Assembly: GCA_963922205.1 (NCBI GenBank)
Contig: CAWUHX010000044.1
Location: forward strand, 1,488,001-1,552,000
Source: Romanomermis culicivorax
Lineage: Eukaryota; Nematoda; Enoplea; Mermithida; Mermithidae
Direction: 5' to 3'
DNA: 64,000 bases
Made by a program: the position numbers and the translations under genes. The notes under the pieces are model-generated. The model saw only the letters and a program-made list of their open reading frames with translations. It searched no databases and was not told where the DNA came from. The stretch's first letter is position 1, and every line of letters begins with the position of its first letter. Shown in pieces: positions 1-64,000 of the stretch.

Positions 1-98
1 AGCAGATTGCAAAGGAGTGAGAGTGTGGCGATAGTGTCCTTTGATACCCCCCATGACGTTTTGACGAGAAAATTTTTTCTAAACCATTATATACTCAC

Positions 99-366
99 TT
101 TATTGTTGCGTCTAGCTTCTTATAATGCCGTGGGGCAATATTCGCGCGGTAATTTTTCGCAAAATCCGCGTTAGAAACCGGTGATACAGGCAACGGATTG
201 GCGATAGTTGCCATCTGTTGCTCGCAAACCGTGGTCGTTAGCGACTGGGGCGTTATGCTACCGTCGCGAGACGTTTTTTGACCGAAATTAGATAATTCAT
301 TAGACGTACAAGGAAAAACATCGCCGCGTTGTTGTAGTATGGAATTGTTACTCGTTCTTAAATGAT
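99..366 (-). CDS. Probable downstream exon of the CNOT4 gene
   Basis: An open minus-strand frame, rich in Ser, Thr, Asn and Gln, ends at a consensus splice donor (AA followed by GTGAGT, GT at 98-97). Its codons look coding, with frequent CG and GC triplets in an AT-rich region. It lies downstream of the CNOT4 RING/RRM/CCCH exons on the same strand. CNOT4 proteins carry a long low-complexity region after the zinc finger, and this exon would fit there. The 5' acceptor is uncertain (candidates near 345-392), so the left limit of the exon on the minus strand is approximate. No domain is recognised. The link to CNOT4 rests on strand, position and composition only. Confidence 0.45.
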
Positions 367-1523
367 TACCGAATAAAAGGCACTTGATAATGAAATCGAA
401 CATTCAATCTTCGAATTGATTTGGTTTCTTACCGTATAAATTATCAGAAAAAAATCTTAAACCAAGAATAAATCTTTTCTGCCGTTCTACGATTAGAATT
501 TTTTTTCATATCTTTTACTAATTGACTAGAGACGTGCTCAAAGTCGTAAAGCTGAGGAATTTTGTTCAGATTATGAATGAACTACTATAGAAAATTGATA
601 GCTTGAACATGAAGTTAAAAATGAACACGTGGAAGAAGTACTGTGTATCAGTGATATAGTGATATAAGCGCATTTAAGAACTATATTAATATTGAATATG
701 CTGGAAAAGCTGTAATTAAGGCATGGCCACTGACTCTGCCTCAGACGTTGAGAATTTGATGCTTTTAATTTTTGGATATTGAAATAAATGTTTTATGTAT
801 TTTTCAAGTCAAAAGGAACAATTAGTGGAACTCTTTGGAAACGATATTTCTCGTTGAAAATATCGATTCTAGTCCTAAAAATTTTAAATTATTCGGTTCC
901 AGTTTCGGTTTACCGCTGCATTTCTGGTAATTGCTGAAAAAGCCAAACTTTCATGTTGTCTATACAAAAAACACATTAGTCTTCAATGCAAGTTGGATTC
1001 CACTCGAATTTCATGCATGCAAGTAGTCGAGGGAAATGCCACATAAAATTATCAACCATATGGTGGTGATCCCCATGTTTGCGGATCATTTGGCTATATC
1101 CTTTAGAACGGAAAACTGAAAAAATTATATATTTGTGGTACAAAATGGCCATGTTTGGAAAAAATAGCCACATACATCCATTTTCTAGGCGCCTCGCGTC
1201 ATAAACACATAATATCATTTTTTAAATCATTTCCGGAAAGCGAAAAAATGCTACATTTTTACCTCTAATGATACCATGTTAAAATTTGTTAAAAATCCAC
1301 AACACTCATTAAAAATTCAGGCTGACTTCCAGACCACCGTAATATCTATGACTCCATGGCTCTGCTGGAAACTAATGTTTTAGACAGATCAAGGATCATA
1401 CAATTACGCTAAATTATGATTTAGAATTCAAGGACAGATTGTACCAACATAACGAAATTGAAACGAAAAGGGTCAATTGTGTGGAGCAAGCGTAAACCGC
1501 AAATTTGATATTAACCAACTCAC
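367..1523. other. AT-rich stretch with no recognised gene (probable CNOT4 intron)
   Basis: No coding exon, tRNA or transposon end is seen. If the exon at 99-366 belongs to CNOT4, this is an intron of that gene. Confidence 0.5.
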
Positions 1524-4135
1524 ATTCTAAGTAGAATTTCTTCGCACACTTTCCTTTCGTAGTCCTCGTGCCTTTTTGTTGCCATATCTTCTTTCGTAAA
1601 GCTAGCTTCAGAGTCCGCAACTTCGTGTAAATACATACAGTCCTGCTAATAATGAAAAGAAAAGATGAATGAAGCGACAAAGCACAAATGGTATAAAGAC
1701 AAATTGTGTATTTTCTTACAGCACGGCTTACCGTTTTTTGACATGGTTTATTTTGTAAGAAGCAAGAACAATATTTCGTCGTTCCCAGAGATGCTCGTAA
1801 AATTTTTTCCGTCTATTACTCGTTGATTCAACGCCATGATGGCTTTGACGGCTTCTTCTTCTTTAGAATAAGTGACATAAACGCTGGCTGACGCAGTCTA
1901 GAAATTCAACATCGATGATCAATTTCACATAGAGGGTCTGACGCTGATAGAAGGAAATAAATGAGCCAAACTGAAATCCTGTTAGGCGTTATAACAACGA
2001 AAATGAAATACTTTTGTTTAAGAGCGATTAAAGATCAACATAAGCAACACACAGAACGAAAGAAAAAAAGAAATACAAACGAAGAAAAATATAGGGGAAA
2101 GAAGGAAAATGTGAAGAAAGTGTTATTACATTCTTTAGCGCTCGTTTCGAATTGCCCAATAGGAAATTCGTTCAGTTGGGAATAGACCCTACCTTACTAC
2201 ACAAAGTTTCAACAACAAAACAACAAAAGGTTCAGTAGTATTTTAGTTGACCCAGTGTATTATTACTTGAGATGTGACTTCTTTTTACCTCTTTGCAAGC
2301 ACCATTAAAGATATCCGGAATCCAGATACATTCGGATATCCGAAGGTGCAAAAAACACAGATATGGAAATTTTTCTGACGCACATCATTATACAGTAAGT
2401 CAATTTTCATAATATACGGGTTTTCAATGCGGTTCGTATGTTCTTGTTTTAGCCGATTCTTTCACAACCTGGAACGTTTCACCCTATTAGTATATGATTT
2501 TTGATATTTTAATTTCTGATCTTTATCTTAGTATTTGACAAGAATCAAGATTTGAAGAATTTAAATTTTAGCTTGCTAGTTGGATTTTTGAGTTATACTT
2601 GCGTGCTTTTAATAAAATTCTTACATTCTGTTCTGGTATGGAAAATTGTTCAATTGATAGCAAATAAAACCGCTTCTTCGGGAAATAACTGTTCGCAGAA
2701 TTTTTTTTTTCAATATTGTAATATCAAAATCCATAGAAATTTATGACGCTTTGCGCTGGAACATTTTATCATTCTTCTGTTTTGCCTGAATTCACTAAAC
2801 ATCATTTGCTTCAAGCCGATTTTTTCGCCGATTAACTGATGAAAACAATATCTAATTGCTCAAGTCTGAATATCATTCTAGACGATACCTGTAAGAGGTC
2901 CGACTAGTTGGGGGGGGGGAGAGTAAACCCAGAATTTTGGGGTGGGGGTCCCAACATTTCCAAAATTTTTTTTGGGGGGAAGGGTCGAAAAAAAACCCCC
3001 AAAAAATCGAAATCATTTCGAAAATTTTTCCAAAAAAGGCCAAAAAGGGCTACTTTTTTCCTAATTTTTTCCGAGTTTGAGGGGGGTGGATATAGGGTTG
3101 ACCAAGTTGGGGGTTCCGACATTTGGGTAAAGGGTTCGACCAAGTTGGAGGTGGGGGTCCCCGGCCAACCTCAAGTTACAGGTATGTTCTAGACTTAAAA
3201 ATTAAACCTTAGTCATGGAATAAGTCGCGAAAACATTCATTTACCAGCGTCCCAGAGAATGAAAATGCAAGGGAAGACTGATTGAATGCAGTCCATACTT
3301 TTTTACTTTGATCGCAGAGATGTCGAGGATTTTTTGCCTCAGAGAAATCAGTTGTTTCAAAGTGCAGACGCTAAAACACTTTTCAGTCTCACAGCCTCGT
3401 ACTCAAATCTCAGCGACAGTCATGCAGCATCATATGGATTCATGTTATGAAAGTGCAGTCTTTTTTCTCACAATGCACAAAGTTTTTGACCCAATTTGTG
3501 CACTGTGCACACCATGCGGTGCACAAAAATAACCCTGATGCAAAGTAGACACTGAAATCTATTCACATAAAACTGTACTTGAGATATAGATGAATTTGAC
3601 GTTGTGGCGTTAGCTGGAGGATTATTTGTACCAAACGCAATCTTTTGTATTTTGCCAAATTGCCCGAAATATTCGCATTTTCTTAATGTTTCGGGATCAC
3701 ATAACCGTGGAGGCATACCGTGAACTAGAACCAAATTCTTTTGAACAACTCTAATAAAAAAAGCAAATGCATTTTTAAAAATTTAAATAAAAGTTTACGT
3801 TCTCGAACCTCATATTCGCTAAATGTTTACGATTTTCTGACATCTTTTGTTTTCTTTGTTGGTCTCTCTTCCGCCTTTCTAGCTGGATTTTCTTCAATTC
3901 TTCGGCGCTAAAAGGCTTAAAATCTACCGGCTGATCAGGATAAGGCTGTCGACAAGCTGGGCATAGTCCGTTTTCTTCCTGTTTAATCCTATTCCAGCAG
4001 AATTGGCAAACCTGAAGAATCAATCCATTAAGTAACAGTAGAAAAATTAACACACTTTGAATTTACTTGATAGCCACATTTGCACGGGAAAAAGTTCAAT
4101 TCGTCTAGATCCAGTTGTTCCATGCATAACGGGCA
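1524..4135 (-). CDS. CNOT4: CNOT4-like CCR4-NOT E3 ubiquitin ligase, N-terminal exons (RING, RRM, CCCH)
   Basis: Five minus-strand exons read as CNOT4: 4067-4135, 3809-4011, 3579-3750, 1732-1897 and 1524-1642, each bounded by AG and GT with matching phases apart from the frameshift noted separately. The first exon begins with CPLCME and holds the first RING cysteines and FFPC.CGYQ. The second has CQFCWNRI, ENGLCPACRQPYP and SENRKHLA. The third begins VVQKNLV and has EYFGQFGKI (RRM RNP-like). The fourth has YVTY and the SLGTTKYC segment. The fifth has DCMYLHE and ASFTKEDM. The family is the RING E3 ligase subunit of the CCR4-NOT deadenylase, acting in mRNA and ribosome quality control. The start codon, expected to the right of 4135, is not found. 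Intron 3 (1898-3578) carries a MITE. Confidence 0.9.
1732..1897 (-). other. One-base frameshift inside the CNOT4 RRM/CCCH exon
   Basis: This exon is 166 nt, but flanking splice phases (phase 0 on both sides) require a multiple of three. The frame is good for RRM residues (YVTYSKEEEAVKAI) up to about 1805, where a run of six A then four T on the minus strand shifts it. The CCCH-side residues (LGTTKYC) resume in the next frame. A one-base homopolymer gain explains both facts. It may be a sequencing error or a genuine disabling mutation. Confidence 0.85.
2200..2397. repeat. Truncated copy of the GGATATCCGGATAT hAT-like element
   Basis: The block matches the 3' part of the intact element at 36770-38103: a shared stretch starting near CAAAGTTTCAACAACAAAAC, then GTTGACCCAGTGTAT, GTGACTTCTTTTTACAT/C and ATATCCGG motifs, ending at a degraded ACATCATTATAC terminus. 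It has no 5' end. It lies in CNOT4 intron 3. Confidence 0.65.
2884..3186. mobile_element. MITE family B, copy 1, in a CNOT4 intron
   Basis: The termini are GATACCTGTAAG and TTACAGGTATG, flanked by a perfect 8-bp duplication TTCTAGAC (2876-2883 and 3187-3194). The interior is strand-asymmetric, with long G runs near both ends and AAAAATTTT-type filler. The open frames crossing it on both strands are low-complexity artefacts. An 8-bp TSD and short TIRs suit a non-autonomous hAT element. Confidence 0.9.
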
Positions 4136-7100
4136 CTAGAATAAAAACATTATAGCAAATATAAATTGCGATATAATCAACATTTTAATTTGCCTCAGAG
4201 GCAAACAATCTTGGACTTTTCCTTCACTGCTACTTTTCCTGAACCTTGGGAGACCTTGACACCACCCATAGGAAAACGTTTTGAGCCTGAATTTTCACAT
4301 TGAAAACGACCAACACATAATTCTAAACTGTAAATTTGAAACCTGAGTAAGAAATTTGTATCCACATGGGGGATGAATTTGAATCCATGAGTTTAACTTT
4401 ACTTCTCATTGCGGCAAATATTGAAAGCCCAAAATTTTTTCCGGTGCAGTGCTCCGAAATGAGAAAGAAATTGATGCCTACAAAGTTAAATCAAGATCGC
4501 AGAAATGCCACTAGCAGCTGAACTTCCTAGAAATCTATCGGCAATACCATATTATTAATAATATTAATAATACCGATTCGGTATAATGCTTTCGACCGTT
4601 GTATAACACCGATTGTGTCGTTTATCAGCATAATCTTGCTTACCAGACTAAAATTTGTGTTTACTCTGGAAACATCAGAATGTTTGAGTGAGCTCCTGAA
4701 ATGCTCAAATAACAGCATTTTTGGCCACAATATAAATGTGTTTAAGAGCGTGGAAAAAATTTTTGAGTTCGGTTCTCACCAGAGCTTTTTCTACTTTACA
4801 AATGAAACGGTTCAGAGTACAAACGAAAATTTTGGTTTCATTTGCACCAGTACAAACGAAAATTTTAGCGCAAAAAAAATTTTGTCACTCAACAGCCGTC
4901 AGTATTGATTATCAATGGACTTGTTAGGACCTGTTTGTTATGCGTCCGCATCGATAACGACAAACTAGAAGCTATGGCATGATAATAAAAGCATTTTGGG
5001 GAGTATTTTACTAGCGCATGTTCTGTGCCTCATGATCAACAGTTTTATGTGTGTGCATTTGTAATCTTCTTATATGTCTCGTGAAAATGGCCGACATATT
5101 CATATTTCACATCATGTTTGTAGCATTTTATTACAATGAATGTTTTTTTCAGCAAATTTTCGCAAATTTTGGAGTAAAAACGGTTTTTGAGAGGTCGTTT
5201 GTACCAGTACAAATGGACCGAGTATAAGTTTAAAAGTAATAGTTGTTGTCTAAAAAACCATAATGTACGAGTATTTTTGGTGCAAAGCGCCGAGAAAACT
5301 GACATCTTTAATTTTTTTCATATAAAAAAATGGAGTTGTTATAGCCAACAATACGGCCGACGATTTCTAAAGGGTTCCTGTGGCACTTCCCTCAATTAGA
5401 TGTATTTGGAGATGCAGCCGGCGCCCAAAGCTAAACAACCCTAGCCTACCCGAACCCCAGTTAATCGTTTGCCAGACACCCGAACATAAGTGATTTTAGC
5501 AATTCTTGAGGGTTTTACCCGCACATTTGGTGAACATTTACGGAATATTTACACAATCTATGATTTGAAAAATTCATCATTGTATATTCAATCTCATACT
5601 TAATTGGGGGAAGGGCCATAATAATACCGTTTCCAGAAACCGTCGACGAAATGGCGCCCTGCTCCAAAATTTGACAATTAGAGGGCTAACTTAGACCTAG
5701 CCATAGGAACCCCATCTTTTGGACGAAAAAATGTCGACAATGTCTAGTCTATATTAAAAATGGTAAAATTCAGACGGAAAGATCGTCAAAAATGTCAATT
5801 TTTTCGGCGCTTCGCACATGAATACTACTAAAAATTTAACAGAAAAAATAGAGGAAATTCATCAAAATATTGTCCCTTGGTATCAGCATAAACCGTAGTT
5901 ATAATCAAATAATTAAGGATAATTTATGATAATCAGTTTTTCATAAAATCCTTGCAAATTGAAAAATTAAGAAAATTCACAACGTCGTCAAGATCGTTAA
6001 CAATATAGTTAACAACCTCCGACTTACTTGCCCAAAAAATTTGCTAAATGTAAGTTGAGTATGCTCACAAATTTACTGTCATGTCTCATATAATGGTTCA
6101 GTAGAAACTTTAAAAAGTTTGAAAAAATACTTGCTACGGATGGGTCGAATATCCGGACCTGAGCTTTGTAAAAGGACAGACTCAACGATCAAACATCAAC
6201 TCTTTACTCAAGTCTGAACATTATTCCAGACCGAAAATTCAAACCTTAAATGATGAAATAAGTCTTGAAAAGATTTATTATTCAGTGTTTGTAGTAGAGA
6301 ATCCAAAATTTTTTCTGGCGCTTGGCGCCGAAAGGAAGGATGAATCAGAAGCAGTCCACAATTCTTTACTTTGACTGATCGAAGAAATGACAGCCAGAGG
6401 TCCCCAAGGTCAAATTTTTCAGGTAGGGGCGAAATTCAAAATTTTCGGGAATAGTGTAGCTAAATGTCCACTAAACACGTTATTTTGTCTCTAAATTAAG
6501 CAACCAGTGATCAATTTAAGGGCTTTAGGTAGGGATAATACCCCCCTCATACCCCTCCCCATAGGGTAGTATGATGTCAGCAGTGGAATCTCTATGCAAT
6601 TTAAGATTTTTGGTGTGAGTTTTCTTTTTGTTGCTTCTTCACTATTATTAATTTCGATAAATTCTTGTCCTAATAATAATAATGATAAAAATAATATTTT
6701 ATTCGAGTATGTCAATGAAAACAAAAAGACATAAATTAATACAAAAATAAATGTTAAATGTTACACAAATATGAATATTGGATTACGTAAAAGACATACT
6801 CAGGTAGCGCTTATAACGCTTACTTGTGACCCTCTAAATTCATTAAGATGCACCTGTTTTATTTCTTTTTAAAATTTTCGGAAATTACTGATAATTTTAA
6901 TATAGGGATGTAAAACGTAACCAAATCCTGGCATATATCTGTTTGAAAAAGTCGTTATACCTACAGTTTCATTCACACTTTTCAATAACTAAATTATTTT
7001 TCAAAGGTTCTAGTATTCGTAGGACGAGGATAAAAAAATCACTACACGGTAAAGCCAGATTCAATACAATTTTATACATTTAACATAAGTCGATGTGTAT

Positions 7101-7165
7101 CCTCATTGTTTCTAACCGTTCTAAATTCAAGTGATCTATAAAAAAACTGCCACATCAAAACTAAT
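4136..7165. other. Intergenic or upstream AT-rich region with repeat scraps
   Basis: No coding exon could be supported. A degraded family-A MITE end lies at about 5352-5405 (CGACGATTTCT, then GGTTCCTGTGGCACTTCC and CAATTAGATGT). A GGCGCTTGGCGCC hairpin lies at about 6318-6332. A segment at about 6400-6440 and 6530-6575 resembles sequence at 38.4 and 39.4 kb (GAGGTCCCCAAGGTC and ATACCCCCC motifs). The first CNOT4 exon should lie in the right flank of the gene but was not found. Confidence 0.5.
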
Positions 7166-7378
7166 TTAAGATTTTTTGATTTTTCCAATAAATAACATCA
7201 ATATTTGGAATGGCAGTCCTAGTGCAATTATAAGTCCTCTTAATGTACACACAATCAAAGTTAAATTTCCTAAAATAAACCTTTCTATGTAGTTATCCAC
7301 GGGGAGCGCGTTAGCCGTTGCCCGTTTAGAGCAATTTGTGCTTCCTATTTCTGTTCTTTTATTAGATCTTCTTCTCAT
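7166..7378 (-). CDS. Possible 70-residue single-span membrane protein
   Basis: An ATG-initiated minus-strand frame encodes a basic N-terminus (MRRRSNKRTE), a polar Cys/Ser stretch, VDNYIERF, then a long hydrophobic segment (about residues 34-65, with LTLIVCTLRGL and LGLPFQILMLF) and a short KIKKS tail, suggesting a tail- or signal-anchored microprotein. GC-richer codons (GCG CTC CCC GTG) in an AT-rich setting favour real coding over chance. I do not recognise the family. It sits between CNOT4 and the first transposon block with no operon-like neighbour. Confidence 0.45.
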   Translation of the reverse strand: MRRRSNKRTEIGSTNCSKRATANALPVDNYIERFILGNLTLIVCTLRGLIIALGLPFQILMLFIGKIKKS

Positions 7379-7689
7379 TCGTTCTTTTTTGCGTTCGTGT
7401 TATACTTATTTCCACTCTGAACTTACTGAATTTGCTTGTCCGACGCTAACATTATATTCATTTTCGTGCTATAATTTTGCTTGCTTACTTTTGTACTTAG
7501 TGGTAATAAAATAATTCATTTATTCATCCAACCTGAAAATGTTGGTGTTTTCTTTATTTTTTGTAAATTAATAACTGCAGAAGCGTGAGAATGTTCTAAT
7601 AGCTCAAAAAAGTATAAATAAAGCATATATGAGTATTCTCGAGCGGGAAAAAAGGTTTTGCAAAAAAAGAACAAATTTTGAGCTCTTTC

Positions 7690-8437
7690 GCCAAATGGCG
7701 AAACATGGTTTTCAGTTTTCACAACAAAATATGAGATGGTAAAAAAATTTTGAGCGTCTGTACCAATTGACACAAACTTTTTGACTTGTCGGAGACCAAA
7801 TTTCCTTAATTTGCAGGCATTTTAGAGGCTGAAAACGTATAAATTTCTCGGCGATCAATTTAACATTGACTTACTTTTATTTAGTCCGAATACGAGCGAA
7901 TTCAATTTAAAAAGCATATTTGTATCATCGCAGCAAATTTATAGGTTGTCAATGAATGATAAATGAATAGAAATTCTGAACTTTGTCTGTTCATACAGTT
8001 GGATTCGGATTGAAAACTGAAATTATTATTTTTGACGTTTGACAATGCTACGATCAAAAATTTACGCAACTTTTGACTCAATTTTCTTCCAGAGTATTTC
8101 TTATTCTGAATATTCTTATTCTTATACAGGAGTGAACAATCATGGACATCCTCAATTTAATCTCTGCATCATCGTTAAAAAGAAATTCACAGCCGAAAAT
8201 TTAAGGAAAATATAAACTCTCTGAATATTCTATAGAGATATTTATATCACTGATGTGATTGGCTGAAAAACAGGGTGGACACAATTTTTACATATAACTA
8301 GTGCAAAATGTAGTTTCAAGTATATGTATTTTTTCAAACTATGTGGCCCCAAACCATTTCAGCTATGTTTCTAGCGGAAAAAACTTTTTGGCCTCTTTTG
8401 CCAATTGGCACAAATGGCTATGCACAAAAAAACACTG
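7690..8437. repeat. W-family element, decayed copy
   Basis: The right terminus GCACAAAAAAACACTG at 8422-8437 and the preceding palindromic GCCAATTGGCACAAA match other W copies. So do internal landmarks TTATAGGTTGTCAATGAATG, GTTCATACAGTTGGATTCGG and ATGGACATCCTCAATTTA. The left end is degraded near 7690-7735 and no TSD can be assigned. Confidence 0.7.
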
Positions 8438-8446
8438 ATGAGTAGG

Positions 8447-9275
8447 GTACACTGTTATATTTCCCCGCAAACGTTTTCCCCAAATGGGGAAAGGGGTATA
8501 AATTTTCCCCCCGTTTTACCCAAATTGTTTTTTTACTTAATTATGCTCATAGACGCTTTATTTAAGTGTTTTTGAGCTTTTTCAAACCTTGTGGTGTTTT
8601 TAGAGCCGTTAATTGAAAATGAGGAAAAATATGAAATTTTTGAGAAGTCCAAGTTACAAGCATAGTGGAATAAATTTTCCAGCAAACTATCCAAGAGCAT
8701 AATGACTTAGAATTGCATGAGAAATAAATGATAAGTTCTCTATGATGACAAGTAAATAATCCAAAAATGCGCCGGAAATATTTTTTTGGTATTGCATTCT
8801 GCGACGTTGGAAAATCAATTTTCCGAATATTTATTTCAAGAAGAAATTTTTATCGTTTGAAAAAATTTAAAACCAGTAATGTATTCGTAAACCTTCATGG
8901 ATTTGACCGAAAAGATGTGAGTTAGAATAGTAGAAATTTTCGAAAACTGCTCCCATGAAGCTTTTGAATTCATTTTACTTCAAGAAAGGAACAACCGCTT
9001 CAAAAAGTTTAGAAAGTTGACGTACTGATCTTTCTCAAAAAACATGTCAAGGAAAAAATGAGGATCTTCAATAAATATCAAAGATAAAATATTGAATATT
9101 ACCAACTAAAGCATGAGATAATACACTCGAGATGACGAAAACTATTAAAGATTAAATGGTAAGAGAAGGTGGACATGCTAATAGTCACGCCTGAGCTTGG
9201 TAATAAATAATAATGATTATTAAAGTTACAATCGGCGCCGGAGAATTTTGAGATGTGGACCTTAAAATGGACTAG
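8447..9275. repeat. D-family element, reverse copy, one end lost
   Basis: It starts with CACTGTTATATTTCCCC and carries the D interior in reverse, including the block matching AATAATCATTATT and AAGTAGCTCAGGCG, and a CGGCGCCGG remnant of the central hairpin near 9232. Homology stops near 9275, so the second terminus is missing. Confidence 0.6.
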
Positions 9276-9504
9276 AATTTCTATATCTAACTCCATTTTT
9301 TTCTTTTTCCGAATTTTTTTCCAGTACGATTTGAGGAAAAAATAGTAGTTAGGGTAGCTGTCGAGTGTCGACAACTGAACGTTGTGGAGGAAGTCGTCGA
9401 AAACATTTTGGATTTAATAACAAAGTGGAGGAGCAGAAAATTGGTGATAAAATAGTTGAGGATACTGATAATTACGTTGAAGATCTTGACTATTTTTTCA
9501 ACTA

Positions 9505-9843
9505 ATAACTTTAAATTTGATGAACATACGGGCCATATTATAAAGGATGCTTTACTACAGAACAGATTATATTTTATATTCCGTCGATTCGTGAGCAAAG
9601 ATAAATTCCTACACACTAATGCGTACAAAGCGTAGGTCAGATCTATTTTGGAATATGCAACTATGTACCATCTGGTCACCCCACTCAGCTGAGAACATCA
9701 TAGCCATTGAAAAAGTACAGAAATACTTCACAAAAAGGGTTCTAGACTTTCCTGAGGTTTCTTATAATGACCGTTTGACTATATTAAAGTTAGAGACACT
9801 TGAAAATAGAAGATGTTTGAATGATTTGGTAATGTTGAAGTAG
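9505..9843 (+). pseudogene. LINE reverse transcriptase 3' fragment, frameshifted
   Basis: The first frame (about 9505-9635) reads NFKFDEHTGHIIKDALL and continues to KDKFLHTNAYKA before a stop. The frame then shifts twice, giving ILEYATM, and in 9619-9843 IEKVQKYFTKRV, NDRLTILKLETLENRRCLNDL. This is the C-terminal region typical of CR1/Jockey-like non-LTR reverse transcriptases (YxxxLW..., E.VQR.FTKRL, L..RR..DL). It has no catalytic core and at least two disruptions. Confidence 0.75.
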
Positions 9844-9984
9844 GCATAAAATTGAGTAGTTTCTGCACCATTAAACATTCTCAGACCCGATCGAGCCACA
9901 CAGAGATTAAAAACAGATATTCCGAGGACTGATATTACGGTATACTTTTTTACGAATAGAGTTTATTCCTATCTTACCTGCATT

Positions 9985-11022
9985 CTTATACAGTGATATA
10001 ATTAAAAGTGATCTCTATCTGTTTGCGGATGATGCAAAAATTTTTAATGATGTATTCAGTATTAATATTCAGTATTAATACAGGAAGATTTGAACAGCTT
10101 AAATGGTCTGAGGAATAGCAACTTAGTATGCCATTGCCTAAATGTGCAGTCATCCAATCAGTACATAATTGGTGAATGCATACATGTAACGGAGCCCCGA
10201 GGTCTGGGGGAGAATTGGGCGACTTTTTTTTGGGGCCGAGGTCAGTAATTCCCTAAATTTTAGGGGGAGGGGTCTCTCAAGGAAAAAAATTCGATTTTTT
10301 CTCCAAAAAAGTTCAAAAAATAGTTCAAAAAATTGTAATTTTTCGCTAAAAAACCGAAAAAATGTATCCATGGCGTGAAGCGCCAAGAAAATTCACGTTT
10401 TCTACCATTTTTTGTTCAAAAATTCACATTTTTAATCAAAAAAATTTCTTCAGTATTTTTCCGACCAAAAGTATGGGGGTCCAATGGCTACCATATGGCT
10501 AGGCATTGGATTGGAAAATCCTGGGGGGGGGGCGATCGCCCAATGGCTAGCCATATGGTCGACCGATTTCTGGGGGGGGGGGTTCCCATAGCACTTCCCC
10601 CAATTACATGTATGGGTGAATGTGATCTTGAAGCTGTCACTGAAATAGAAGATCTTGGTGTTTATGTTGGTTTTTTCTCAGTTTTGCTCCGCACTGTGAT
10701 TACATGATCAAGAAGGCCTCTAGCATATCAAATCTTATTTTTAAATGTTTCAACTCAAATATGAATTAAAATCAGGGCATTTAAAACTTATGTTCACCCA
10801 ATCTTTGAATACGGTAGTCATATTTGGAATCCCTATCTAATGGGTGAAATACAGAGGGTAGAGAAAGTTCAGAGGTTGTTCACAAAACGATTATATGGCT
10901 TTAACTCTAGGAATTATCAAGAAAGATTGGAGTCCGCCAGTCTGCATTCTCTTGAATTTAGAAGAACTATAACTGATTTATGCTATATTAATTCTATAAT
11001 CCGTAACGACGTTTTAGACTGA
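9985..11022 (+). pseudogene. LINE reverse transcriptase fragment with FADD box, split by a MITE
   Basis: The first half contains SDLYLFADDAKIFNDV, the A/FADD catalytic motif of non-LTR reverse transcriptases. After 10170 the frame is broken by the family-A MITE (10179-10614) and resumes as GECDLEAVTEIEDLGVYV, the EKDLGV block that follows the catalytic motif in these proteins. Further on come FKTYVHPIFEYGSHIWNP and VEKVQRLFTKRLYGF. Removing the MITE and one TSD copy leaves an uninterrupted frame across the junction. Other stops and shifts (about 10075, 10690, 10770) show the LINE was already decaying. Confidence 0.85.
10179..10614. mobile_element. MITE family A, copy 1, inserted in a LINE
   Basis: The TIRs are CATACATGTAAC and TTACATGTATG, with a perfect 8-bp TSD GGTGAATG (10171-10178, 10615-10622). 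Its interior has C/G runs, a GGCGTGAAGCGCC hairpin near 10372-10384 and the CCATATGG palindrome near 10493 and 10553. The host LINE frame is continuous when it is excised. Confidence 0.95.
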
Positions 11023-11712
11023 AATAATTTTTTTGTGCACAGTACTTTTGATTGGTATTAGTGTAGTACGTGCACCGGACTTCATATTTTGTGAACCATT
11101 GTGAAATTTGCATATGTAACATAGTAACCTAGGTAAATCGATACCGTGGAGTTCAAAAATCATGTCAATTTTTTCCTACAGTAAGCCGATGTCGTTCTAC
11201 AGTACACTTTTCACATAAAACTCAAAAAGTAATATGAAAACTACGCAATTAACAGCTTTAAAAAGTAAAAAGAAACACTTTACACATTACAAATTTTGCA
11301 TTTTTTATCAAAAACAAATTTCATTTTTTGTCAAAAACAATTTTTGTCATGGATTTGTCAATTCACGAGTTTTGTCTTGCTACAAATACCGAAAATTTAT
11401 CCATTGATTTCGCTCGAAATCACAGTCTTTTGTTGGGCGAAAGTCAAATTCCACGGCAACAAAATAATGGTCAATGCCCCCTTGGAACCGACAATTGTTC
11501 TGGTGCGGTCTATACGAAAGATTTATGACAAGACACCTTTCAATGATATAATGAAAGAAATCGCTCGTCAATTTCCTGTTGTTTAAACGCTTACTGTAAA
11601 TTTATACTTTCTGAGAAATTATTTATCCTGCACTTATTCTAAAATTAGTTTAGTTGTATTTATTTTATGATTATTTATTCATGGTATAAGAATTAAATCG
11701 TACCTCAGTTAG
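11023..11712. other. No recognised gene
   Basis: Three overlapping frames of 63-96 residues (two plus, one minus) cross 11296-11586, in a segment with slightly more coding-like composition. None shows a known motif and they contradict each other, so none is called as a gene. Confidence 0.4.
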
Positions 11713-11800
11713 GTTGGATGGTTTAGCTCAATCGGTTAGGTGCTTGCTTCGTACCCAACAGTCTGCAGTTCGAAACCCACCGGAGACGGAAAAATTTGCG
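11713..11800 (+). repeat. tRNA-derived SINE head or tRNA pseudogene
   Basis: The sequence has a good RNA polymerase III A box (TTTAGCTCAATCGGTTAG, 11722-11739) and a B box (CAGTTCGAAACCC, 11766-11778) spaced as in a tRNA. No acceptor stem closes it and the anticodon arm is imperfect. This favours a SINE 5' part or a decayed tRNA. The SINE body and tail were not delimited. Confidence 0.6.
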
Positions 11801-12708
11801 GAAAAAACAACGTCGAAAAAGTCCGGTGCACGTACTACACTAATACCCTTTTAATTATCGTGTTAACAACCCGTACAAATAACATAAGTCAACAAGCTTT
11901 TTTGCTTTTTCATATTTTTGTACGATTTTTTTCTTCCTAGTAGTGACGTCAAGTCACATAAAAATGGGCCAGTCAACAGCTCTTCTCTTTGTTAACTTAC
12001 AGTATGCTCAAATGATCTGTATAAAATTTTATTATTGTTGTCTTATTTATATTTGGAAATTTCGAGCTAAGAGAATTAAAAAGCTTATCGTAAAGATAAA
12101 TTCAGGATAATAACCTCAATCATATTTTATAAAATTTCGATGGATATGGAACAATGGATGTCACCCCCGCGTGGTTGGAGTAAATTCTACGAAAGATTCG
12201 GCGTCAAATTTTTTTGTGAGCAAAATATAGCAAACTCGACTCACTAAATGTGTGCTTGCAAGATGTATACAAAGGAATAAGGATATCGATTGATATTTAT
12301 ATCACATTTTTTGAATAAATACGAAATGTATCATAAAAATACGACTTTCTTCTATTCTGTAGTGAAGTCAATTCGAGTGAATTAATTGTTTTGATTAAGA
12401 TAGATACCAATACATGCCTAGAAGATCGACTAATGTGTAAAAACTGTTTCCCAATGATTTTTGAAAAAACCAAAAAACCAGAGATTTTCCAATTTTTTGG
12501 TTTTTTTAAAAAACCAAAAAACCAAAGCCTTGCCAACCCTGGTAAATTCATGGGAACTCTATCGTTAACATGCTTTATTCGCTGTTGTAGAACACCAATA
12601 TATTCTCCATGAACTGATTCTGACTAACATAACCAGAATTTTCTTAATTTTTTTCTCATTTCTGCAGGCTTCTGACTCACAACAAAATGCTTGGGTATGC
12701 CCTTAATA
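11801..12708. other. Repeat-bearing intergenic sequence
   Basis: At about 12463-12540 lies a low-complexity CCAAAAAACC/GGTTTTTT block ending GCCTTGCCAACCCTG, which resembles the terminus of the CAGGGTTGGCGGGCATTGGG hAT family found at 21-23 kb in reverse. No gene is seen. Confidence 0.45.
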
Positions 12709-12742
12709 CATACCTGTACTTGGGGGGGGGGGGTTGGGGCCC

Positions 12743-12842
12743 NNNNNNNNNNNNNNNNNNNNNNNNNNNNNNNNNNNNNNNNNNNNNNNNNNNNNNNNNN
12801 NNNNNNNNNNNNNNNNNNNNNNNNNNNNNNNNNNNNNNNNNN
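12743..12842. other. Assembly gap, 100 N
   Basis: Exactly 100 N, a conventional unknown-length placeholder, directly after a G-run. Confidence 1.
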
Positions 12843-12858
12843 CACACTCTATCAGATT

Positions 12859-12883
12859 AAGCAGTGGTATCAACGCAGAGTAC
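12859..12883 (+). other. SMART/template-switch PCR primer sequence (contaminant)
   Basis: All 25 bases agree with the widely used SMART cDNA/ISPCR amplification primer (starts AAGCAGTGGTATC, ends GCAGAGTAC). It is not animal DNA. It abuts the gap by 16 bases, and the D-element homology begins immediately after it. Confidence 0.95.
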
Positions 12884-13334
12884 TCTTTTAACACAAAATT
12901 CAAATCTACTTCTTGAAATAAACGTTCGGAAATTGATTTTCTAGCGTCGCAGAACATCAATACCCAAAAAATTTTTCCGGCGCTTCGCGCCGGAAAGATT
13001 AACATCCCTTTTAGGTTCTCACTTGTCAACATGGAGGACTTAACCATCGATTTCTCATGTAATTCAAAGTCATTCTGTTTTTGGATAGTTTGCTTGAAAG
13101 TTTGTTCCAATGCTTGTAGATTAAACTTTGAACTCGAAAATTTCAATTTTTTTCTCAATTTTGATGAATTAACGGGTCTAAAAACACCAGAAGGCTTGAA
13201 AAAGCCCAAAAACACGTAAATAAAGCGTCTGTGAGCATTTTTACGCGAAAAAAACGACTTCGGGAAAATGGGGAAAAAAATTTTGATCCCTTTCCCCATT
13301 TAGGGAAAAGGCCCGGGGGAAAAAAAAAACAGTG
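12884..13334. repeat. D-family element, right part
   Basis: It matches the right half of the D elements at 23636-25759 and 30038-31068, including CTTGAAATAAACGTTCGGAAA, a perfect CCGGCGCTTCGCGCCGG hairpin (about 12979-12995), TAACGGGTCTAAAAACACC and GGGGAAAAGG. It ends AAAAACAGTG at 13334. The left half is lost in the gap. Confidence 0.8.
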
Positions 13335-13369
13335 CCCCCCCCCAACTGGTCGGAGGTCTTACAGGTATG

Positions 13370-14120
13370 CCCTAATATGCATAGAAAAGCATGCGTAGCC
13401 ACATTATAAACGTTTCAAAAAATGTGGAAAATTTTTGGAAAATAAGGGAAAAAATTTTGGGTCTGGTTCCCATGTGGAAAAAATCTTCGAGGAAAAAACG
13501 GTGATTATCAGAATGCTTTAAAAAGCTCCAAAACACTTAAATAATGCGTTTATGAGCATTTTCAAGCAAAAAAACGAGGATTTTGAGACGAAAACTTGTC
13601 GTCAAAAAATTTCCACATGTGGGAAAAAATTTGACCTCTTTCCACTTCCATATTTGTGGAAAAAAATTCGTAGAAAATGTTTCTGAGTCTCACTTCCTTC
13701 TCGATTTGATCGTCTGCCGTAGTGGTCATAATTTTCTCGTATTCAAATTGATATGGAATAATTTATTCTGTTGATTTATTTTTTCAGGTCTTCCACGCGA
13801 CAACAGTTCTCGTTAGATACTGGTAACGTCAATAAGGTGTTTAGAAGAGGTCAGTAATCAAATTTAACGTGGGGGATGCCGATCCCGACTTACTACAGTA
13901 ATTAATGGAATATATAGTTACACTATTAAAACTGTTATGACATGCATACGGACACGATTGTCTTCCAACGTGGAATGATCGAATTGCTTCCAGGAAATCG
14001 AATCTGAGTTCGTGTTTGTGCACCTGCGAGAATAATTTTCTAATCGGACAACCACGTATGAGCATTGCAAAAGTGAAATCTACTATGAATGTCGAAGACT
14101 GTCGTTCAATGTGAGTAGCA
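13370..14120. repeat. D-related fragment and unassigned sequence
   Basis: About 13425-13685 repeats the D sub-terminal block (CATGTGGAAAAAA, CACTTAAATAATGCGTTTATGAGCATTTT, TTTGACCTCTTTCCAC). The remainder to 14120 shows nothing recognisable. Confidence 0.55.
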
Positions 14121-14690
14121 GCGAGCACCAGTGTTTTTTTGTGCCAAAACATGGTTTTTGCACAAAAAAATTTGGAATGGCACAAAAAATTTTGGGCGTT
14201 TGTGCCAATTGGCACAAATTTTTTGACTGGTCGAAATATGAATTTCCTTGATTTTTAGTCTTTTTAGGGGCTGAAAACGCAAAATTTTCTCGGCGCTACG
14301 CGCCGGGTCAAAATAATAAAATGGCCTAACATGGAACAAGGTCGAAGTCGGAACAAACTTCGCTTGAACTAAATTTGCGGAGCATCTGTTCATCAAATTT
14401 TAAACGGTCAAATCTATCAAAATAAAGCAGGTTTCAATCTTTTGATTAATGTTTTCGCCAGTACAAAATACTGTGTCTGAGAAAGAGAAAAATACGTTTC
14501 AAATTTCGAACAAAAATTTTTCCAGTTTTTAGTAGCTTAAAACTTCGGCTTGGCTGGGCCTGATTTCCTTGAAATTTCGATTTGGGACATTACTTGTCAT
14601 CCTTTTTCGAAATATAAAAGGTTTTTTGGTCGATTCTTAATGAAACATTGATTTCTGGAAATCGTCCTTTTTGTCTAAGATGGAACAAGC

Positions 14691-14928
14691 CCTACCTGTA
14701 CTTGGGGGGTGGGGGTTGGGGAGTGACCCCCCCAACCCGACCAATCCTGTACCCAAAATCATTCCCCCCCCAACCCCCCCCCCCCCAGTTGGGAAAAAAT
14801 TAAAAAAATTTGCCAAAAAGTGTATGTTTTTTGGCCTTTTTTGGGAAAATTTCGACTTTTTCCTACCCCCCCCCCAAAATTTCGGATTTACCCCCCCCCC
14901 CCCATTGGTCGGAGGTCTTACAGGTATG
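14691..14928. mobile_element. MITE family B, copy 3
   Basis: The ends are CCTACCTGTAC and TTACAGGTATG with a perfect 8-bp TSD GAACAAGC (14683-14690, 14929-14936). The C/G runs and GGTCGGAGGTCTTACAGGTA end match the family. Confidence 0.9.
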
Positions 14929-15433
14929 GAACAAGCGCCTGTTCCATGTTAGACCTACACAAAGTTATACGAGATTTCATTTTTAAGATATGCCACCTAA
15001 AAAAACCCGTGTTTACCAGGGTTACGATACTTCAAAATTACCTGCAGCGTTAGATGCCATTCGGAAAATTACTATGCTTTATAATGTGTTCCATCTAAAA
15101 TATCATGATGTCTAACATGGAACATTTTAGAAATTATATATAAGTTTTGTGGATTGCCGAAAACGCCTGTTTTTGAACTTAAATAAGAAAATAGGCTACT
15201 ATTTTCAATTAGAAACTTCAAATTAGTGATTTGAACTATTTTCTATCATCTTATAAGAAAAAAGAAAGCATTGTTCGGCATAATAATAAAACTGTAATGT
15301 TCCGTTTCAGAATGTCAAGTTCATTATGTTTCAACGCTTCAAATTTGAAAAAAAACAAGTTTCTCAACACGTTAATAAAGGTTTCAACTGCAAGAAATTA
15401 TTAGTTACTGCCGAATTTTATTATTTTCTCCTC

Positions 15434-15470
15434 GTTCCATCTTAGACCCGACTCGGGTCTAAGATGGAAC
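15434..15470. repeat. Perfect 37-bp palindrome (18-bp arms)
   Basis: The arm GTTCCATCTTAGACCCGA is followed by one C and its exact reverse complement. It doubles the element's TIR-like motif (CTAAGATGGAAC) inside the element. Confidence 0.95.
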
Positions 15471-16650
15471 ACTGACCAGGTTTTAAAAAAATGCCCACTG
15501 CTGCTAAGAAACGCAACAGTGGGCATCAATTTTTTTTATTTAATGCATAGATAAACTATCTATCATTTGCCAAAGTTCCAATTCCAACAGATTTATGATG
15601 ATCGAACATTTGATGATTTTCTGAAGTGTGTTCCATCTTAGCCCATTTACCCTACTATAATTATAGTTACTTCTATTTGTCTAGAACCTGAGACAATTGT
15701 ATTTGAATAGTATGTTCGTATGATCGCAACAAACTTTGAGATTGTCAATGACTGAAAAATGAATAGAAATGGTTAACTAACTTCAACTGTTCATTCTGTG
15801 TGATCATACTCGTACTTGGGGGGGGGGGGATTCGAACAGAAGAATTGACATTGTTAGCACAATTTTCCAACCAAAAATTTACGCGACGTGACTTTCGGCT
15901 TGGTTTTTCAAGGAGAAAGCAATTATGGACATCCTTAATTTATTTGCATCGGTGTTAAGAAGAAATTCGTAGCCGAAAATTAAACAAAGTTATAAAATGC
16001 CTGAAAAATTCTATAAAAATATTTCATTCATTCATTCAAAATATCTGAATTCTCGCAGCATCCGATTTCTTTTCGAATCATATAAACCGCTTTCTCCATC
16101 AATTTTTCTTACGCACTGTTGACTGCTTAGATAACAAAGAGTTGACACGATTTTTATGCAAATTTGTGCGGCGAAAGCACCTTAGTTATGTGTTCATCAA
16201 ACATATGGCATAAAACTCTTTAAAGATTTTCAGTATGTTTCTAGACTGGATAAAATTTTTTGTGCCATTGGCACAAATTTTTTTGGCCTTCTGTGCCAAT
16301 TGGCACAAATGTCCGTGCACAAAAATAAAACGCCGGCCAGCACCGTTTTTTTCCTCAAACAAGCAGTGTTTTTTTTTGTGCCAAAACATGGTTTTTGGCA
16401 CAGAAAAATTTGGAATGGCACAAAAAATTTTGAGCGTTTGTGCCAATTGGCACAAAATTTTTGGCTGGTCAACCATAAAATTTCCTTGATTTTTAGACGT
16501 TTTAGGGGCTGAAAATGCCAAAATTTTTCGGCGCTCCGCGCCGAGTCAATGAATATAATAATTTCTATTCGTAGATTTGGCCTGAACGCGAACTGTTTCT
16601 CTTCGAACAGTGTATTAGTATTGTTGCAGCAAACTTTATAGGCTGTCAAG

Positions 16651-16849
16651 CATACCTGTAAGACCTCCGACCAGTTGGGGGGGGGTAGGAAAACGTCGAA
16701 ATTTTTCCCAAAAAAGGCCAAAAAACATACACTTTTTTGGCAAATTTTTTAATTTTTTCCCGACTGGGGGGGTGGGGGGGAATGATTTTGGGTACTGGGT
16801 TGGCCAAGTTGGGGGGGGGTCCCCCCCAACCCCCCCAAGTACAGGTATG
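16651..16849. mobile_element. MITE family B, copy 4
   Basis: The ends are CATACCTGTAAG and GTACAGGTATG with a perfect 8-bp TSD CTGTCAAG (16643-16650, 16850-16857). It is inserted in W2 (the AGGCTGTCAAG segment is uninterrupted in other W copies). Confidence 0.95.
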
Positions 16850-16920
16850 CTGTCAAGACTGGTGAGTAAAAAGAAATTCTGGATATTCCCTGTTCATTCA
16901 GTCAGATTCGGATTTTAAAC

Positions 16921-17759
16921 CAGGGTTTTTTTGTGCACGGACATTTGTGCCAATTGGCACAAGAGGCCAAAAAAATTTGTGCCAATGGCACAAAAATTTT
17001 TTTTACTAGAGACATACTGAAAACTGCGGAAAAGTTTTATAGGCCAAAAGTTTGATAAAAAGTTATTGTTTAACGTATTAATTTTTTGTAAAAATCGTGC
17101 CCAACCTGTTTTTCAGCTAACCATGTCAGTGAGAAGAGAAAAAACTGTGCAACAAAATAGTTCACGGAATCCCAAAAAGAAATGGAATGCTGAGACAATT
17201 TAAATAGCTCTAGAATTGTTCAGTAAGTTCAAATCGATTCAATTTTCGACTACGAACGAATATCTATGTTATGTATATTTAACAATCATGTAAAGACTAG
17301 AGAAAATAAAGTCGAAAATCGTGTTGATTTTCGATCGAAGCATTGTGCCATTATCAACGATATCAATTTTTCTATTTGAAACAATCAAACACAAAAAGTA
17401 ACAATTTCAGTTTTAAATCCGAATCGACTGAATGAAGAGAGAATATTCAGAATTTCTTTTCACTCATCAGTCTTGACAGCCTATAAAGTTTGCTGCAACG
17501 ATACTAATACACTGTTCAAAGAGAAATCGTTCGCGTTCGGGTCAAATATACGAGTAGGAAATATTATATGTATTCATTGATTCGGCGCGACGCGCCGAAA
17601 AATTTTTGCATTTTCAGCTCCTAAAACGTCTAAAAATTAAGGAAATTTAATATTTGACCAGCCAAAAAATTTGTGCCAATTGGCACAAAACGCTCAAAAT
17701 TTTTTGTGCCATTCCAAATTTTTTTGTGCCAAAAACCGTTTTGGCACAAAAAAACACTG
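16921..17759. mobile_element. W-family element W2a, complete (839 bp)
   Basis: The TIRs are CAGGGTTTTTTTGTGC and GCACAAAAAAACACTG, with a perfect 8-bp TSD TTTTAAAC (16913-16920, 17760-17767). This is the best-preserved W copy. It has GTGCCAATTGGCAC palindromes near both ends, a GGCGCGACGCGCC hairpin near 17583 and no coding frame. The inserted position is inside W2. Confidence 0.95.
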
Positions 17760-18309
17760 TTTTAAACTATTTTAAACTATTTTTCAACTATTTATATAAA
17801 AAAAAACCGAAATTCTTACTTTTTGTGTTTGATTGATTCAAACAGAAAAATCGATATCGTTGATAATGGTACAATGTTTGGATGGAAAATTTACACGATT
17901 TTCGACTTTATTTTCTCTAGTCTTTACATTGTTGTTAAATAGCACAGATATTCGTAGTCGAAAATTGAATCAATTTGAACTTCCTGAACAATTCAAGACC
18001 TATTTAAATTTTATCAGCATTCTATGTCTTTTAGGATTTTCGTAAACTATTTTGTTGCATTGTTTTTTCTTATCTCACTGACATCATGGTGAGCTGAAAA
18101 ATAGATTTGGGCACGATTTTTACAAAAAATTAATGCGTTAAACGTTAACTTTTTATCAAACTTTTGGCCTAAAACTTTTCCGCAGTTTTCAGTTATATGT
18201 TTCTAGTTAAAAAAATTTTTTGTGCCATTGGCACAAATTTTTTTGGCCTCTTGTGCCAATTGGCACAAATGTCCGTGCACAAAAAGAAAACGCTGCAAAT
18301 AAGGTCTTT

Positions 18310-19324
18310 CAGCGTTTTTTTTGTGCACGGACATTTGTGCCAATTGGCACAAAAGGCCAAAAAAATTTGTGCCAATGGCACAAAAATTTTTTTCACTCTA
18401 AAAACGTCTTACTGAGAACCATAAAACTGTTTTGTGCCAAAAGTTATAAAAATATGCCCTGTTTTTGATCTAAATTGAGTCATTTATTAAAGCTCAATTC
18501 GCACGTGCTTTTGTCATGTCCATGTGCTTTTCTGTATTATTCATATACTCTTGTAATCCTTTGCATTTAATAAATTTATTTTCTTTCTTTTTTTCAAGTT
18601 TGATAAAAACTAACTGAAGATACTTTCACCGCATTCATTTGCATAAAAATCGTGTCTGTTCTATTTTCTCTAACCACGTCAGCGAGATAAGAATAACTGA
18701 TCTAACAAACGGTTTCTACGATCCATAAAGATATTGAATGCTGCGAAAATTCAAATATTTTTATAGACTTTTTGTCATGAAGTTTTCCTTTACTTTTCGG
18801 CCTTTTTCCTAACAACCATATTAAAGATTAAATTAGGATGTCTTGTCTATAATTGTTTTCTCCTGAAAAAAGCTAAGTCGAAATTCGCTTCGCGTAGATT
18901 TTTGGTTGAATAATTGTGCCAAAAATGTCAATTTTTTTGTTTTAATCATTCACCAAAAAAAATATAAGTTTCGGTTCTCATTTCTCAATCCAACTGAATC
19001 AACAGAGGAAGTAAAGTCAACAATTTCTATTCTTTAGCCGGTCATTGACAATCTCAAAGTCTATTGCGATGATACAAATGAATTATTCGAATAGAATCCA
19101 CTTGCGTTCGAGACAAAGGAAAGTAGTCAATATTAAACCCATTGAATTGGCGCGAAGCGCCGAGAAAATTTTGCGTTATCAGCCCTTAAAATGACTAAAA
19201 ATCAAGGAAATTTAGCCTTGAACCAGTCAAAAAATTTGTGCCAGTTGCCACAAACGCTCAAAATTTTTTGTGCCATTCCAAATTTTTTTGTGCCAAAAAC
19301 CATGTTTTGGCACAAAAAACACTG
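18310..19324. mobile_element. W-family element W3 (1015 bp)
   Basis: It runs from CAGCGTTTTTTTTGTGCACGG to GGCACAAAAAACACTG, with a perfect 8-bp TSD AGGTCTTT (18302-18309, 19325-19332). It is inserted right beside W2's end, giving a head-to-head palindrome (about 18216-18390). A LINE tail fragment lies inside. Confidence 0.95.
18480..18600 (+). repeat. LINE 3' tail fragment
   Basis: TTCGCACGTGCTTTTGTCATG, TTTTCTGTATTATTC and GCATTTAATAAATTTATT match, in the opposite orientation, the 3' end of the LINE at 19680-20462. It is a severely 5'-truncated copy inside W3. Confidence 0.7.
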
Positions 19325-19679
19325 AGGTCTTTTGAGGAAAAAAATTTCGAAATGAGGAAAAAAATTTCGGGTATGGTTCTCGTTGTCTGAAAAATTTTGG
19401 GGAATCTAAAACCGAAAAGATGCGTTCTGATGGACTTGAAAAGGTCAAAATCTCAAAATTTTCCAGTGCTTCGCGCCGGTCATGAGTATAGTGATAACTA
19501 TTTTCTACCAGGCACGGCCGTTAGCACATCTATTTCGACTTACTAATTAATGCTCAACAGTTTCTATCAATCAAATCAGCTCGTTTCTTTTTCTAATCGT
19601 TAACAGTCAATTATGGCGCCGAAAATAGAGATTTTTCATCATCAATTCTCTCAATTTTTTCTCTTAAGAAGAAGAATGA

Positions 19680-20462
19680 AATTTATTAAATGCGAATAAA
19701 TACAACAATAAAAACGAATAATACAGAAAAGCTCATGGACGTGACAAAAGCACGTGCGAAGTGTGCTTTAAAAAAATGATTCAATTTAGACCGAAAACAG
19801 AGCATATTGTCATACGTGTAAGAGGTCCGACCAGTTCGGGGGGGGGGGGTCGAAAAAAGTCGAAATTTTTCCCAAAAAAGGCCAAAAAAACATACACTCC
19901 TTTGCAAATGTTTTTAATTTTTTCCAAACTGGGGGGGTTGGGTATATGTTTGGCCAAGTTGGGGGGAGGTCCCCCCAAACCCCTACCCCAGGTACTATAT
20001 GCATATTGTTCGAACAAATCATATCATTCGGTGAGGAATTCCAAACATCAATATTTCGCAAGCGAAAATCATGTTTTAAAGCATTAGAGTTATTTTTCGA
20101 TTTATACAATCTAAATAAGTTAGACGCGCGATAATTGAACGGACTCAAGATGAAAAATAAATCAGGTGGAATAACTTTAAATTTCAAAATCAAAAACATG
20201 TAAGATAAGTCGATACACAAACGTCTAAATGCAAGGTCATCAAGGCCAGATTTGTTGAGGCGCTTCTTATAGCTTAAATCTTTATAACCGAGAAGTCGTT
20301 TTGTAAACCTTCCTTGAACATTTTCTACCAATTTAGTATCCCAAACCAGACAAGGATTCCAGAGTGGTGAACCATATTCCAAAAAAGGGAGAACATACGA
20401 TTTAAACGCCCTGATTTTTAATTCATTGAAATTAGAGTGAAAACATTTTAAAATGAAATTTG
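19680..20462 (-). pseudogene. 5'-truncated LINE (CR1/Jockey-like), reverse transcriptase C-terminus
   Basis: The frame 19810-20382 reads LEYGSPLWNPC, VENVQGRFTKRLLGY, LDDLAFRRLCIDL and FRLRNIDVWNSSPND, the C-terminal landmarks of CR1/Jockey-type reverse transcriptases. The same frame continues 5' to at least 20450 (ILKCFHSN, IRAFKSYVLP). The catalytic core is absent because the hAT element at 20463 abuts it. The 3' tail (to about 19680) carries the TTCGCACGTGC and GCATTTAATAAATTT motifs. MITE B5 (19811-20001) interrupts the C-terminus, so the last part of the frame is MITE, not LINE. It belongs to the same subfamily as the fragment at 9985-11022. Confidence 0.85.
19811..20001. mobile_element. 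MITE family B, copy 5
   Basis: It runs from CATACGTGTAAG to GGTACTATATG with a perfect 8-bp TSD CATATTGT (19803-19810, 20002-20009). It is inserted in the 3' part of the LINE. Confidence 0.9.
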
Positions 20463-21756
20463 TAGGGTTGAGAAAAAGCCCATTTTCAAAATTTCCGATT
20501 TGGGTTTCTTAGGGTTTTTTTTAGTTTTTTCAGGGTTTTTTTATGGGTTTTCTGGGTTTAATCAGGGTTTTTTTTCTTTCAGAATTGTGGATCTGAATTA
20601 AGTATAAGAGAAAAGCAAATGCATATGCAAATTGCAACATCTCAAAAATTTCATTCTTCATAAAGCAAAACATTCTCAGATCATTTTTCCTAATTTAAAG
20701 AAAAGAGCAGATTCCTTATCATTACCAATGCACTGTTAAAAAATTTTTCGGCATTGAATTTTATAAAGACTAGCTTTTCGACCGACGCAGATAGATGACA
20801 ATCGATTATGTAAGTTGGTGTGAACAAAGCTAGATGTAGAAAAAGTACGCTCTGATGACTCAGTGGACACTAAAATCGAAAACACCTGATTATAGCATGA
20901 CAAAAAAAATTTCGCTTGCTCGCTATTATCAGTCTTAAAGAACGTACTCTCAACAAGGCAATTTTTTAGAACGAAGGTCACGTTTTGTCTTCCGTCAACC
21001 AAAGTTGCATAGCAGATTTTTGGCCGCTCACCAGCATTTTGTAACGAAACGTATTTTTTTCTTTATCTTCACTTGCCGAGATCATTTATTCATTGAGTTG
21101 TTTGTGAATTGTGACTTTGCAGCGTGAACTAAGTTTGATGTTTCTTTCCTAAAGATTCATACTGCTTACAGTCATTCAACCAGCATACTTGGCGGTCCAT
21201 TTTTGGACGGGTCTGCTGTCTTTCTTCCCCAAAATTTTAGGACTGCTCAAGTCAGCTCACCAAATGCTGATGGCTGTGAGCAGTAGGTATAACAAAAACT
21301 TTAGCAGTTACAAGTAATGCTGTGTATTGCTCACTAGCACTGCTCATGCTCATGAGTCGCCATGAGCAGTAAAATCTGCCTAATATTCAGATAAATTACC
21401 AAATTAAATCAACTTTAGCCAAAAGACAATTCAAACATAAGTTAAATTTATTAAATATGAATCTTACGCTTTTCGATTAGAATAAGTCAACTCAACTGAA
21501 CAGTGATAGGAATCGAATCGAATATCGCTAAAAAGTCTCCTGAATTGAAAAATTTCGATAGCATTTGATTTCTTTGTCGTGTGATCTCATCTCAAATCTG
21601 TTGTCATGGCAGTGTCAGAAAAGACGCATTGTAGTTACTAAAGTTGGCTCAACACTCAATTTGATTGTTAAATCAGGAAGAAACTTGTATTCCTGAGAAC
21701 AAAATGGAAAAAAATGATTTTTTTTCTCAAAAAAAACCCAATGCCCGCCAACCCTG
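20463..21756 (-). mobile_element. hAT element L, reverse copy with transposase remnant
   Basis: The ends are TAGGGTTGAGAAAAAGCCC and ATGCCCGCCAACCCTG, matching in reverse the hAT element at 22048-23361. The two copies form an inverted pair of about 1.3 kb arms separated by about 0.29 kb. No TSD is found: the left flank is LINE, the right flank another fragment of the same family (CAGGGTTGTCGGGCATTGGG). Confidence 0.8.
20736..21002 (-). pseudogene. hAT transposase C-terminal dimerisation region, remnant
   Basis: The frame contains FSILVSTESSERTFSTSSFV and NLHNRLSS, matching the hAT C-terminal dimerisation signature (small residues, S/A-ERxFS, then RNRL). Upstream it reads LVESTFFKTDNSEQAKFFL. 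The DDE core and BED finger are absent. The opposite-strand copy at 22854-23081 is more decayed. Confidence 0.75.
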
Positions 21757-21840
21757 CCAGGGTTGTCGGGCATTGGGTTTTTGGGTTGGTGGGTTTTTTT
21801 TGGGTTGGAAAATTGGACAAATTTCGGCACACAAAAAAAA
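21757..21840. repeat. Fragment of the CAGGGTTG hAT family
   Basis: It begins CCAGGGTTGTCGGGCATTGG, head-to-head with the end of element L, and continues with GGGTTGGTGGGTTTTTTTT and GGTTGGAAAATTGGACAAAT. It resembles the left end of the element at 22048 and then joins the W4 element. Confidence 0.6.
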
Positions 21841-22047
21841 CTCTGGTGCCTGAACATGTTTTTTGGCACAAAAAAGTTTGGAATGACACAAAAACATTTG
21901 AGCGTTTGTGTCAATTGGCAAAAAAGTTTTGGCTGTTCAAGATTAAGTTTCCATGATTTTCAGACGATTTAGGGGCCGAAAATGCAAAAAATTTTCGGCG
22001 CTTCGCGCCGAGTCAATGAACATAATATTATCTACTCGTATTTGACC

Positions 22048-23361
22048 CAGGGTTCGCAGGCATTGGGTTTTTGGGTTGATAGGTTTTTTTTGGGTTGGAA
22101 AATTGAAGATTTCTGGGTTTTTGGTTTTTAAAGAAAAGAATTCATTTTTTTCCATTTTGTTCTCAGGAATACAAGTTTCTTCCTGATTTAACAATCAAAT
22201 TGAGAGTTGAGCCAACTTTAGTAACTGCAATGCAGTCTTTTTTGATACTGAGATCACACAACAAACAAATCAAATGCTATCGTAAATTTTCAATTCAGGA
22301 GACTTTTTACCTTTATTCGATTCGTTTTCTGTGAGTGTTCTGTTGAGTCGACCTACTCTAAATTGAAAAGCTCAAGATTCATATTCAATAAATTAAACTT
22401 ATGTTCGAATTGTCATTTGGCTGGATTCGGTAGTTTATCTGAATATGAGGCAGATTGCTCATGAGTCATGAGTACTCATAAGCAGTGCTAGTGAGTAATA
22501 CACAGCATTACTTGTGACTGCTGAAGTTTTTGTTATACCTACTGCTCATAGCCATCAGCATTTCGTGAGCTGACTTGAGCAGGCCTAAAATTTTGAGGGA
22601 AACAGCGGACTCACTGGAGAAAGAGGCAGCTGATGAATTCTTGGGTCCAAAATGTGCTGAAAATGGACCGCTAGGTTAAATGGCTGTAAGCAGTATGAAT
22701 GTTGAAGAAAGAAACATCAAACTTTTTTTCAGCCTGCAAAGGCACAATTTACAAGCAACTCAATGAATAAATGATCTAAGCAAGTGGAGATGAAGAAAAA
22801 AATACGTTTCGTTACAAAATGCTGGAGAGCGGCCAAAAATCTGCTGTGCAATATTGGTTGACGGAAGGCAAAACGTGGCTCTCGTTCCAGAAAATTGCCT
22901 TGAGAGTTACGTTTTTAAGACTATTAATGGCGAACAAGCGAAATTTATTTTGTCATGTTATAATCACGTGTTTTCCATTTTGGTGTCCACTGTGTCATCA
23001 GAGCGTATAATTTTTCAACATTTGGCTTTGTTCACACCAAGTTGCATAATCGATTGTCATCTGCGTCGGTCAAAAAGTTAGTCTTCATAAAATTCAATGC
23101 CAAAATCTTCTTTGACGGTGCATTAGTATATGATTTTATTTGTTATGATAAGGAATCTGTATTTTTTGCTTAAAATCAGGGAAAATGATATGAAAATGTT
23201 TTGCATTATGAAGAATAAAACTTTAGAGATGTTGCATTTGCTTTTATTTCACTACTTAATTCAGATCCACAATTGTGAAATTAAAAAAACCCTGATTAAA
23301 CCCAAAAAACCCATAAAAACCCCAAATTCGAAATTTTGAAATTGGGTTTTTTTCAACCCTG
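22048..23361 (+). mobile_element. hAT element R with intact ends and TSD
   Basis: It runs from CAGGGTTCGCAGGCATTGGG to GGGTTTTTTTCAACCCTG with a perfect 8-bp TSD ATTTGACC (22040-22047, 23362-23369). It carries a transposase remnant (22854-23081). W sequence is continuous across it when it is removed. The CAGGGTTG-type terminus is typical of hAT elements. Confidence 0.9.
22854..23081 (+). pseudogene. hAT transposase C-terminal remnant in element R
   Basis: MVDGRQNVALV, NGEQAKFILSCYNHVFSILV and STVSSERIIF match the frame in the reverse copy at 20736-21002. A frameshift after SSER destroys the dimerisation motif. The RNRL-like part appears in another frame (HNRLSSASVK near 23044-23070). Confidence 0.7.
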
Positions 23362-23635
23362 ATTTGACCCGAGGGCGAACGAGTTCTCTTCGAACAGTGT
23401 ATCAGCATCGTTGCAGCAAAGTTTATAGGCTGTCAGTGAATAATGGAAATAAATTCTGAATGTTCTCTGTTCATTCAGTCACATATTTAAGACTGAAATA
23501 TTTACTTTTTGCGCTTGATTCATTCAGTAGAAAATTTGATATCGTTGATAATGGCACAATGTTTCGACCGGAAATCGACATAATTTTCGACTTTATTTTC
23601 ACTAGTCTTTACATTGTTTTTGAATAGGATAAGAT

Positions 23636-25759
23636 CACCGTCATTTTTTTCCCCAAATCATGCTTTTTTGGGAAAATATTCGGAAAAAGTGAAAAAATTT
23701 TGGGCTCTTTCTGGGCTCATAAATCTTATTGATGTTTTTGCAAAAATTGAAGCCATGAGCTTGATGCTCTTATATATGTATACAAAAGGTTGAAAATGAC
23801 GGACGTGCAAATTTTTTAACACTTTTATGAAAAAGTTGGGAATGCTTCTAAAAGGCGACTGAACACACTAAATGCTCCAGAATTGTACAAAAAAACTAGA
23901 TTAGCAGAAATTAAAACTGGTCCCAGGTACACGGATAAAAATAACATTATTTTGAATAATCCAGTGATTAGTTTGAGTAAAGTAACCACAAAATTGTTGT
24001 ATTTTCATATTAGAAAAAGAAATCTGACCAATGAAAGACCAATGTCGTATTGGGTAATAAATTTAAATGAAAGTTTATTGGATCTAAACAAACTTTCAAG
24101 TTTATCAAGGTGCAAATTTTTGGACGATGGTACAAGAAATTTTCATTTTGCAATTGTGCACCGGTTTCTTCTGACTAGATCCAAAATTAATCATATGACT
24201 GGCTACCAAGATCCAAATTGTAAATTTTGTATAGCACAAAATGATTCCTGTAGAGAAGATGTTTTGCACGCAATATTCGTATGTCCAAGACTGACAGATT
24301 TTTGGGTAAAGATTGTGCAACTTTTGAAAAAAATGTATAAAAATTTCAATGTAAATATACTAAATTTTGTCTTAAGTTTGAAACTAAGTTCTTGTAGTAA
24401 GGAACAACTGACTGGCCAATATTGTTTTATATGTACGCACAAAATCCTATATGGCTGACGAGACAAGGTTATGAAAAGAATGATAGATTGGTATACATAT
24501 ATTTGGGAACTGTTTAGGAAAAATATGCAAAAAACTGTGCTTAGAATTTTTGAAATCATGGACGAAAATTCTTTTGAATATTACTCATAAGATTGTCAAA
24601 ATTAGGCTTGATAAACCTGCGATTAATTTTTGAATTAAGAACCTTGTTCCCCATAATAAATATTTTTCAATTAACATAAAATGCTTTTTATTTTTCGTTT
24701 GTTAGTCATTACATAAAAATCGGGTCGTGTTTATTTAATTGCATAATTTCGTCTCCGGCGTAAATTATTTTTTTAAAGTCGTCTTAAAGTTGATTTTTGT
24801 ACATGCTTCATTTTGCTCTTCCAGGATGAAAGCTCGCTAGGTTAAAAAAAAATCCCCATCTGGGGAAAAAAATTTTGGGGATCGGATACAGAAAAGATGC
24901 ATTTTAGAAGGTACAATCATTATCATGGATTATATAAGTAGCTCAGGCACGACTTTCAGTATGTCTACCTCCACTTATTATTTAATCTATAATAGTTTTC
25001 ATCATCTGAAATATTATCTCATGTTTTAATCGGTAATCTTCAATATTTTATCTCGTAATTTAATTTAATAAAAATCCGAATTTTTTCATTCACACATTTT
25101 TCGAGAAAGATCAATACGTCAAGTCTCTAAATTTTTTGAAGCGATTATTCCTTCCTTAACGTCAAATTACTTCAAAAGCTTCATGGAAGTAGTTTTCAGA
25201 AATTTCTACTTTTCTTACTCATATCTTTTCAACCAAAGCTAGGTTTACGAATAAATTACTGGTTTCAAAATTTTTTAAATAATAAAATTTTAGAAATTAC
25301 GACATTTGAATAGAAAATTCTAATATAATTCTTGAAATAAATGTTCGGAAAATTGATTTTCCTGTGTCGCAGAATGTCAATGTCCAAAAAAAATTTCCGG
25401 CGCTTAGCGCCGGTTACATCTTTTTTGGGCTATCACTTGTCATCATAGAAGACTTGACCGTCGATTTCTCATCCCATGTATTCAAATTCATTATGCTCTT
25501 GGATAGTTTGCTGGAAGGTTTGTTCCACAGTGCTTGTGATTTAACTCCAAATTAAATTCCAAACTCGAAAATTTAAATTTTTTCCTCGATTTTAATGAAT
25601 TAACGGATCTAAAAACACCGGAAGGTTCGAAATAGCTAAAAAAGACTTGAATAAAGCGTCTATGAGCATTTTAAGCGAAAAAACATTTTCGCGAGAATGG
25701 GGAAAAATTTTCAACTTTTCCCTATTTGGGGAAAAGGCCGGCGGAAAAAAGAAACAGTG
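23636..25759. mobile_element. D-family element D3, containing a LINE fragment
   Basis: The ends are CACCGTCATTTTTTTCCCC and GAAAAAAGAAACAGTG, with a perfect 8-bp TSD GATAAGAT (23628-23635, 25760-25767). The host is W4. The uninterrupted version of the target (ATAGCACAGATATTCGTAGTCG) is present in W2 near 17939. It has a CCGGCGCTTAGCGCCGG hairpin at about 25397-25413. About 1 kb (23.8-24.8 kb) is an inserted LINE. Confidence 0.9.
23800..24700 (+). pseudogene. L1/Tx1-like LINE C-terminus with CCHC zinc knuckle
   Basis: The frame 23883-24458 (open further 5' from a non-ATG codon) encodes ARFLLTRSK-like text and a C-X2-C-X12-H-X4-C motif (Cys113, Cys116, His129, Cys134 counted from 23883) followed by FW. 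That is the zinc-binding end of L1/Tx1-type reverse transcriptases. It ends in a stop at 24459, but related sequence (LTRQGYEKNDRLVYIY) continues in another frame. No catalytic core remains. Confidence 0.75.
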
Positions 25760-26092
25760 GATAAGATCCGTAGTCGAAAATTAAATCAAGAACTTCCTGA
25801 ACAATTCTGCAGTTATTTAAATTTTCTCAGCATTCAATTTTTTAAAGTCGTCGTGAGCTACTTGCATAGTTTTTTTCTTATCTCACTGACATGGTTAACT
25901 GAAAAATAGGTTAGGCACGATTTCTACAAAAAATTAATGCGTTAAACGTTAACTTTCCATCAAAATTTTGGCCTAAAATCTTCAAACAGTTTTGAGCTAT
26001 GTTTCTAGTAGAAAAAAGATTTTTGTGCCATTGGCACAATTTTTTTGGCCTCTTGTGCCGATTGGCACAAATGCCTGTGCACAAAAACGCTG

Positions 26093-26900
26093 GCCAAAAC
26101 ATGGTTTTGGTCAGTGTTTTTTTGCACTGTGTAAAACCTTTTCCGCTCGTGCAAAACTTTTTTCCAGATTTTTTGCACCGTGCAAAAGTGTTTATCAAAT
26201 GTGGAAAAAAATTAGGGTTTTCATATAGAAAAGATTCATTTTGGTGCATTTTAGCAGGTCCAAATCTCAACATTCTCCGGTGCTTAATTTTAATAATCAT
26301 TGTTATTTATTATCAAGCTCGGGCGCGGCTTTTGGCGTGTCTACGTTCACCTATCAATAATTTTCAATAGTTTTCATCATCTTAAACGTGTTATTTCATG
26401 TTTAATTGGCAATCTTCAATATTTATATCTTTATATTTAATGAAGATCCGCATTTTTTCCTTTATACATTTTTCTACGCCTTTTTCTATGCCTCAGACTC
26501 ATAGCTTTTCGGCCAAATTTATAAAAGATTACGAACAAATCATTGTTTTTGAAATTTTTGAAATGATGTAATTTCTAGAAATGATTTATCAACACAAAAT
26601 TCAAATCTAATTTTTGAGATTTTTTTCCAAAAAATTTTCCGCATGTGGAAAAAAATTTGACCTCTTTATTTGTGCTAAAAAATTCGTAGAAAAAAGTGAT
26701 GTATTTATTTATATAGTACAAAAAAATTTTTGGCGTGCAAAACTTTTTTGGTAATTTTTTTGCACTGTGCAAAACAGCTCGTGCAAAAAAAAGAACACTG
26801 TATTTGGCACAAAAAAATTTGGAATGACACAAAAAATTTTGAGCGTTTGTGCCAATTGGCACAAATTTTTCGCTGGTCTAGGGCTAAATTTCCTTGATCA
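26093..26900. repeat. W-family element W5, partial, split by a D-like insertion
   Basis: GCCAAAACATGG at 26093 (lacking the first 14 bases of the terminus) resumes at 26801 as TATTTGGCACAAAAAAATTTGG and runs through GTGCCAATTGGCAC to about 26900, where homology stops at CCTTGATC. It abuts W4 tail-to-head. Confidence 0.7.
26112..26800. mobile_element. D-like element with GCACTGTGCAAAA ends
   Basis: It runs from CAGTGTTTTTTTGCACTGTG to CTCGTGCAAAAAAAAGAACACTG. The interior has the D block (AGATTCATTTTGGTGCATTT, AATAATCATTGTTATTTATT). The flanks (GTTTTGGT and TATTTGGC) agree at 5 of 8 bases only, but fit the expected W sequence at that point. Confidence 0.75.
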
Positions 26901-27682
26901 ATACGAACATCCGAAAAGTCATCACTTCTCATCAGGTCGAGTTTCGTCCTTCCCTGAGGAAAAATTCTTATTCCTAGCAACGGGTCTGGCTTCAGATACA
27001 CTAAAATGTTTGAACAAGCTCAACAAAAGCATAAATAAAGCTTCGGTCGACATATTTGTGCCAAAAAATGACTTGGGAAAATGACAAAAAAATTCTATCT
27101 CCTTTTGAGAAGAGCCGGAGAAGGTCCGTGCAAGAAAAGTGTCGATCATCAAAGTAAGCAGATTTATCAATTTTAGACTGAGCAACTAAAAATTTATATG
27201 TGCAACCAAATATTTCCCCAATATGCACATTGCAACCTGGCCTGTGCAGAGAACTCTGCTGCGGCCCTCTATTGCCCCAAATAGTCAAATTTGCACAACG
27301 TCTTGATTTCATCTCATTAGTTTAATTTTCTAGTGTTTTTTTTCTGTTTACTAATTCAACTTAAAACTTAGTTTTTCCCGGTTAAGTAAACATTGCCAAG
27401 TGTCAAAGAATCACAATGTCGAATCTTTTTCTGGACATTTTCGGGATTAAATTTTTCCATACTGAATCTAGTTCCTAATTTCTTTCCAGATTTACCCTCT
27501 GGCCCCGAACTATGTCAGGATAGTTATGATAAAAACCGTCGCTACTCTCGTTTGTTGTTACTTAATGTTCTTGATGACTGTTTCTTTGAGTCTTTAGACG
27601 AATTTATTTTCATCTTTTGGTCGTTGGCGACAGATGAATCAATGAATGAGATCTCGATGTATTGATTGTTTCGCTAATAATA
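26901..27682. other. Probable 5' region of the next gene; no supported CDS
   Basis: Coding potential is weak. An ATG frame at 27417 (MSNLFLDIFG) and an acceptor-preceded hydrophobic stretch near 27490-27590 (TTTCTTTCCAG at 27479-27489, then a frame reading IVMIKTVATLVCCYLMFLM) could be exons of a small membrane protein, but no complete model can be made. Confidence 0.35.
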
Positions 27683-30600
27683 ATGACTGAGCGTTGTCAA
27701 GAAGTAGTTCCTGTGAATTGTGTCGTGAGTGAATGTATATGGCTACCCCTTTGTACATTTTTTCAGGACGTCAAATTAAAATTGCTGCGTTCTACGCTGT
27801 TGAGCTCTATTCGAATGGTAAATACGTTTTTTATACATAAATTTTCAACTGACGTTTTTGGGCGGGAGAATATTGAATGGATACGTTGTAGTACGGAGTA
27901 TTTCCCATTGTGAAACGTAATATGAAGTTATGTTGACGTGTTTCTGCACCTTCTGAAAGTACTAATAGTTCCCCATCATTTCGAATCCATCACTATGCCC
28001 ACAACATTCAAATTCGAATGTTGGCTGATAATGGCCAGCATGGCAAGCTTTTCTGTCCAAGTATTCGCTGACGGATCGTCGAGCCACCTTGTGTTCCTGA
28101 CAAATTTGGTATATAAAGTTCATGTGCTGCCTCGTTGATATTCTAGACGCCCAAAGCAATTTCTCAAGATGTATGCGATACCGATGTGCCTGACATAGAT
28201 GCACTACGCGAAGCTGCCTTAAAATCGCTGAATAACCAAAGTGTGAGTATCAACGTCTTGATTAATTATGTCATGTCACTTGCAAGTCTCAAGACAATAT
28301 GATTTGGAAAAGTTTTTCCCCGTTCCATTCAATTGATAAATTAAGGAAAAATGGGAAAAGCTGCCTCCGATTTTCATGAAACGCATTTTATAGCATTATT
28401 TGATCGAGAATCGAGGTTGCGACGTATCCCAGTTTTCGAAATCTTCGTCCTCTAACACTGTGCGAATGAAAGAATGTTTCAAGGATTGGGTGCCAAAATA
28501 TCGATTAAGACCTCAGCATAGATCAAATTTAGTTGTTACCCAAGCAGTTTCGTTGGACGCTGACCATTCTGAATTTTCGTCGACTAGTCGCAATCAAGGT
28601 AGTTATACACACAAATTTCTCAGGCAAACCAACCTGGAAGAAGGTACTAGAGCGCAATCAAAAATTCGTGCACAATAGAAGCATCATTAGGATAAACAGC
28701 TAATTGAGATTGACATATCAGATTTTTTTACTCAGATCATTGGTCAAAAAGTGACCAGCGTAATGCAGCAAAAGATCAATGTTGTATACAGAATGTGGAG
28801 TCGGAGGATGAAATTCTCACGGTGGATTCTATACATTCGGATTTAGACGAGGATATCGATGATAAGACGGCCTCGACTGAATCTATATCAGATAAGTGAG
28901 TTACTTTACATTGTTTCTGTCTCAGCCTTTCCCGGATGATTTTATTTTTGATGTAGTCTACCTGATTTATATGCGAATGTTCAAAATATCGCCTCACGCT
29001 CTTTAGTATCCCCATATACGGTAGGCAGCAACATAAGGGGTTGTTGAGATATTACCCCTACCAGAGGTCTGAAGAAACGTTACAACCCGTCGTAAAATGA
29101 CTCACCATTCGGTTGATTTTCTCGAAAAGCGGTGGGAAAAATTGGATTGTCTATATGCACTGCAAATAGTCGTCAAAAAGACGATTGATCAAAATCAAGG
29201 GCATTTGAACATTGTAAGATGCAATGCTGTGCTACTGCTTCTCCTTTTGTGAAATGATTGTTATATTGGACGGTTATGATCCTTGGAAAATAGTGCTGTC
29301 CTTCGAAGCGCTCTTTCTGCTATCCTCTTCTTTAACAAGCTTAATTTTCTACGTTTTTTCTCTCTTCCTGCCATACTGGGTCGATTAATCCGTTAAGCCT
29401 GTAATAAGCAGAACTGGGCAATATAATGTTTTCAATCAGTTAAGAAAGTGCCATCAACCAGCTGGAAGAATAAAAAATTCAATTAGAAATCAACAGTTCT
29501 TCACAAAGTCGGCCAAAAAATGTAAAAATATTAATTTTGGATTGAAAACAGTGAACAGAAATCTGGCAACCAACCAAAAACAGTGAACCGAAATCAGGCA
29601 ACGAACCAGAAATCTGAATTCGTGAACTAGCAAGAACTTCTACCATTGCCCAGCACCATACATGCACACAGGGTATGGATTTACCCTGTCCATATGGATT
29701 TACCCTGTCCTAAAAAATTTGGCGGAAGTTTACTATAGGCCAAAAATTTGGCAAAAGTTCAGAATAGGTCAAAAATATGGTAAAGTAAAATGCAACAAAC
29801 ATTTTGAAAAGATTAGATTACAAAAAAGATCAATGTGAAACACAGCTTATAATTAATGTCAGCAATAGGGATCGGCCGAGGGCTCGGCCTCGGCCTCGGC
29901 CTCGGCCGAGGATTGGTACCCTCGGCCACCCTCGGCCTCGGCCGAGGGTGTCGATCAAAAATGGCCGAGGCCGAGGATTATTTGCAACTCTAAAGTAAGT
30001 AGGATATTTTTGATGTAAAATGTTTACTGCATCAAAGCACTGTTTTTTTCCACATTTGCACTATAAAGTGGAAAAAAAATCTGGAATGTGGAAAAAATTT
30101 TTGAGGTCTTTCCACAAATGTGGAAGAAAAATTTGGGGTTTTCATATTGAAAAGATGCATTTTGGTGCATTTTAGGAGGTCCAAATCCCTATATTTTCCG
30201 GCGCTTCGCGCCGGTTATAACTTTAATAATCATCATTATTCATTAAGTAGCTCAGGCGCGGCTTTTATCATGTCTACTTTCATTTATCACATAATCTATA
30301 ATAGTTTTCATCATCTTAAACGTAGTATCTCATGTTTTAATTGGTTATCTTCAACATTTTATCATAATATTTAATGAAGATTCGCATTTTTTCTTTTTGA
30401 GAAAGATGAATACACGTCAAGTCTCTAGGATTTATGATGCGATTATTTCTTTGCTAACGTAAAATCAATTCAAAAGCTTCTTGGAAATATCTTTCGGAAA
30501 GTTATACTTTTCTTACTCCTATATTTTCGACCAAGTTCATGAGAGTTTACAAATAAATTACAGATTTTAAAATTTTTCAAGTAAATTTCTAGAAATTACG

Positions 30601-32978
30601 ACTCTTGAACACTAAATTGGAATCTAATTCTTGAAATAATGTTCGGAAAAATGATTTTCCAGCATCCCAGAATGTCAATATACCCAAAAAAATTTTCGGC
30701 GCCTTGCGCCGGAAAGTACCATCTTTTTTGCGCTTTCACTTGTCATCATAGAGGACTTGACCATTGATTTCTTGTGTAATTCAAGTCAATTATGCTCTTG
30801 GATAGTTTGCTAGAAAAAATGTTCAACAACGCTTGTAGATTAGGCTTTTAGGTCGAACATTTCAATTTTTTCTCCAATTTTAATGAATTAACTTCTCTAA
30901 ATACACCGGAAGGCTTGAAAAAGCTCAAAAACAGTGCGATAAAGCGTCTGTGAGCATTTTTAAGCCAAAAAACGGATTTTAAGACGAAAAAAAATTTTTT
31001 CCACATGTGGAAAAAAATTTGACCCCTTTCCACATTTGTGGAAAAAAGTTCGTGGAAAAAAAACAGTGCATCAAAGTGACGGGTTGACTCCATAAATTCT
31101 ACAAAATTTGCATAGAAGACATCTTTGCGTTAATTTACCTATTTAGTGTTACACTTTTACAATAAATTTTTTACAATAAATTTTTTTATGTTTTGAATTA
31201 CTTGATGAAGATCATAAAGGCAAGAGTAAAGAAGTCTCTTATTAGTATTACCAGTGACCAGTGTATTAATATAATATCATGTTAAAAAAATCCTCGGCCT
31301 CGGCCTCGGCCTCGGCCGAGCCGAGGATTTCAAAAATCCTCGGCTCGGCCGAGGCCGAGGCTTTTTATTTTACCCTCGGCCGATCCCTGGTCAGCAAACA
31401 ACTTTATTGAAGAATTATTGATACAAAAGACAATAAATGTTCATTTTAAAGTAAAAAATTACTATATACCTGATTCCTGCAAAAAAATTACTAAAGGGCA
31501 AATTTTGGTCGTTTTCTATACCCTGGGACCCCTGACCGTGTGCATGTATGCCCAGCACTGGTGATAAGAAGTGGTCAATCCCATTCTTAATGAAGGAGGC
31601 ATTGAGGACATACATGTAACGGGGCCCCGAGGTGTGGGGGGTTTGGGCGACTTTTTTGGGGCCGGGGGTCAGTAATCCCCAAAATTTTAGGAGGTCTCTC
31701 AAGGGAACAAAATTCGATTTTTTCACAAAAAATAGTTCAAAAAATAGTAATTTTTTTCTGAAAAGACCGAAATTAGTGTATTCATGGCGCGAAGCGTCAA
31801 GAAAATTAACATTTTTTGCCATTTTTTGTTCAAAAATTGACATTTTTCATCAAAAAATTGACATTTTTCAGTATTTTTTCGACCCAAAATATGAGGGTCC
31901 CTACAGCTACCATATGGCTAGTTAATGGATTGGAAAATCCTTGGGGGGGGGCGATCGCCCAATGGCTAGCCATATGGTCGACGATTTCTAGGGGGGTTCC
32001 CATAGCACTTCCCCCCCCCCAATTACATGTATGATTGAGGAGCGAAAAGAAGGGTCTTTGTCATATCCAGAGGTATCCAAATAAGAGAAATATCCTTTCA
32101 AAATCGTGGATTCACTTATATCATGATTACTGTTACTGTCTGCTAGACCAAAAATAAAAAGTCATGTGCTTGTCGCTAGAAAAAACTCTTATCTCTGATG
32201 TTATCAATTTCAGAGCATCTGCAGATGAATCATCTCATGAATTACTCAGAAATACAGTTCATAGTAATGCATCCTGTTTTTTCTACTCAATGTTTTATCG
32301 TTATACATTTTCAGAAAATCATCAACGAGAGTATGTATGGACAAATTCGAGTCCATGCTTCGTGAAGGATGTCATGCCACGCTGCAACTTCTGACTGCTG
32401 ACGTTGAATCGTATCCTGCGCCCGTGGTAGTGAATGATATTGTACATACAAACAACACAAACAACGACGTTCAGATGGAATATATTGAACGTGAACTTAT
32501 GCATTTACAACCGGGCTTTGATATCGAACTTTTGGGCTTCGACGATTCACACAATGATCAGATTGCTATTAACGATGATAATAATTGCGGTGCAGAAACG
32601 AATCCAGAATCGAAGTCAACGATAGAATCTTCTACAATACCGAATTCACTGACAGTAAACAATATGCGACGTAGAATTGTAATAAACGAACATCGGCAAA
32701 AAAGTAGAATTCGTATTCGACGTAGTCGTTCTCCGTCACGCAACGTTATGAAAAAACGACGTTCTAAAACACCGCCGCATACGTCAGTATATTCCCGGCG
32801 TGGTTCGAGCCGCCGTTTCTCCGTAGATAACCCCTTGTCCAAACTTCCGACGTATGCGTATTCGAATTCTTCCAGCGCTGTGAAGCATAATGATACAAAT
32901 AAGCCAACATATAAATCAAGCTTCTTTGCTTTAAACCATAAATATAATAGGAAGATGCATTTTGATAATTTTGTCTAG
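27683..32978 (+). CDS. Predicted seven-exon acidic, Arg/Ser-rich protein
   Basis: Seven segments with AG/GT borders and mutually consistent phases can be chained: 27683-27724, 27767-27817, 28147-28242, 28394-28598, 28624-28643, 28792-28895 and 32315-32978, about 390 residues. The second and third encode LKLLRSTLLSSIR and DIDALREAALKSLNNQ, a repeated LRxxLLxS helix. The sixth is acidic (SEDEILTVDS, DLDEDIDD). The last ends with an RS region (RIRIRRSRSPSR and SRRGSSRRFS). The LRE..LKSL helix followed by an acidic and basic region faintly recalls ZFC3H1, an exosome-adaptor zinc-finger protein, but no zinc finger is present, so I do not assign it. The last intron (3.4 kb) holds nested hAT elements. 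Whether exons 1-6 belong with the last exon is inference from phase and spacing. Confidence 0.5.
29866..31389. mobile_element. hAT-like element with GGCCTCGGCCGAGG sub-terminal repeats
   Basis: The ends TAGGGATCGGCCGAGGG and CCCTCGGCCGATCCCTG form a TIR with perfect 8-bp TSD GTCAGCAA (29858-29865, 31390-31397). Both ends carry short CTCGGC tandem repeats. The D4 element is nested inside. Without it the element is about 485 bp. It lies in an intron of the gene at 27683-32978. Confidence 0.95.
30038..31068. mobile_element. D-family element D4 (1031 bp), intact ends
   Basis: The TIRs are CACTGTTTTTTTCC and GGAAAAAAAACAGTG with a perfect 8-bp TSD CATCAAAG (30030-30037, 31069-31076). The interior has a CCGGCGCTTCGCGCCGG hairpin (about 30198-30214) and a second hairpin near 30698, and no coding frame. 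This is the reference copy for family D. Confidence 0.95.
31609..32033. mobile_element. MITE family A, copy 2
   Basis: The TIRs are CATACATGTAAC and TTACATGTATG with a perfect 8-bp TSD ATTGAGGA (31601-31608, 32034-32041). It lies in the same intron, 282 bp before the last exon. Confidence 0.95.
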
Positions 32979-33470
32979 TCAGTAGTGCAGTGTATCTCTT
33001 GAAATCTTACTCCCTTTTGAGGTTTTAAACAGGAAATAAAACAAGATTTATGAACAGGCGTTTCTTTTTTGGTTTTGAGCTGCATTCCCTGAAAATTTTT
33101 ATAATTTCTTTTTATAACGTCGAGAAATCGAATTCGCGACTGCGCGAGCTGGATCTCGTACGGAAATTCTTTTTTCCTAGCGAGAATAATCAAAGGTCAA
33201 ATATAATTCGAATTTTAGGCATTTTGAAACAAAAAAGTGTACATCTTCGTGAATTTTAAATATTCGTTCTTTTATGCTATAGAATGCATTATGTTTTTTA
33301 CTCGTTTTCCTCTGTTCTCTGTTGCACCAATGAATGTATTTATTTTTATTTTGCTTTTTTGTGGGAAATTATTCGTACCTGTCGTTTCTATCTCATTTTA
33401 TTTCAGACAATACTTGGTGATATCTGCAATTGTGATTTTTTAAGTTTGTTTTCTTTTCACTGGTTTTACT
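32979..33470. other. Intergenic stretch before BLOC1S2
   Basis: No supported gene. It should hold the 3' end of the upstream gene and the BLOC1S2 promoter. No TATA box or initiator could be assigned. Confidence 0.5.
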
Positions 33471-35264
33471 ATGGACGCACCGCCATCGACATCTTCCAAG
33501 AGTCAACAGAAGAGAAAGTTAACCAGCACGGCTAGTTACCAATCGATTCCGCAGGCCGAGCTTGACCGACTGGTGGAGGACACATTCGACAAGACATCCA
33601 ACTATATTAGAGGGCAGTTTTCGGGTTGCTAACATACTACTTCGTTTGAAGTAATTGTCACATTGAACTACTTTTCTAGGAACCCTTGAAGATTTAAAGC
33701 TAGTCGAAGACATGAACAACTTCGTGACGAATAAATATACGTACATGACCGGTTTATCAGGCGATATGTGCAATGGTCTTGTTGATGTCAACGGCAGATG
33801 TAAGATTTCGGAATTATTTTATGAGTTAATTTTCCGACACATTATTTATTATTAGGGATTCCCCGGGCACCAGCGCCAATGCCAGCTATTTTTTTACCGG
33901 TGATTTTACCACCACTAAGAACGGTGTGAAATACATTGAATCGTGTTTTGAAAAGTAGTTTTTCATCGGAATCTCCAGGTAAATCTACAATGAAAATAGC
34001 AATGCAAGTAGAAGCGAAATCTCGAATTCCAAATAGAAGTTATCGGTAAAAAATTGGCACCCGAACCGCGCCAGTGTTTTTTTGTATGAAACAGACATTT
34101 TCATCTGAATTGGGTTCTTTTTCACCATTTTACGTGCATATAAATGCAAGAAAGCTTCATCTGGAGCGAGTTTTGAGCAATATATTTCTACTCCCTTATT
34201 TTCAAGGGAACAGAAAAGCTCCATTTTCTATTTGTCTATTCCATTTCGATCAAATTGGCATCATGCATCTTAAAAGTAGCATTTTTTACATGTTGCTAAT
34301 GCTAGAAATCATGGGAATAACAATATTGGACTCATTTCGGCGCGGAACGCCACAAAATGTTTGATTCTTATCCCTTTTCAATAGTTAAAATTCATTTTTC
34401 ATTTTTCATTCATTTCAGTCATATTCAGCTAAAAATTCTTCAGCCATTCTTCCAAGTTGCTGAGCGGGCGGTCACCCGCCGCCTCCTGCCTACTCCCCAG
34501 ATGTCACAAATTTTTGTTCACATTGTCCATTTTCCGCTCAAATTTTTTAGATTTTGGTTCGAATGGTTGTCCTAAGTTAAAGCATTCTGCCACCCATTCT
34601 GAGAATGTCGCGAATATCATGGTATGTACGTGATGACCCTCGGTTAGGCGCAGACATGCACGGCAAGAATTTTCCAGGGGGAGGGTCCATTGATTTTTCC
34701 AGGGGGTAGGGGGCTGGGTGAGCAAAAAACAAAAACAAGTTCTGCAGGCCTGTTTTCCATACAAAATATGCACAAAAATCATCAAAAAAGCTGTCTTGGA
34801 AAAAGTTCAGAGAGGTGTTTGACGAGTTTTTTCGGCCAGGGTCTCAGGTGTGGGGGTTTACTCCCTACCCCCCTATGTGCATGTATGGTTAGGTGGCTCT
34901 AATGGCACACTACACTCCCGTGATTTCAAGAGCAGAGACCTTGAATTTAGATTCCTTTTAGTCAGGTAAGGGTGTCAAGAAAAAATTAATTCGGATTGAC
35001 CTAAATTTTCAATTTTGTATAGGCTTTCCTCTTGCCATCTTTATAGAGATTCTGCTCAAGCACTTATGCCTGCCTTTGAATTAAATTTCTACAGATTCCG
35101 ATATGCAACCGTACTTAGCTCAAATTGATGAAATTGAAAGCGGAATCAAAAATCTAGAAATCGCTGCCTGTACACTTGATGCTTTCGTTAGAAACCTAGG
35201 TAAGTTGAAATTTGTTATAAATTCAATTTTTCTAGGAAAGCAATATTGTTTTTTATTTGGGTAA
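33471..35264 (+). CDS. BLOC1S2: BLOC-1 complex subunit 2 (BLOS2)
   Basis: Four exons, 33471-33624, 33680-33799, 35095-35199 and 35236-35264, give a 135-residue protein, close to the usual length of about 142. The first ends with LVEDTFDKTSNYIRG. The second reads LEDLKLVEDMNNFVTNKYTYM. The third reads DMQPYLAQIDEIESGIKNLE and AACTLDAFVRNL. These agree with the conserved BLOS2 order (DMF.K...YL.G, EDYKLLE.MN, LQPYL.QI..IE, LDAY.KKL). Splice phases are consistent (1, 1, 1). The first donor (GTTGCT) is weak. The last exon is short with a divergent C-terminus. The family is a subunit of BLOC-1/BORC complexes in lysosome-related organelle biogenesis. Intron 2 has MITE C1. Confidence 0.9.
34073..34108. 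repeat. Isolated CAGTGTTTTTTTGTATG transposon terminus in BLOC1S2 intron 2
   Basis: It resembles the ends of W and D elements. No partner end or TSD was found. Confidence 0.35.
34651..34887. mobile_element. MITE family C, copy 1, in BLOC1S2 intron 2
   Basis: The ends CAGACATGCAC and GTGCATGTATG are flanked by GTTAGGCG (34643-34650) and GTTAGGTG (34888-34895), a 7-of-8 TSD. Family-C landmarks are GGCAAGAATTTTCCAGG and AAAATCATCAAAAAAGCTGT. Confidence 0.85.
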
Positions 35265-36769
35265 GTCACAAAACACAATTCAATGGAATCTTTTATTACC
35301 ATATGGAATTTTTCATATTCCATCGCGGCTCCAGTTGTATTGCGTGAACAATCTGTATCGAAAAATTTTTTGACACTTGCTTCTAACAATGGATTCGCCT
35401 TGTTTCCCGCCCCAAGAAATAGAATCAATCATCATATTTTAAATTTTATATTGATTTCTTATTTAACACTTCATTTGTACGGGGATGTATTTGAAAAATT
35501 TGAGCACATGCGTAATTAAGTAATTGTCATAGGTATTTCCCCCAAGAATCTCCGGCCGTATAGCTGGTCGTATGATGATCGATGACCATAATATTTGTCA
35601 TACACACTGTCATCCTAAGACTAAGGCACCCAGGCTTCCTTTTAGTCATTCCAAGGGCCTGGGCCCATAAAAATTTGGAAATGGCTCCTAAGATTCTATG
35701 TCTGGAGCTATATTTTGACTTCTAAAATTTTGAATTATTTATGTTGTTGTGAATTATAGTTATTTTCATTTAATTTTATATTTAAAGTTAGAGTTTTACA
35801 GGCTCTAAAATCATAGAACACTGAAAATTTCCTGGCGCTTCCCGCCGGATTTCATTCCATAATTTTTCGGATTGATCTAGTCTTTGCTTTTCTATAAATC
35901 AAACTTTTTGAGGAAACAAATTTTTGAAGAAGGTAAAAAATATCGGGGTTCGACAAGTGGAAGATGAATTGTGGTGCATATAAGCGATCCAAATATCAAA
36001 TTTTCCAACTTTTTTGTAACTATAGTCTTAAATATAGAGTCGAATTTGAATTCAGACTCATGAAAGTATGAGCGCATTTTTTTAATTTGTAAAAAGATGT
36101 GTACATATTTTCGAGCCTTATGTTTATTGAATAATGCTATCCTTAAATTGATTTTCCAGCATTTTAGAGTGTCAGAATCTAAAGAAAATTTCGTTATGTA
36201 GCGCCGGAAAGATATAGGAAACCACAGAAGAATAAGAACAGAAGCTGGATTTTCAAAGCGCTATACTTTTGTGCTAGAAAGAAATAAGCTCAAGTGCTAT
36301 CTTAGAGTAAGGTTTGTGCAAAAACGAACGAAATATCGTGTTTGTTGCATTAAAAAAATTTCCTTTGCACAAAGATTTTTTGGCAAATCTTAGTACATGT
36401 AGAAAGAAGCCTGTAACCAAAAACTCCGGTTAACAGTAATTTTTTTGGACACGTTTGAATTGATTTAATATCCATGTAATTTAATTATGTATACGTTCCA
36501 CAATGTGTTACAAGTCCATTTTTAATCTTAGGCTCCCAAAATTTCACTTTGGCCCCTAAAAATTTAGGCCCGGAAGCCATTTGGCTCCTGGTTTTCAAAC
36601 CAAGAAACGCCTCAATAAACCCATCGTTTTACACGAAAAATGCCGGAAAGTGCCTTTTTTTGGCAGAAAACAACTATTTTTGAACAGCAATTGGTTCAAA
36701 ATGTCATTTTTCAGTGTTTCTCGCCGAAAATACTAACTCGTGATTCTTCAGGGCACAGTGAGTGACTAT
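35265..36769. other. No recognised gene
   Basis: AT-rich with scattered repeats. A degraded hairpin-type segment (TGGCGCTTCCCGCC) lies near 35831-35845, and 35620-36620 recalls transposon filler (GGCCCATAAAAATTTGG and CCCCTAAAAATTTAGG). No coding exon is seen. Confidence 0.5.
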
Positions 36770-38103
36770 TAGTGATGTGCGTTGGATATCCGGATATAAG
36801 GGCGGATATGTTGAAGAACGGATATCCGGATGTGAAAAAATATCCGGATATATCCCGATATTTTCACTGCTCAAAAAACAGGTACAGGTTACTTAGAAAT
36901 AGGTACACAAAGTTTCAACAACAAAACAATTAAAGGTTCAAATTATATTAGTGTATATACTGTTCATATACTATTCACTGCATCATATATTATTCACTAC
37001 AGTTTTTTATCACGCGTCCCATTAGCATTCGTGCTAATGAAAAAATATTTCGTTAGCACTGTTAGCACTGTTGACAAATTATACGTCGTTGGTGTCGAAC
37101 TAATGTGCGAGTTTGTTATTTCTGATAACATGCTTTTATTGTATTGACTCCTCATCTGATTCTAATTAAATGAGTTCATTCTTACATTTTGCACTTGATT
37201 AATTGACCGAGAAGTAAATATTCAGTCAGTTTGACAGTAATACTTTTAGGAATCGCTAAATTCGCATTCTGTTCCGATGAACGTTTACATTTTTTCATTG
37301 TATCTTAAGCTATTTGTGAAAACGGCGATTTTCGATTTTTCACCACAATTTTGTGATATGCTTAACTTTCTTCTCGAACTTTTTTCGAAAATTTCCCCCT
37401 TTCAGTCATTAGCACCGTGCTAAAAAACCCTGCTATATACGTTGAATAAGATTTGGCATACTATACCAATCTTAAACAGAGTGAGAACCCTACTCTGAAA
37501 GCGTTGTGTAAACGACTTTAACAGTGCATCTTCGATTAAAAAGCATAAAAAAGATTATATAAATTTCTGTTTGATTTGTTCAAAAGTAGCTTTCCCTGAA
37601 AAGTCGCTAAGTTCTTAGAATTCAGATTTTACTGTAGCTGTCGGATCCGACCATTCCAGAGTAAAGTCCAAACCGAACAAATACAAGATCCGGATTCAAC
37701 TCCAATATGTGGCTGGATCTTCGGAAATTCAAGAGAGACGTAGCAAAAGCAGGTCAATTTTTTAGAATCTATCCACCGAAAAGCTTTTTCACTTTTCACT
37801 AAAAAAGGGAAGAAAAACATATAAAAAGCTATAACTTTTTCCGTTGTACTTCCTGAAACATGGCAGTTTAAAAAAGTAACATATTTTCATAACAATTACG
37901 GTTAACGTAAATATAAAACGAAAAGTTAGTGCACCTATTGAATATTATTATGTAGTATTGTAGTTGACCCAGTGTATCATTACTTATGTGACTTCTTTTT
38001 ACATCTGCGCAAACAACATTAAAAATATCCGGATATATCCGGATATTCGAAGGTGAAAAACACGGATATCCGGATATGAAAATTTTTCCGGGGTACATCA
38101 CTA
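36770..38103. mobile_element. hAT-like element, TAGTGATGT ends, GGATATCCGGATAT sub-termini
   Basis: The ends TAGTGATGTGCG and GGTACATCACTA sit between perfect 8-bp TSDs GTGACTAT (36762-36769, 38104-38111). Sub-terminal ATATCCGGATAT repeats occur in both arms. No transposase frame is seen. Confidence 0.9.
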
Positions 38104-38111
38104 GTGACTAT

Positions 38112-39717
38112 TTTAAATCACTAGTGACTATTTACGGTCTTTTTATCCGAAAGCTTCGAAATTTTTTCTTTCAAAGAAAATTTTGAAAAATTTCGTTGGT
38201 AGATCGACTTTAGAAAATTTAGGAGGAATGATTAAAAATTCGGCCGCTCACCAGATGTCGAATTTGTCTTACATGCATAGATTTGAAACTAGTCCGTTTA
38301 TTCTAAGTACAAATTGCACTTTTCCTTTGTGCCTTGTAGTTGTTGTTTTTCTATCTCCAACGTCACTTGAATAACAGCTATGCAATACATTTTCAAAACT
38401 GTAGACACCAGAGGTCCCCAAGGTCGAAAATCTAGGTAGGGGTAAAATCGTAAATTTTAAGGGTAGTACTTGAAATATGCTGTGACCTTTTTTTCTTTTT
38501 TTTTTGCTCACAATTTTTTGCTAAGGAGGGGGGAGTTGTAGTTTCTCGAACTTACAAAAATGATTAATGCCCCTACTTTACGCTTTTTACGGTCAAAAAC
38601 CATTTACTATTTCAACCCCATTTTCCAGCTCCCAATCATGAAACTTGAATGTACTAATTATACGCAGAGAATAGTCAGACTTTGAGGATTGTCGTGTCAA
38701 CTGATTCCTGCACATTTCAAGAATCGGGCACAATGTGCTTTTGGAAACATTATTTGAACCAGCATCTTCAGGAGTATGAGCTTATTCCATCACTGATGAG
38801 GGTTCTAACAGTGCTTTCAATTGAAAGTGCTCATGCCGAATGTGGCTTAATAGTATTATTAATCTTATTAGATTATGAACCACGAGGTTGAAACCAGGTA
38901 CCACTCCTGATCCACGTCAACAGACCTCACATGTCTCAACTCATAGCAGGAAAGTATGCCACAGCTTGGGTAACCATATGCGCACAGAAGACCCAACGCA
39001 GAAGCGGGGAAAAGGAAAGGACAGCATGAAGAGGCAGAATTTTAAGAACATAATGTTTTTCTTCCCAAGGGGCGATTTTTTGATTAATCACATATACATA
39101 AGTCATTATTTCATCTCCCAATTATATTTATAATGATTTCCTACAAGTAGTATATATTAATGTGCTGATATCCTTTCCTAAAAATCACTATATGGCACAG
39201 AAGTTGCATACTTTCCCATTATCATTTGCTCAGTAAATGTGTCAAAAAGAGCATCAAGTAATTCCTCAGAATCACACATTCTGCAGTTTTTCTCGAATTA
39301 ATATAACCTACTGGGAAGAGGATGAAGTCTACCAAAATTTTTTGCTAAAGTGAGCTGTTTTCATGGGGGTAGTAAATGAATTTGCAAATCTAAGACGGGG
39401 GTAATACCCCCCCATACCCCCCATTGGGTGCTCTGGTAGACACCCTCAAGGCATTTTTCTCAAACTAACCACCCATTCCTTAAAATCGACTACCATAGCA
39501 ATTATTTTTCAAAAGAAGTACCAATCGACTCATTTTCTCCCAATTGGCGTACCCAGTATGAAACTTCCTAAAATTTGGTGTACTGATGAGTCGTTTTATT
39601 CCCATTTCACGTGACCAGTAAGTCATTTTTACCTAGGTAGTCAATGAATGTCCAAATCTAAATTGGAGTAATGCTCCCATAAACAATGTCTGGTTAACAG
39701 ACACTTATACGTCCACC
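38112..39717. other. Repeat-rich intergenic region
   Basis: GAGGTCCCCAAGGTC near 38412 and TACCCCCC near 39405 repeat segments at 6.4-6.6 kb, consistent with another dispersed family whose ends were not delimited. Confidence 0.4.
38682..38891 (+). pseudogene. Possible hAT transposase C-terminal remnant
   Basis: CFWKHYLNQHLQEYELIPSL and VLTVLSIESAHAECG resemble the FW..., P.L..LA..VLSI..S.A.CER stretch of hAT dimerisation domains. The ERxFS part is missing (AECGL), and frame continuity ends at 38891. This is a short fragment and a weak call. Confidence 0.35.
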
Positions 39718-40830
39718 CAAGCCCGTATCCAGGAATTTTTTTCACGGGGAATTCCAAAATTTTTTAAATAGACGAAACTCGATCTGATGATGTCGCCCAG
39801 CTGCCAAATGTCATGCTGATAGGTTCAAAATACCGCGCCCAACAGCCTCCTTGTGGGGCTGGAGCGAAGCTCCAGAATAAATCGACTTTTAGCTGTTTTA
39901 GGCTCGAAAAACCTCCGGAAACGGATAGTTAAAACAGGTAATTTAGGCTACTCGTGATCAAAGAAAGTACTAAACTATGAATAAAATAATCTATTAAAAT
40001 TGAACGAAGCCGTATGTGTCTATCACCTATCATACATTTGGATAATGAAGCTGCAGACCGTTTTTTCCTCGAAGATTTTTTCCACACTAGAGCCATACCC
40101 AAAAGTTTGTCCTTATTTTCCAAAAATATTCCGCATTTTAAAAACGTTTATAATGTGGCGAAGGATTTTTTCTGCGTTTTAGGAACATATCCAAACAATC
40201 TGGTGTTTAAGGAGTCAGTAACCTCCAAACATGAGGAAAAAATAGAGAAAATTCTTATCAGGTAAGTTCAATTAAGCTCATGAACGACACATTAGGCTAA
40301 TGTTCTACAACATTTGTAAGCATGTTAACGATAAATTTCTCATGAATTCATCTGCTATTAATGTTTCTGTGATTTTTATTATAAATATCGAAATTCACGA
40401 AGTTCTTGAAAAATTTTCGAATTTTCGTATTCTGAGATGCTGGAAAATGGATCTTTACAACAGACATTGCTGAATAGAAGCTCTGAATTTTCAGTTTAGA
40501 GTAATGTCTTAAATAGTTATCGTTTATAAATGCAAATGTTCATGTTGAAAACGTTTGAAGTGTTCCAAGTCAGCGAGAAAAAAGATTCAGAGGATTGATC
40601 AAAAATTTCAATCTTCGGCAAAGTACGAATAGAAAGAGATTAGGTAATTCAATTGGTAGAATTATAACTCATGACCGACGCGAAGCGCCGAGAAATTTTG
40701 ACATTTTAACCTTCTTATGTTAACGATAATGCATCTTTTCGATTGAAGCTGCATCATCAAACAGGCTAACAAATTCTTGTTCGATTTCATTTCAGGGGGA
40801 ACTCCCCCATCCCGCCTAGATACGGGCCTG
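39718..40830. mobile_element. hAT-like element with CAAGCCCGTATCCAGG ends
   Basis: The left end CAAGCCCGTATCCAGG and the right end CCTAGATACGGGCCTG form a 16-bp TIR. Flanks CGTCCACC (39710-39717) and CATCCACC (40831-40838) match at 7 of 8. It carries a GACGCGAAGCGCCG hairpin near 40680. No transposase remnant is seen. Confidence 0.85.
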
Positions 40831-40838
40831 CATCCACC

Positions 40839-43172
40839 TGATGTTCCATTATGCTGTATATGTTGCGGAGCTCAGAAGATTCTGATCAGGATACGACGTC
40901 TAAGAGAATGAGTGGCAAAGTTTTTTGAAGAAAAACGGCTGAATCATCAACTCATTTAGAAACTGAATTCACGGCCATGGCTTTAGTAAACACTTCTGAA
41001 GAATGCTGTTACTGACGGTATAACCTTGATCGGTTACCTACTTCTGAAGTCGACAAAGTGAATATTGTGGTTTTTAAGAAGCTATCTCAAAGGTTCTGTA
41101 TATGGATCCTCTAGTTAGAGTAATTTCTACTTATAAGTCTATTATATTTCAGAGAGCAAATTCAAGCAGTTGCTTGTAGAAAAACGGCTCTAATCAACGT
41201 TAGCCCCTAGAACATTTGTATCCTTGTTATTTATTCATTTTTTGAATAAATTTTATTCAGCTTTGCGTTTCTTGTTATGATAGTTGTAATGCAGTCCATT
41301 TTATTTTTGTTTTTATGGAACTCAAATTTTCTAGGTTTTTTTATTTATTGGAACGCTGAAATGGTTTTTTGAGCTTGTGGGTGCTGCAACGGGCTCGTTC
41401 TCGAGAAAATTGTACATTGATTGTCGATTGAACGCTTGCAAAATTTTGTGAATTTGAAAACGGTTTATACGGTACAATTAAATTTTAGGCGGCTTTCAAC
41501 AGATAATTGTTTTGTTACGCAGTTTCGAAGATGTTGATCTCAGCTGGTCTGCAATTGATATTTTCCCTACGAGTGTGCTTATCACTTTCATTAATATACC
41601 TTGCCAGTAGAAAGTGTGTAAGCGGGTAAAGATTCTTTTCAAAAAGCATGGCCGTTTCATTAGGTTTCAACGTTTGATATTCGCGCTATCCATATGTTGG
41701 CTTGACGCGAATTATTTTTTATAAGACAACCAGTTTATGGAGTGAATGAATGATAATACCTAGTTCACTATGCTCACGAGAGTTAGTGAAACTTTTTTTG
41801 CATAGGAAATAAATTGTGGCTACTTTATTTACGTAGTCTTGAATTGTTCGTTCGTTTGATTGACAGGGAAGCAGTTCTGTCCTAAATTATATTCGCGGAG
41901 AGAACCACTTGGAAGAATTTTTGAAAATTTCTATTTGCGTCGTTATTTAGCGAGCGCACCGCAGTATTTTGCTGAGATTTCTCTTGTCACAGTCCTTCCT
42001 CTTAATATAATTTCTAAAGAATTTTCTATTTTAAATCCCGCTATTTATTAAAATTCAAGATTTGAGTTTGAAAAAATTTAAATTTCGGACGATATTCAAT
42101 GAGACATGTCGCTAAAACTCTAAGACTTGCTTGAAGCTTATCTGAATTTTTGTTGAGAAGAATGCGAAATAAAGATTTATTGGGTCGAAAATTTTAAGAA
42201 TATCGGGTTCGGGTCTAAAATTTTAAGAATAACGGTTTCGGATGCAGGTCCGGGTCCGAAATTCTAAGAATATTGGATCCGGATTCAGCAAAATAGTATG
42301 TAATTTCGAGTCTCATTTCGGGCCCGTTAAATTTTTCCGCCCGCTATCATGTGTGACACGATTTCTGAGAAATTTGACCTACTGCTCCATTGATTTATGA
42401 TAACTTGGAAATTAATAATATCTGAAAATGAGATATTTTGAGTGATTTGTCATGCTGCGTATTGTGATAGCATTCATTGGGCGCAAAAGTCAAAACTCGA
42501 ATACCTACTGTACTCCAAAGATTGGATGTTTAACATTTTTTGGCATTTTTCAGTCTCTATGCGTTTTCCAGAATATAAATCTCCAAATGTTCATTAGATA
42601 CACAAGGTATGAAAGAAATTTTCTGATATCTTTCCACCTTTTAAATGAATCCGAAATAACCTGTAAGGGTCACTCGAAGCCTTTTTTGAGCACCCTCCCA
42701 TAAGATGATGGATAATTCCATGTCAAGTGGTTTAATGGTCCCCACGCGACCATCTCAAAAATTCATGAAATTTTTACCAGATGCTCCTCTAGGTCTGCAA
42801 TAAATAATGCAATAGTTTTACTTTTATACCTTACATACTTCCTAAGTTATGGGGCGCCGAACTTTTGGGGTCACCCATCCAGTCACGGAAGACATGATAA
42901 AAGCTCAAGTTTGGCATGTGATTGCTGATTAAATATTTGATCAATCAGGCTCAAATTTTAACTCTCAACACAACTTTTTACGCTTATTCCAACTATTTTA
43001 CTTACAACCATTGCAGTCCGTTTTTTAAGCCTTGAGACTCCCTCTAACAGCATGGAAAAATTTGTCGTGGGAACAATGGTGACCTCCGAACTCTAAAAGT
43101 CGGTCTAAATCGGTCGGCTTTTAGACCAAAAATTTAGCCTGCTACCCTAGCGGGCTAAATGTATTTAAACCA
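40839..43172. other. No recognised gene
   Basis: About 2.3 kb of AT-rich DNA. A short degenerate tandem (TCGGGTCCGAAATTCTAAGAAT-like units) lies at 42180-42290. No coding exon or transposon terminus is recognised. Confidence 0.5.
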
Positions 43173-43180
43173 AAATTTTT

Positions 43181-44268
43181 GATTGTGTCTAACTTTGGCG
43201 CCCATCTCACTTTGGCATCCAACGTTGTAAACCCCAAAGTGAGGCTGTTGTCTTGCTTTGGCGCCCGTCCCACTTTGGCGCCCACTGTTTAATAATGATC
43301 TTTCTTGGATGTCCTAACTTGGCGCCTGTCTCACTTTGGCACCTTATCATAGTCTGCTTTTCGGCATTCACACTGATCATTTATTTGACTGAATCCCCAA
43401 TCCCCGAAGGTCCTGTTTTCCCGAAATTCCTCTTTCCTCGGAGAATGCTTCAAAGCTTTTTCCCGAAAGTTCCTATTCCTCAAAATTGTCAAATTCCGTT
43501 TCCCTAAAAATAGAGGAAGGCTATTTTTAGATAGCATTTTGTAAATTGCTAATTTTCCCTGAGAACATTGTAAATTGTAGGATTTCGCACAAAATTCGCA
43601 CGATTATAAAAATTAGTGGAAAATTAGAAAAAAATTAAAAGTCATTTCACGTTTGATACGCTTAGCATCAACTTCGGATTGGGTAAGGCGCACAAGGTGG
43701 ATTGTGACTGTGATCCGGATTTTACACGAACTGTAGCATGACCTCTTTTTGAACAAATAAAAAAGATCTGGATTAACTCTACTTTCACAAACCAACATTG
43801 ACATTTCCACAATACAAAGACACGATAAAGCCGACTTCCTTGAAATCAGCCATTTTAGTTTCATGAAAAGTGTTTTTATTGAGTAAAGTTTAGCAGTGTA
43901 ACTGATTATTACATTTTCCGCCATTTAGAGAGAGAGAGAGCTATTCAGGGTGACCTGAGCTATTTATCACCATTATGGTCATGCAAAACTGCGTGTAAAA
44001 TTTGCACAGATGAAGACACATCGCTTGTTTATTAGTACGACGGGCGTCAAAGTGAGACACAGCGCCAAAGTAGGACGGGCGTCAAAGTGAGACGGGCGCC
44101 AAAGTGAGATGGGCGCCAAAGTGAGACACAGCTTGGGCGCCACAGTGAGACGAGGCGCCAAAGAGAGATAGGCGCCTAAGTGAGACACAGCTTGGGCGCC
44201 AAAGTGAGACGAGGCGCCAAAGTGAGACGGGCGCCTAAGTGAGACGGGCGCCAAAGTGAGACTGTACC
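43181..44268. mobile_element. MULE/Mutator-like element with GGCGCCAAAGTGAGAC arrays
   Basis: The termini GATTGTGTCTAACTTTGG and CCAAAGTGAGACTGTACC are an imperfect 22-bp TIR. Flanks AAATTTTT (43173-43180, 44269-44276) are identical. Just inside each end are tandem GGCGCCAAAGTGAGAC units in inverted orientation (about 43191-43345 and 44041-44263). Inverted sub-terminal tandem arrays are known in MULEs, which leave 8-11-bp duplications. The AT-only TSD is weak evidence. Confidence 0.7.
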
Positions 44269-44276
44269 AAATTTTT

Positions 44277-44936
44277 CATCGAAATGACTGTTTTTTAAAT
44301 TTGGGTGTTGAATATCAAAGGGCGTTGAGGCGAGAAATAATTTTTCGAGATATACGAGATCCCTTAGCTTTGTCTGATACGAAACTTATGCAGTAATTTC
44401 GTTCTGATCGTCAAGGTATATTGAACATTACTGAATTGATTCGTGGAGATATTGAAAGTTCGACACAGAGAAATCGAGCTATTCCTGTGGGACATTTCAA
44501 ATTATAATCGGTGACACAGTAGTTCAAAGCCGTTACTATATCGTTCCAAGCTTCATTTTTCTTTGTCTTTGTTTAAGATGAGGGAAATTTTCCCCCCTAT
44601 CGTCTCCCTCTTTCTTAGTACATTGCAACGATCATTGCTTCCTGATCAGCTGTAAATCTTGGTCTGGCACTCATTTTGCTGATTAAGGTCCAATGAGATA
44701 TACGACAATGTCCGTTATTACTTTTTGTGTTCTTTTACACATAGTAGAAACTATTTTTAACTTAATTTATTCAAACTTGGAGGTGAGGCATAGCGACGCT
44801 AATGCCCTTTGTTCAGTGATCGACATAATATTTTGGAGTATTTTTCACGTCTATGCTTCATTTATAGTTATGAAGGGCATATACATGTATCTTACTTTTT
44901 CTCTTCACTGATTGAAAATGGAATTTTTTACAAGTA
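44277..44936. other. No recognised gene
   Basis: A 72-residue frame at 44693-44911 is hydrophobic (VITFCVLLHIVETIFNLIY) but shows no homology I recognise and may be chance. Confidence 0.35.
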
Positions 44937-44944
44937 GTAACATT

Positions 44945-45842
44945 GGGTAGGAATCATTAGCGCAGTCGGTTCAAAAGCGCATCCAAATGTTCAAAAGCGC
45001 AGTCAATGCAAATGGGTTCATAAGCGCAGTCAGTGATAAACTATTCCACAATAGTTTAAAGGGTCAAGTCGGTTTAAAAGCGCAGTCAATGCAAATGGGT
45101 TCAAAAGCGCAGTCAGTGATAAACTATTCCACAATAGTTTAAAGGGTCAAAAGCGCAGGCAACAGTTAGCTACAGACAAATTTCACCTAAAAATAGATAT
45201 AAATTTTTCGAAAACTGAGTGGGCATGCTACACGACAATAATACTTAAAAAATGCATCTCATTAAGAAAAAGCGTCTTTTTTTGGCCTCTTTTTGAGTGC
45301 TTCCAAAAATAGGCAACTTGTACATGGTGCTAAGTTCACAAAAGCGTTTTCGATTGTTGTTCCATCGTTTGTAAAATCGTTATTGTCAATTTGCTCCAAA
45401 TTGTACCATTCCAATGAATTTCGGTGAAGCGAGCTACATGTTAAATCAAACTCTGAAAACCAAGATTCTTTCGTATGCAAATCTTTTAAATTCGAATCAA
45501 CTTTACCAATTTCGTAAAAAATCGCAACAAGTTTTGAAAACCACTGGTGAACTCAACGAATATTGGCTTTGTTTGGAATGCGAAAAAATTTTGAAAACTC
45601 GTGGAACAGAAGATAATGAATTATATTCAACAATTATCGTTTGCAATGATACTATTTTGAAAAATCCAATGATTGAGCTTCACAGTGATTGCGATTACAG
45701 AAATTTTGGCGCCGTAACGAAACATTTGACTGCGCTTTTGAAACTTTTGGCTGCGCTTTTGATGCTCCTGCGCTATTGAAACAACTGGCTGCGCTTTTGA
45801 AGCAACTCGCTTTTGAATTGACTGCGCTTTTGACTCCCAATC
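44945..45842. mobile_element. MULE-like element with AAAAGCGCAGTC arrays
   Basis: Imperfect TIRs (GGGTAGGAATC and GACTCCCAATC) lie between identical 8-bp flanks GTAACATT (44937-44944, 45843-45850; nine bases if one mismatch is allowed). Sub-terminal tandem GCGCAGTC units run about 44957-45155, with opposite-strand counterparts about 45712-45835. A zinc-finger-like frame lies inside. Confidence 0.75.
45414..45779 (+). CDS. Short element-encoded ORF with a C2HC-like cluster
   Basis: The 121-residue frame lies within the MULE-like element. It reads KILSYANLLNSNQLYQFRKK, then YWLCLECEKILKTRG and ELHSDCDYR: C-X2-C followed about 40 residues later by H-X2-C. This layout resembles the FLYWCH/WRKY-type N-terminal fingers found in MULE proteins, but the match is distant. 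Its C-terminus runs into the inverted GCGCAGTC array (the LTALLKLLAALLMLL tail), so the true C-terminus is unclear. I see no DDE transposase core. It may be a truncated transposase or a DNA-binding accessory. Confidence 0.5.
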   Translation: MNFGEASYMLNQTLKTKILSYANLLNSNQLYQFRKKSQQVLKTTGELNEYWLCLECEKILKTRGTEDNELYSTIIVCNDTILKNPMIELHSDCDYRNFGAVTKHLTALLKLLAALLMLLRY

Positions 45843-45850
45843 GTAACATT

Positions 45851-46636
45851 ATTGTGAATACTTATCAGTGAGGAGATTTCAACGACTATTTTATCGCATA
45901 TAAAAGTTTTTTGGTGATATAATGACGATAAAGTTTGAGCAATTAGGAATTATCAGTTATTCTCTTTATCGTATATTTGAACATTTTACATGTAAATTTA
46001 CGGTTAAGAGGGAAACCTTTTTTCTGGGCATATTGAGTTTTTTGTTCCAGAATCCGGCAAACTGGGCATCGATCTGTAGAGCTCAATGAGACCAACCCGA
46101 AAACGTCTTTCAAAAAGTTATATCTTAATTATTTATAGAGTTATGGCTACTGATATTTGATTCTATTAGTAGATTTCTACAAGTCTTTTTCCAACGGGCT
46201 AAAGTTTCTAACGTTCATCTTTCACGCAACTAAGCCATGAAGATATCCGTTGATAATTACGGAAAATAAATACTTTTTCGACCTTAATTCCTGTAATTCT
46301 CTAAATCGCCTAGATTCATTGATTTCCTCAAATTCTTGTTATTCTTTGAATTCCCACGATTAACTTAATTCCCCTTGCTTTCTAAACAATTTCTGTTAAT
46401 TCCTCGATTCCTGTAAGTTCCTCAGGTTCCTGTATTTCTCTAAATTCCCTAGATCTCTTGATTCCCCAAAGTTCTCGAATCCCCTGAATCCCCAAATTTT
46501 CTATATTTCTTGGCCTCCAACTCAAGTACATCTTGCCTCAGTACCTTAAGTTCCTACCATATTCCTACAGTCGATATTCTCTGACAATCTAAAGTTGAAC
46601 CAGCCATATGGCCGACGATTTCTGAGGGGTCCAATG
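45851..46636. other. AT-rich stretch with a family-A scrap
   Basis: About 46596-46634 matches the family-A MITE inner end (CCATATGG then CGACGATTTCTGAGGGG). At 46300-46560 a degenerate TTCCT/AATTCC-type repeat occurs. No gene is seen. Confidence 0.5.
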
Positions 46637-46892
46637 CAGACATGCACGGCAAGAATTTGCCAGGTGAGGGTCCTTGGACGTTTTATCCAGCGGTAGGGGG
46701 TGGGTGAGCAAAAAAACAAGAAAAAGTTTTGATTGAAAGCTTGTTTTTCATACAAAATATGCACAAAAATCATCAAAAAAACTGTCTTAGAAAAAGTTCA
46801 GAGGGGTGTTCGACGATTTTTTTTGGTCAGGCGGGTGGCCAGGGTCTCAGGTATGGGGGTTTACCCCCCCTACCGCTCTATGCTCATGTATG
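46637..46892. mobile_element. MITE family C, copy 2
   Basis: The ends CAGACATGCAC and TGCTCATGTATG and interior (GGCAAGAATTTGCCAGG) match C1. Flanks GTCCAATG and GCGTATAC do not match, so a TSD is absent. A family-A scrap adjoins its left end. Confidence 0.8.
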
Positions 46893-49800
46893 GCGTATAC
46901 GGACATATTTTCTTCTCCGGTTGACTGCGGCAACTAGGCGAATAAATTGAGAAAAAAATATTTCAGCCTGGCATGCAGGTTTAATGCCCGCTCATCGAAT
47001 TATGCGGATATTTCGCTTTCTAAATCTTATTTGCAAATGAATAGACTATAGAACTTAGGTAATCGTAAAATGCGTGGTTTCCGCATCAGTGTTTTGAACC
47101 CACAATGTCTATGAAGTTTTACTAGATAACAATGTTCCGCAGAAAAGAGAATGTTTTGGTGCTCATTCCGGTGTAGTCCCAACATTGCCACCGTCTCAAC
47201 ACTGCCACCATCCCAACACTGCCATCATTTTTTAAAGTGGCATCATGGATAAAAATTTGGCCGTGACCGGACGTTAGAGCGCAGGACATGAAGCACAGGA
47301 TAATAGAGCTAATAGAGCGCAGGACATGGAGCACAGGACAATAGAGCCCGAGGACAATAGAGCACAGGACAATAGAGCGCAGCACAATAGAGCGCAGGGA
47401 CATTAGAGTACATTTGAAATGATTGATTTTTTCGAACCAACGTTCCCTGGTCTGCAATGAACGCGAATTTTAAATTAATAAATTTCTAAACATAAAAAAG
47501 AATACTTAGCAAGCAGCTTTATTTCAAAAGCGGACAAAATTTTTAAATGCTGACAAAACTGCGTGTGCCTTCTGAATGCGAGTTGAAAACAAAATGAAAC
47601 CATTTGATTCAAATGTTCAAAAATCAAATATTTGCGATTTTTGTGTCTTTCGCAACTTTTCTATGAAAGATTTGCATACTCCATATTTTTACTAACTACT
47701 CGAACAAGCATTACGTTCGTTTTTTTTTTGTTTCGTTCGATCATATTAAACTATTTAAGAACCGCGAAAATATGGACCGAAACGTAGTTATTTTTCAAAT
47801 TATTTCATTTTCGATTTTTTTTAAGCTTCAGCTCAGGTGTAGCTTAACTTGCCGCTTTGATGAAACCGGCCTCTGCGCTCTAATGTTCCCGCGCATTATT
47901 GTCCTGGGCAGTGTTTTTTTTGCCGGAGGCAGACGAGGCAGTATATAACTTGTATGTAATGCAATGTCTGCACACACCTTAATAAAACGCCAGGCACAGC
48001 GTGTACAGCGGTTAGTTTCGGACTGAAAAATTCTAGTAAAATTCAGAAATCAGGCAACCACCAAAAAGTAGTGATTCTTTGACCAGCAAGAACTTTTGTC
48101 ATTGCCCTGTACTAATCAGAAACTGTAAGCATAACATTATAAAGCAGACATGATAATAAAAGATTCTAAGAAATTGATTTTAAAATATTTCAACAACATT
48201 TTTTAGATTCTACAATGTGTGAGCTCAACATTTTTTCGGAAAATATATTTTCTTCAGTATTCGACAGTTTAATTTCTACATTTTTTCGTTCCAGTAGGTG
48301 TCTATAACGTGTCGGTGTCGAGAGTAGCTATTTTTCCCATGCTTGGCACAAAGAAGTGTATAGTGGAAAAAACACGTACTTTACAAAATGGTTGAATTTA
48401 CCCATTGTGTGGACTGTAAAGCTCCCAAATCTTTCCTAAATAGAAAAGATTTTTCCTAGACACAAAAAGCTTATATAGCTGCTGTTTGTGCACAAGTTAA
48501 AATGATTAAAGTGTGTTTACAAGTTAGAATGATCAGCTATATGCACCATAATCTAATCTGAATCTAGTGGCTAAATGATCATTAGAATTTGAATTAAATC
48601 TGTCATTACCTAACGGTTGACAAAGTACAAAAATTTGTATTAAATTTTACGCAAAGTGTATCGTAAAATTCCCGGATTATTGTTATCCACGGGAGAAGCG
48701 CTATTTTGAAACTCAATACCTTTGAAAAAAGGAGAGTCCCAAATCATATTGTCATCCTATGTAAAATATATTTTTAAAAAACTGATTTGAAGTTGGAAGA
48801 CTTCTGTGCTATCATGCAGTCGATCACCAGATCAGGAAACAACTTGAAACTAAAGGTGGTAACCGAAAAATTGAAAACAACGGTCAACACAGTGTCTGTA
48901 TCATGAAGGAAAAAATTATTAAATAGATTAAACGAGCCTTCCATTGTTTTGATTGAAAGTTTGGCTGTGATCTCGCTGCATCGATCACTTCAAAATGACC
49001 GGAGTTTAACATGGAAACTTTTCAAAACCAAGAAAAATAGAATTTCCTGAAATTCGTTTCAATTTCATTGTGTACAAAATAATTAATGTCATACAAAGCA
49101 TCTCTCATAAAAGTATTATGCTTTAGCTGTTTTTTTGATCAGAACAGTAAATCTCATTGCATTACTAGCTCTGAGTATCTGGACATTGTAACTAAGAGAA
49201 AGCTTTCACTATGTTTCTTAATATTCATTAATGATAATGTTAGCCATCATTGAGTTGGCAAACATAGTAATATCAGCAGGAAAGTTGAAATCCTAATTAC
49301 TACTCAAAAAGCGTTAAATATTAATAAGAGACGAAACAGATCTACAGAGGCACTAAAACTGTTAATTGAGTAATGATTCCTATGTGCACTTTAGCCGAAA
49401 CCAGATGAATAATGATACTAATGCTTAAATCGGTTCGAAGCGCAGGGGAAACTTTGAGGTTTTGAATTTTTAAAATGAAAATTGGCTTATCATACAATAA
49501 TTCGGACTTATCTTGCAATAAAAACAACTACATCATAACAATCTAAACAAACGTTTACCCAGGCAAGGAACAAACGTTTACCCAGGCGTTTCCAGGTTTT
49601 CTAGGTTGCTGAACACCCTGCTAATAGCAAAAGAATTTCATAAACTGGCACCAAAATTATGTTTGTGGAGTACTGTTTGCATACAAAAGTAGAAAATTTT
49701 ATTAAGGGCCGCTAAAAAAGACGTTCTTGAAGCGCACACTATAAGATTTTTAGCAGCCCTGGGCCGCCCCTCAGCTCCGCCCCCCCTAAAAATGGCCCTG

Positions 49801-51780
49801 ATAATGAGATATAACCTTGTGAAGTAAACGGGTGGTCTCTTTTCGGTGCACATTTGCACAACCAGTGCGTTCTGCATGCAATTTCTTCAGGTAGGCAGTA
49901 ACTTGCGCTATGTACAAGTGGACGAAAATCTTATGCGTGCAAAAAAACGCTTTTATAGGTTTACAAATTACAAGATGATGATTTTTGTGCTAGAGTTTGT
50001 CGATGTTTGGAGCACGTTATGTACCTGCTTCATTGAATTTTTTGATTGATTCAGTAAAATTGAGGAAATAAGTTATTTGTAAAACAGGAAATAAATTAGA
50101 AAATTGAGACACCCATCAAATGGCGGCAATGTTGTGATACTAGCAATGTTGGGATGGTGGCAATGTTGGAGCACCATCCTTATTCCATAGTAAACGTATA
50201 TTTTTGGTCACGATGTATTTTATACCTTTTTCATTTTTCAGCTTGTTTTGCATGATTTATTTTGTAGTGTCGTCTCACTCCTAATTTACCTCATTTTTTA
50301 CAACCATACTTGACACTAGGGTAACTTTTCTAATTCCAATCCAATTTCCTTTCTTTGAATAAGAATTGAATTTTCCCCACCAAGACGAGTGAAATTCCTG
50401 ACCCTACTCTTCTAAATTCCTGACTCTACTTTTGAATTTTTACCACTTTATCCCAAATGTTAGTTGTTTTTTCGAGGATCTTACATCCTAAGCTGTAAGG
50501 CTGCTTAATAATAACCTCCCAGTATGTGCACCATCTTAAATTCTTTATCGACTATATGCCTCGTAACTACAGTTTAATCTTTTGTCTTTACTAGCTTCGG
50601 AGTGCTCCCGTTCCCTACCGTTTCTTTCGCTTCTTTTCGCTCAGTTTCCAACTTTTTCATTTAATTTTCTCTTCAACTGTATCTCTCTTTCCACAACTGA
50701 ATTTCTTGCTGACCGATAATTTATTACCTTGACTAATGACGACGGTTTTATAGCAGCGAGGACAGATGATGCCGGAAACAGATTTGAAAATATGATTTCG
50801 ACCTTAATATTGAGCTTTTGGACTCCATTGTCAAACAAAATACGGATCTGAATTCTGTAAAAAAAAGTTTTCATTGCAGATCAAGTACAATTGATTGGGT
50901 TTTCTTGTCTGAATCAGAGATATTCGATAAATCTAAACTTTCATGAAACGCTGAACCGTAAGCTGCAAAGCAGAATTCCGGCGAAAACTTTTCTTCCATT
51001 GCTATTCTTATTGATGAGAGCGTTGTAGAGAAGAAAGTCAAACGTTTAAAAACCATCCCTTTTCGTTTTTTTAGTCAAGGGTCATATGCTATTTTCTCTC
51101 ATTTCTTTTTTTACGAAACATGAAATTTGTAAAAGTTCATATGCTAATTATTTTCACTGGTGAGAGTCGTGTAGCAAAGGAAAATGTTGATGGTCGAAAC
51201 CGTTGTCGTTCGCGAAAAACTTACCATTGCACAGAAGTTATATTCTACTATGTACTGGAAGTTTTCTCATTTTTTCACAAAAAAGATTTTTTCTCATTAT
51301 TTTCCTTGTATTTTCTTCGTTATAAAAAATGTGAGTCATCTTAAATTCTGTAAGTCCCTAAATTCCCTAAAATCCCGAATGCAGAAATGGGTTTCTTAAT
51401 TCAACACGTGCGAAATAATGTAGTTGAAATTCAGAATTGGCCCACTTTAGTTTATAAATTACCATAATATATTTTTGACGTAGTGTTCTAACCTGACGGA
51501 GTGCATATAAAATCGTGGGGTACTGATTACATGCATACCGCAAGATTTGGTATATGAACCGCTTAAATGCGTTGTGAATGATTACTCCGATTTTTTATAG
51601 CCTCATTGTCGTGAGGCTTCTCTTCTTTTTGAACTAACTTTCTTTCCGTTTAGATCAAAGATCATGGGCCAAAGTGAGTCATTTTTCTGCATACATTTTG
51701 AACAAACATTTTATTTTATCGCTGGGGGATGATTTTGTCATCATCAAAATCAGGGAAATCGTGAAACGAATTTTTAGTCA
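46893..51780. other. Repeat-rich intergenic region, 4.9 kb
   Basis: It holds (a) inverted CAATGTTG/GGATGGTGGCAATG blocks at about 47178-47230 and 50122-50172, the probable ends of a 3-kb element; (b) a minisatellite of AATAGAGCGCAGGAC-like units at 47277-47405, with inverse counterparts near 47873-47908; (c) an isolated CAGTGTTTTTTTTGCC terminus near 47909; and (d) a scrap of the AGCTGCAGCTTAA element near 47827-47870. No gene is supported. A possible untranslated DUSP exon (acceptor TTTCCGTTTAG, donor AAA then GTGAGT) lies at about 51655-51673. Confidence 0.5.
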
Positions 51781-52246
51781 ATGAACAGTATAACTGCCTG
51801 CGATTTGGCCGAAAAGCTGACCGCTAATGAAGAAAGCATTGTCTGTGGTCGGCCAGGTGGAAATCAAAGTTTATTTATTTTGGACTGCCGGCCGTCGCCC
51901 GCGTTCGAAAATTTGCACATAAAAACGTCGATCAATGTAACTTTTCCGTCCATATTATACAAGCGCCTGTTGAAAGGTACTTTATCGCCTCAGTCGATTA
52001 TTCCAACATCGTCAGTTACGGCTAGGAATCATTTTGCCGAAAATTATAAACAGTCGTCAATCGTTTTGGTGGACGATAACGACCGTGATAGTCGACATCG
52101 CAGGAAATCGACCGACGAGACGACGATAAACGTCTACAGAAATCACGGATCGAGCGAATGTTGTCCTCATAGCTGGGTTCCCACGGCGTCGACCTTACTG
52201 TACGAGAAACTCAGAAATGAAAATTGCGACGTCTGCTATGTTGAGG
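51781..52246 (+). CDS. MAP-kinase phosphatase (DUSP), rhodanese-like first coding exon
   Basis: The ATG frame encodes a non-catalytic rhodanese/CDC25-like domain. LFILDCRPSPAFENLHIKTS matches the MKP docking/substrate loop (LLDCRP..F...HI..), and INVTFPSILYKRLLKGTLS the basic kinase-interaction segment (..RR/KRLLKG). Near the end are HSWVPTASTLLYEKLRNEN and CYVEG, the family's L...GG turn. The frame ends at a donor (GAGG then GTATTT, phase 1). The family dephosphorylates MAP kinases. The catalytic exon with HCxxGxSR is not found in the window to the right. MITE C3 begins 83 bp past the donor. Confidence 0.85.
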
Positions 52247-52329
52247 GTATTTTTTTGTTTCTGATTGTGGCTCTACGTCGCAAGGGTCTAGCCGATTTGG
52301 TTCTCATTTACTTCGGCTGTACTTGCAAT

Positions 52330-52545
52330 CATACATGTCATTGGGGGCATTGCTATTCGAATCCCCCAAGATCGTTGTGCCCGCCCACCTGAGACCCTGG
52401 ACACTCCTGATTGAAAAATTGTCAAATATCCCTCCCTGACCTTTTCCGAAGATGATTTTTATGCATATTTTGTATGAAAAACATGCTTGGAGAGCTTTTT
52501 TTGTTTTTCTGCGCACCCACCCCTACCCCCTCTATATAAAGTCCA
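52330..52545 (-). mobile_element. MITE family C, copy 3, reverse orientation, DUSP intron
   Basis: It begins CATACATGTCATTGGG and contains, in reverse, the family-C blocks GCATATTTTGTATG, CGAAGATGATTTTTATGC and the CACCCACCCCTACCCC run. The second terminus is degraded and no TSD can be assigned. Confidence 0.65.
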
Positions 52546-52582
52546 AGGTACCGAGACATAAAAGCGCAGGAACATTACAGCG

Positions 52583-52935
52583 CATACATGTAATTGGGGG
52601 AAGTGCTATGGGAACCCCCCCCCCCCAGAAATCGTCGACCATATGGCTAGCCATTGGGGGACCGCCCCCCCAGGATTTTCCAATCCAATGGCTAGCCATA
52701 TGATAGCCGTAGGGACCCCAATACTTTTGGTCGGAAAAATACTGAAAAATGTCAATTTTTCGAATAAAAATGTCAATTTTTATTCGAAAAATGGTCAAAA
52801 TGTGAATTTTCTTTGCGTTCCGCGCCATAGATACATTTTTTCGATCTTTTTAGGGAAAAATTACTATTTTTTGAACTATTTTTCGGACTTTTTTCGTGAA
52901 AAAATCGAATTTTTTTCCCTTGAGAGATATATAAT
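52583..52935. mobile_element. MITE family A, copy 3, truncated
   Basis: The left end CATACATGTAATTGGGG is intact with flank TTACAGCG (52575-52582). The sequence follows family A to about 52935 and then changes to unrelated DNA with a duplicated ATATAATTGAATGGA unit. Confidence 0.8.
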
Positions 52936-53717
52936 TGAATGGAAACCACATATAATTGAATGGAGACCATATTTAAAAAAAATAAAAAATCGCATTGCAC
53001 CCCCAAGATGCCTAGGCCGAAGTATGGAGGTTGGATATGGCACACCCATTGCTGGGCATGGTGGAACTGGGAGGCCTTGAAAAGTGTTTTTTGCATGTTT
53101 TTGGAGCCCCACCGAGCACCACTTGCAGATTGAGGCAAAATGGCAAAAGGCACCCCATAGTTTGCCCGACATTATGAAAAATCCCGAAGGTTCTAGCTCT
53201 TACCGTTTTGGCTCTAGAGGGGGGCAAGAAATTTGGGGGCCAAGTATATTATAGGTTTACGCTATCGCGCTACCTATGATATTGATTAATGATAGATAAA
53301 TTTTTTAGTAACTGTCTCATGTGAAATGATATCAGATTACTTTGTTCGACTTTATTACTTTCGTTGATAATTATAAAGACGAACATTCTACTATTTTATA
53401 AATGTTGGAATGTGCATTATCAATGTTGATATTCAGAATGAGAATCTTTTTTATTCGTCGCCAAAATGTGTATGACGAAAATAATGACTTCTTTAATAAG
53501 GAATCTGTCCCAAAGTTATTTCGCTAAACTTTGACTTTGCACTTGAAGTGTGTGGAATGGAAATCCCTGTTTTTACTTGTTGCCAGGTTTTTTTGCTTTG
53601 AAAATCATGAGTCGAATGGCTCGTAACCCTAAATTTGTAGGAGCAAAATTGAAATTTTGGTATCCAAAAATTAGTAGTTTAAAAATATCGAAAAATAGGA
53701 TTGTAACACGCTGTGGA

Positions 53718-54156
53718 CATACATGTAATTAGAGAGAAGTGCTATGGGAACCCCCCCCCCCCCCAGAAATCGTCAACCATATGGCTAGCCATTGGGCGAC
53801 CGCCCCCAGGATTTTCCAATCCTATGGCTAGCCATATGGTAGCCGTGAGAACCCCCATATTCTTGGGCGGAAAAATACTGAAAAATGTTAATTTTTTGAT
53901 GAAAAATGTCAATTTTTGAACAAAAAATGGTCAAAAATGTGAATTTTCGGGGCGCTTCGCGCCATGAATACATTTTTTTGGTCTTTTTAGAAAAAATTAC
54001 TATTTTTTAAACTATTTTTTGGACTTTTTCGTGGAAAAAAATCGATTTTTTTCTTTGAGAGACCCCTCCCCCCAAAATTTTGGGAATTACCGACCCCCGG
54101 CCCCAAAAAGGTCGCCCAACCCTCCCCCCAGACCTCGGGGCTCGGTTACATGTATG
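53718..54156. mobile_element. MITE family A, copy 4 (439 bp)
   Basis: Both ends are present (CATACATGTAATT and GGTTACATGTATG). It carries a GGCGCTTCGCGCC hairpin near 53951. Its own flanks (GCTGTGGA and TTAGAGCG) do not match. The right flank TTAGAGCG agrees at 7 of 8 with the left flank of copy 3 (TTACAGCG). Confidence 0.85.
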
Positions 54157-54166
54157 TTAGAGCGCA

Positions 54167-54507
54167 GGGCCCGGTTTCATCAAAGAGACTTAAGCTCCGG
54201 CTAAGCTGCAGCTTAAGCTGTAGCTTGACTTTATACGTTATACTATTGTCGTTGAGCTGCAGCTCAGGTGTGGCTTAACTCATGCACACAAAACATATCG
54301 GTAAAGTTAAGCTGCAGCTGAGCTGCACTTTAACGACAATCGTATAGCATACAGAGTTAAGCTACAGCTCAGCTGCAGCTTATCTTTCTATGTTTTGTGT
54401 GTATGAGTCAAGCTGCAGCTGAGCTACAGCTTAACGCCAATGTTATAACGTGTAGAGTTAAGCTGCAGCTTAGCTGCAGCTTCAGTTTCTTTGATGAAAC
54501 CGGCCCC
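54167..54507. mobile_element. Palindromic MITE with AGCTGCAGCTTAA units
   Basis: The ends GGGCCCGGTTTCATCAAAG and CTTTGATGAAACCGGCCCC are a clear TIR. The interior is a ladder of AGCTGCAGCTTAA and its reverse. A fragment of the same family lies near 47827-47870. Confidence 0.8.
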
Positions 54508-54585
54508 AAGACAATAGCGCGCAGGACAATAGCGCGTAGGGACATTAGACCGCAGAGACAATGGAGCGCAGGGACAATAGATAGG

Positions 54586-54703
54586 GATGGTATGAATCCC
54601 GGATTCGGCTGGATTCGGATTGGGATTCGACTTCACTGATTTTCCATATTCGGATTCGGTAGTCTTGCCCAAAGTTTTAGACCGAATCCGAATCCATTCT
54701 TAA
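54586..54703. repeat. Fragment of a TAGGGATGG-type hAT element
   Basis: TAGGGATGGTATGAATCCC and repeated GGATTCGGATT units sit at the left, and CCGAATCCGAATCCATTC at the right, in inverted orientation. The ends resemble known TAGGGATG hAT termini, but no TSD is seen. Confidence 0.55.
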
Positions 54704-55947
54704 TTTGAGGTATGTTGGTAAAAATGTTAGGCTTCTGTGTTAGGGTCACAATTAAGCAACAGTTCTAACCACAGGCTAACAACAACAATAAACACCAAAC
54801 TCTCCCAGACGTTTCACCAGATACTCGCCAGAACTTTCACCAGACCTCAGGCAGAACACCTTGGCACGTACCTCAGGAGTTCCTACCCAAGTCTCCAATC
54901 CTGACCTTATAGACTCCTTCCCCTACGCTCACAGAACAATACACTTACGGGTTCAAGTTGTATTGGGTAGCTAGTGGCGACGCCAAAATAACAATAATAA
55001 ACAAAAATATTGTAGAAAGACGATGGCGGCGTCGCTCCATAAAAACTAATCTTTTTAACACTAATAAAAAGACAGCAAAAACGCGAAACAGTGGCAGAAA
55101 TAACCTATGCAAATTTATCATTCTTTTCTCGCCACTTTTCGCCGCGTCCAACCGCCTGCGCACCGACGCCGGAAGCTGAACACGTGCACCTGAGCCCACC
55201 TCAACATCCCTCGGCCCTCAAAACCGACCAACGGGAGGTGAAAACCTTTCTGCAGCCTGAGTCTCATACTGAGGCCCCGACTGCATAACAGTTTTCCCCT
55301 CGGAAAACAAATTTTTGGGGCTACCCCCTCCAAGATGTGATCCAGCCCCTACCAGGTCCTTCAGGTGACGGCGACCTTGACCAATCCATTCGGCAGGGCA
55401 CTCCCTTTTGGGCTACCGGAAACGATCACGAACGTAGTTCGGCCTGGACTTTGACGTCCATCTGTGCCTAGATCCGGGGCGTCGCCGTTCCTCTTCTCCC
55501 ATTTCCTGGTTTTTACAACCTCGGTGATGAGGTGACCCAGGTGCGCTTCCTCCCAGGTCGGCCGCTCGCCACATCGCTCCGTCCAATACAAATCTACTCA
55601 GTAAAAAATATTTTCTATAAAATATTTCAGATTTACGAAATAAATTTATAAACGCAAAATAAAATTTCACGTCTTCATCTTTTTCAGGCCCTGAAAGTAA
55701 ACGAGAAAAAATACGAGGGCTATATACACGCCCGAAATAAGATGGACGGAAATAACGAATTTTGCCGGGCAATGTTTGAGCACCGGAAACGAGAAAATTT
55801 TAAAATTTAAAGCAACAATAAAACGAGATAATATATTTTTTTTTTGTATTTTGTATTTTATTTTTGTTTTTGTATTTTGTATTTTTTTGAAATAAAATTT
55901 GTACGAAATAACGAATTTTGGTCCAAAAAGTAAGCGGCTATATGAAA
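54704..55947. other. Non-coding, GC-richer block left of the exonuclease gene
   Basis: This is where the 3' LTR of the Gypsy element would lie if the exonuclease gene is part of it. The composition is richer in GC than the surroundings, and low-quality frames of 70-119 residues run in both directions. An A/T-rich (TATTTTGT)-type repeat lies at 55830-55890. I could not find matching LTR ends because the other LTR would be outside the window. Confidence 0.4.
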
Positions 55948-58900
55948 TTATTGTTGCCCGCCGCCACCATAACCGCTGTATTGGAAGCTACCACGGCGAG
56001 GGTAGGGACCACCCCGAGCTCCACGACCCCTGAGGAATCCCCCAAAAACTCCTCGAGGTTGGGCCGCACGAGGGGGTCCGCCCATCGCCTGACCTCTATA
56101 CGGTTGCGGATTAATCATCTTAAAGGGTCTACCTTGACCCTGTCCCTGACCCCAGCCCCGGCCATATCCCCCTCCAGTTCCCCTCTGGTACGAGCCCTGA
56201 GTGGAACTTACGGAAGATACTCCTGAAGCTGAGGTAGTGGACCTACCTTGACTTTGTTGATTCGCATACGGTAATTTGAATACTCCAGGCTGGTGCCGAC
56301 CCTGCGAGTGAGACGATTGTCGCGAGTGCTGGCTCCTAGTCCTGGATGCATCCCTAGGTTGTCTCTCCGTTAACATTGGAATCTTGAAGGGTTGCCCCTC
56401 CTCATCCTCGGCCTTCTGGAACTTACCAGAAAATTTCTGAACCATGTCCGACAACCTTCTTTTCGCTGCCATATCTACTGCAGTTTGTTGGTGCTCCTGC
56501 ATTCGGTTGGCGTACGCTTCCCTGAATGCAGTACTACCTTCTCCCCGCAGGTAGATAGAATAATACCTTTCTGTGACAAATGATTTGGCCCGTGCATCAA
56601 TTGCACCAATGTGTCTCGGGCCCAACTGTTGTTGTTCTAACTTTAGCAACACCATGGTACATAAGTATCTCACGGCTGCCATCACTATTTCCGCATCAAA
56701 ATGATGAAACCAATTTGGCATGAACTTGAGCCAAATATATTCCCAAATGGGCTCAGGAACGTTTACATGATCATACAGGAAACCACCTTGAACATCAAAG
56801 TGATCCCCGTAGTTCTTGTAAAGCTCCTCTACTCCATTATTCACTAATGCCCAGATGATTTGGTTCCTATTATCATCTGGCATATCCTGAGCAAAGAATT
56901 CGATCACCTCCGGTGTCGAAAAATCTATCCTTCCCTTCACCAAGGGAAACTTCTTATGGACGTCCCAGTAGTCTCTCAAAACAGAACTTAGGTACTCCAA
57001 AGTTACTTCCTTATCTCTACTTCTCTTGACCGATTTTGTCGGTTCCGACGCAGAGGGTTTAGAAACAACTTTTTTCCCTGAAGTGCTGCTCTGGTCCTGC
57101 TGAGAAGTCTTATCCACCTTAGACAAGGGCTTAGCCAAAGTACTTTTCGTCGTTGCACTTACCTGAGATGCAGACGATTTACTAGGTACTTTAGCCGAAG
57201 CAACCGTCGACTGCACCTGACTCGTAGAACTTTTGGTTCCAGGCATCAGGCTCGTCGGTGTAGTTCCCGTCTTGGATTTGGTTGAATCCGTCAATAAAGT
57301 TGTAGATCCTGCAAACTTCAAATCCACAGACGTAGAACTCCCTGTCTGTTCTCCTTCACCATCACTGATTTCAATAACATCCTCTTCATCTCTCTTTTTA
57401 GCCCTATTGGCCCTTCGGGCTAACTTTCGTCTTCCTAGTCTTTTAATTTGTTCGTCTGTACGACCTTCTGCTCTGAACTTTCTAACCTCTTCGGCAGTAT
57501 ACATACCTGGTATACCACCGTCCATACTTGGATCTCTGGGCGCTACTTGAACTGTCGGCGTAACCTTGCTGACCGCAGGCTGGATGACCTGCGTACTAGA
57601 AGGTTGCACCAGCAATTTCGGGATATGATAAGCAGTAGGCGGCTTGGCTGGAGCTTGCACGACTGTAGGCGCTGCCAGAGGCGTCGGCTGCGCCGTAAAA
57701 CCAGCCAATACTAGTTCCAGCTGCTTCTGCTGCTGATCTAATCTCGCTTTCTGCTCCGCAAGCTGCTTAGTAAAAATCTCTTTCTGTCTCTCGATTTCCT
57801 TTTCAGCTTGCTCCCTGAGCCTTGCTTCAATTTCCTCTATTGCTGGACTTGCAGCAATCGTTATCAGATTGCTTTCATCCAACATCGGCTCTGCCCTGAC
57901 ATCCATTCCAGAAAGTAAACTCTCTGTCTGATCCAATAATGAAGTTACCTGTGTTTCTTGATCAGGCTGTATCAACGATTCAACAGTGACCTCATTGTCC
58001 ACTTCTAAATCGTCTCCTACCTGATTCAAGTCTATGGGGGTGTTGAGGTCTGCAGGTATCACCTGTTGCTGTGCTTTCGCCGCAACAGGCTCAGCCTGCA
58101 TCCCCTGCACCTGATCCAAACTACTCATATCAACTCCAGATTGTTGACTCACCGTTGTGCTTACCTCAGTGCCTGTAACCGGCACTGCTGGCTGCTTACC
58201 TATCGGCGTCACTACAACCTTATCGCCAATATGCGTAATCGTAAAACCTGGAGCATCGGACGGCAATATCGGCTCAAAAAATGGCGGCTCGTAACCTGGA
58301 ACGTATTCCGGTTGATACGCTAAGACGCTCTTTTTCTGATTCTCCTTCGTTGCGTCCTCACTCATATCTATTGGGTATCGCAAACCTGGAACTCTAACAG
58401 CTATCTGGCGGAAGTAAAACCTCTGATAGCAGTACGGATTATCTTTGTACTGCGGACACTCCGCCAAATGCTTCCTTTTATCTTCCGGTCTTTGCTCCCA
58501 TGACTTTGTCTTAGGCCAAAATCGGATCGGCAGAAATCCGAAACGATTTCCCCAACATGTAATAGAATCGCCCTTGGTTGGCGTATGTACCTCTGTTACT
58601 GGAAGACTATTCAAAAATGACAAGTACTGACCATACCTATCTCCCCTCCACAACATCTTCAAGAGTTGTTCCTTTCCCTCAGGGCTAAAGGATCTCAAAT
58701 AGTTGTGGTCAAGGAGAGAGGTAAGGTACTCTTCCGCCTCCTCTCTGCAAGCTGGCCAAAACAAATGAAACGTAAGCGGAACTTTATTACACACTGACTC
58801 CAAATTCTTAAAATTGTCCTCGATCAATATTTCAGAATAAGGAGCGATATCCATACTCCAGTGTTGTCTTACATACGAGTCTTTACCGTTCGAAATTCTG

Positions 58901-61082
58901 ACCGGTTCATACTCGTGGTAATCAACTTCCAGACATGGTATCTCCAATAACTGCTTCGTTTCTTTTCTATACCTTAGATAATTCTCGTATAAAACCATAG
59001 ATACTGGTTCATCGAGTCTACTAAAACTCTTCCCTCGATTAACCATATCTACCACCTTGTTCATTGTTCGAGTTCTAATCTGCTTTTCCGACAAAGCTTC
59101 TTCGAACTCTTCATCCTCACTTACCGTATCATTACCGTCTACATTCTTACTTTTTTCTTTAACGGTATAATCAGGATGAATTCCTTTAGGTATACTCACG
59201 TCTCTTCCTCTCTTCGGATTTGCCTCGTAATGAGGGAAGCTGTACTCCACATAGCCTCCAAATGAGGTGTCCATTTGGGCAGCCATACGGGCATACGCTT
59301 CCTGTCTCATTACGTGGTAAATAGCCGACGACTGCGGCTCCTCTACTTCCGGACTTCCACAAAAAGTCTGCGGAAAATTCTCTCCATGTATGATATTAAA
59401 AAACCTGTACAACCTGTACGACATTATCTGGATTTGATCCACTTTCATCAAATCATGCGGAAAATACTGGAATCCGACCTCGACTTCCATAGCTAACTCA
59501 TAGTGGAAAAACGCTAAGAAAACCAACAATGAGTAGTAGGCGTCCAGTGCTGAATACCTGATTTCAAACTGCGTCAACGTGTGCCTACAGAATCGTTCAC
59601 GTTGCGCTCTCTGACGGAAATCGATTTGGAAATAACCAACGTCCGCCAGATACAGCTCCGTGAACAATCCTTTCAGCTTAAAAGTTTCCGGGCAAAGTCC
59701 CAACTTCCTGGACATTGCCAAAAATCTTCCGTTCAATTGATCTCCTACCTTGGCTACGTCATAATAACGGCCATACGAAGATGTAATTCTATACTTGATC
59801 TCTGCTGTCAGATCAACATCCTGGTGATTTCTGCCTGCGCCATTAACATTCCAGACGGCAACCAGATCTGTAACCAAGTTGTATCCAACGAGAAGCATGT
59901 CCGAATCTAAGAGCTCATGAATGAGCGTCCATTCCTTCGGCATGATTGTCGTAGTATCTACAACAAAAGTGTCTCCAGTCACCGTCGAGAAGCTAATGAC
60001 TCTCGCGAACTCCTTCCCTTTTGGGTTATCAACCCCAGAAGTCGCGAAAACCTTGCTTACATACTCTTGCGTAACTTTTTCGGTATCAAAACCGATAACT
60101 GGCTGTCCTCGAAACCTGCTCACCTTCAGAGTTTCGATCATCTCAGCCACCTTACCTATTTCGACCAATTTCGGTTCTGTTAGTTCCAACGGAAATCTTC
60201 CGAACGTCGTTGCAAACCATCGTTCCAATTCGCCGACTCTAACAATGCGCTTGACATTGTAGTCTAAAAAATTCAGGCGAAATGTTTACAACTTTTTAAT
60301 GAAAATTTTTCCCAAAGCGGACAAACATCGGTTAAATTCTACCTTCACCACAGATAGTAAGCACAAATAGGAAAAAGAAAAAGAAAATTGCAAGCAGGGG
60401 AAAATAAGGTACCAAACATATATTGGGTTAGTGTTGGCAGATAGTTAAACACAAGTGCGGCCCCGACTTCTACCTTATACGGGAGTACACGCACAGACCA
60501 CCTGCGTCTTCCATCAATCGACTGCTAGCCGTCTCAATCCAACGCCCAAAACGGCCTATCCAACTAATAAATTAAGAATTTCCAAGAAGAAATTTGAAAA
60601 TATATTTACTAATTTACCCAAAATGTGGAAATTCGTAGAAAATTAAATGAAGATGGAATTTAGAAATTTAAATAAATTTTGAAATTATCTACCCCTAGTC
60701 GACTAGTTGCTACACTCCACTTCTTCCCCATCACATAGACGAATTTATTCAACTCGCTATGTGTGTAGAGGAATAATGTAGTTTCGCAAAAAGTCCAAAT
60801 TTTGCGCTACGGGCAGCTTTGCCACACTTTTTCAAGTTGACAGAACAATTATGTTCCCACTAAATTTTTACAATTGTCTAGGCCTTCGTCTAGACACCCG
60901 TGGGCTATAACATCCTGCTTTGCCCAAGTAATTTTTAGATTAACTAAGTTTAATAACTTAGGTCGCTTACCATCGACTAAAAAATACCGATTGTTTTGCC
61001 GCACCTGCGGCTGTCCGTAGGTCACGTGGGGGTCCGTGACCAAATACTGTTTCGTCCGGCGTCCATTGGGGGGCCTGGACAT
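55948..61082 (-). CDS. Env-position gene with DEDDy 3'-5' exonuclease domain and RGG tail
   Basis: The main frame runs 60263 to 55948. An ATG frame at 61082 (MSRPPNGRR) can splice to it: donor GT near 60875, acceptor TTTTTTAG ending at 60264, both phase 1. Without this the frame opens only from a non-ATG codon (TTG at 60228). Counting from 60228, Exo I is IGFDTE (Asp48, Glu50), Exo II GYNLVTD (Asn117, Asp121) and Exo [14 protein letters not shown] (Tyr225, Asp229), as in DEDDy exonucleases of the RNase D/WRN type. Then come an unknown 600-residue region, a long acidic Gln-rich part, a coiled coil (about 830-880), a basic patch with a VIEIS-acidic motif, Ser/Thr/Lys-rich linker, an unknown helical domain and an RGG/GYG tail. 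The strand and position match the env slot of the Gypsy element. Splicing and membership are inference. Confidence 0.7.
60265..60874 (-). other. Candidate intron of the exonuclease gene
   Basis: Minus strand: the proposed donor is AATT then GTAAAA near 60875, a modest match to consensus. The acceptor is a T-rich tract ending ATTTTTTAG at 60264, a good match. The interior has no long frame. An alternative is use of a non-ATG start at 60228. Confidence 0.45.
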
Positions 61083-61554
61083 TCCTTCCGCTTCTTTCTC
61101 AAATTCTTCGAATTCTGCGCTATCAATTTTTGCAAAATTTTTTAAATTTTTTGAATATGAGCTGAAAAATCGACAAATTTTCCGCTTTCGCTACTTTTTG
61201 TCTATTTTCACTCTAAAACTCAGCGGTTCTCCCAATTCTTCCAATATTCACAGAATTGGGGGGCAACAACTTGATATTTCCTCCGAAATTAATCGGACTC
61301 ACGGAAGTTTAGAATTTAGGCCGCGAAAAAAGTTTTTAAAAATTTAGGTTTTTGCGAAGAGTGGTTTTTTACCAAGAATTTTGAGAAATTTTTAGATTTA
61401 CGCGAGAAAAATTTAAAAATACACGATAAATACGCGATAAATACATAAATAATTACAATTAATTACAATTTGTACTTAAATACATAATTGGGGACGAAAA
61501 AATATGGGGGGGTATTCATATGCACACACACACGCGAAAAACCAGCGCTACGCG
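61083..61554. other. Spacer between pol and the exonuclease gene
   Basis: 470 bp, AT-rich. No LTR ends, promoter motif or frame could be established. It could hold a subgenomic promoter or splice signals for the downstream gene. Confidence 0.4.
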
Positions 61555-64000
61555 CTACGGCAGTTTATAATTACTAATTTTTGAATCTACAGTAAACTGC
61601 GTGTCCTTAGATGACACGTCGTTAGACTGCAGCCATCTGCCGGTCTCGTAGCGAAAGTGCTTTAACCTGCTCACGGATACCACCTGCTTTTTCAGCGGCT
61701 CTCTCCAGTGAGCGATTTCAAGCACATTCTCTGATAATCTCCTATTATCAGTAACAACATACGGTCCTTGCCACGGCAGACCCAGTTTTTTCTGTTTATC
61801 GACTTTCAGCAAAACCCAATCATTGACGGAATAATCATGAGCTTTTGCTTTACGGTCAAAAAACTTTTTACTGCTCTCCGCAGCCTTCCTGATATTCTCT
61901 GAAATGGTCTCATAAGTTTCTACTAAGCTTTCGGTTAGTATATGCTTATAAGCCTCATAGTTCATTGGCAGAACTATGTTTCTAGCAACACCAATACTAA
62001 TGCCAAAATTTGCCTCATGACCTCTCAATAAGGCAAATGGAGAACATTTTGTTGAGGTATGAGGTGTGGAATTATACGCAAAAACGACAGATTGCAAATA
62101 TCTGTCCCACTTATCTGAATCCTCTATAGCAACTTTTCGCAACTGCTTGATCAAGGTTTGGTTAAACCTTTCAACCATTCCATTTCCTTGTGGATGGTAG
62201 GCAGTTGTGAAAATCTTCTGACACTCCAACAATTTACAGACTGACGTCATCAAATCAGCTGTAAAGCATGAACCGTTATCACTCAACAATTTCACCGGGG
62301 TTCCATGCCTAAACACAATATTCCGAAGAAAACTGTCCACAATGGTTACAGCAGATTGATCCGGGATCATTTCTGCTTCCACCCATTTTGTAAAGTAATC
62401 TTGAAATACTATCACATACGGTCTTTTCTCGCTCATGGGAGATATTCCCACAATATCTACAGAGACTATGTCAAATGGTCCTCTAGGAATGATTGGATTC
62501 AATGGCGGAATCGTAGCCTTTCCTGGAGTCGCAATTTGACATATCGGACAAAAGCTGATCCAGCTCCGAACATCCTTCTCGATGCTCGGCCACCAGAACC
62601 GCTTCTTAATAATAGCAAGGGTTCTCTTAAACCCTTGATGCGTCATCATTACTGCTCCATGATACTGATGCAGGACAACTTTTTTGAGAACAGAGGGGAA
62701 AACAATTTGATCCTCTGCCTCGCCAAAAGTCTCTCTATATAGTATCCCTTGATCGATATAAAAGCTACTTTGAGACTTAGTGCTACTACTAGCACCTAGT
62801 TTCTCGAAGATCACTTTTAGATCTTTATCCTTTCCTTGCAACTTTGACATCAAGGCGTTTGAGATAAGCCCTTTTGGTCTACCATCTTCAATCTCTGGGG
62901 CTTCTTCAAACTCCTTCTCCTTCGGTTCAAATATTCTCTTCACCTCTTCTTTAGGTTTTGCTTGCCCAGGAGGATGTCCTTTTTCCTCCTGCTGCAAGTT
63001 TTTCGCCATTTGTCTAGTGACTACCGCCTCAATTTCATATTTCTCAGGCGTTCGATAGTTATCAAATTCTGGAGAAATATTAAGTTGAGTTTCATCACTA
63101 ACACTATACTTTGAAGCCACTGAAGCTGTGGCCATCTTCACCGGAGTGAAGACTCCTACAGCCTCATCCACTTCATCTCCTCTGAGTTCCCGAAGTTGTT
63201 TCACTAAAACTTTGTGGTTTTGGTTAAGGACTTCGTCTTCAGTAAGAGATTTCACTTCTTCTTTCTGAAAGATAAGTTCCCATTTTGGTGGCAACTTCTC
63301 TTTCTGCTCATCCGGTTCCTCCTTCCTGGAGAGGAAATCTGCCATGGCATTCTGTCTGCCAGGCACATACTCCAACTTGTGATTAAACTGGCAAATGAAT
63401 GCGTACCACCTCTTGAGTTTGTCGTTAGTCTGTGTATTCACCCTCATTGATAATAATGGTTTGTGGTCAGTTTGAATCCTGACCTTTTGGCCCAAAAGAT
63501 AATGTTTATAAATTTTAAGGCCGTAAACCACAGCTAAGCATTCCCTTTCGGTGGCGCACCATTTCCTTTCTTCTGCCCGCAATATCCGACTATTGTAGGC
63601 AACTACCCAACGTTCCGAGTCAGTCTCTTGACATAACACTGCTCCCAATGCAATTCCACTGGCATCCGTTTGAAGAATGAATGGTGCAGATCCATCTAAA
63701 ATTGGATGTCTTAAGAAAGGTACTGAGGTCAATGCTACTTTGAGCTTCTCAAAAGTTGTGTAATGTAACTCCGTTACATTCCATGTTCCCTTCTTGCCTG
63801 TTAATTTGTACAAAGGTTCAGCTAGTGCTGCTAGGTCTGGTATAAATTTCTTACACCATTGTAGCATACCTAGGAATCTTTGCATTTTCTTAACAGAATC
63901 CGGGAATGGAAATTCCGTTATCGCCTTGACCTTCTTAGGATCCGGAGAAATTCCATTCGCATCCAAGATGTGTCCTAAAAAGTGCACCTTCTCGGGAAGA
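61555..64000 (-). CDS. Ty3/Gypsy-type pol: RT C-terminus, RNase H, integrase (5' end outside window)
   Basis: The frame is open at the window edge, so the true start is to the right. Counting from 63987: the RT thumb/connection (FLGH.L...G...DP.K, FLGMLQWCKKFIP) occupies about 1-95. RNase H (108-220) has Asp108, Glu149, Asp174 and Asp217. A linker of about 200 residues, longer than usual, follows. Integrase has a His443, His450, Cys480, Cys483 zinc finger, catalytic Asp511, Asp570 and Glu606 (35 residues between the last two) and a GPY/F-type module (LPWQGPYVV, near 735). The key residues are intact and no stop interrupts it, so this copy may be recent. Protease, RT core and gag would lie to the right. 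It ends 473 bp from the exonuclease gene on the same strand. Confidence 0.95.
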   Translation of the reverse strand, partial: LPEKVHFLGHILDANGISPDPKKVKAITEFPFPDSVKKMQRFLGMLQWCKKFIPDLAALAEPLYKLTGKKGTWNVTELHYTTFEKLKVALTSVPFLRHPILDGSAPFILQTDASGIALGAVLCQETDSERWVVAYNSRILRAEERKWCATERECLAVVYGLKIYKHYLLGQKVRIQTDHKPLLSMRVNTQTNDKLKRWYAFICQFNHKLEYVPGRQNAMADFLSRKEEPDEQKEKLPPKWELIFQKEEVKSLTEDEVLNQNHKVLVKQLRELRGDEVDEAVGVFTPVKMATASVASKYSVSDETQLNISPEFDNYRTPEKYEIEAVVTRQMAKNLQQEEKGHPPGQAKPKEEVKRIFEPKEKEFEEAPEIEDGRPKGLISNALMSKLQGKDKDLKVIFEKLGASSSTKSQSSFYIDQGILYRETFGEAEDQIVFPSVLKKVVLHQYHGAVMMTHQGFKRTLAIIKKRFWWPSIEKDVRSWISFCPICQIATPGKATIPPLNPIIPRGPFDIVSVDIVGISPMSEKRPYVIVFQDYFTKWVEAEMIPDQSAVTIVDSFLRNIVFRHGTPVKLLSDNGSCFTADLMTSVCKLLECQKIFTTAYHPQGNGMVERFNQTLIKQLRKVAIEDSDKWDRYLQSVVFAYNSTPHTSTKCSPFALLRGHEANFGISIGVARNIVLPMNYEAYKHILTESLVETYETISENIRKAAESSKKFFDRKAKAHDYSVNDWVLLKVDKQKKLGLPWQGPYVVTDNRRLSENVLEIAHWREPLKKQVVSVSRLKHFRYETGRWLQSNDVSSKDTQFTVDSKISNYKLP

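What the first reader, a model, noticed from the sequence alone, without database searches (positions are those of the whole stretch)
55948..61082. DEDDy exonuclease gene in the env slot of a Ty3/Gypsy element
The gene lies downstream of pol on the same strand, where errantiviruses carry env. Its first 250 residues show all three DEDDy motifs in order (DxE, NxxxD, YxxxD) with normal spacing. The other roughly 1,150 residues are of unknown type and end in an RGG tail. From memory, unverified, captured exonuclease- and esterase-like ORFs have been described in rotifer LTR elements, so an extra ORF is plausible. The architecture here (exonuclease, coiled coil, basic/acidic patch, RGG) is to my knowledge not standard. 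It could proofread, trim cDNA ends, or act on RNA. Alternatively it could be a host gene or another retroelement's ORF that only lies next to pol.
Basis: partly seen in the sequence, partly recalled or inferred. Interest (0 to 1): 0.87.

Follow-up and report, generated by a model that had tools for sequence, protein, structure and literature searches.

The report
Exonuclease gene inside a worm retrotransposon
A high-copy, recently active virus-like jumping gene in a mosquito-parasitic roundworm carries, in the place where related viruses keep their coat-protein gene, a large protein with a probable DNA/RNA-trimming domain that selection has kept intact and whose intron folds into a conserved RNA structure.

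Summary
A minus-strand ORF of 1,445 codons with intact DEDDy motifs lies 1.27 kb downstream of a Ty3/gypsy-type pol; with a 37-codon first exon (61082) and a 707-nt intron (splice inferred) it predicts 1,475 residues. The host is Romanomermis culicivorax (assembly size and scaffold count match). LTRs enclose gag-pol and this gene together (3 of 3 copies tested; 4-bp duplications; about 14.1 kb). All 32 scored ORF3 copies are full length, 30 without stops; 24 have a listed pol 1,262-1,280 bp upstream. Selection is strong (pN/pS 0.11; pol 0.08). One decayed copy of a diverged family (exo 72% identical, dS about 1.1) keeps the architecture and all six motif residues. Host-gene and chance-neighbour rivals fail. 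Extra finding: the intron is conserved between the families and holds a hairpin (z -6.0 and -4.5; three compensatory changes, five broken pairs). DEDDy ORF3s are published for rotifer LTR elements, so this is a new variant of a known kind, differing by intact DEDD, size, coiled coil, orphan domain, RGG tail and structured intron. The Pfam match is below the curated cut-off, AlphaFold without homologues failed, and function is inferred.

The parts
61555..63999 (-). 3' part of gag-pol (RT end, RNase H, integrase with H2C2 zinc finger); continues past the window's right end into a single 2,258-codon frame
61162..61169 (-). Splice-acceptor-like TTTTTCAG upstream of exon 1, present in 20 of 20 copies; inferred acceptor for the LTR donor or a spliced leader
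60971..61082 (-). ORF3 exon 1 (37 codons plus 1 base), donor GTAAGC; 12 of 18 variable sites are third codon positions
60264..60970 (-). ORF3 intron, 707 nt (inferred); conserved in a diverged family (76.7% over 630 aligned columns that include the last 32 nt of exon 1)
60690..60820 (-). Conserved RNA hairpin inside the intron (z -5.95; z -4.5 in the diverged family)
55948..60263 (-). ORF3 exon 2 with stop codon (predicted protein 1,475 residues with exon 1)
59421..60237 (-). DEDDy exonuclease-like domain, about residues 17-288 of the open frame; motifs D67xE69, N136xxxD140, Y244xxxD248
57661..57840 (-). Coiled-coil-like stretch, about residues 816-875 (judged by eye)
   Evidence: read from the sequence; no coiled-coil program was run
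56416..57000 (-). Orphan domain, about residues 1096-1290; most constrained part (pN/pS 0.051), no relatives found outside this ORF3
55951..56415 (-). Gly/Arg/Gln-rich RGG-type tail, net positive
54725..55206 (-). 3' LTR (TGTTGAGG...CCTAACA) with a conserved donor-like GTAAGT at about 54948

Best explanation
SHOWN: this is the third gene (ORF3) of a high-copy LTR retroelement of Ty3/gypsy type, about 14.1 kb, in Romanomermis culicivorax, lying between pol and the 3' LTR and kept by purifying selection about as strong as that on pol. INFERRED: it is made from a spliced, subgenomic mRNA (exon 1 plus exon 2, with an upstream acceptor fed by the LTR donor or by a spliced leader). Its N-terminus is a DEDDy-type 3'-5' exonuclease; the coiled coil lets it multimerise, and the orphan domain and RGG tail hold it on RNA. 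Preferred mechanism: ORF3 joins the element's own ribonucleoprotein and trims nucleic-acid 3' ends there, more likely RNA than cDNA. The hairpin in its intron stays only in the unspliced genomic RNA and so can mark that RNA for export or packaging, while the spliced RNA is the ORF3 message. Odds: element-encoded DEDDy-like ORF3 about 0.9; catalytically active about 0.65; 3' trimming in the RNP as main role about 0.35; hairpin acting on the unspliced RNA about 0.5.
For: LTR pairs (1, 1 and 2 differences over 479-480 bp) and 4-bp duplications enclose gag-pol plus ORF3 in 3 of 3 copies tested; 32 of 32 scored ORF3 copies full length, 30 without stops; pol at a fixed distance in 24 of 32; pN/pS 0.108 over 14 copies against 0.079 for pol over 8; motif residues invariant in 12 aligned copies and in a diverged family at dS about 1.1; PF01612 the only Pfam family found in the exo piece, 12 of 12 copies; intron conserved and hairpin folding in both families; no transmembrane segment, furin-like site or glycosylation pattern.
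Against: PF01612 score below the curated cut-off (20.5 against 23.6) and only E=0.032 in the whole protein; EXD2 match not significant; AlphaFold of the exo domain failed (pLDDT 33). No RNA data: splicing and expression are inferred. No activity data. The hairpin comparison with the diverged family rests on one decayed copy and has 5 broken pairs of 43.
Confidence: 0.7

Rival explanations
1. Counter-defence: ORF3 is an RNA-binding exonuclease that trims or degrades the small RNAs aimed at the element.
For: DEDDy enzymes trim small RNAs in animals (Nibbler; PMC5622571 abstract start in a listing). R. culicivorax is reported to lack Piwi and triphosphorylated 22G-type RNAs, so it depends on other small-RNA routes (PMC4323106, passages). 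RGG tail.
Against: No direct evidence. A trans-acting suppressor would help all copies, so selection for intact ORF3 in each copy needs a cis preference.
Confidence: 0.25
2. Scaffold: the exonuclease fold is used only to bind RNA or protein, and ORF3 is a structural part of the particle.
For: The orphan C-terminal domain is more constrained than the exo domain (pN/pS 0.051 against 0.098); the element's Gag also has an RGG stretch.
Against: All six motif residues are kept over dS about 1.1, not expected for a dead enzyme.
Confidence: 0.2
3. Proofreading: ORF3 edits mismatched cDNA 3' ends during reverse transcription of an unusually long element.
For: About 14.1 kb is long for a Ty3/gypsy element (recalled); coronavirus-type ExoN is a precedent for large RNA genomes (PMC7968707, abstract start in a listing).
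Against: Not fused to RT; copies within the family differ by up to 6%; nothing tested.
Confidence: 0.08
4. Host gene or another retroelement's ORF that only lies next to pol.
For: It has its own intron and its best similarities are to cellular exonuclease families.
Against: Enclosed by LTRs with target duplications; collinear with pol in 19 of 19 other copies; pol at a fixed distance in 24 of 32.
Confidence: 0.01
5. Envelope-like protein in the usual env slot.
For: Position 3' of pol and inferred spliced expression.
Against: No convincing transmembrane segment (best 19-residue hydropathy 1.58), one N-glycosylation motif, no furin-like site; the 1,445-codon frame was scanned, exon 1 was not.
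Confidence: 0.03

Closest known systems
DEDDy-type ORF3 of bdelloid rotifer LTR retrotransposons Juno and Vesta (PMC5408684; abstract, passages, sections 3.3 and 3.4 seen)
   Same: A DEDDy/DnaQ-like exonuclease ORF downstream of pol in an LTR element, no env; exact role unknown.
   Different: Rotifer ORFs have DEDD changed to DEED and are said to lack coiled-coil and transmembrane domains. Here DEDD is intact and the protein is 1,475 residues with coiled coil, orphan domain and RGG tail, with an intron.
DEDDy ORFs of rotifer Terminons, giant Athena/Penelope-like elements (PMC6431247, passages)
   Same: A DEDDy exonuclease as accessory function of a retroelement.
   Different: Different class of retroelement, without LTRs of this type.
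Cellular DEDDy exonucleases, EXD2 and the DNA_pol_A_exo1 family
   Same: Motif order; PF01612 match; EXD2 aligned in order at both ends.
   Different: Very diverged (Pfam below cut-off); about 1,150 further residues with no known relatives.
Errantiviruses and retroviruses with env 3' of pol (recalled)
   Same: A third gene 3' of pol, apparently made from a spliced RNA.
   Different: No envelope features; kinship of pol not tested.

Membership tests
Ty3/gypsy-type LTR retrotransposon | Paired LTRs (TG...CA) with target-site duplication | tested here: met
   3 of 3 copies with both ends fetched: 479-480 bp, 4-bp duplications. Not met in the window copy itself: LTRs 88.5% identical, no duplication seen at the contig end.
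Ty3/gypsy-type LTR retrotransposon | Order protease, RT, RNase H, integrase | tested here: met
   Pfam on two pieces of one 2,258-codon frame. No Pfam gag family matched; gag is inferred from position and content.
Ty3/gypsy-type LTR retrotransposon | Placement in the Ty3/gypsy clade by RT phylogeny | not tested
   No reference set was at hand; the assignment rests on Pfam profiles.
Ty3/gypsy-type LTR retrotransposon | Primer-binding site matching a host tRNA | not tested
   TGGTGGACTCTTAACG lies 2 nt after the 5' LTR; it was not matched to host tRNA genes.
DEDDy 3'-5' exonuclease | DxE, NxxxD, YxxxD motifs in order and conserved | tested here: met
   Present, invariant in 12 copies and in the diverged family.
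DEDDy 3'-5' exonuclease | Profile match at the curated threshold | tested here: not met
   PF01612 20.5 bits against 23.6, E=4.5e-4; best copy E 2.5e-4. I therefore say DEDDy-like.
DEDDy 3'-5' exonuclease | RNase H-like DEDD fold | tested here: inconclusive
   AlphaFold without homologues, pLDDT 33.
DEDDy 3'-5' exonuclease | Metal-dependent 3'-5' exonuclease activity | not testable with these tools
   Needs a bench assay.
Rotifer-type DEDDy ORF3 (Juno/Vesta) | DEED variant, no coiled coil | tested here: not met
   Here DEDD and a coiled-coil-like stretch by eye; rotifer features taken from PMC5408684.
Rotifer-type DEDDy ORF3 (Juno/Vesta) | Sequence kinship with the rotifer ORFs | not tested
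   Rotifer sequences were not at hand; protein searches found only R. culicivorax relatives.
Envelope protein (errantivirus/retrovirus) | Transmembrane anchor, protease site, glycosylation sites | tested here: not met
   on the 1,445-codon frame

The most novel reading that the evidence does not exclude
A retroelement lineage that carries, in place of an envelope, its own RNA-tethered 3'-5' exonuclease, used either to edit nucleic-acid 3' ends during its replication or to disarm small-RNA silencing in a Piwi-less nematode, together with a splicing switch whose intron is a conserved structured RNA signal marking the unspliced genome.
Probability: 0.25. Interest if true: 0.85.

Novelty: new variant of a known kind. 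Interest (0 to 1): 0.62.

Why it matters
In the literature searched, DEDDy ORFs in retroelements were a rotifer oddity of unknown use. Finding one under selection nearly as strong as pol's, in a high-copy young nematode element, shows that the arrangement recurs in another animal phylum and matters for retroelement success. Many near-identical copies, an older diverged family and a host with long-read and small-RNA data make its function testable. The conserved intron hairpin suggests that a retroelement uses an intron as a signal on its unspliced genome, as some retroviruses use export elements (recalled).

Tried and rejected
Host gene or chance neighbour: rejected. Env glycoprotein: no features. 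A leader peptide coded in the LTR and read through the 79 nt before exon 1: open in the window copy and a few others, but the frame is broken in most of the 20 copies, so rejected. Duplicate of the element's own Gag: best BLAST E 1.0, between the two RGG-type tails. Homologues: residues 1-500 in full-length proteins, none at E<=1e-3; exo domain, two R. culicivorax fragments; C-terminal region, none at E<=1; viral contigs, none. PDB by sequence: whole protein, middle and C-terminal pieces, nothing convincing. AlphaFold without homologues gave no usable model for the exo domain or the C-terminal domain, so no fold search was run. Rfam on the window: none at gathering score. tRNA finder: none. 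A first fold comparison of the hairpin used too loose anchors and is replaced. A first pol pN/pS used unoriented loci and is void; one search replaces it. A leader-type match to another precedent cited by PMC6338049 (PMC5348765) was checked: no mention of DnaQ or exonuclease in its text. Not answered: host PF01612 genes as possible source and a genome count of LTRs.
Full report
WHERE IT LIES. The window is G000:C44:1488001-1552000 of an assembly of 359,112,060 bases in 595 contigs. Both numbers equal the published Romanomermis culicivorax v2 assembly (359.1 Mb, 595 scaffolds; PMC10879605, table passage). The only protein relatives found by the exo-domain search are two R. culicivorax proteins. 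The host is therefore this mosquito-parasitic mermithid nematode.

THE GENE. On the minus strand an open frame of 1,445 codons runs from 60285 to the stop at 55948. A start codon at 61082 opens a 37-codon exon that ends at a GTAAGC donor. The acceptor TTTTTTAG ends at 60264, and the joined frame reads [15 protein letters not shown], predicting 1,475 residues. Exon 1 and its donor were recognised in 19 of the 20 copies examined, window included; L018 was not matched by the search word. Of 18 variable sites in exon 1, 12 are third codon positions, 4 first and 2 second. The splice is inferred; no RNA was available.

THE ELEMENT. All 19 other copies fetched downstream of pol align from pol into the gene at least to window 59794, and 14 of 19 align in one block to the end of the 3' LTR (13 ending at 54720-54725, one at 54743); the other five carry deletions, insertions or breaks. 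For three copies whose 5' ends were fetched, the 5' and 3' LTRs are 479-480 bp, differ by 1, 1 and 2 bases, run TGTTGAGG...CCTAACA and are flanked by the 4-bp duplications catc, aaca and aaat. One such copy spans 14,088 bp (from the coordinates). [quoted passage not shown] the gag part is inferred, since no Pfam gag family matched. The window copy is a poor example: its 5' LTR lies at the contig end, is 88.5% identical to its 3' LTR, and no target duplication is seen. It may be a recombinant or an assembly join.

COPIES AND SELECTION. Capped searches scored 55 pol copies, 53 without stops, 32 full-length ORF3 copies, 30 without stops, and 130 matches of P0001, nearly all over its coiled-coil part. 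In 24 of the 32 ORF3 copies a listed pol lies 1,262-1,280 bp upstream on the same strand; the other 8 have no pol in the capped list and were not examined. Of 20 loci (19 fetched plus the window), 14 have an ORF3 frame of at least 1,443 codons with all motifs; the other six are truncated, interrupted or deleted. pN/pS over the 14 is 0.108 (exo 0.098, middle 0.093, linker 0.19, C-terminal domain 0.051, tail 0.139). The 814-codon pol piece over 8 copies gives 0.079. ORF3 is thus kept about as strictly as pol. The copies compared were those with open frames, which favours low ratios.

A DIVERGED FAMILY. P0001 led to L033, one decayed copy of an older family that carries the whole ORF3 architecture (exo, middle, coiled coil, C-terminal domain with a deletion, RGG-type tail) with stops and frameshifts. 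Its exo stretch is 72% identical over 271 residues with two stops, dS about 1.1 and dN/dS 0.15, and all six motif residues are the same. L034, also fetched, is a 94% copy of the main family with a frameshift.

IS IT A DEDDy EXONUCLEASE? For: motifs in order, conserved over dS about 1.1; PF01612 is the only Pfam family found in the exo piece of 12 of 12 copies (best E 2.5e-4); NCBIfam gives a PolA-type exonuclease model at E 0.0026, far below that model's cut-off; EXD2 aligns in order but not significantly. Against: below Pfam's curated cut-off; whole-protein E only 0.032; a profile of 12 copies does not improve the PDB match; single-sequence AlphaFold failed. I hold the assignment at about 0.9.

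THE REST OF THE PROTEIN. Residues about 300-690 have no known relatives. A coiled-coil-like stretch (by eye), a Ser/Thr/Lys-rich linker, an orphan domain (about 1096-1290, the most constrained part) and an RGG-type tail follow. No homologue of the C-terminal region was found, and its single-sequence model is unusable (pLDDT 42). There is no convincing transmembrane segment, furin-like site or glycosylation pattern, so it is not an envelope. The Gag part of the same element has its own RGG stretch.

EXPRESSION AND THE INTRON. TTTTTCAG at 61169-61162 is present in 20 of 20 copies, and GTAAGT in the LTR in 21 of 21 LTRs where the anchor was found (17 3' LTRs and 4 5' LTRs). The stretch between that acceptor and exon 1 is not coding. 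This fits a subgenomic ORF3 RNA made by splicing from the LTR leader or by spliced-leader trans-splicing. Unexpectedly, the 707-nt intron is conserved: L033 is 76.7% identical over 630 aligned columns from the end of exon 1 through most of the intron, while 57% of synonymous sites in the exo domain differ. Inside it, 60820-60690 folds with z -5.95 (0 of 200 shuffles as stable); four other intron pieces do not stand out (z -1.8 to 0.7). The element is nearly invariant in 20 copies, and identical in L027, whose ORF3 differs from the window's at 8-20% of synonymous sites by region. In L033 the same hairpin folds with z -4.5 (0 of 200 shuffles): of 43 pairs 27 are unchanged, 8 changed on one side, 3 on both sides and 5 broken. 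The structure came from one of the two sequences, so this is moderate evidence. Because splicing would remove the hairpin, it can act only on unspliced RNA; a role in export or packaging of genomic RNA is my inference.

MECHANISM. I commit to a ribonucleoprotein-bound 3'-5' exonuclease acting on nucleic-acid 3' ends during the element's replication, RNA more likely than cDNA (0.35). Next come counter-silencing (0.25), a dead exonuclease fold used as scaffold (0.2) and proofreading (0.08). R. culicivorax is reported to lack Piwi and triphosphorylated small RNAs (PMC4323106, passages), which makes the counter-silencing idea testable but does not by itself favour it.

COMPARISON WITH PRINT. DEDDy ORF3s in LTR elements are known from bdelloid rotifers (PMC5408684: abstract, passages, sections 3.3 and 3.4) and from Terminons (PMC6431247, passages); PMC6338049 (passages) lists a DnaQ-like exonuclease as a known accessory domain, citing the rotifer work, and PMC5718144 (passages) repeats it. 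The rotifer ORFs have DEDD changed to DEED and are said to lack coiled-coil and transmembrane domains. Here DEDD is intact and the protein is far more complex. Paper searches for DEDDy, DnaQ or exonuclease ORFs in LTR elements, for Romanomermis retrotransposons and for errantiviruses with nematodes listed no report of such an ORF in a nematode; this library holds open-licence papers only, and most hits were seen as listings. I rate it a new variant of a known kind.

Noticed in passing
window 54725-55206 and L029 (C44 contig end): The window copy's 5' and 3' LTRs are only 88.5% identical and show no target duplication, while three other copies have LTR pairs differing by 1-2 bases: a recombinant between two LTR subtypes or an assembly join.
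   Followed up: partly
L011 and L025: Two copies share the same internal deletion of ORF3 (window 59794 to about 56259), perhaps a non-autonomous derivative that has itself spread.
   Followed up: partly
L023 (C13:1340601-1350600): ORF3 is truncated and followed by an LTR and then the gag start of the next copy: two elements 12.4 kb apart that look like a tandem pair sharing an LTR.
   Followed up: no
L013, about position 2825 onward: ORF3 is interrupted at window position 58911, and a 2,181-codon open frame of unknown kind follows, probably another inserted element.
   Followed up: no
LTRs, e.g. window 55029-54936: A 31-32 codon frame (MERRR...) ends near the LTR splice donor in 15 of 21 LTRs and is frameshifted in 6; possibly an upstream ORF.
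   Followed up: partly
window 60399-60548: A second low-variation block in the ORF3 intron (4-8% variable columns), without a significant fold.
   Followed up: partly
window 54167-54507: A palindromic unit with 50-nt inverted arms (90% complementary), MITE-like, close to the end of the 3' LTR.
   Followed up: no
window 53718-54156, 52583-52927, 31608-31996, 10179-10614: A dispersed repeat family with four copies in the window, 84-87% identical.
   Followed up: no
window 44042-44261, 44989-45150, 47275-47378: Short tandem arrays, among them GGGCGCCAAAGTGAGAC-type units.
   Followed up: no
window 51778-52392 (+) and 19810-20508 (-): An open frame that looks like a dual-specificity phosphatase exon, and one that looks like a non-LTR reverse transcriptase fragment; both judged by eye.
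   Followed up: no
P0002 (R. culicivorax UniRef protein): The gene model fuses ORF3 pieces to a hydrophobic, signal-peptide-like sequence; an env-like gene in a related family cannot be excluded (genome search for it unanswered).
   Followed up: partly
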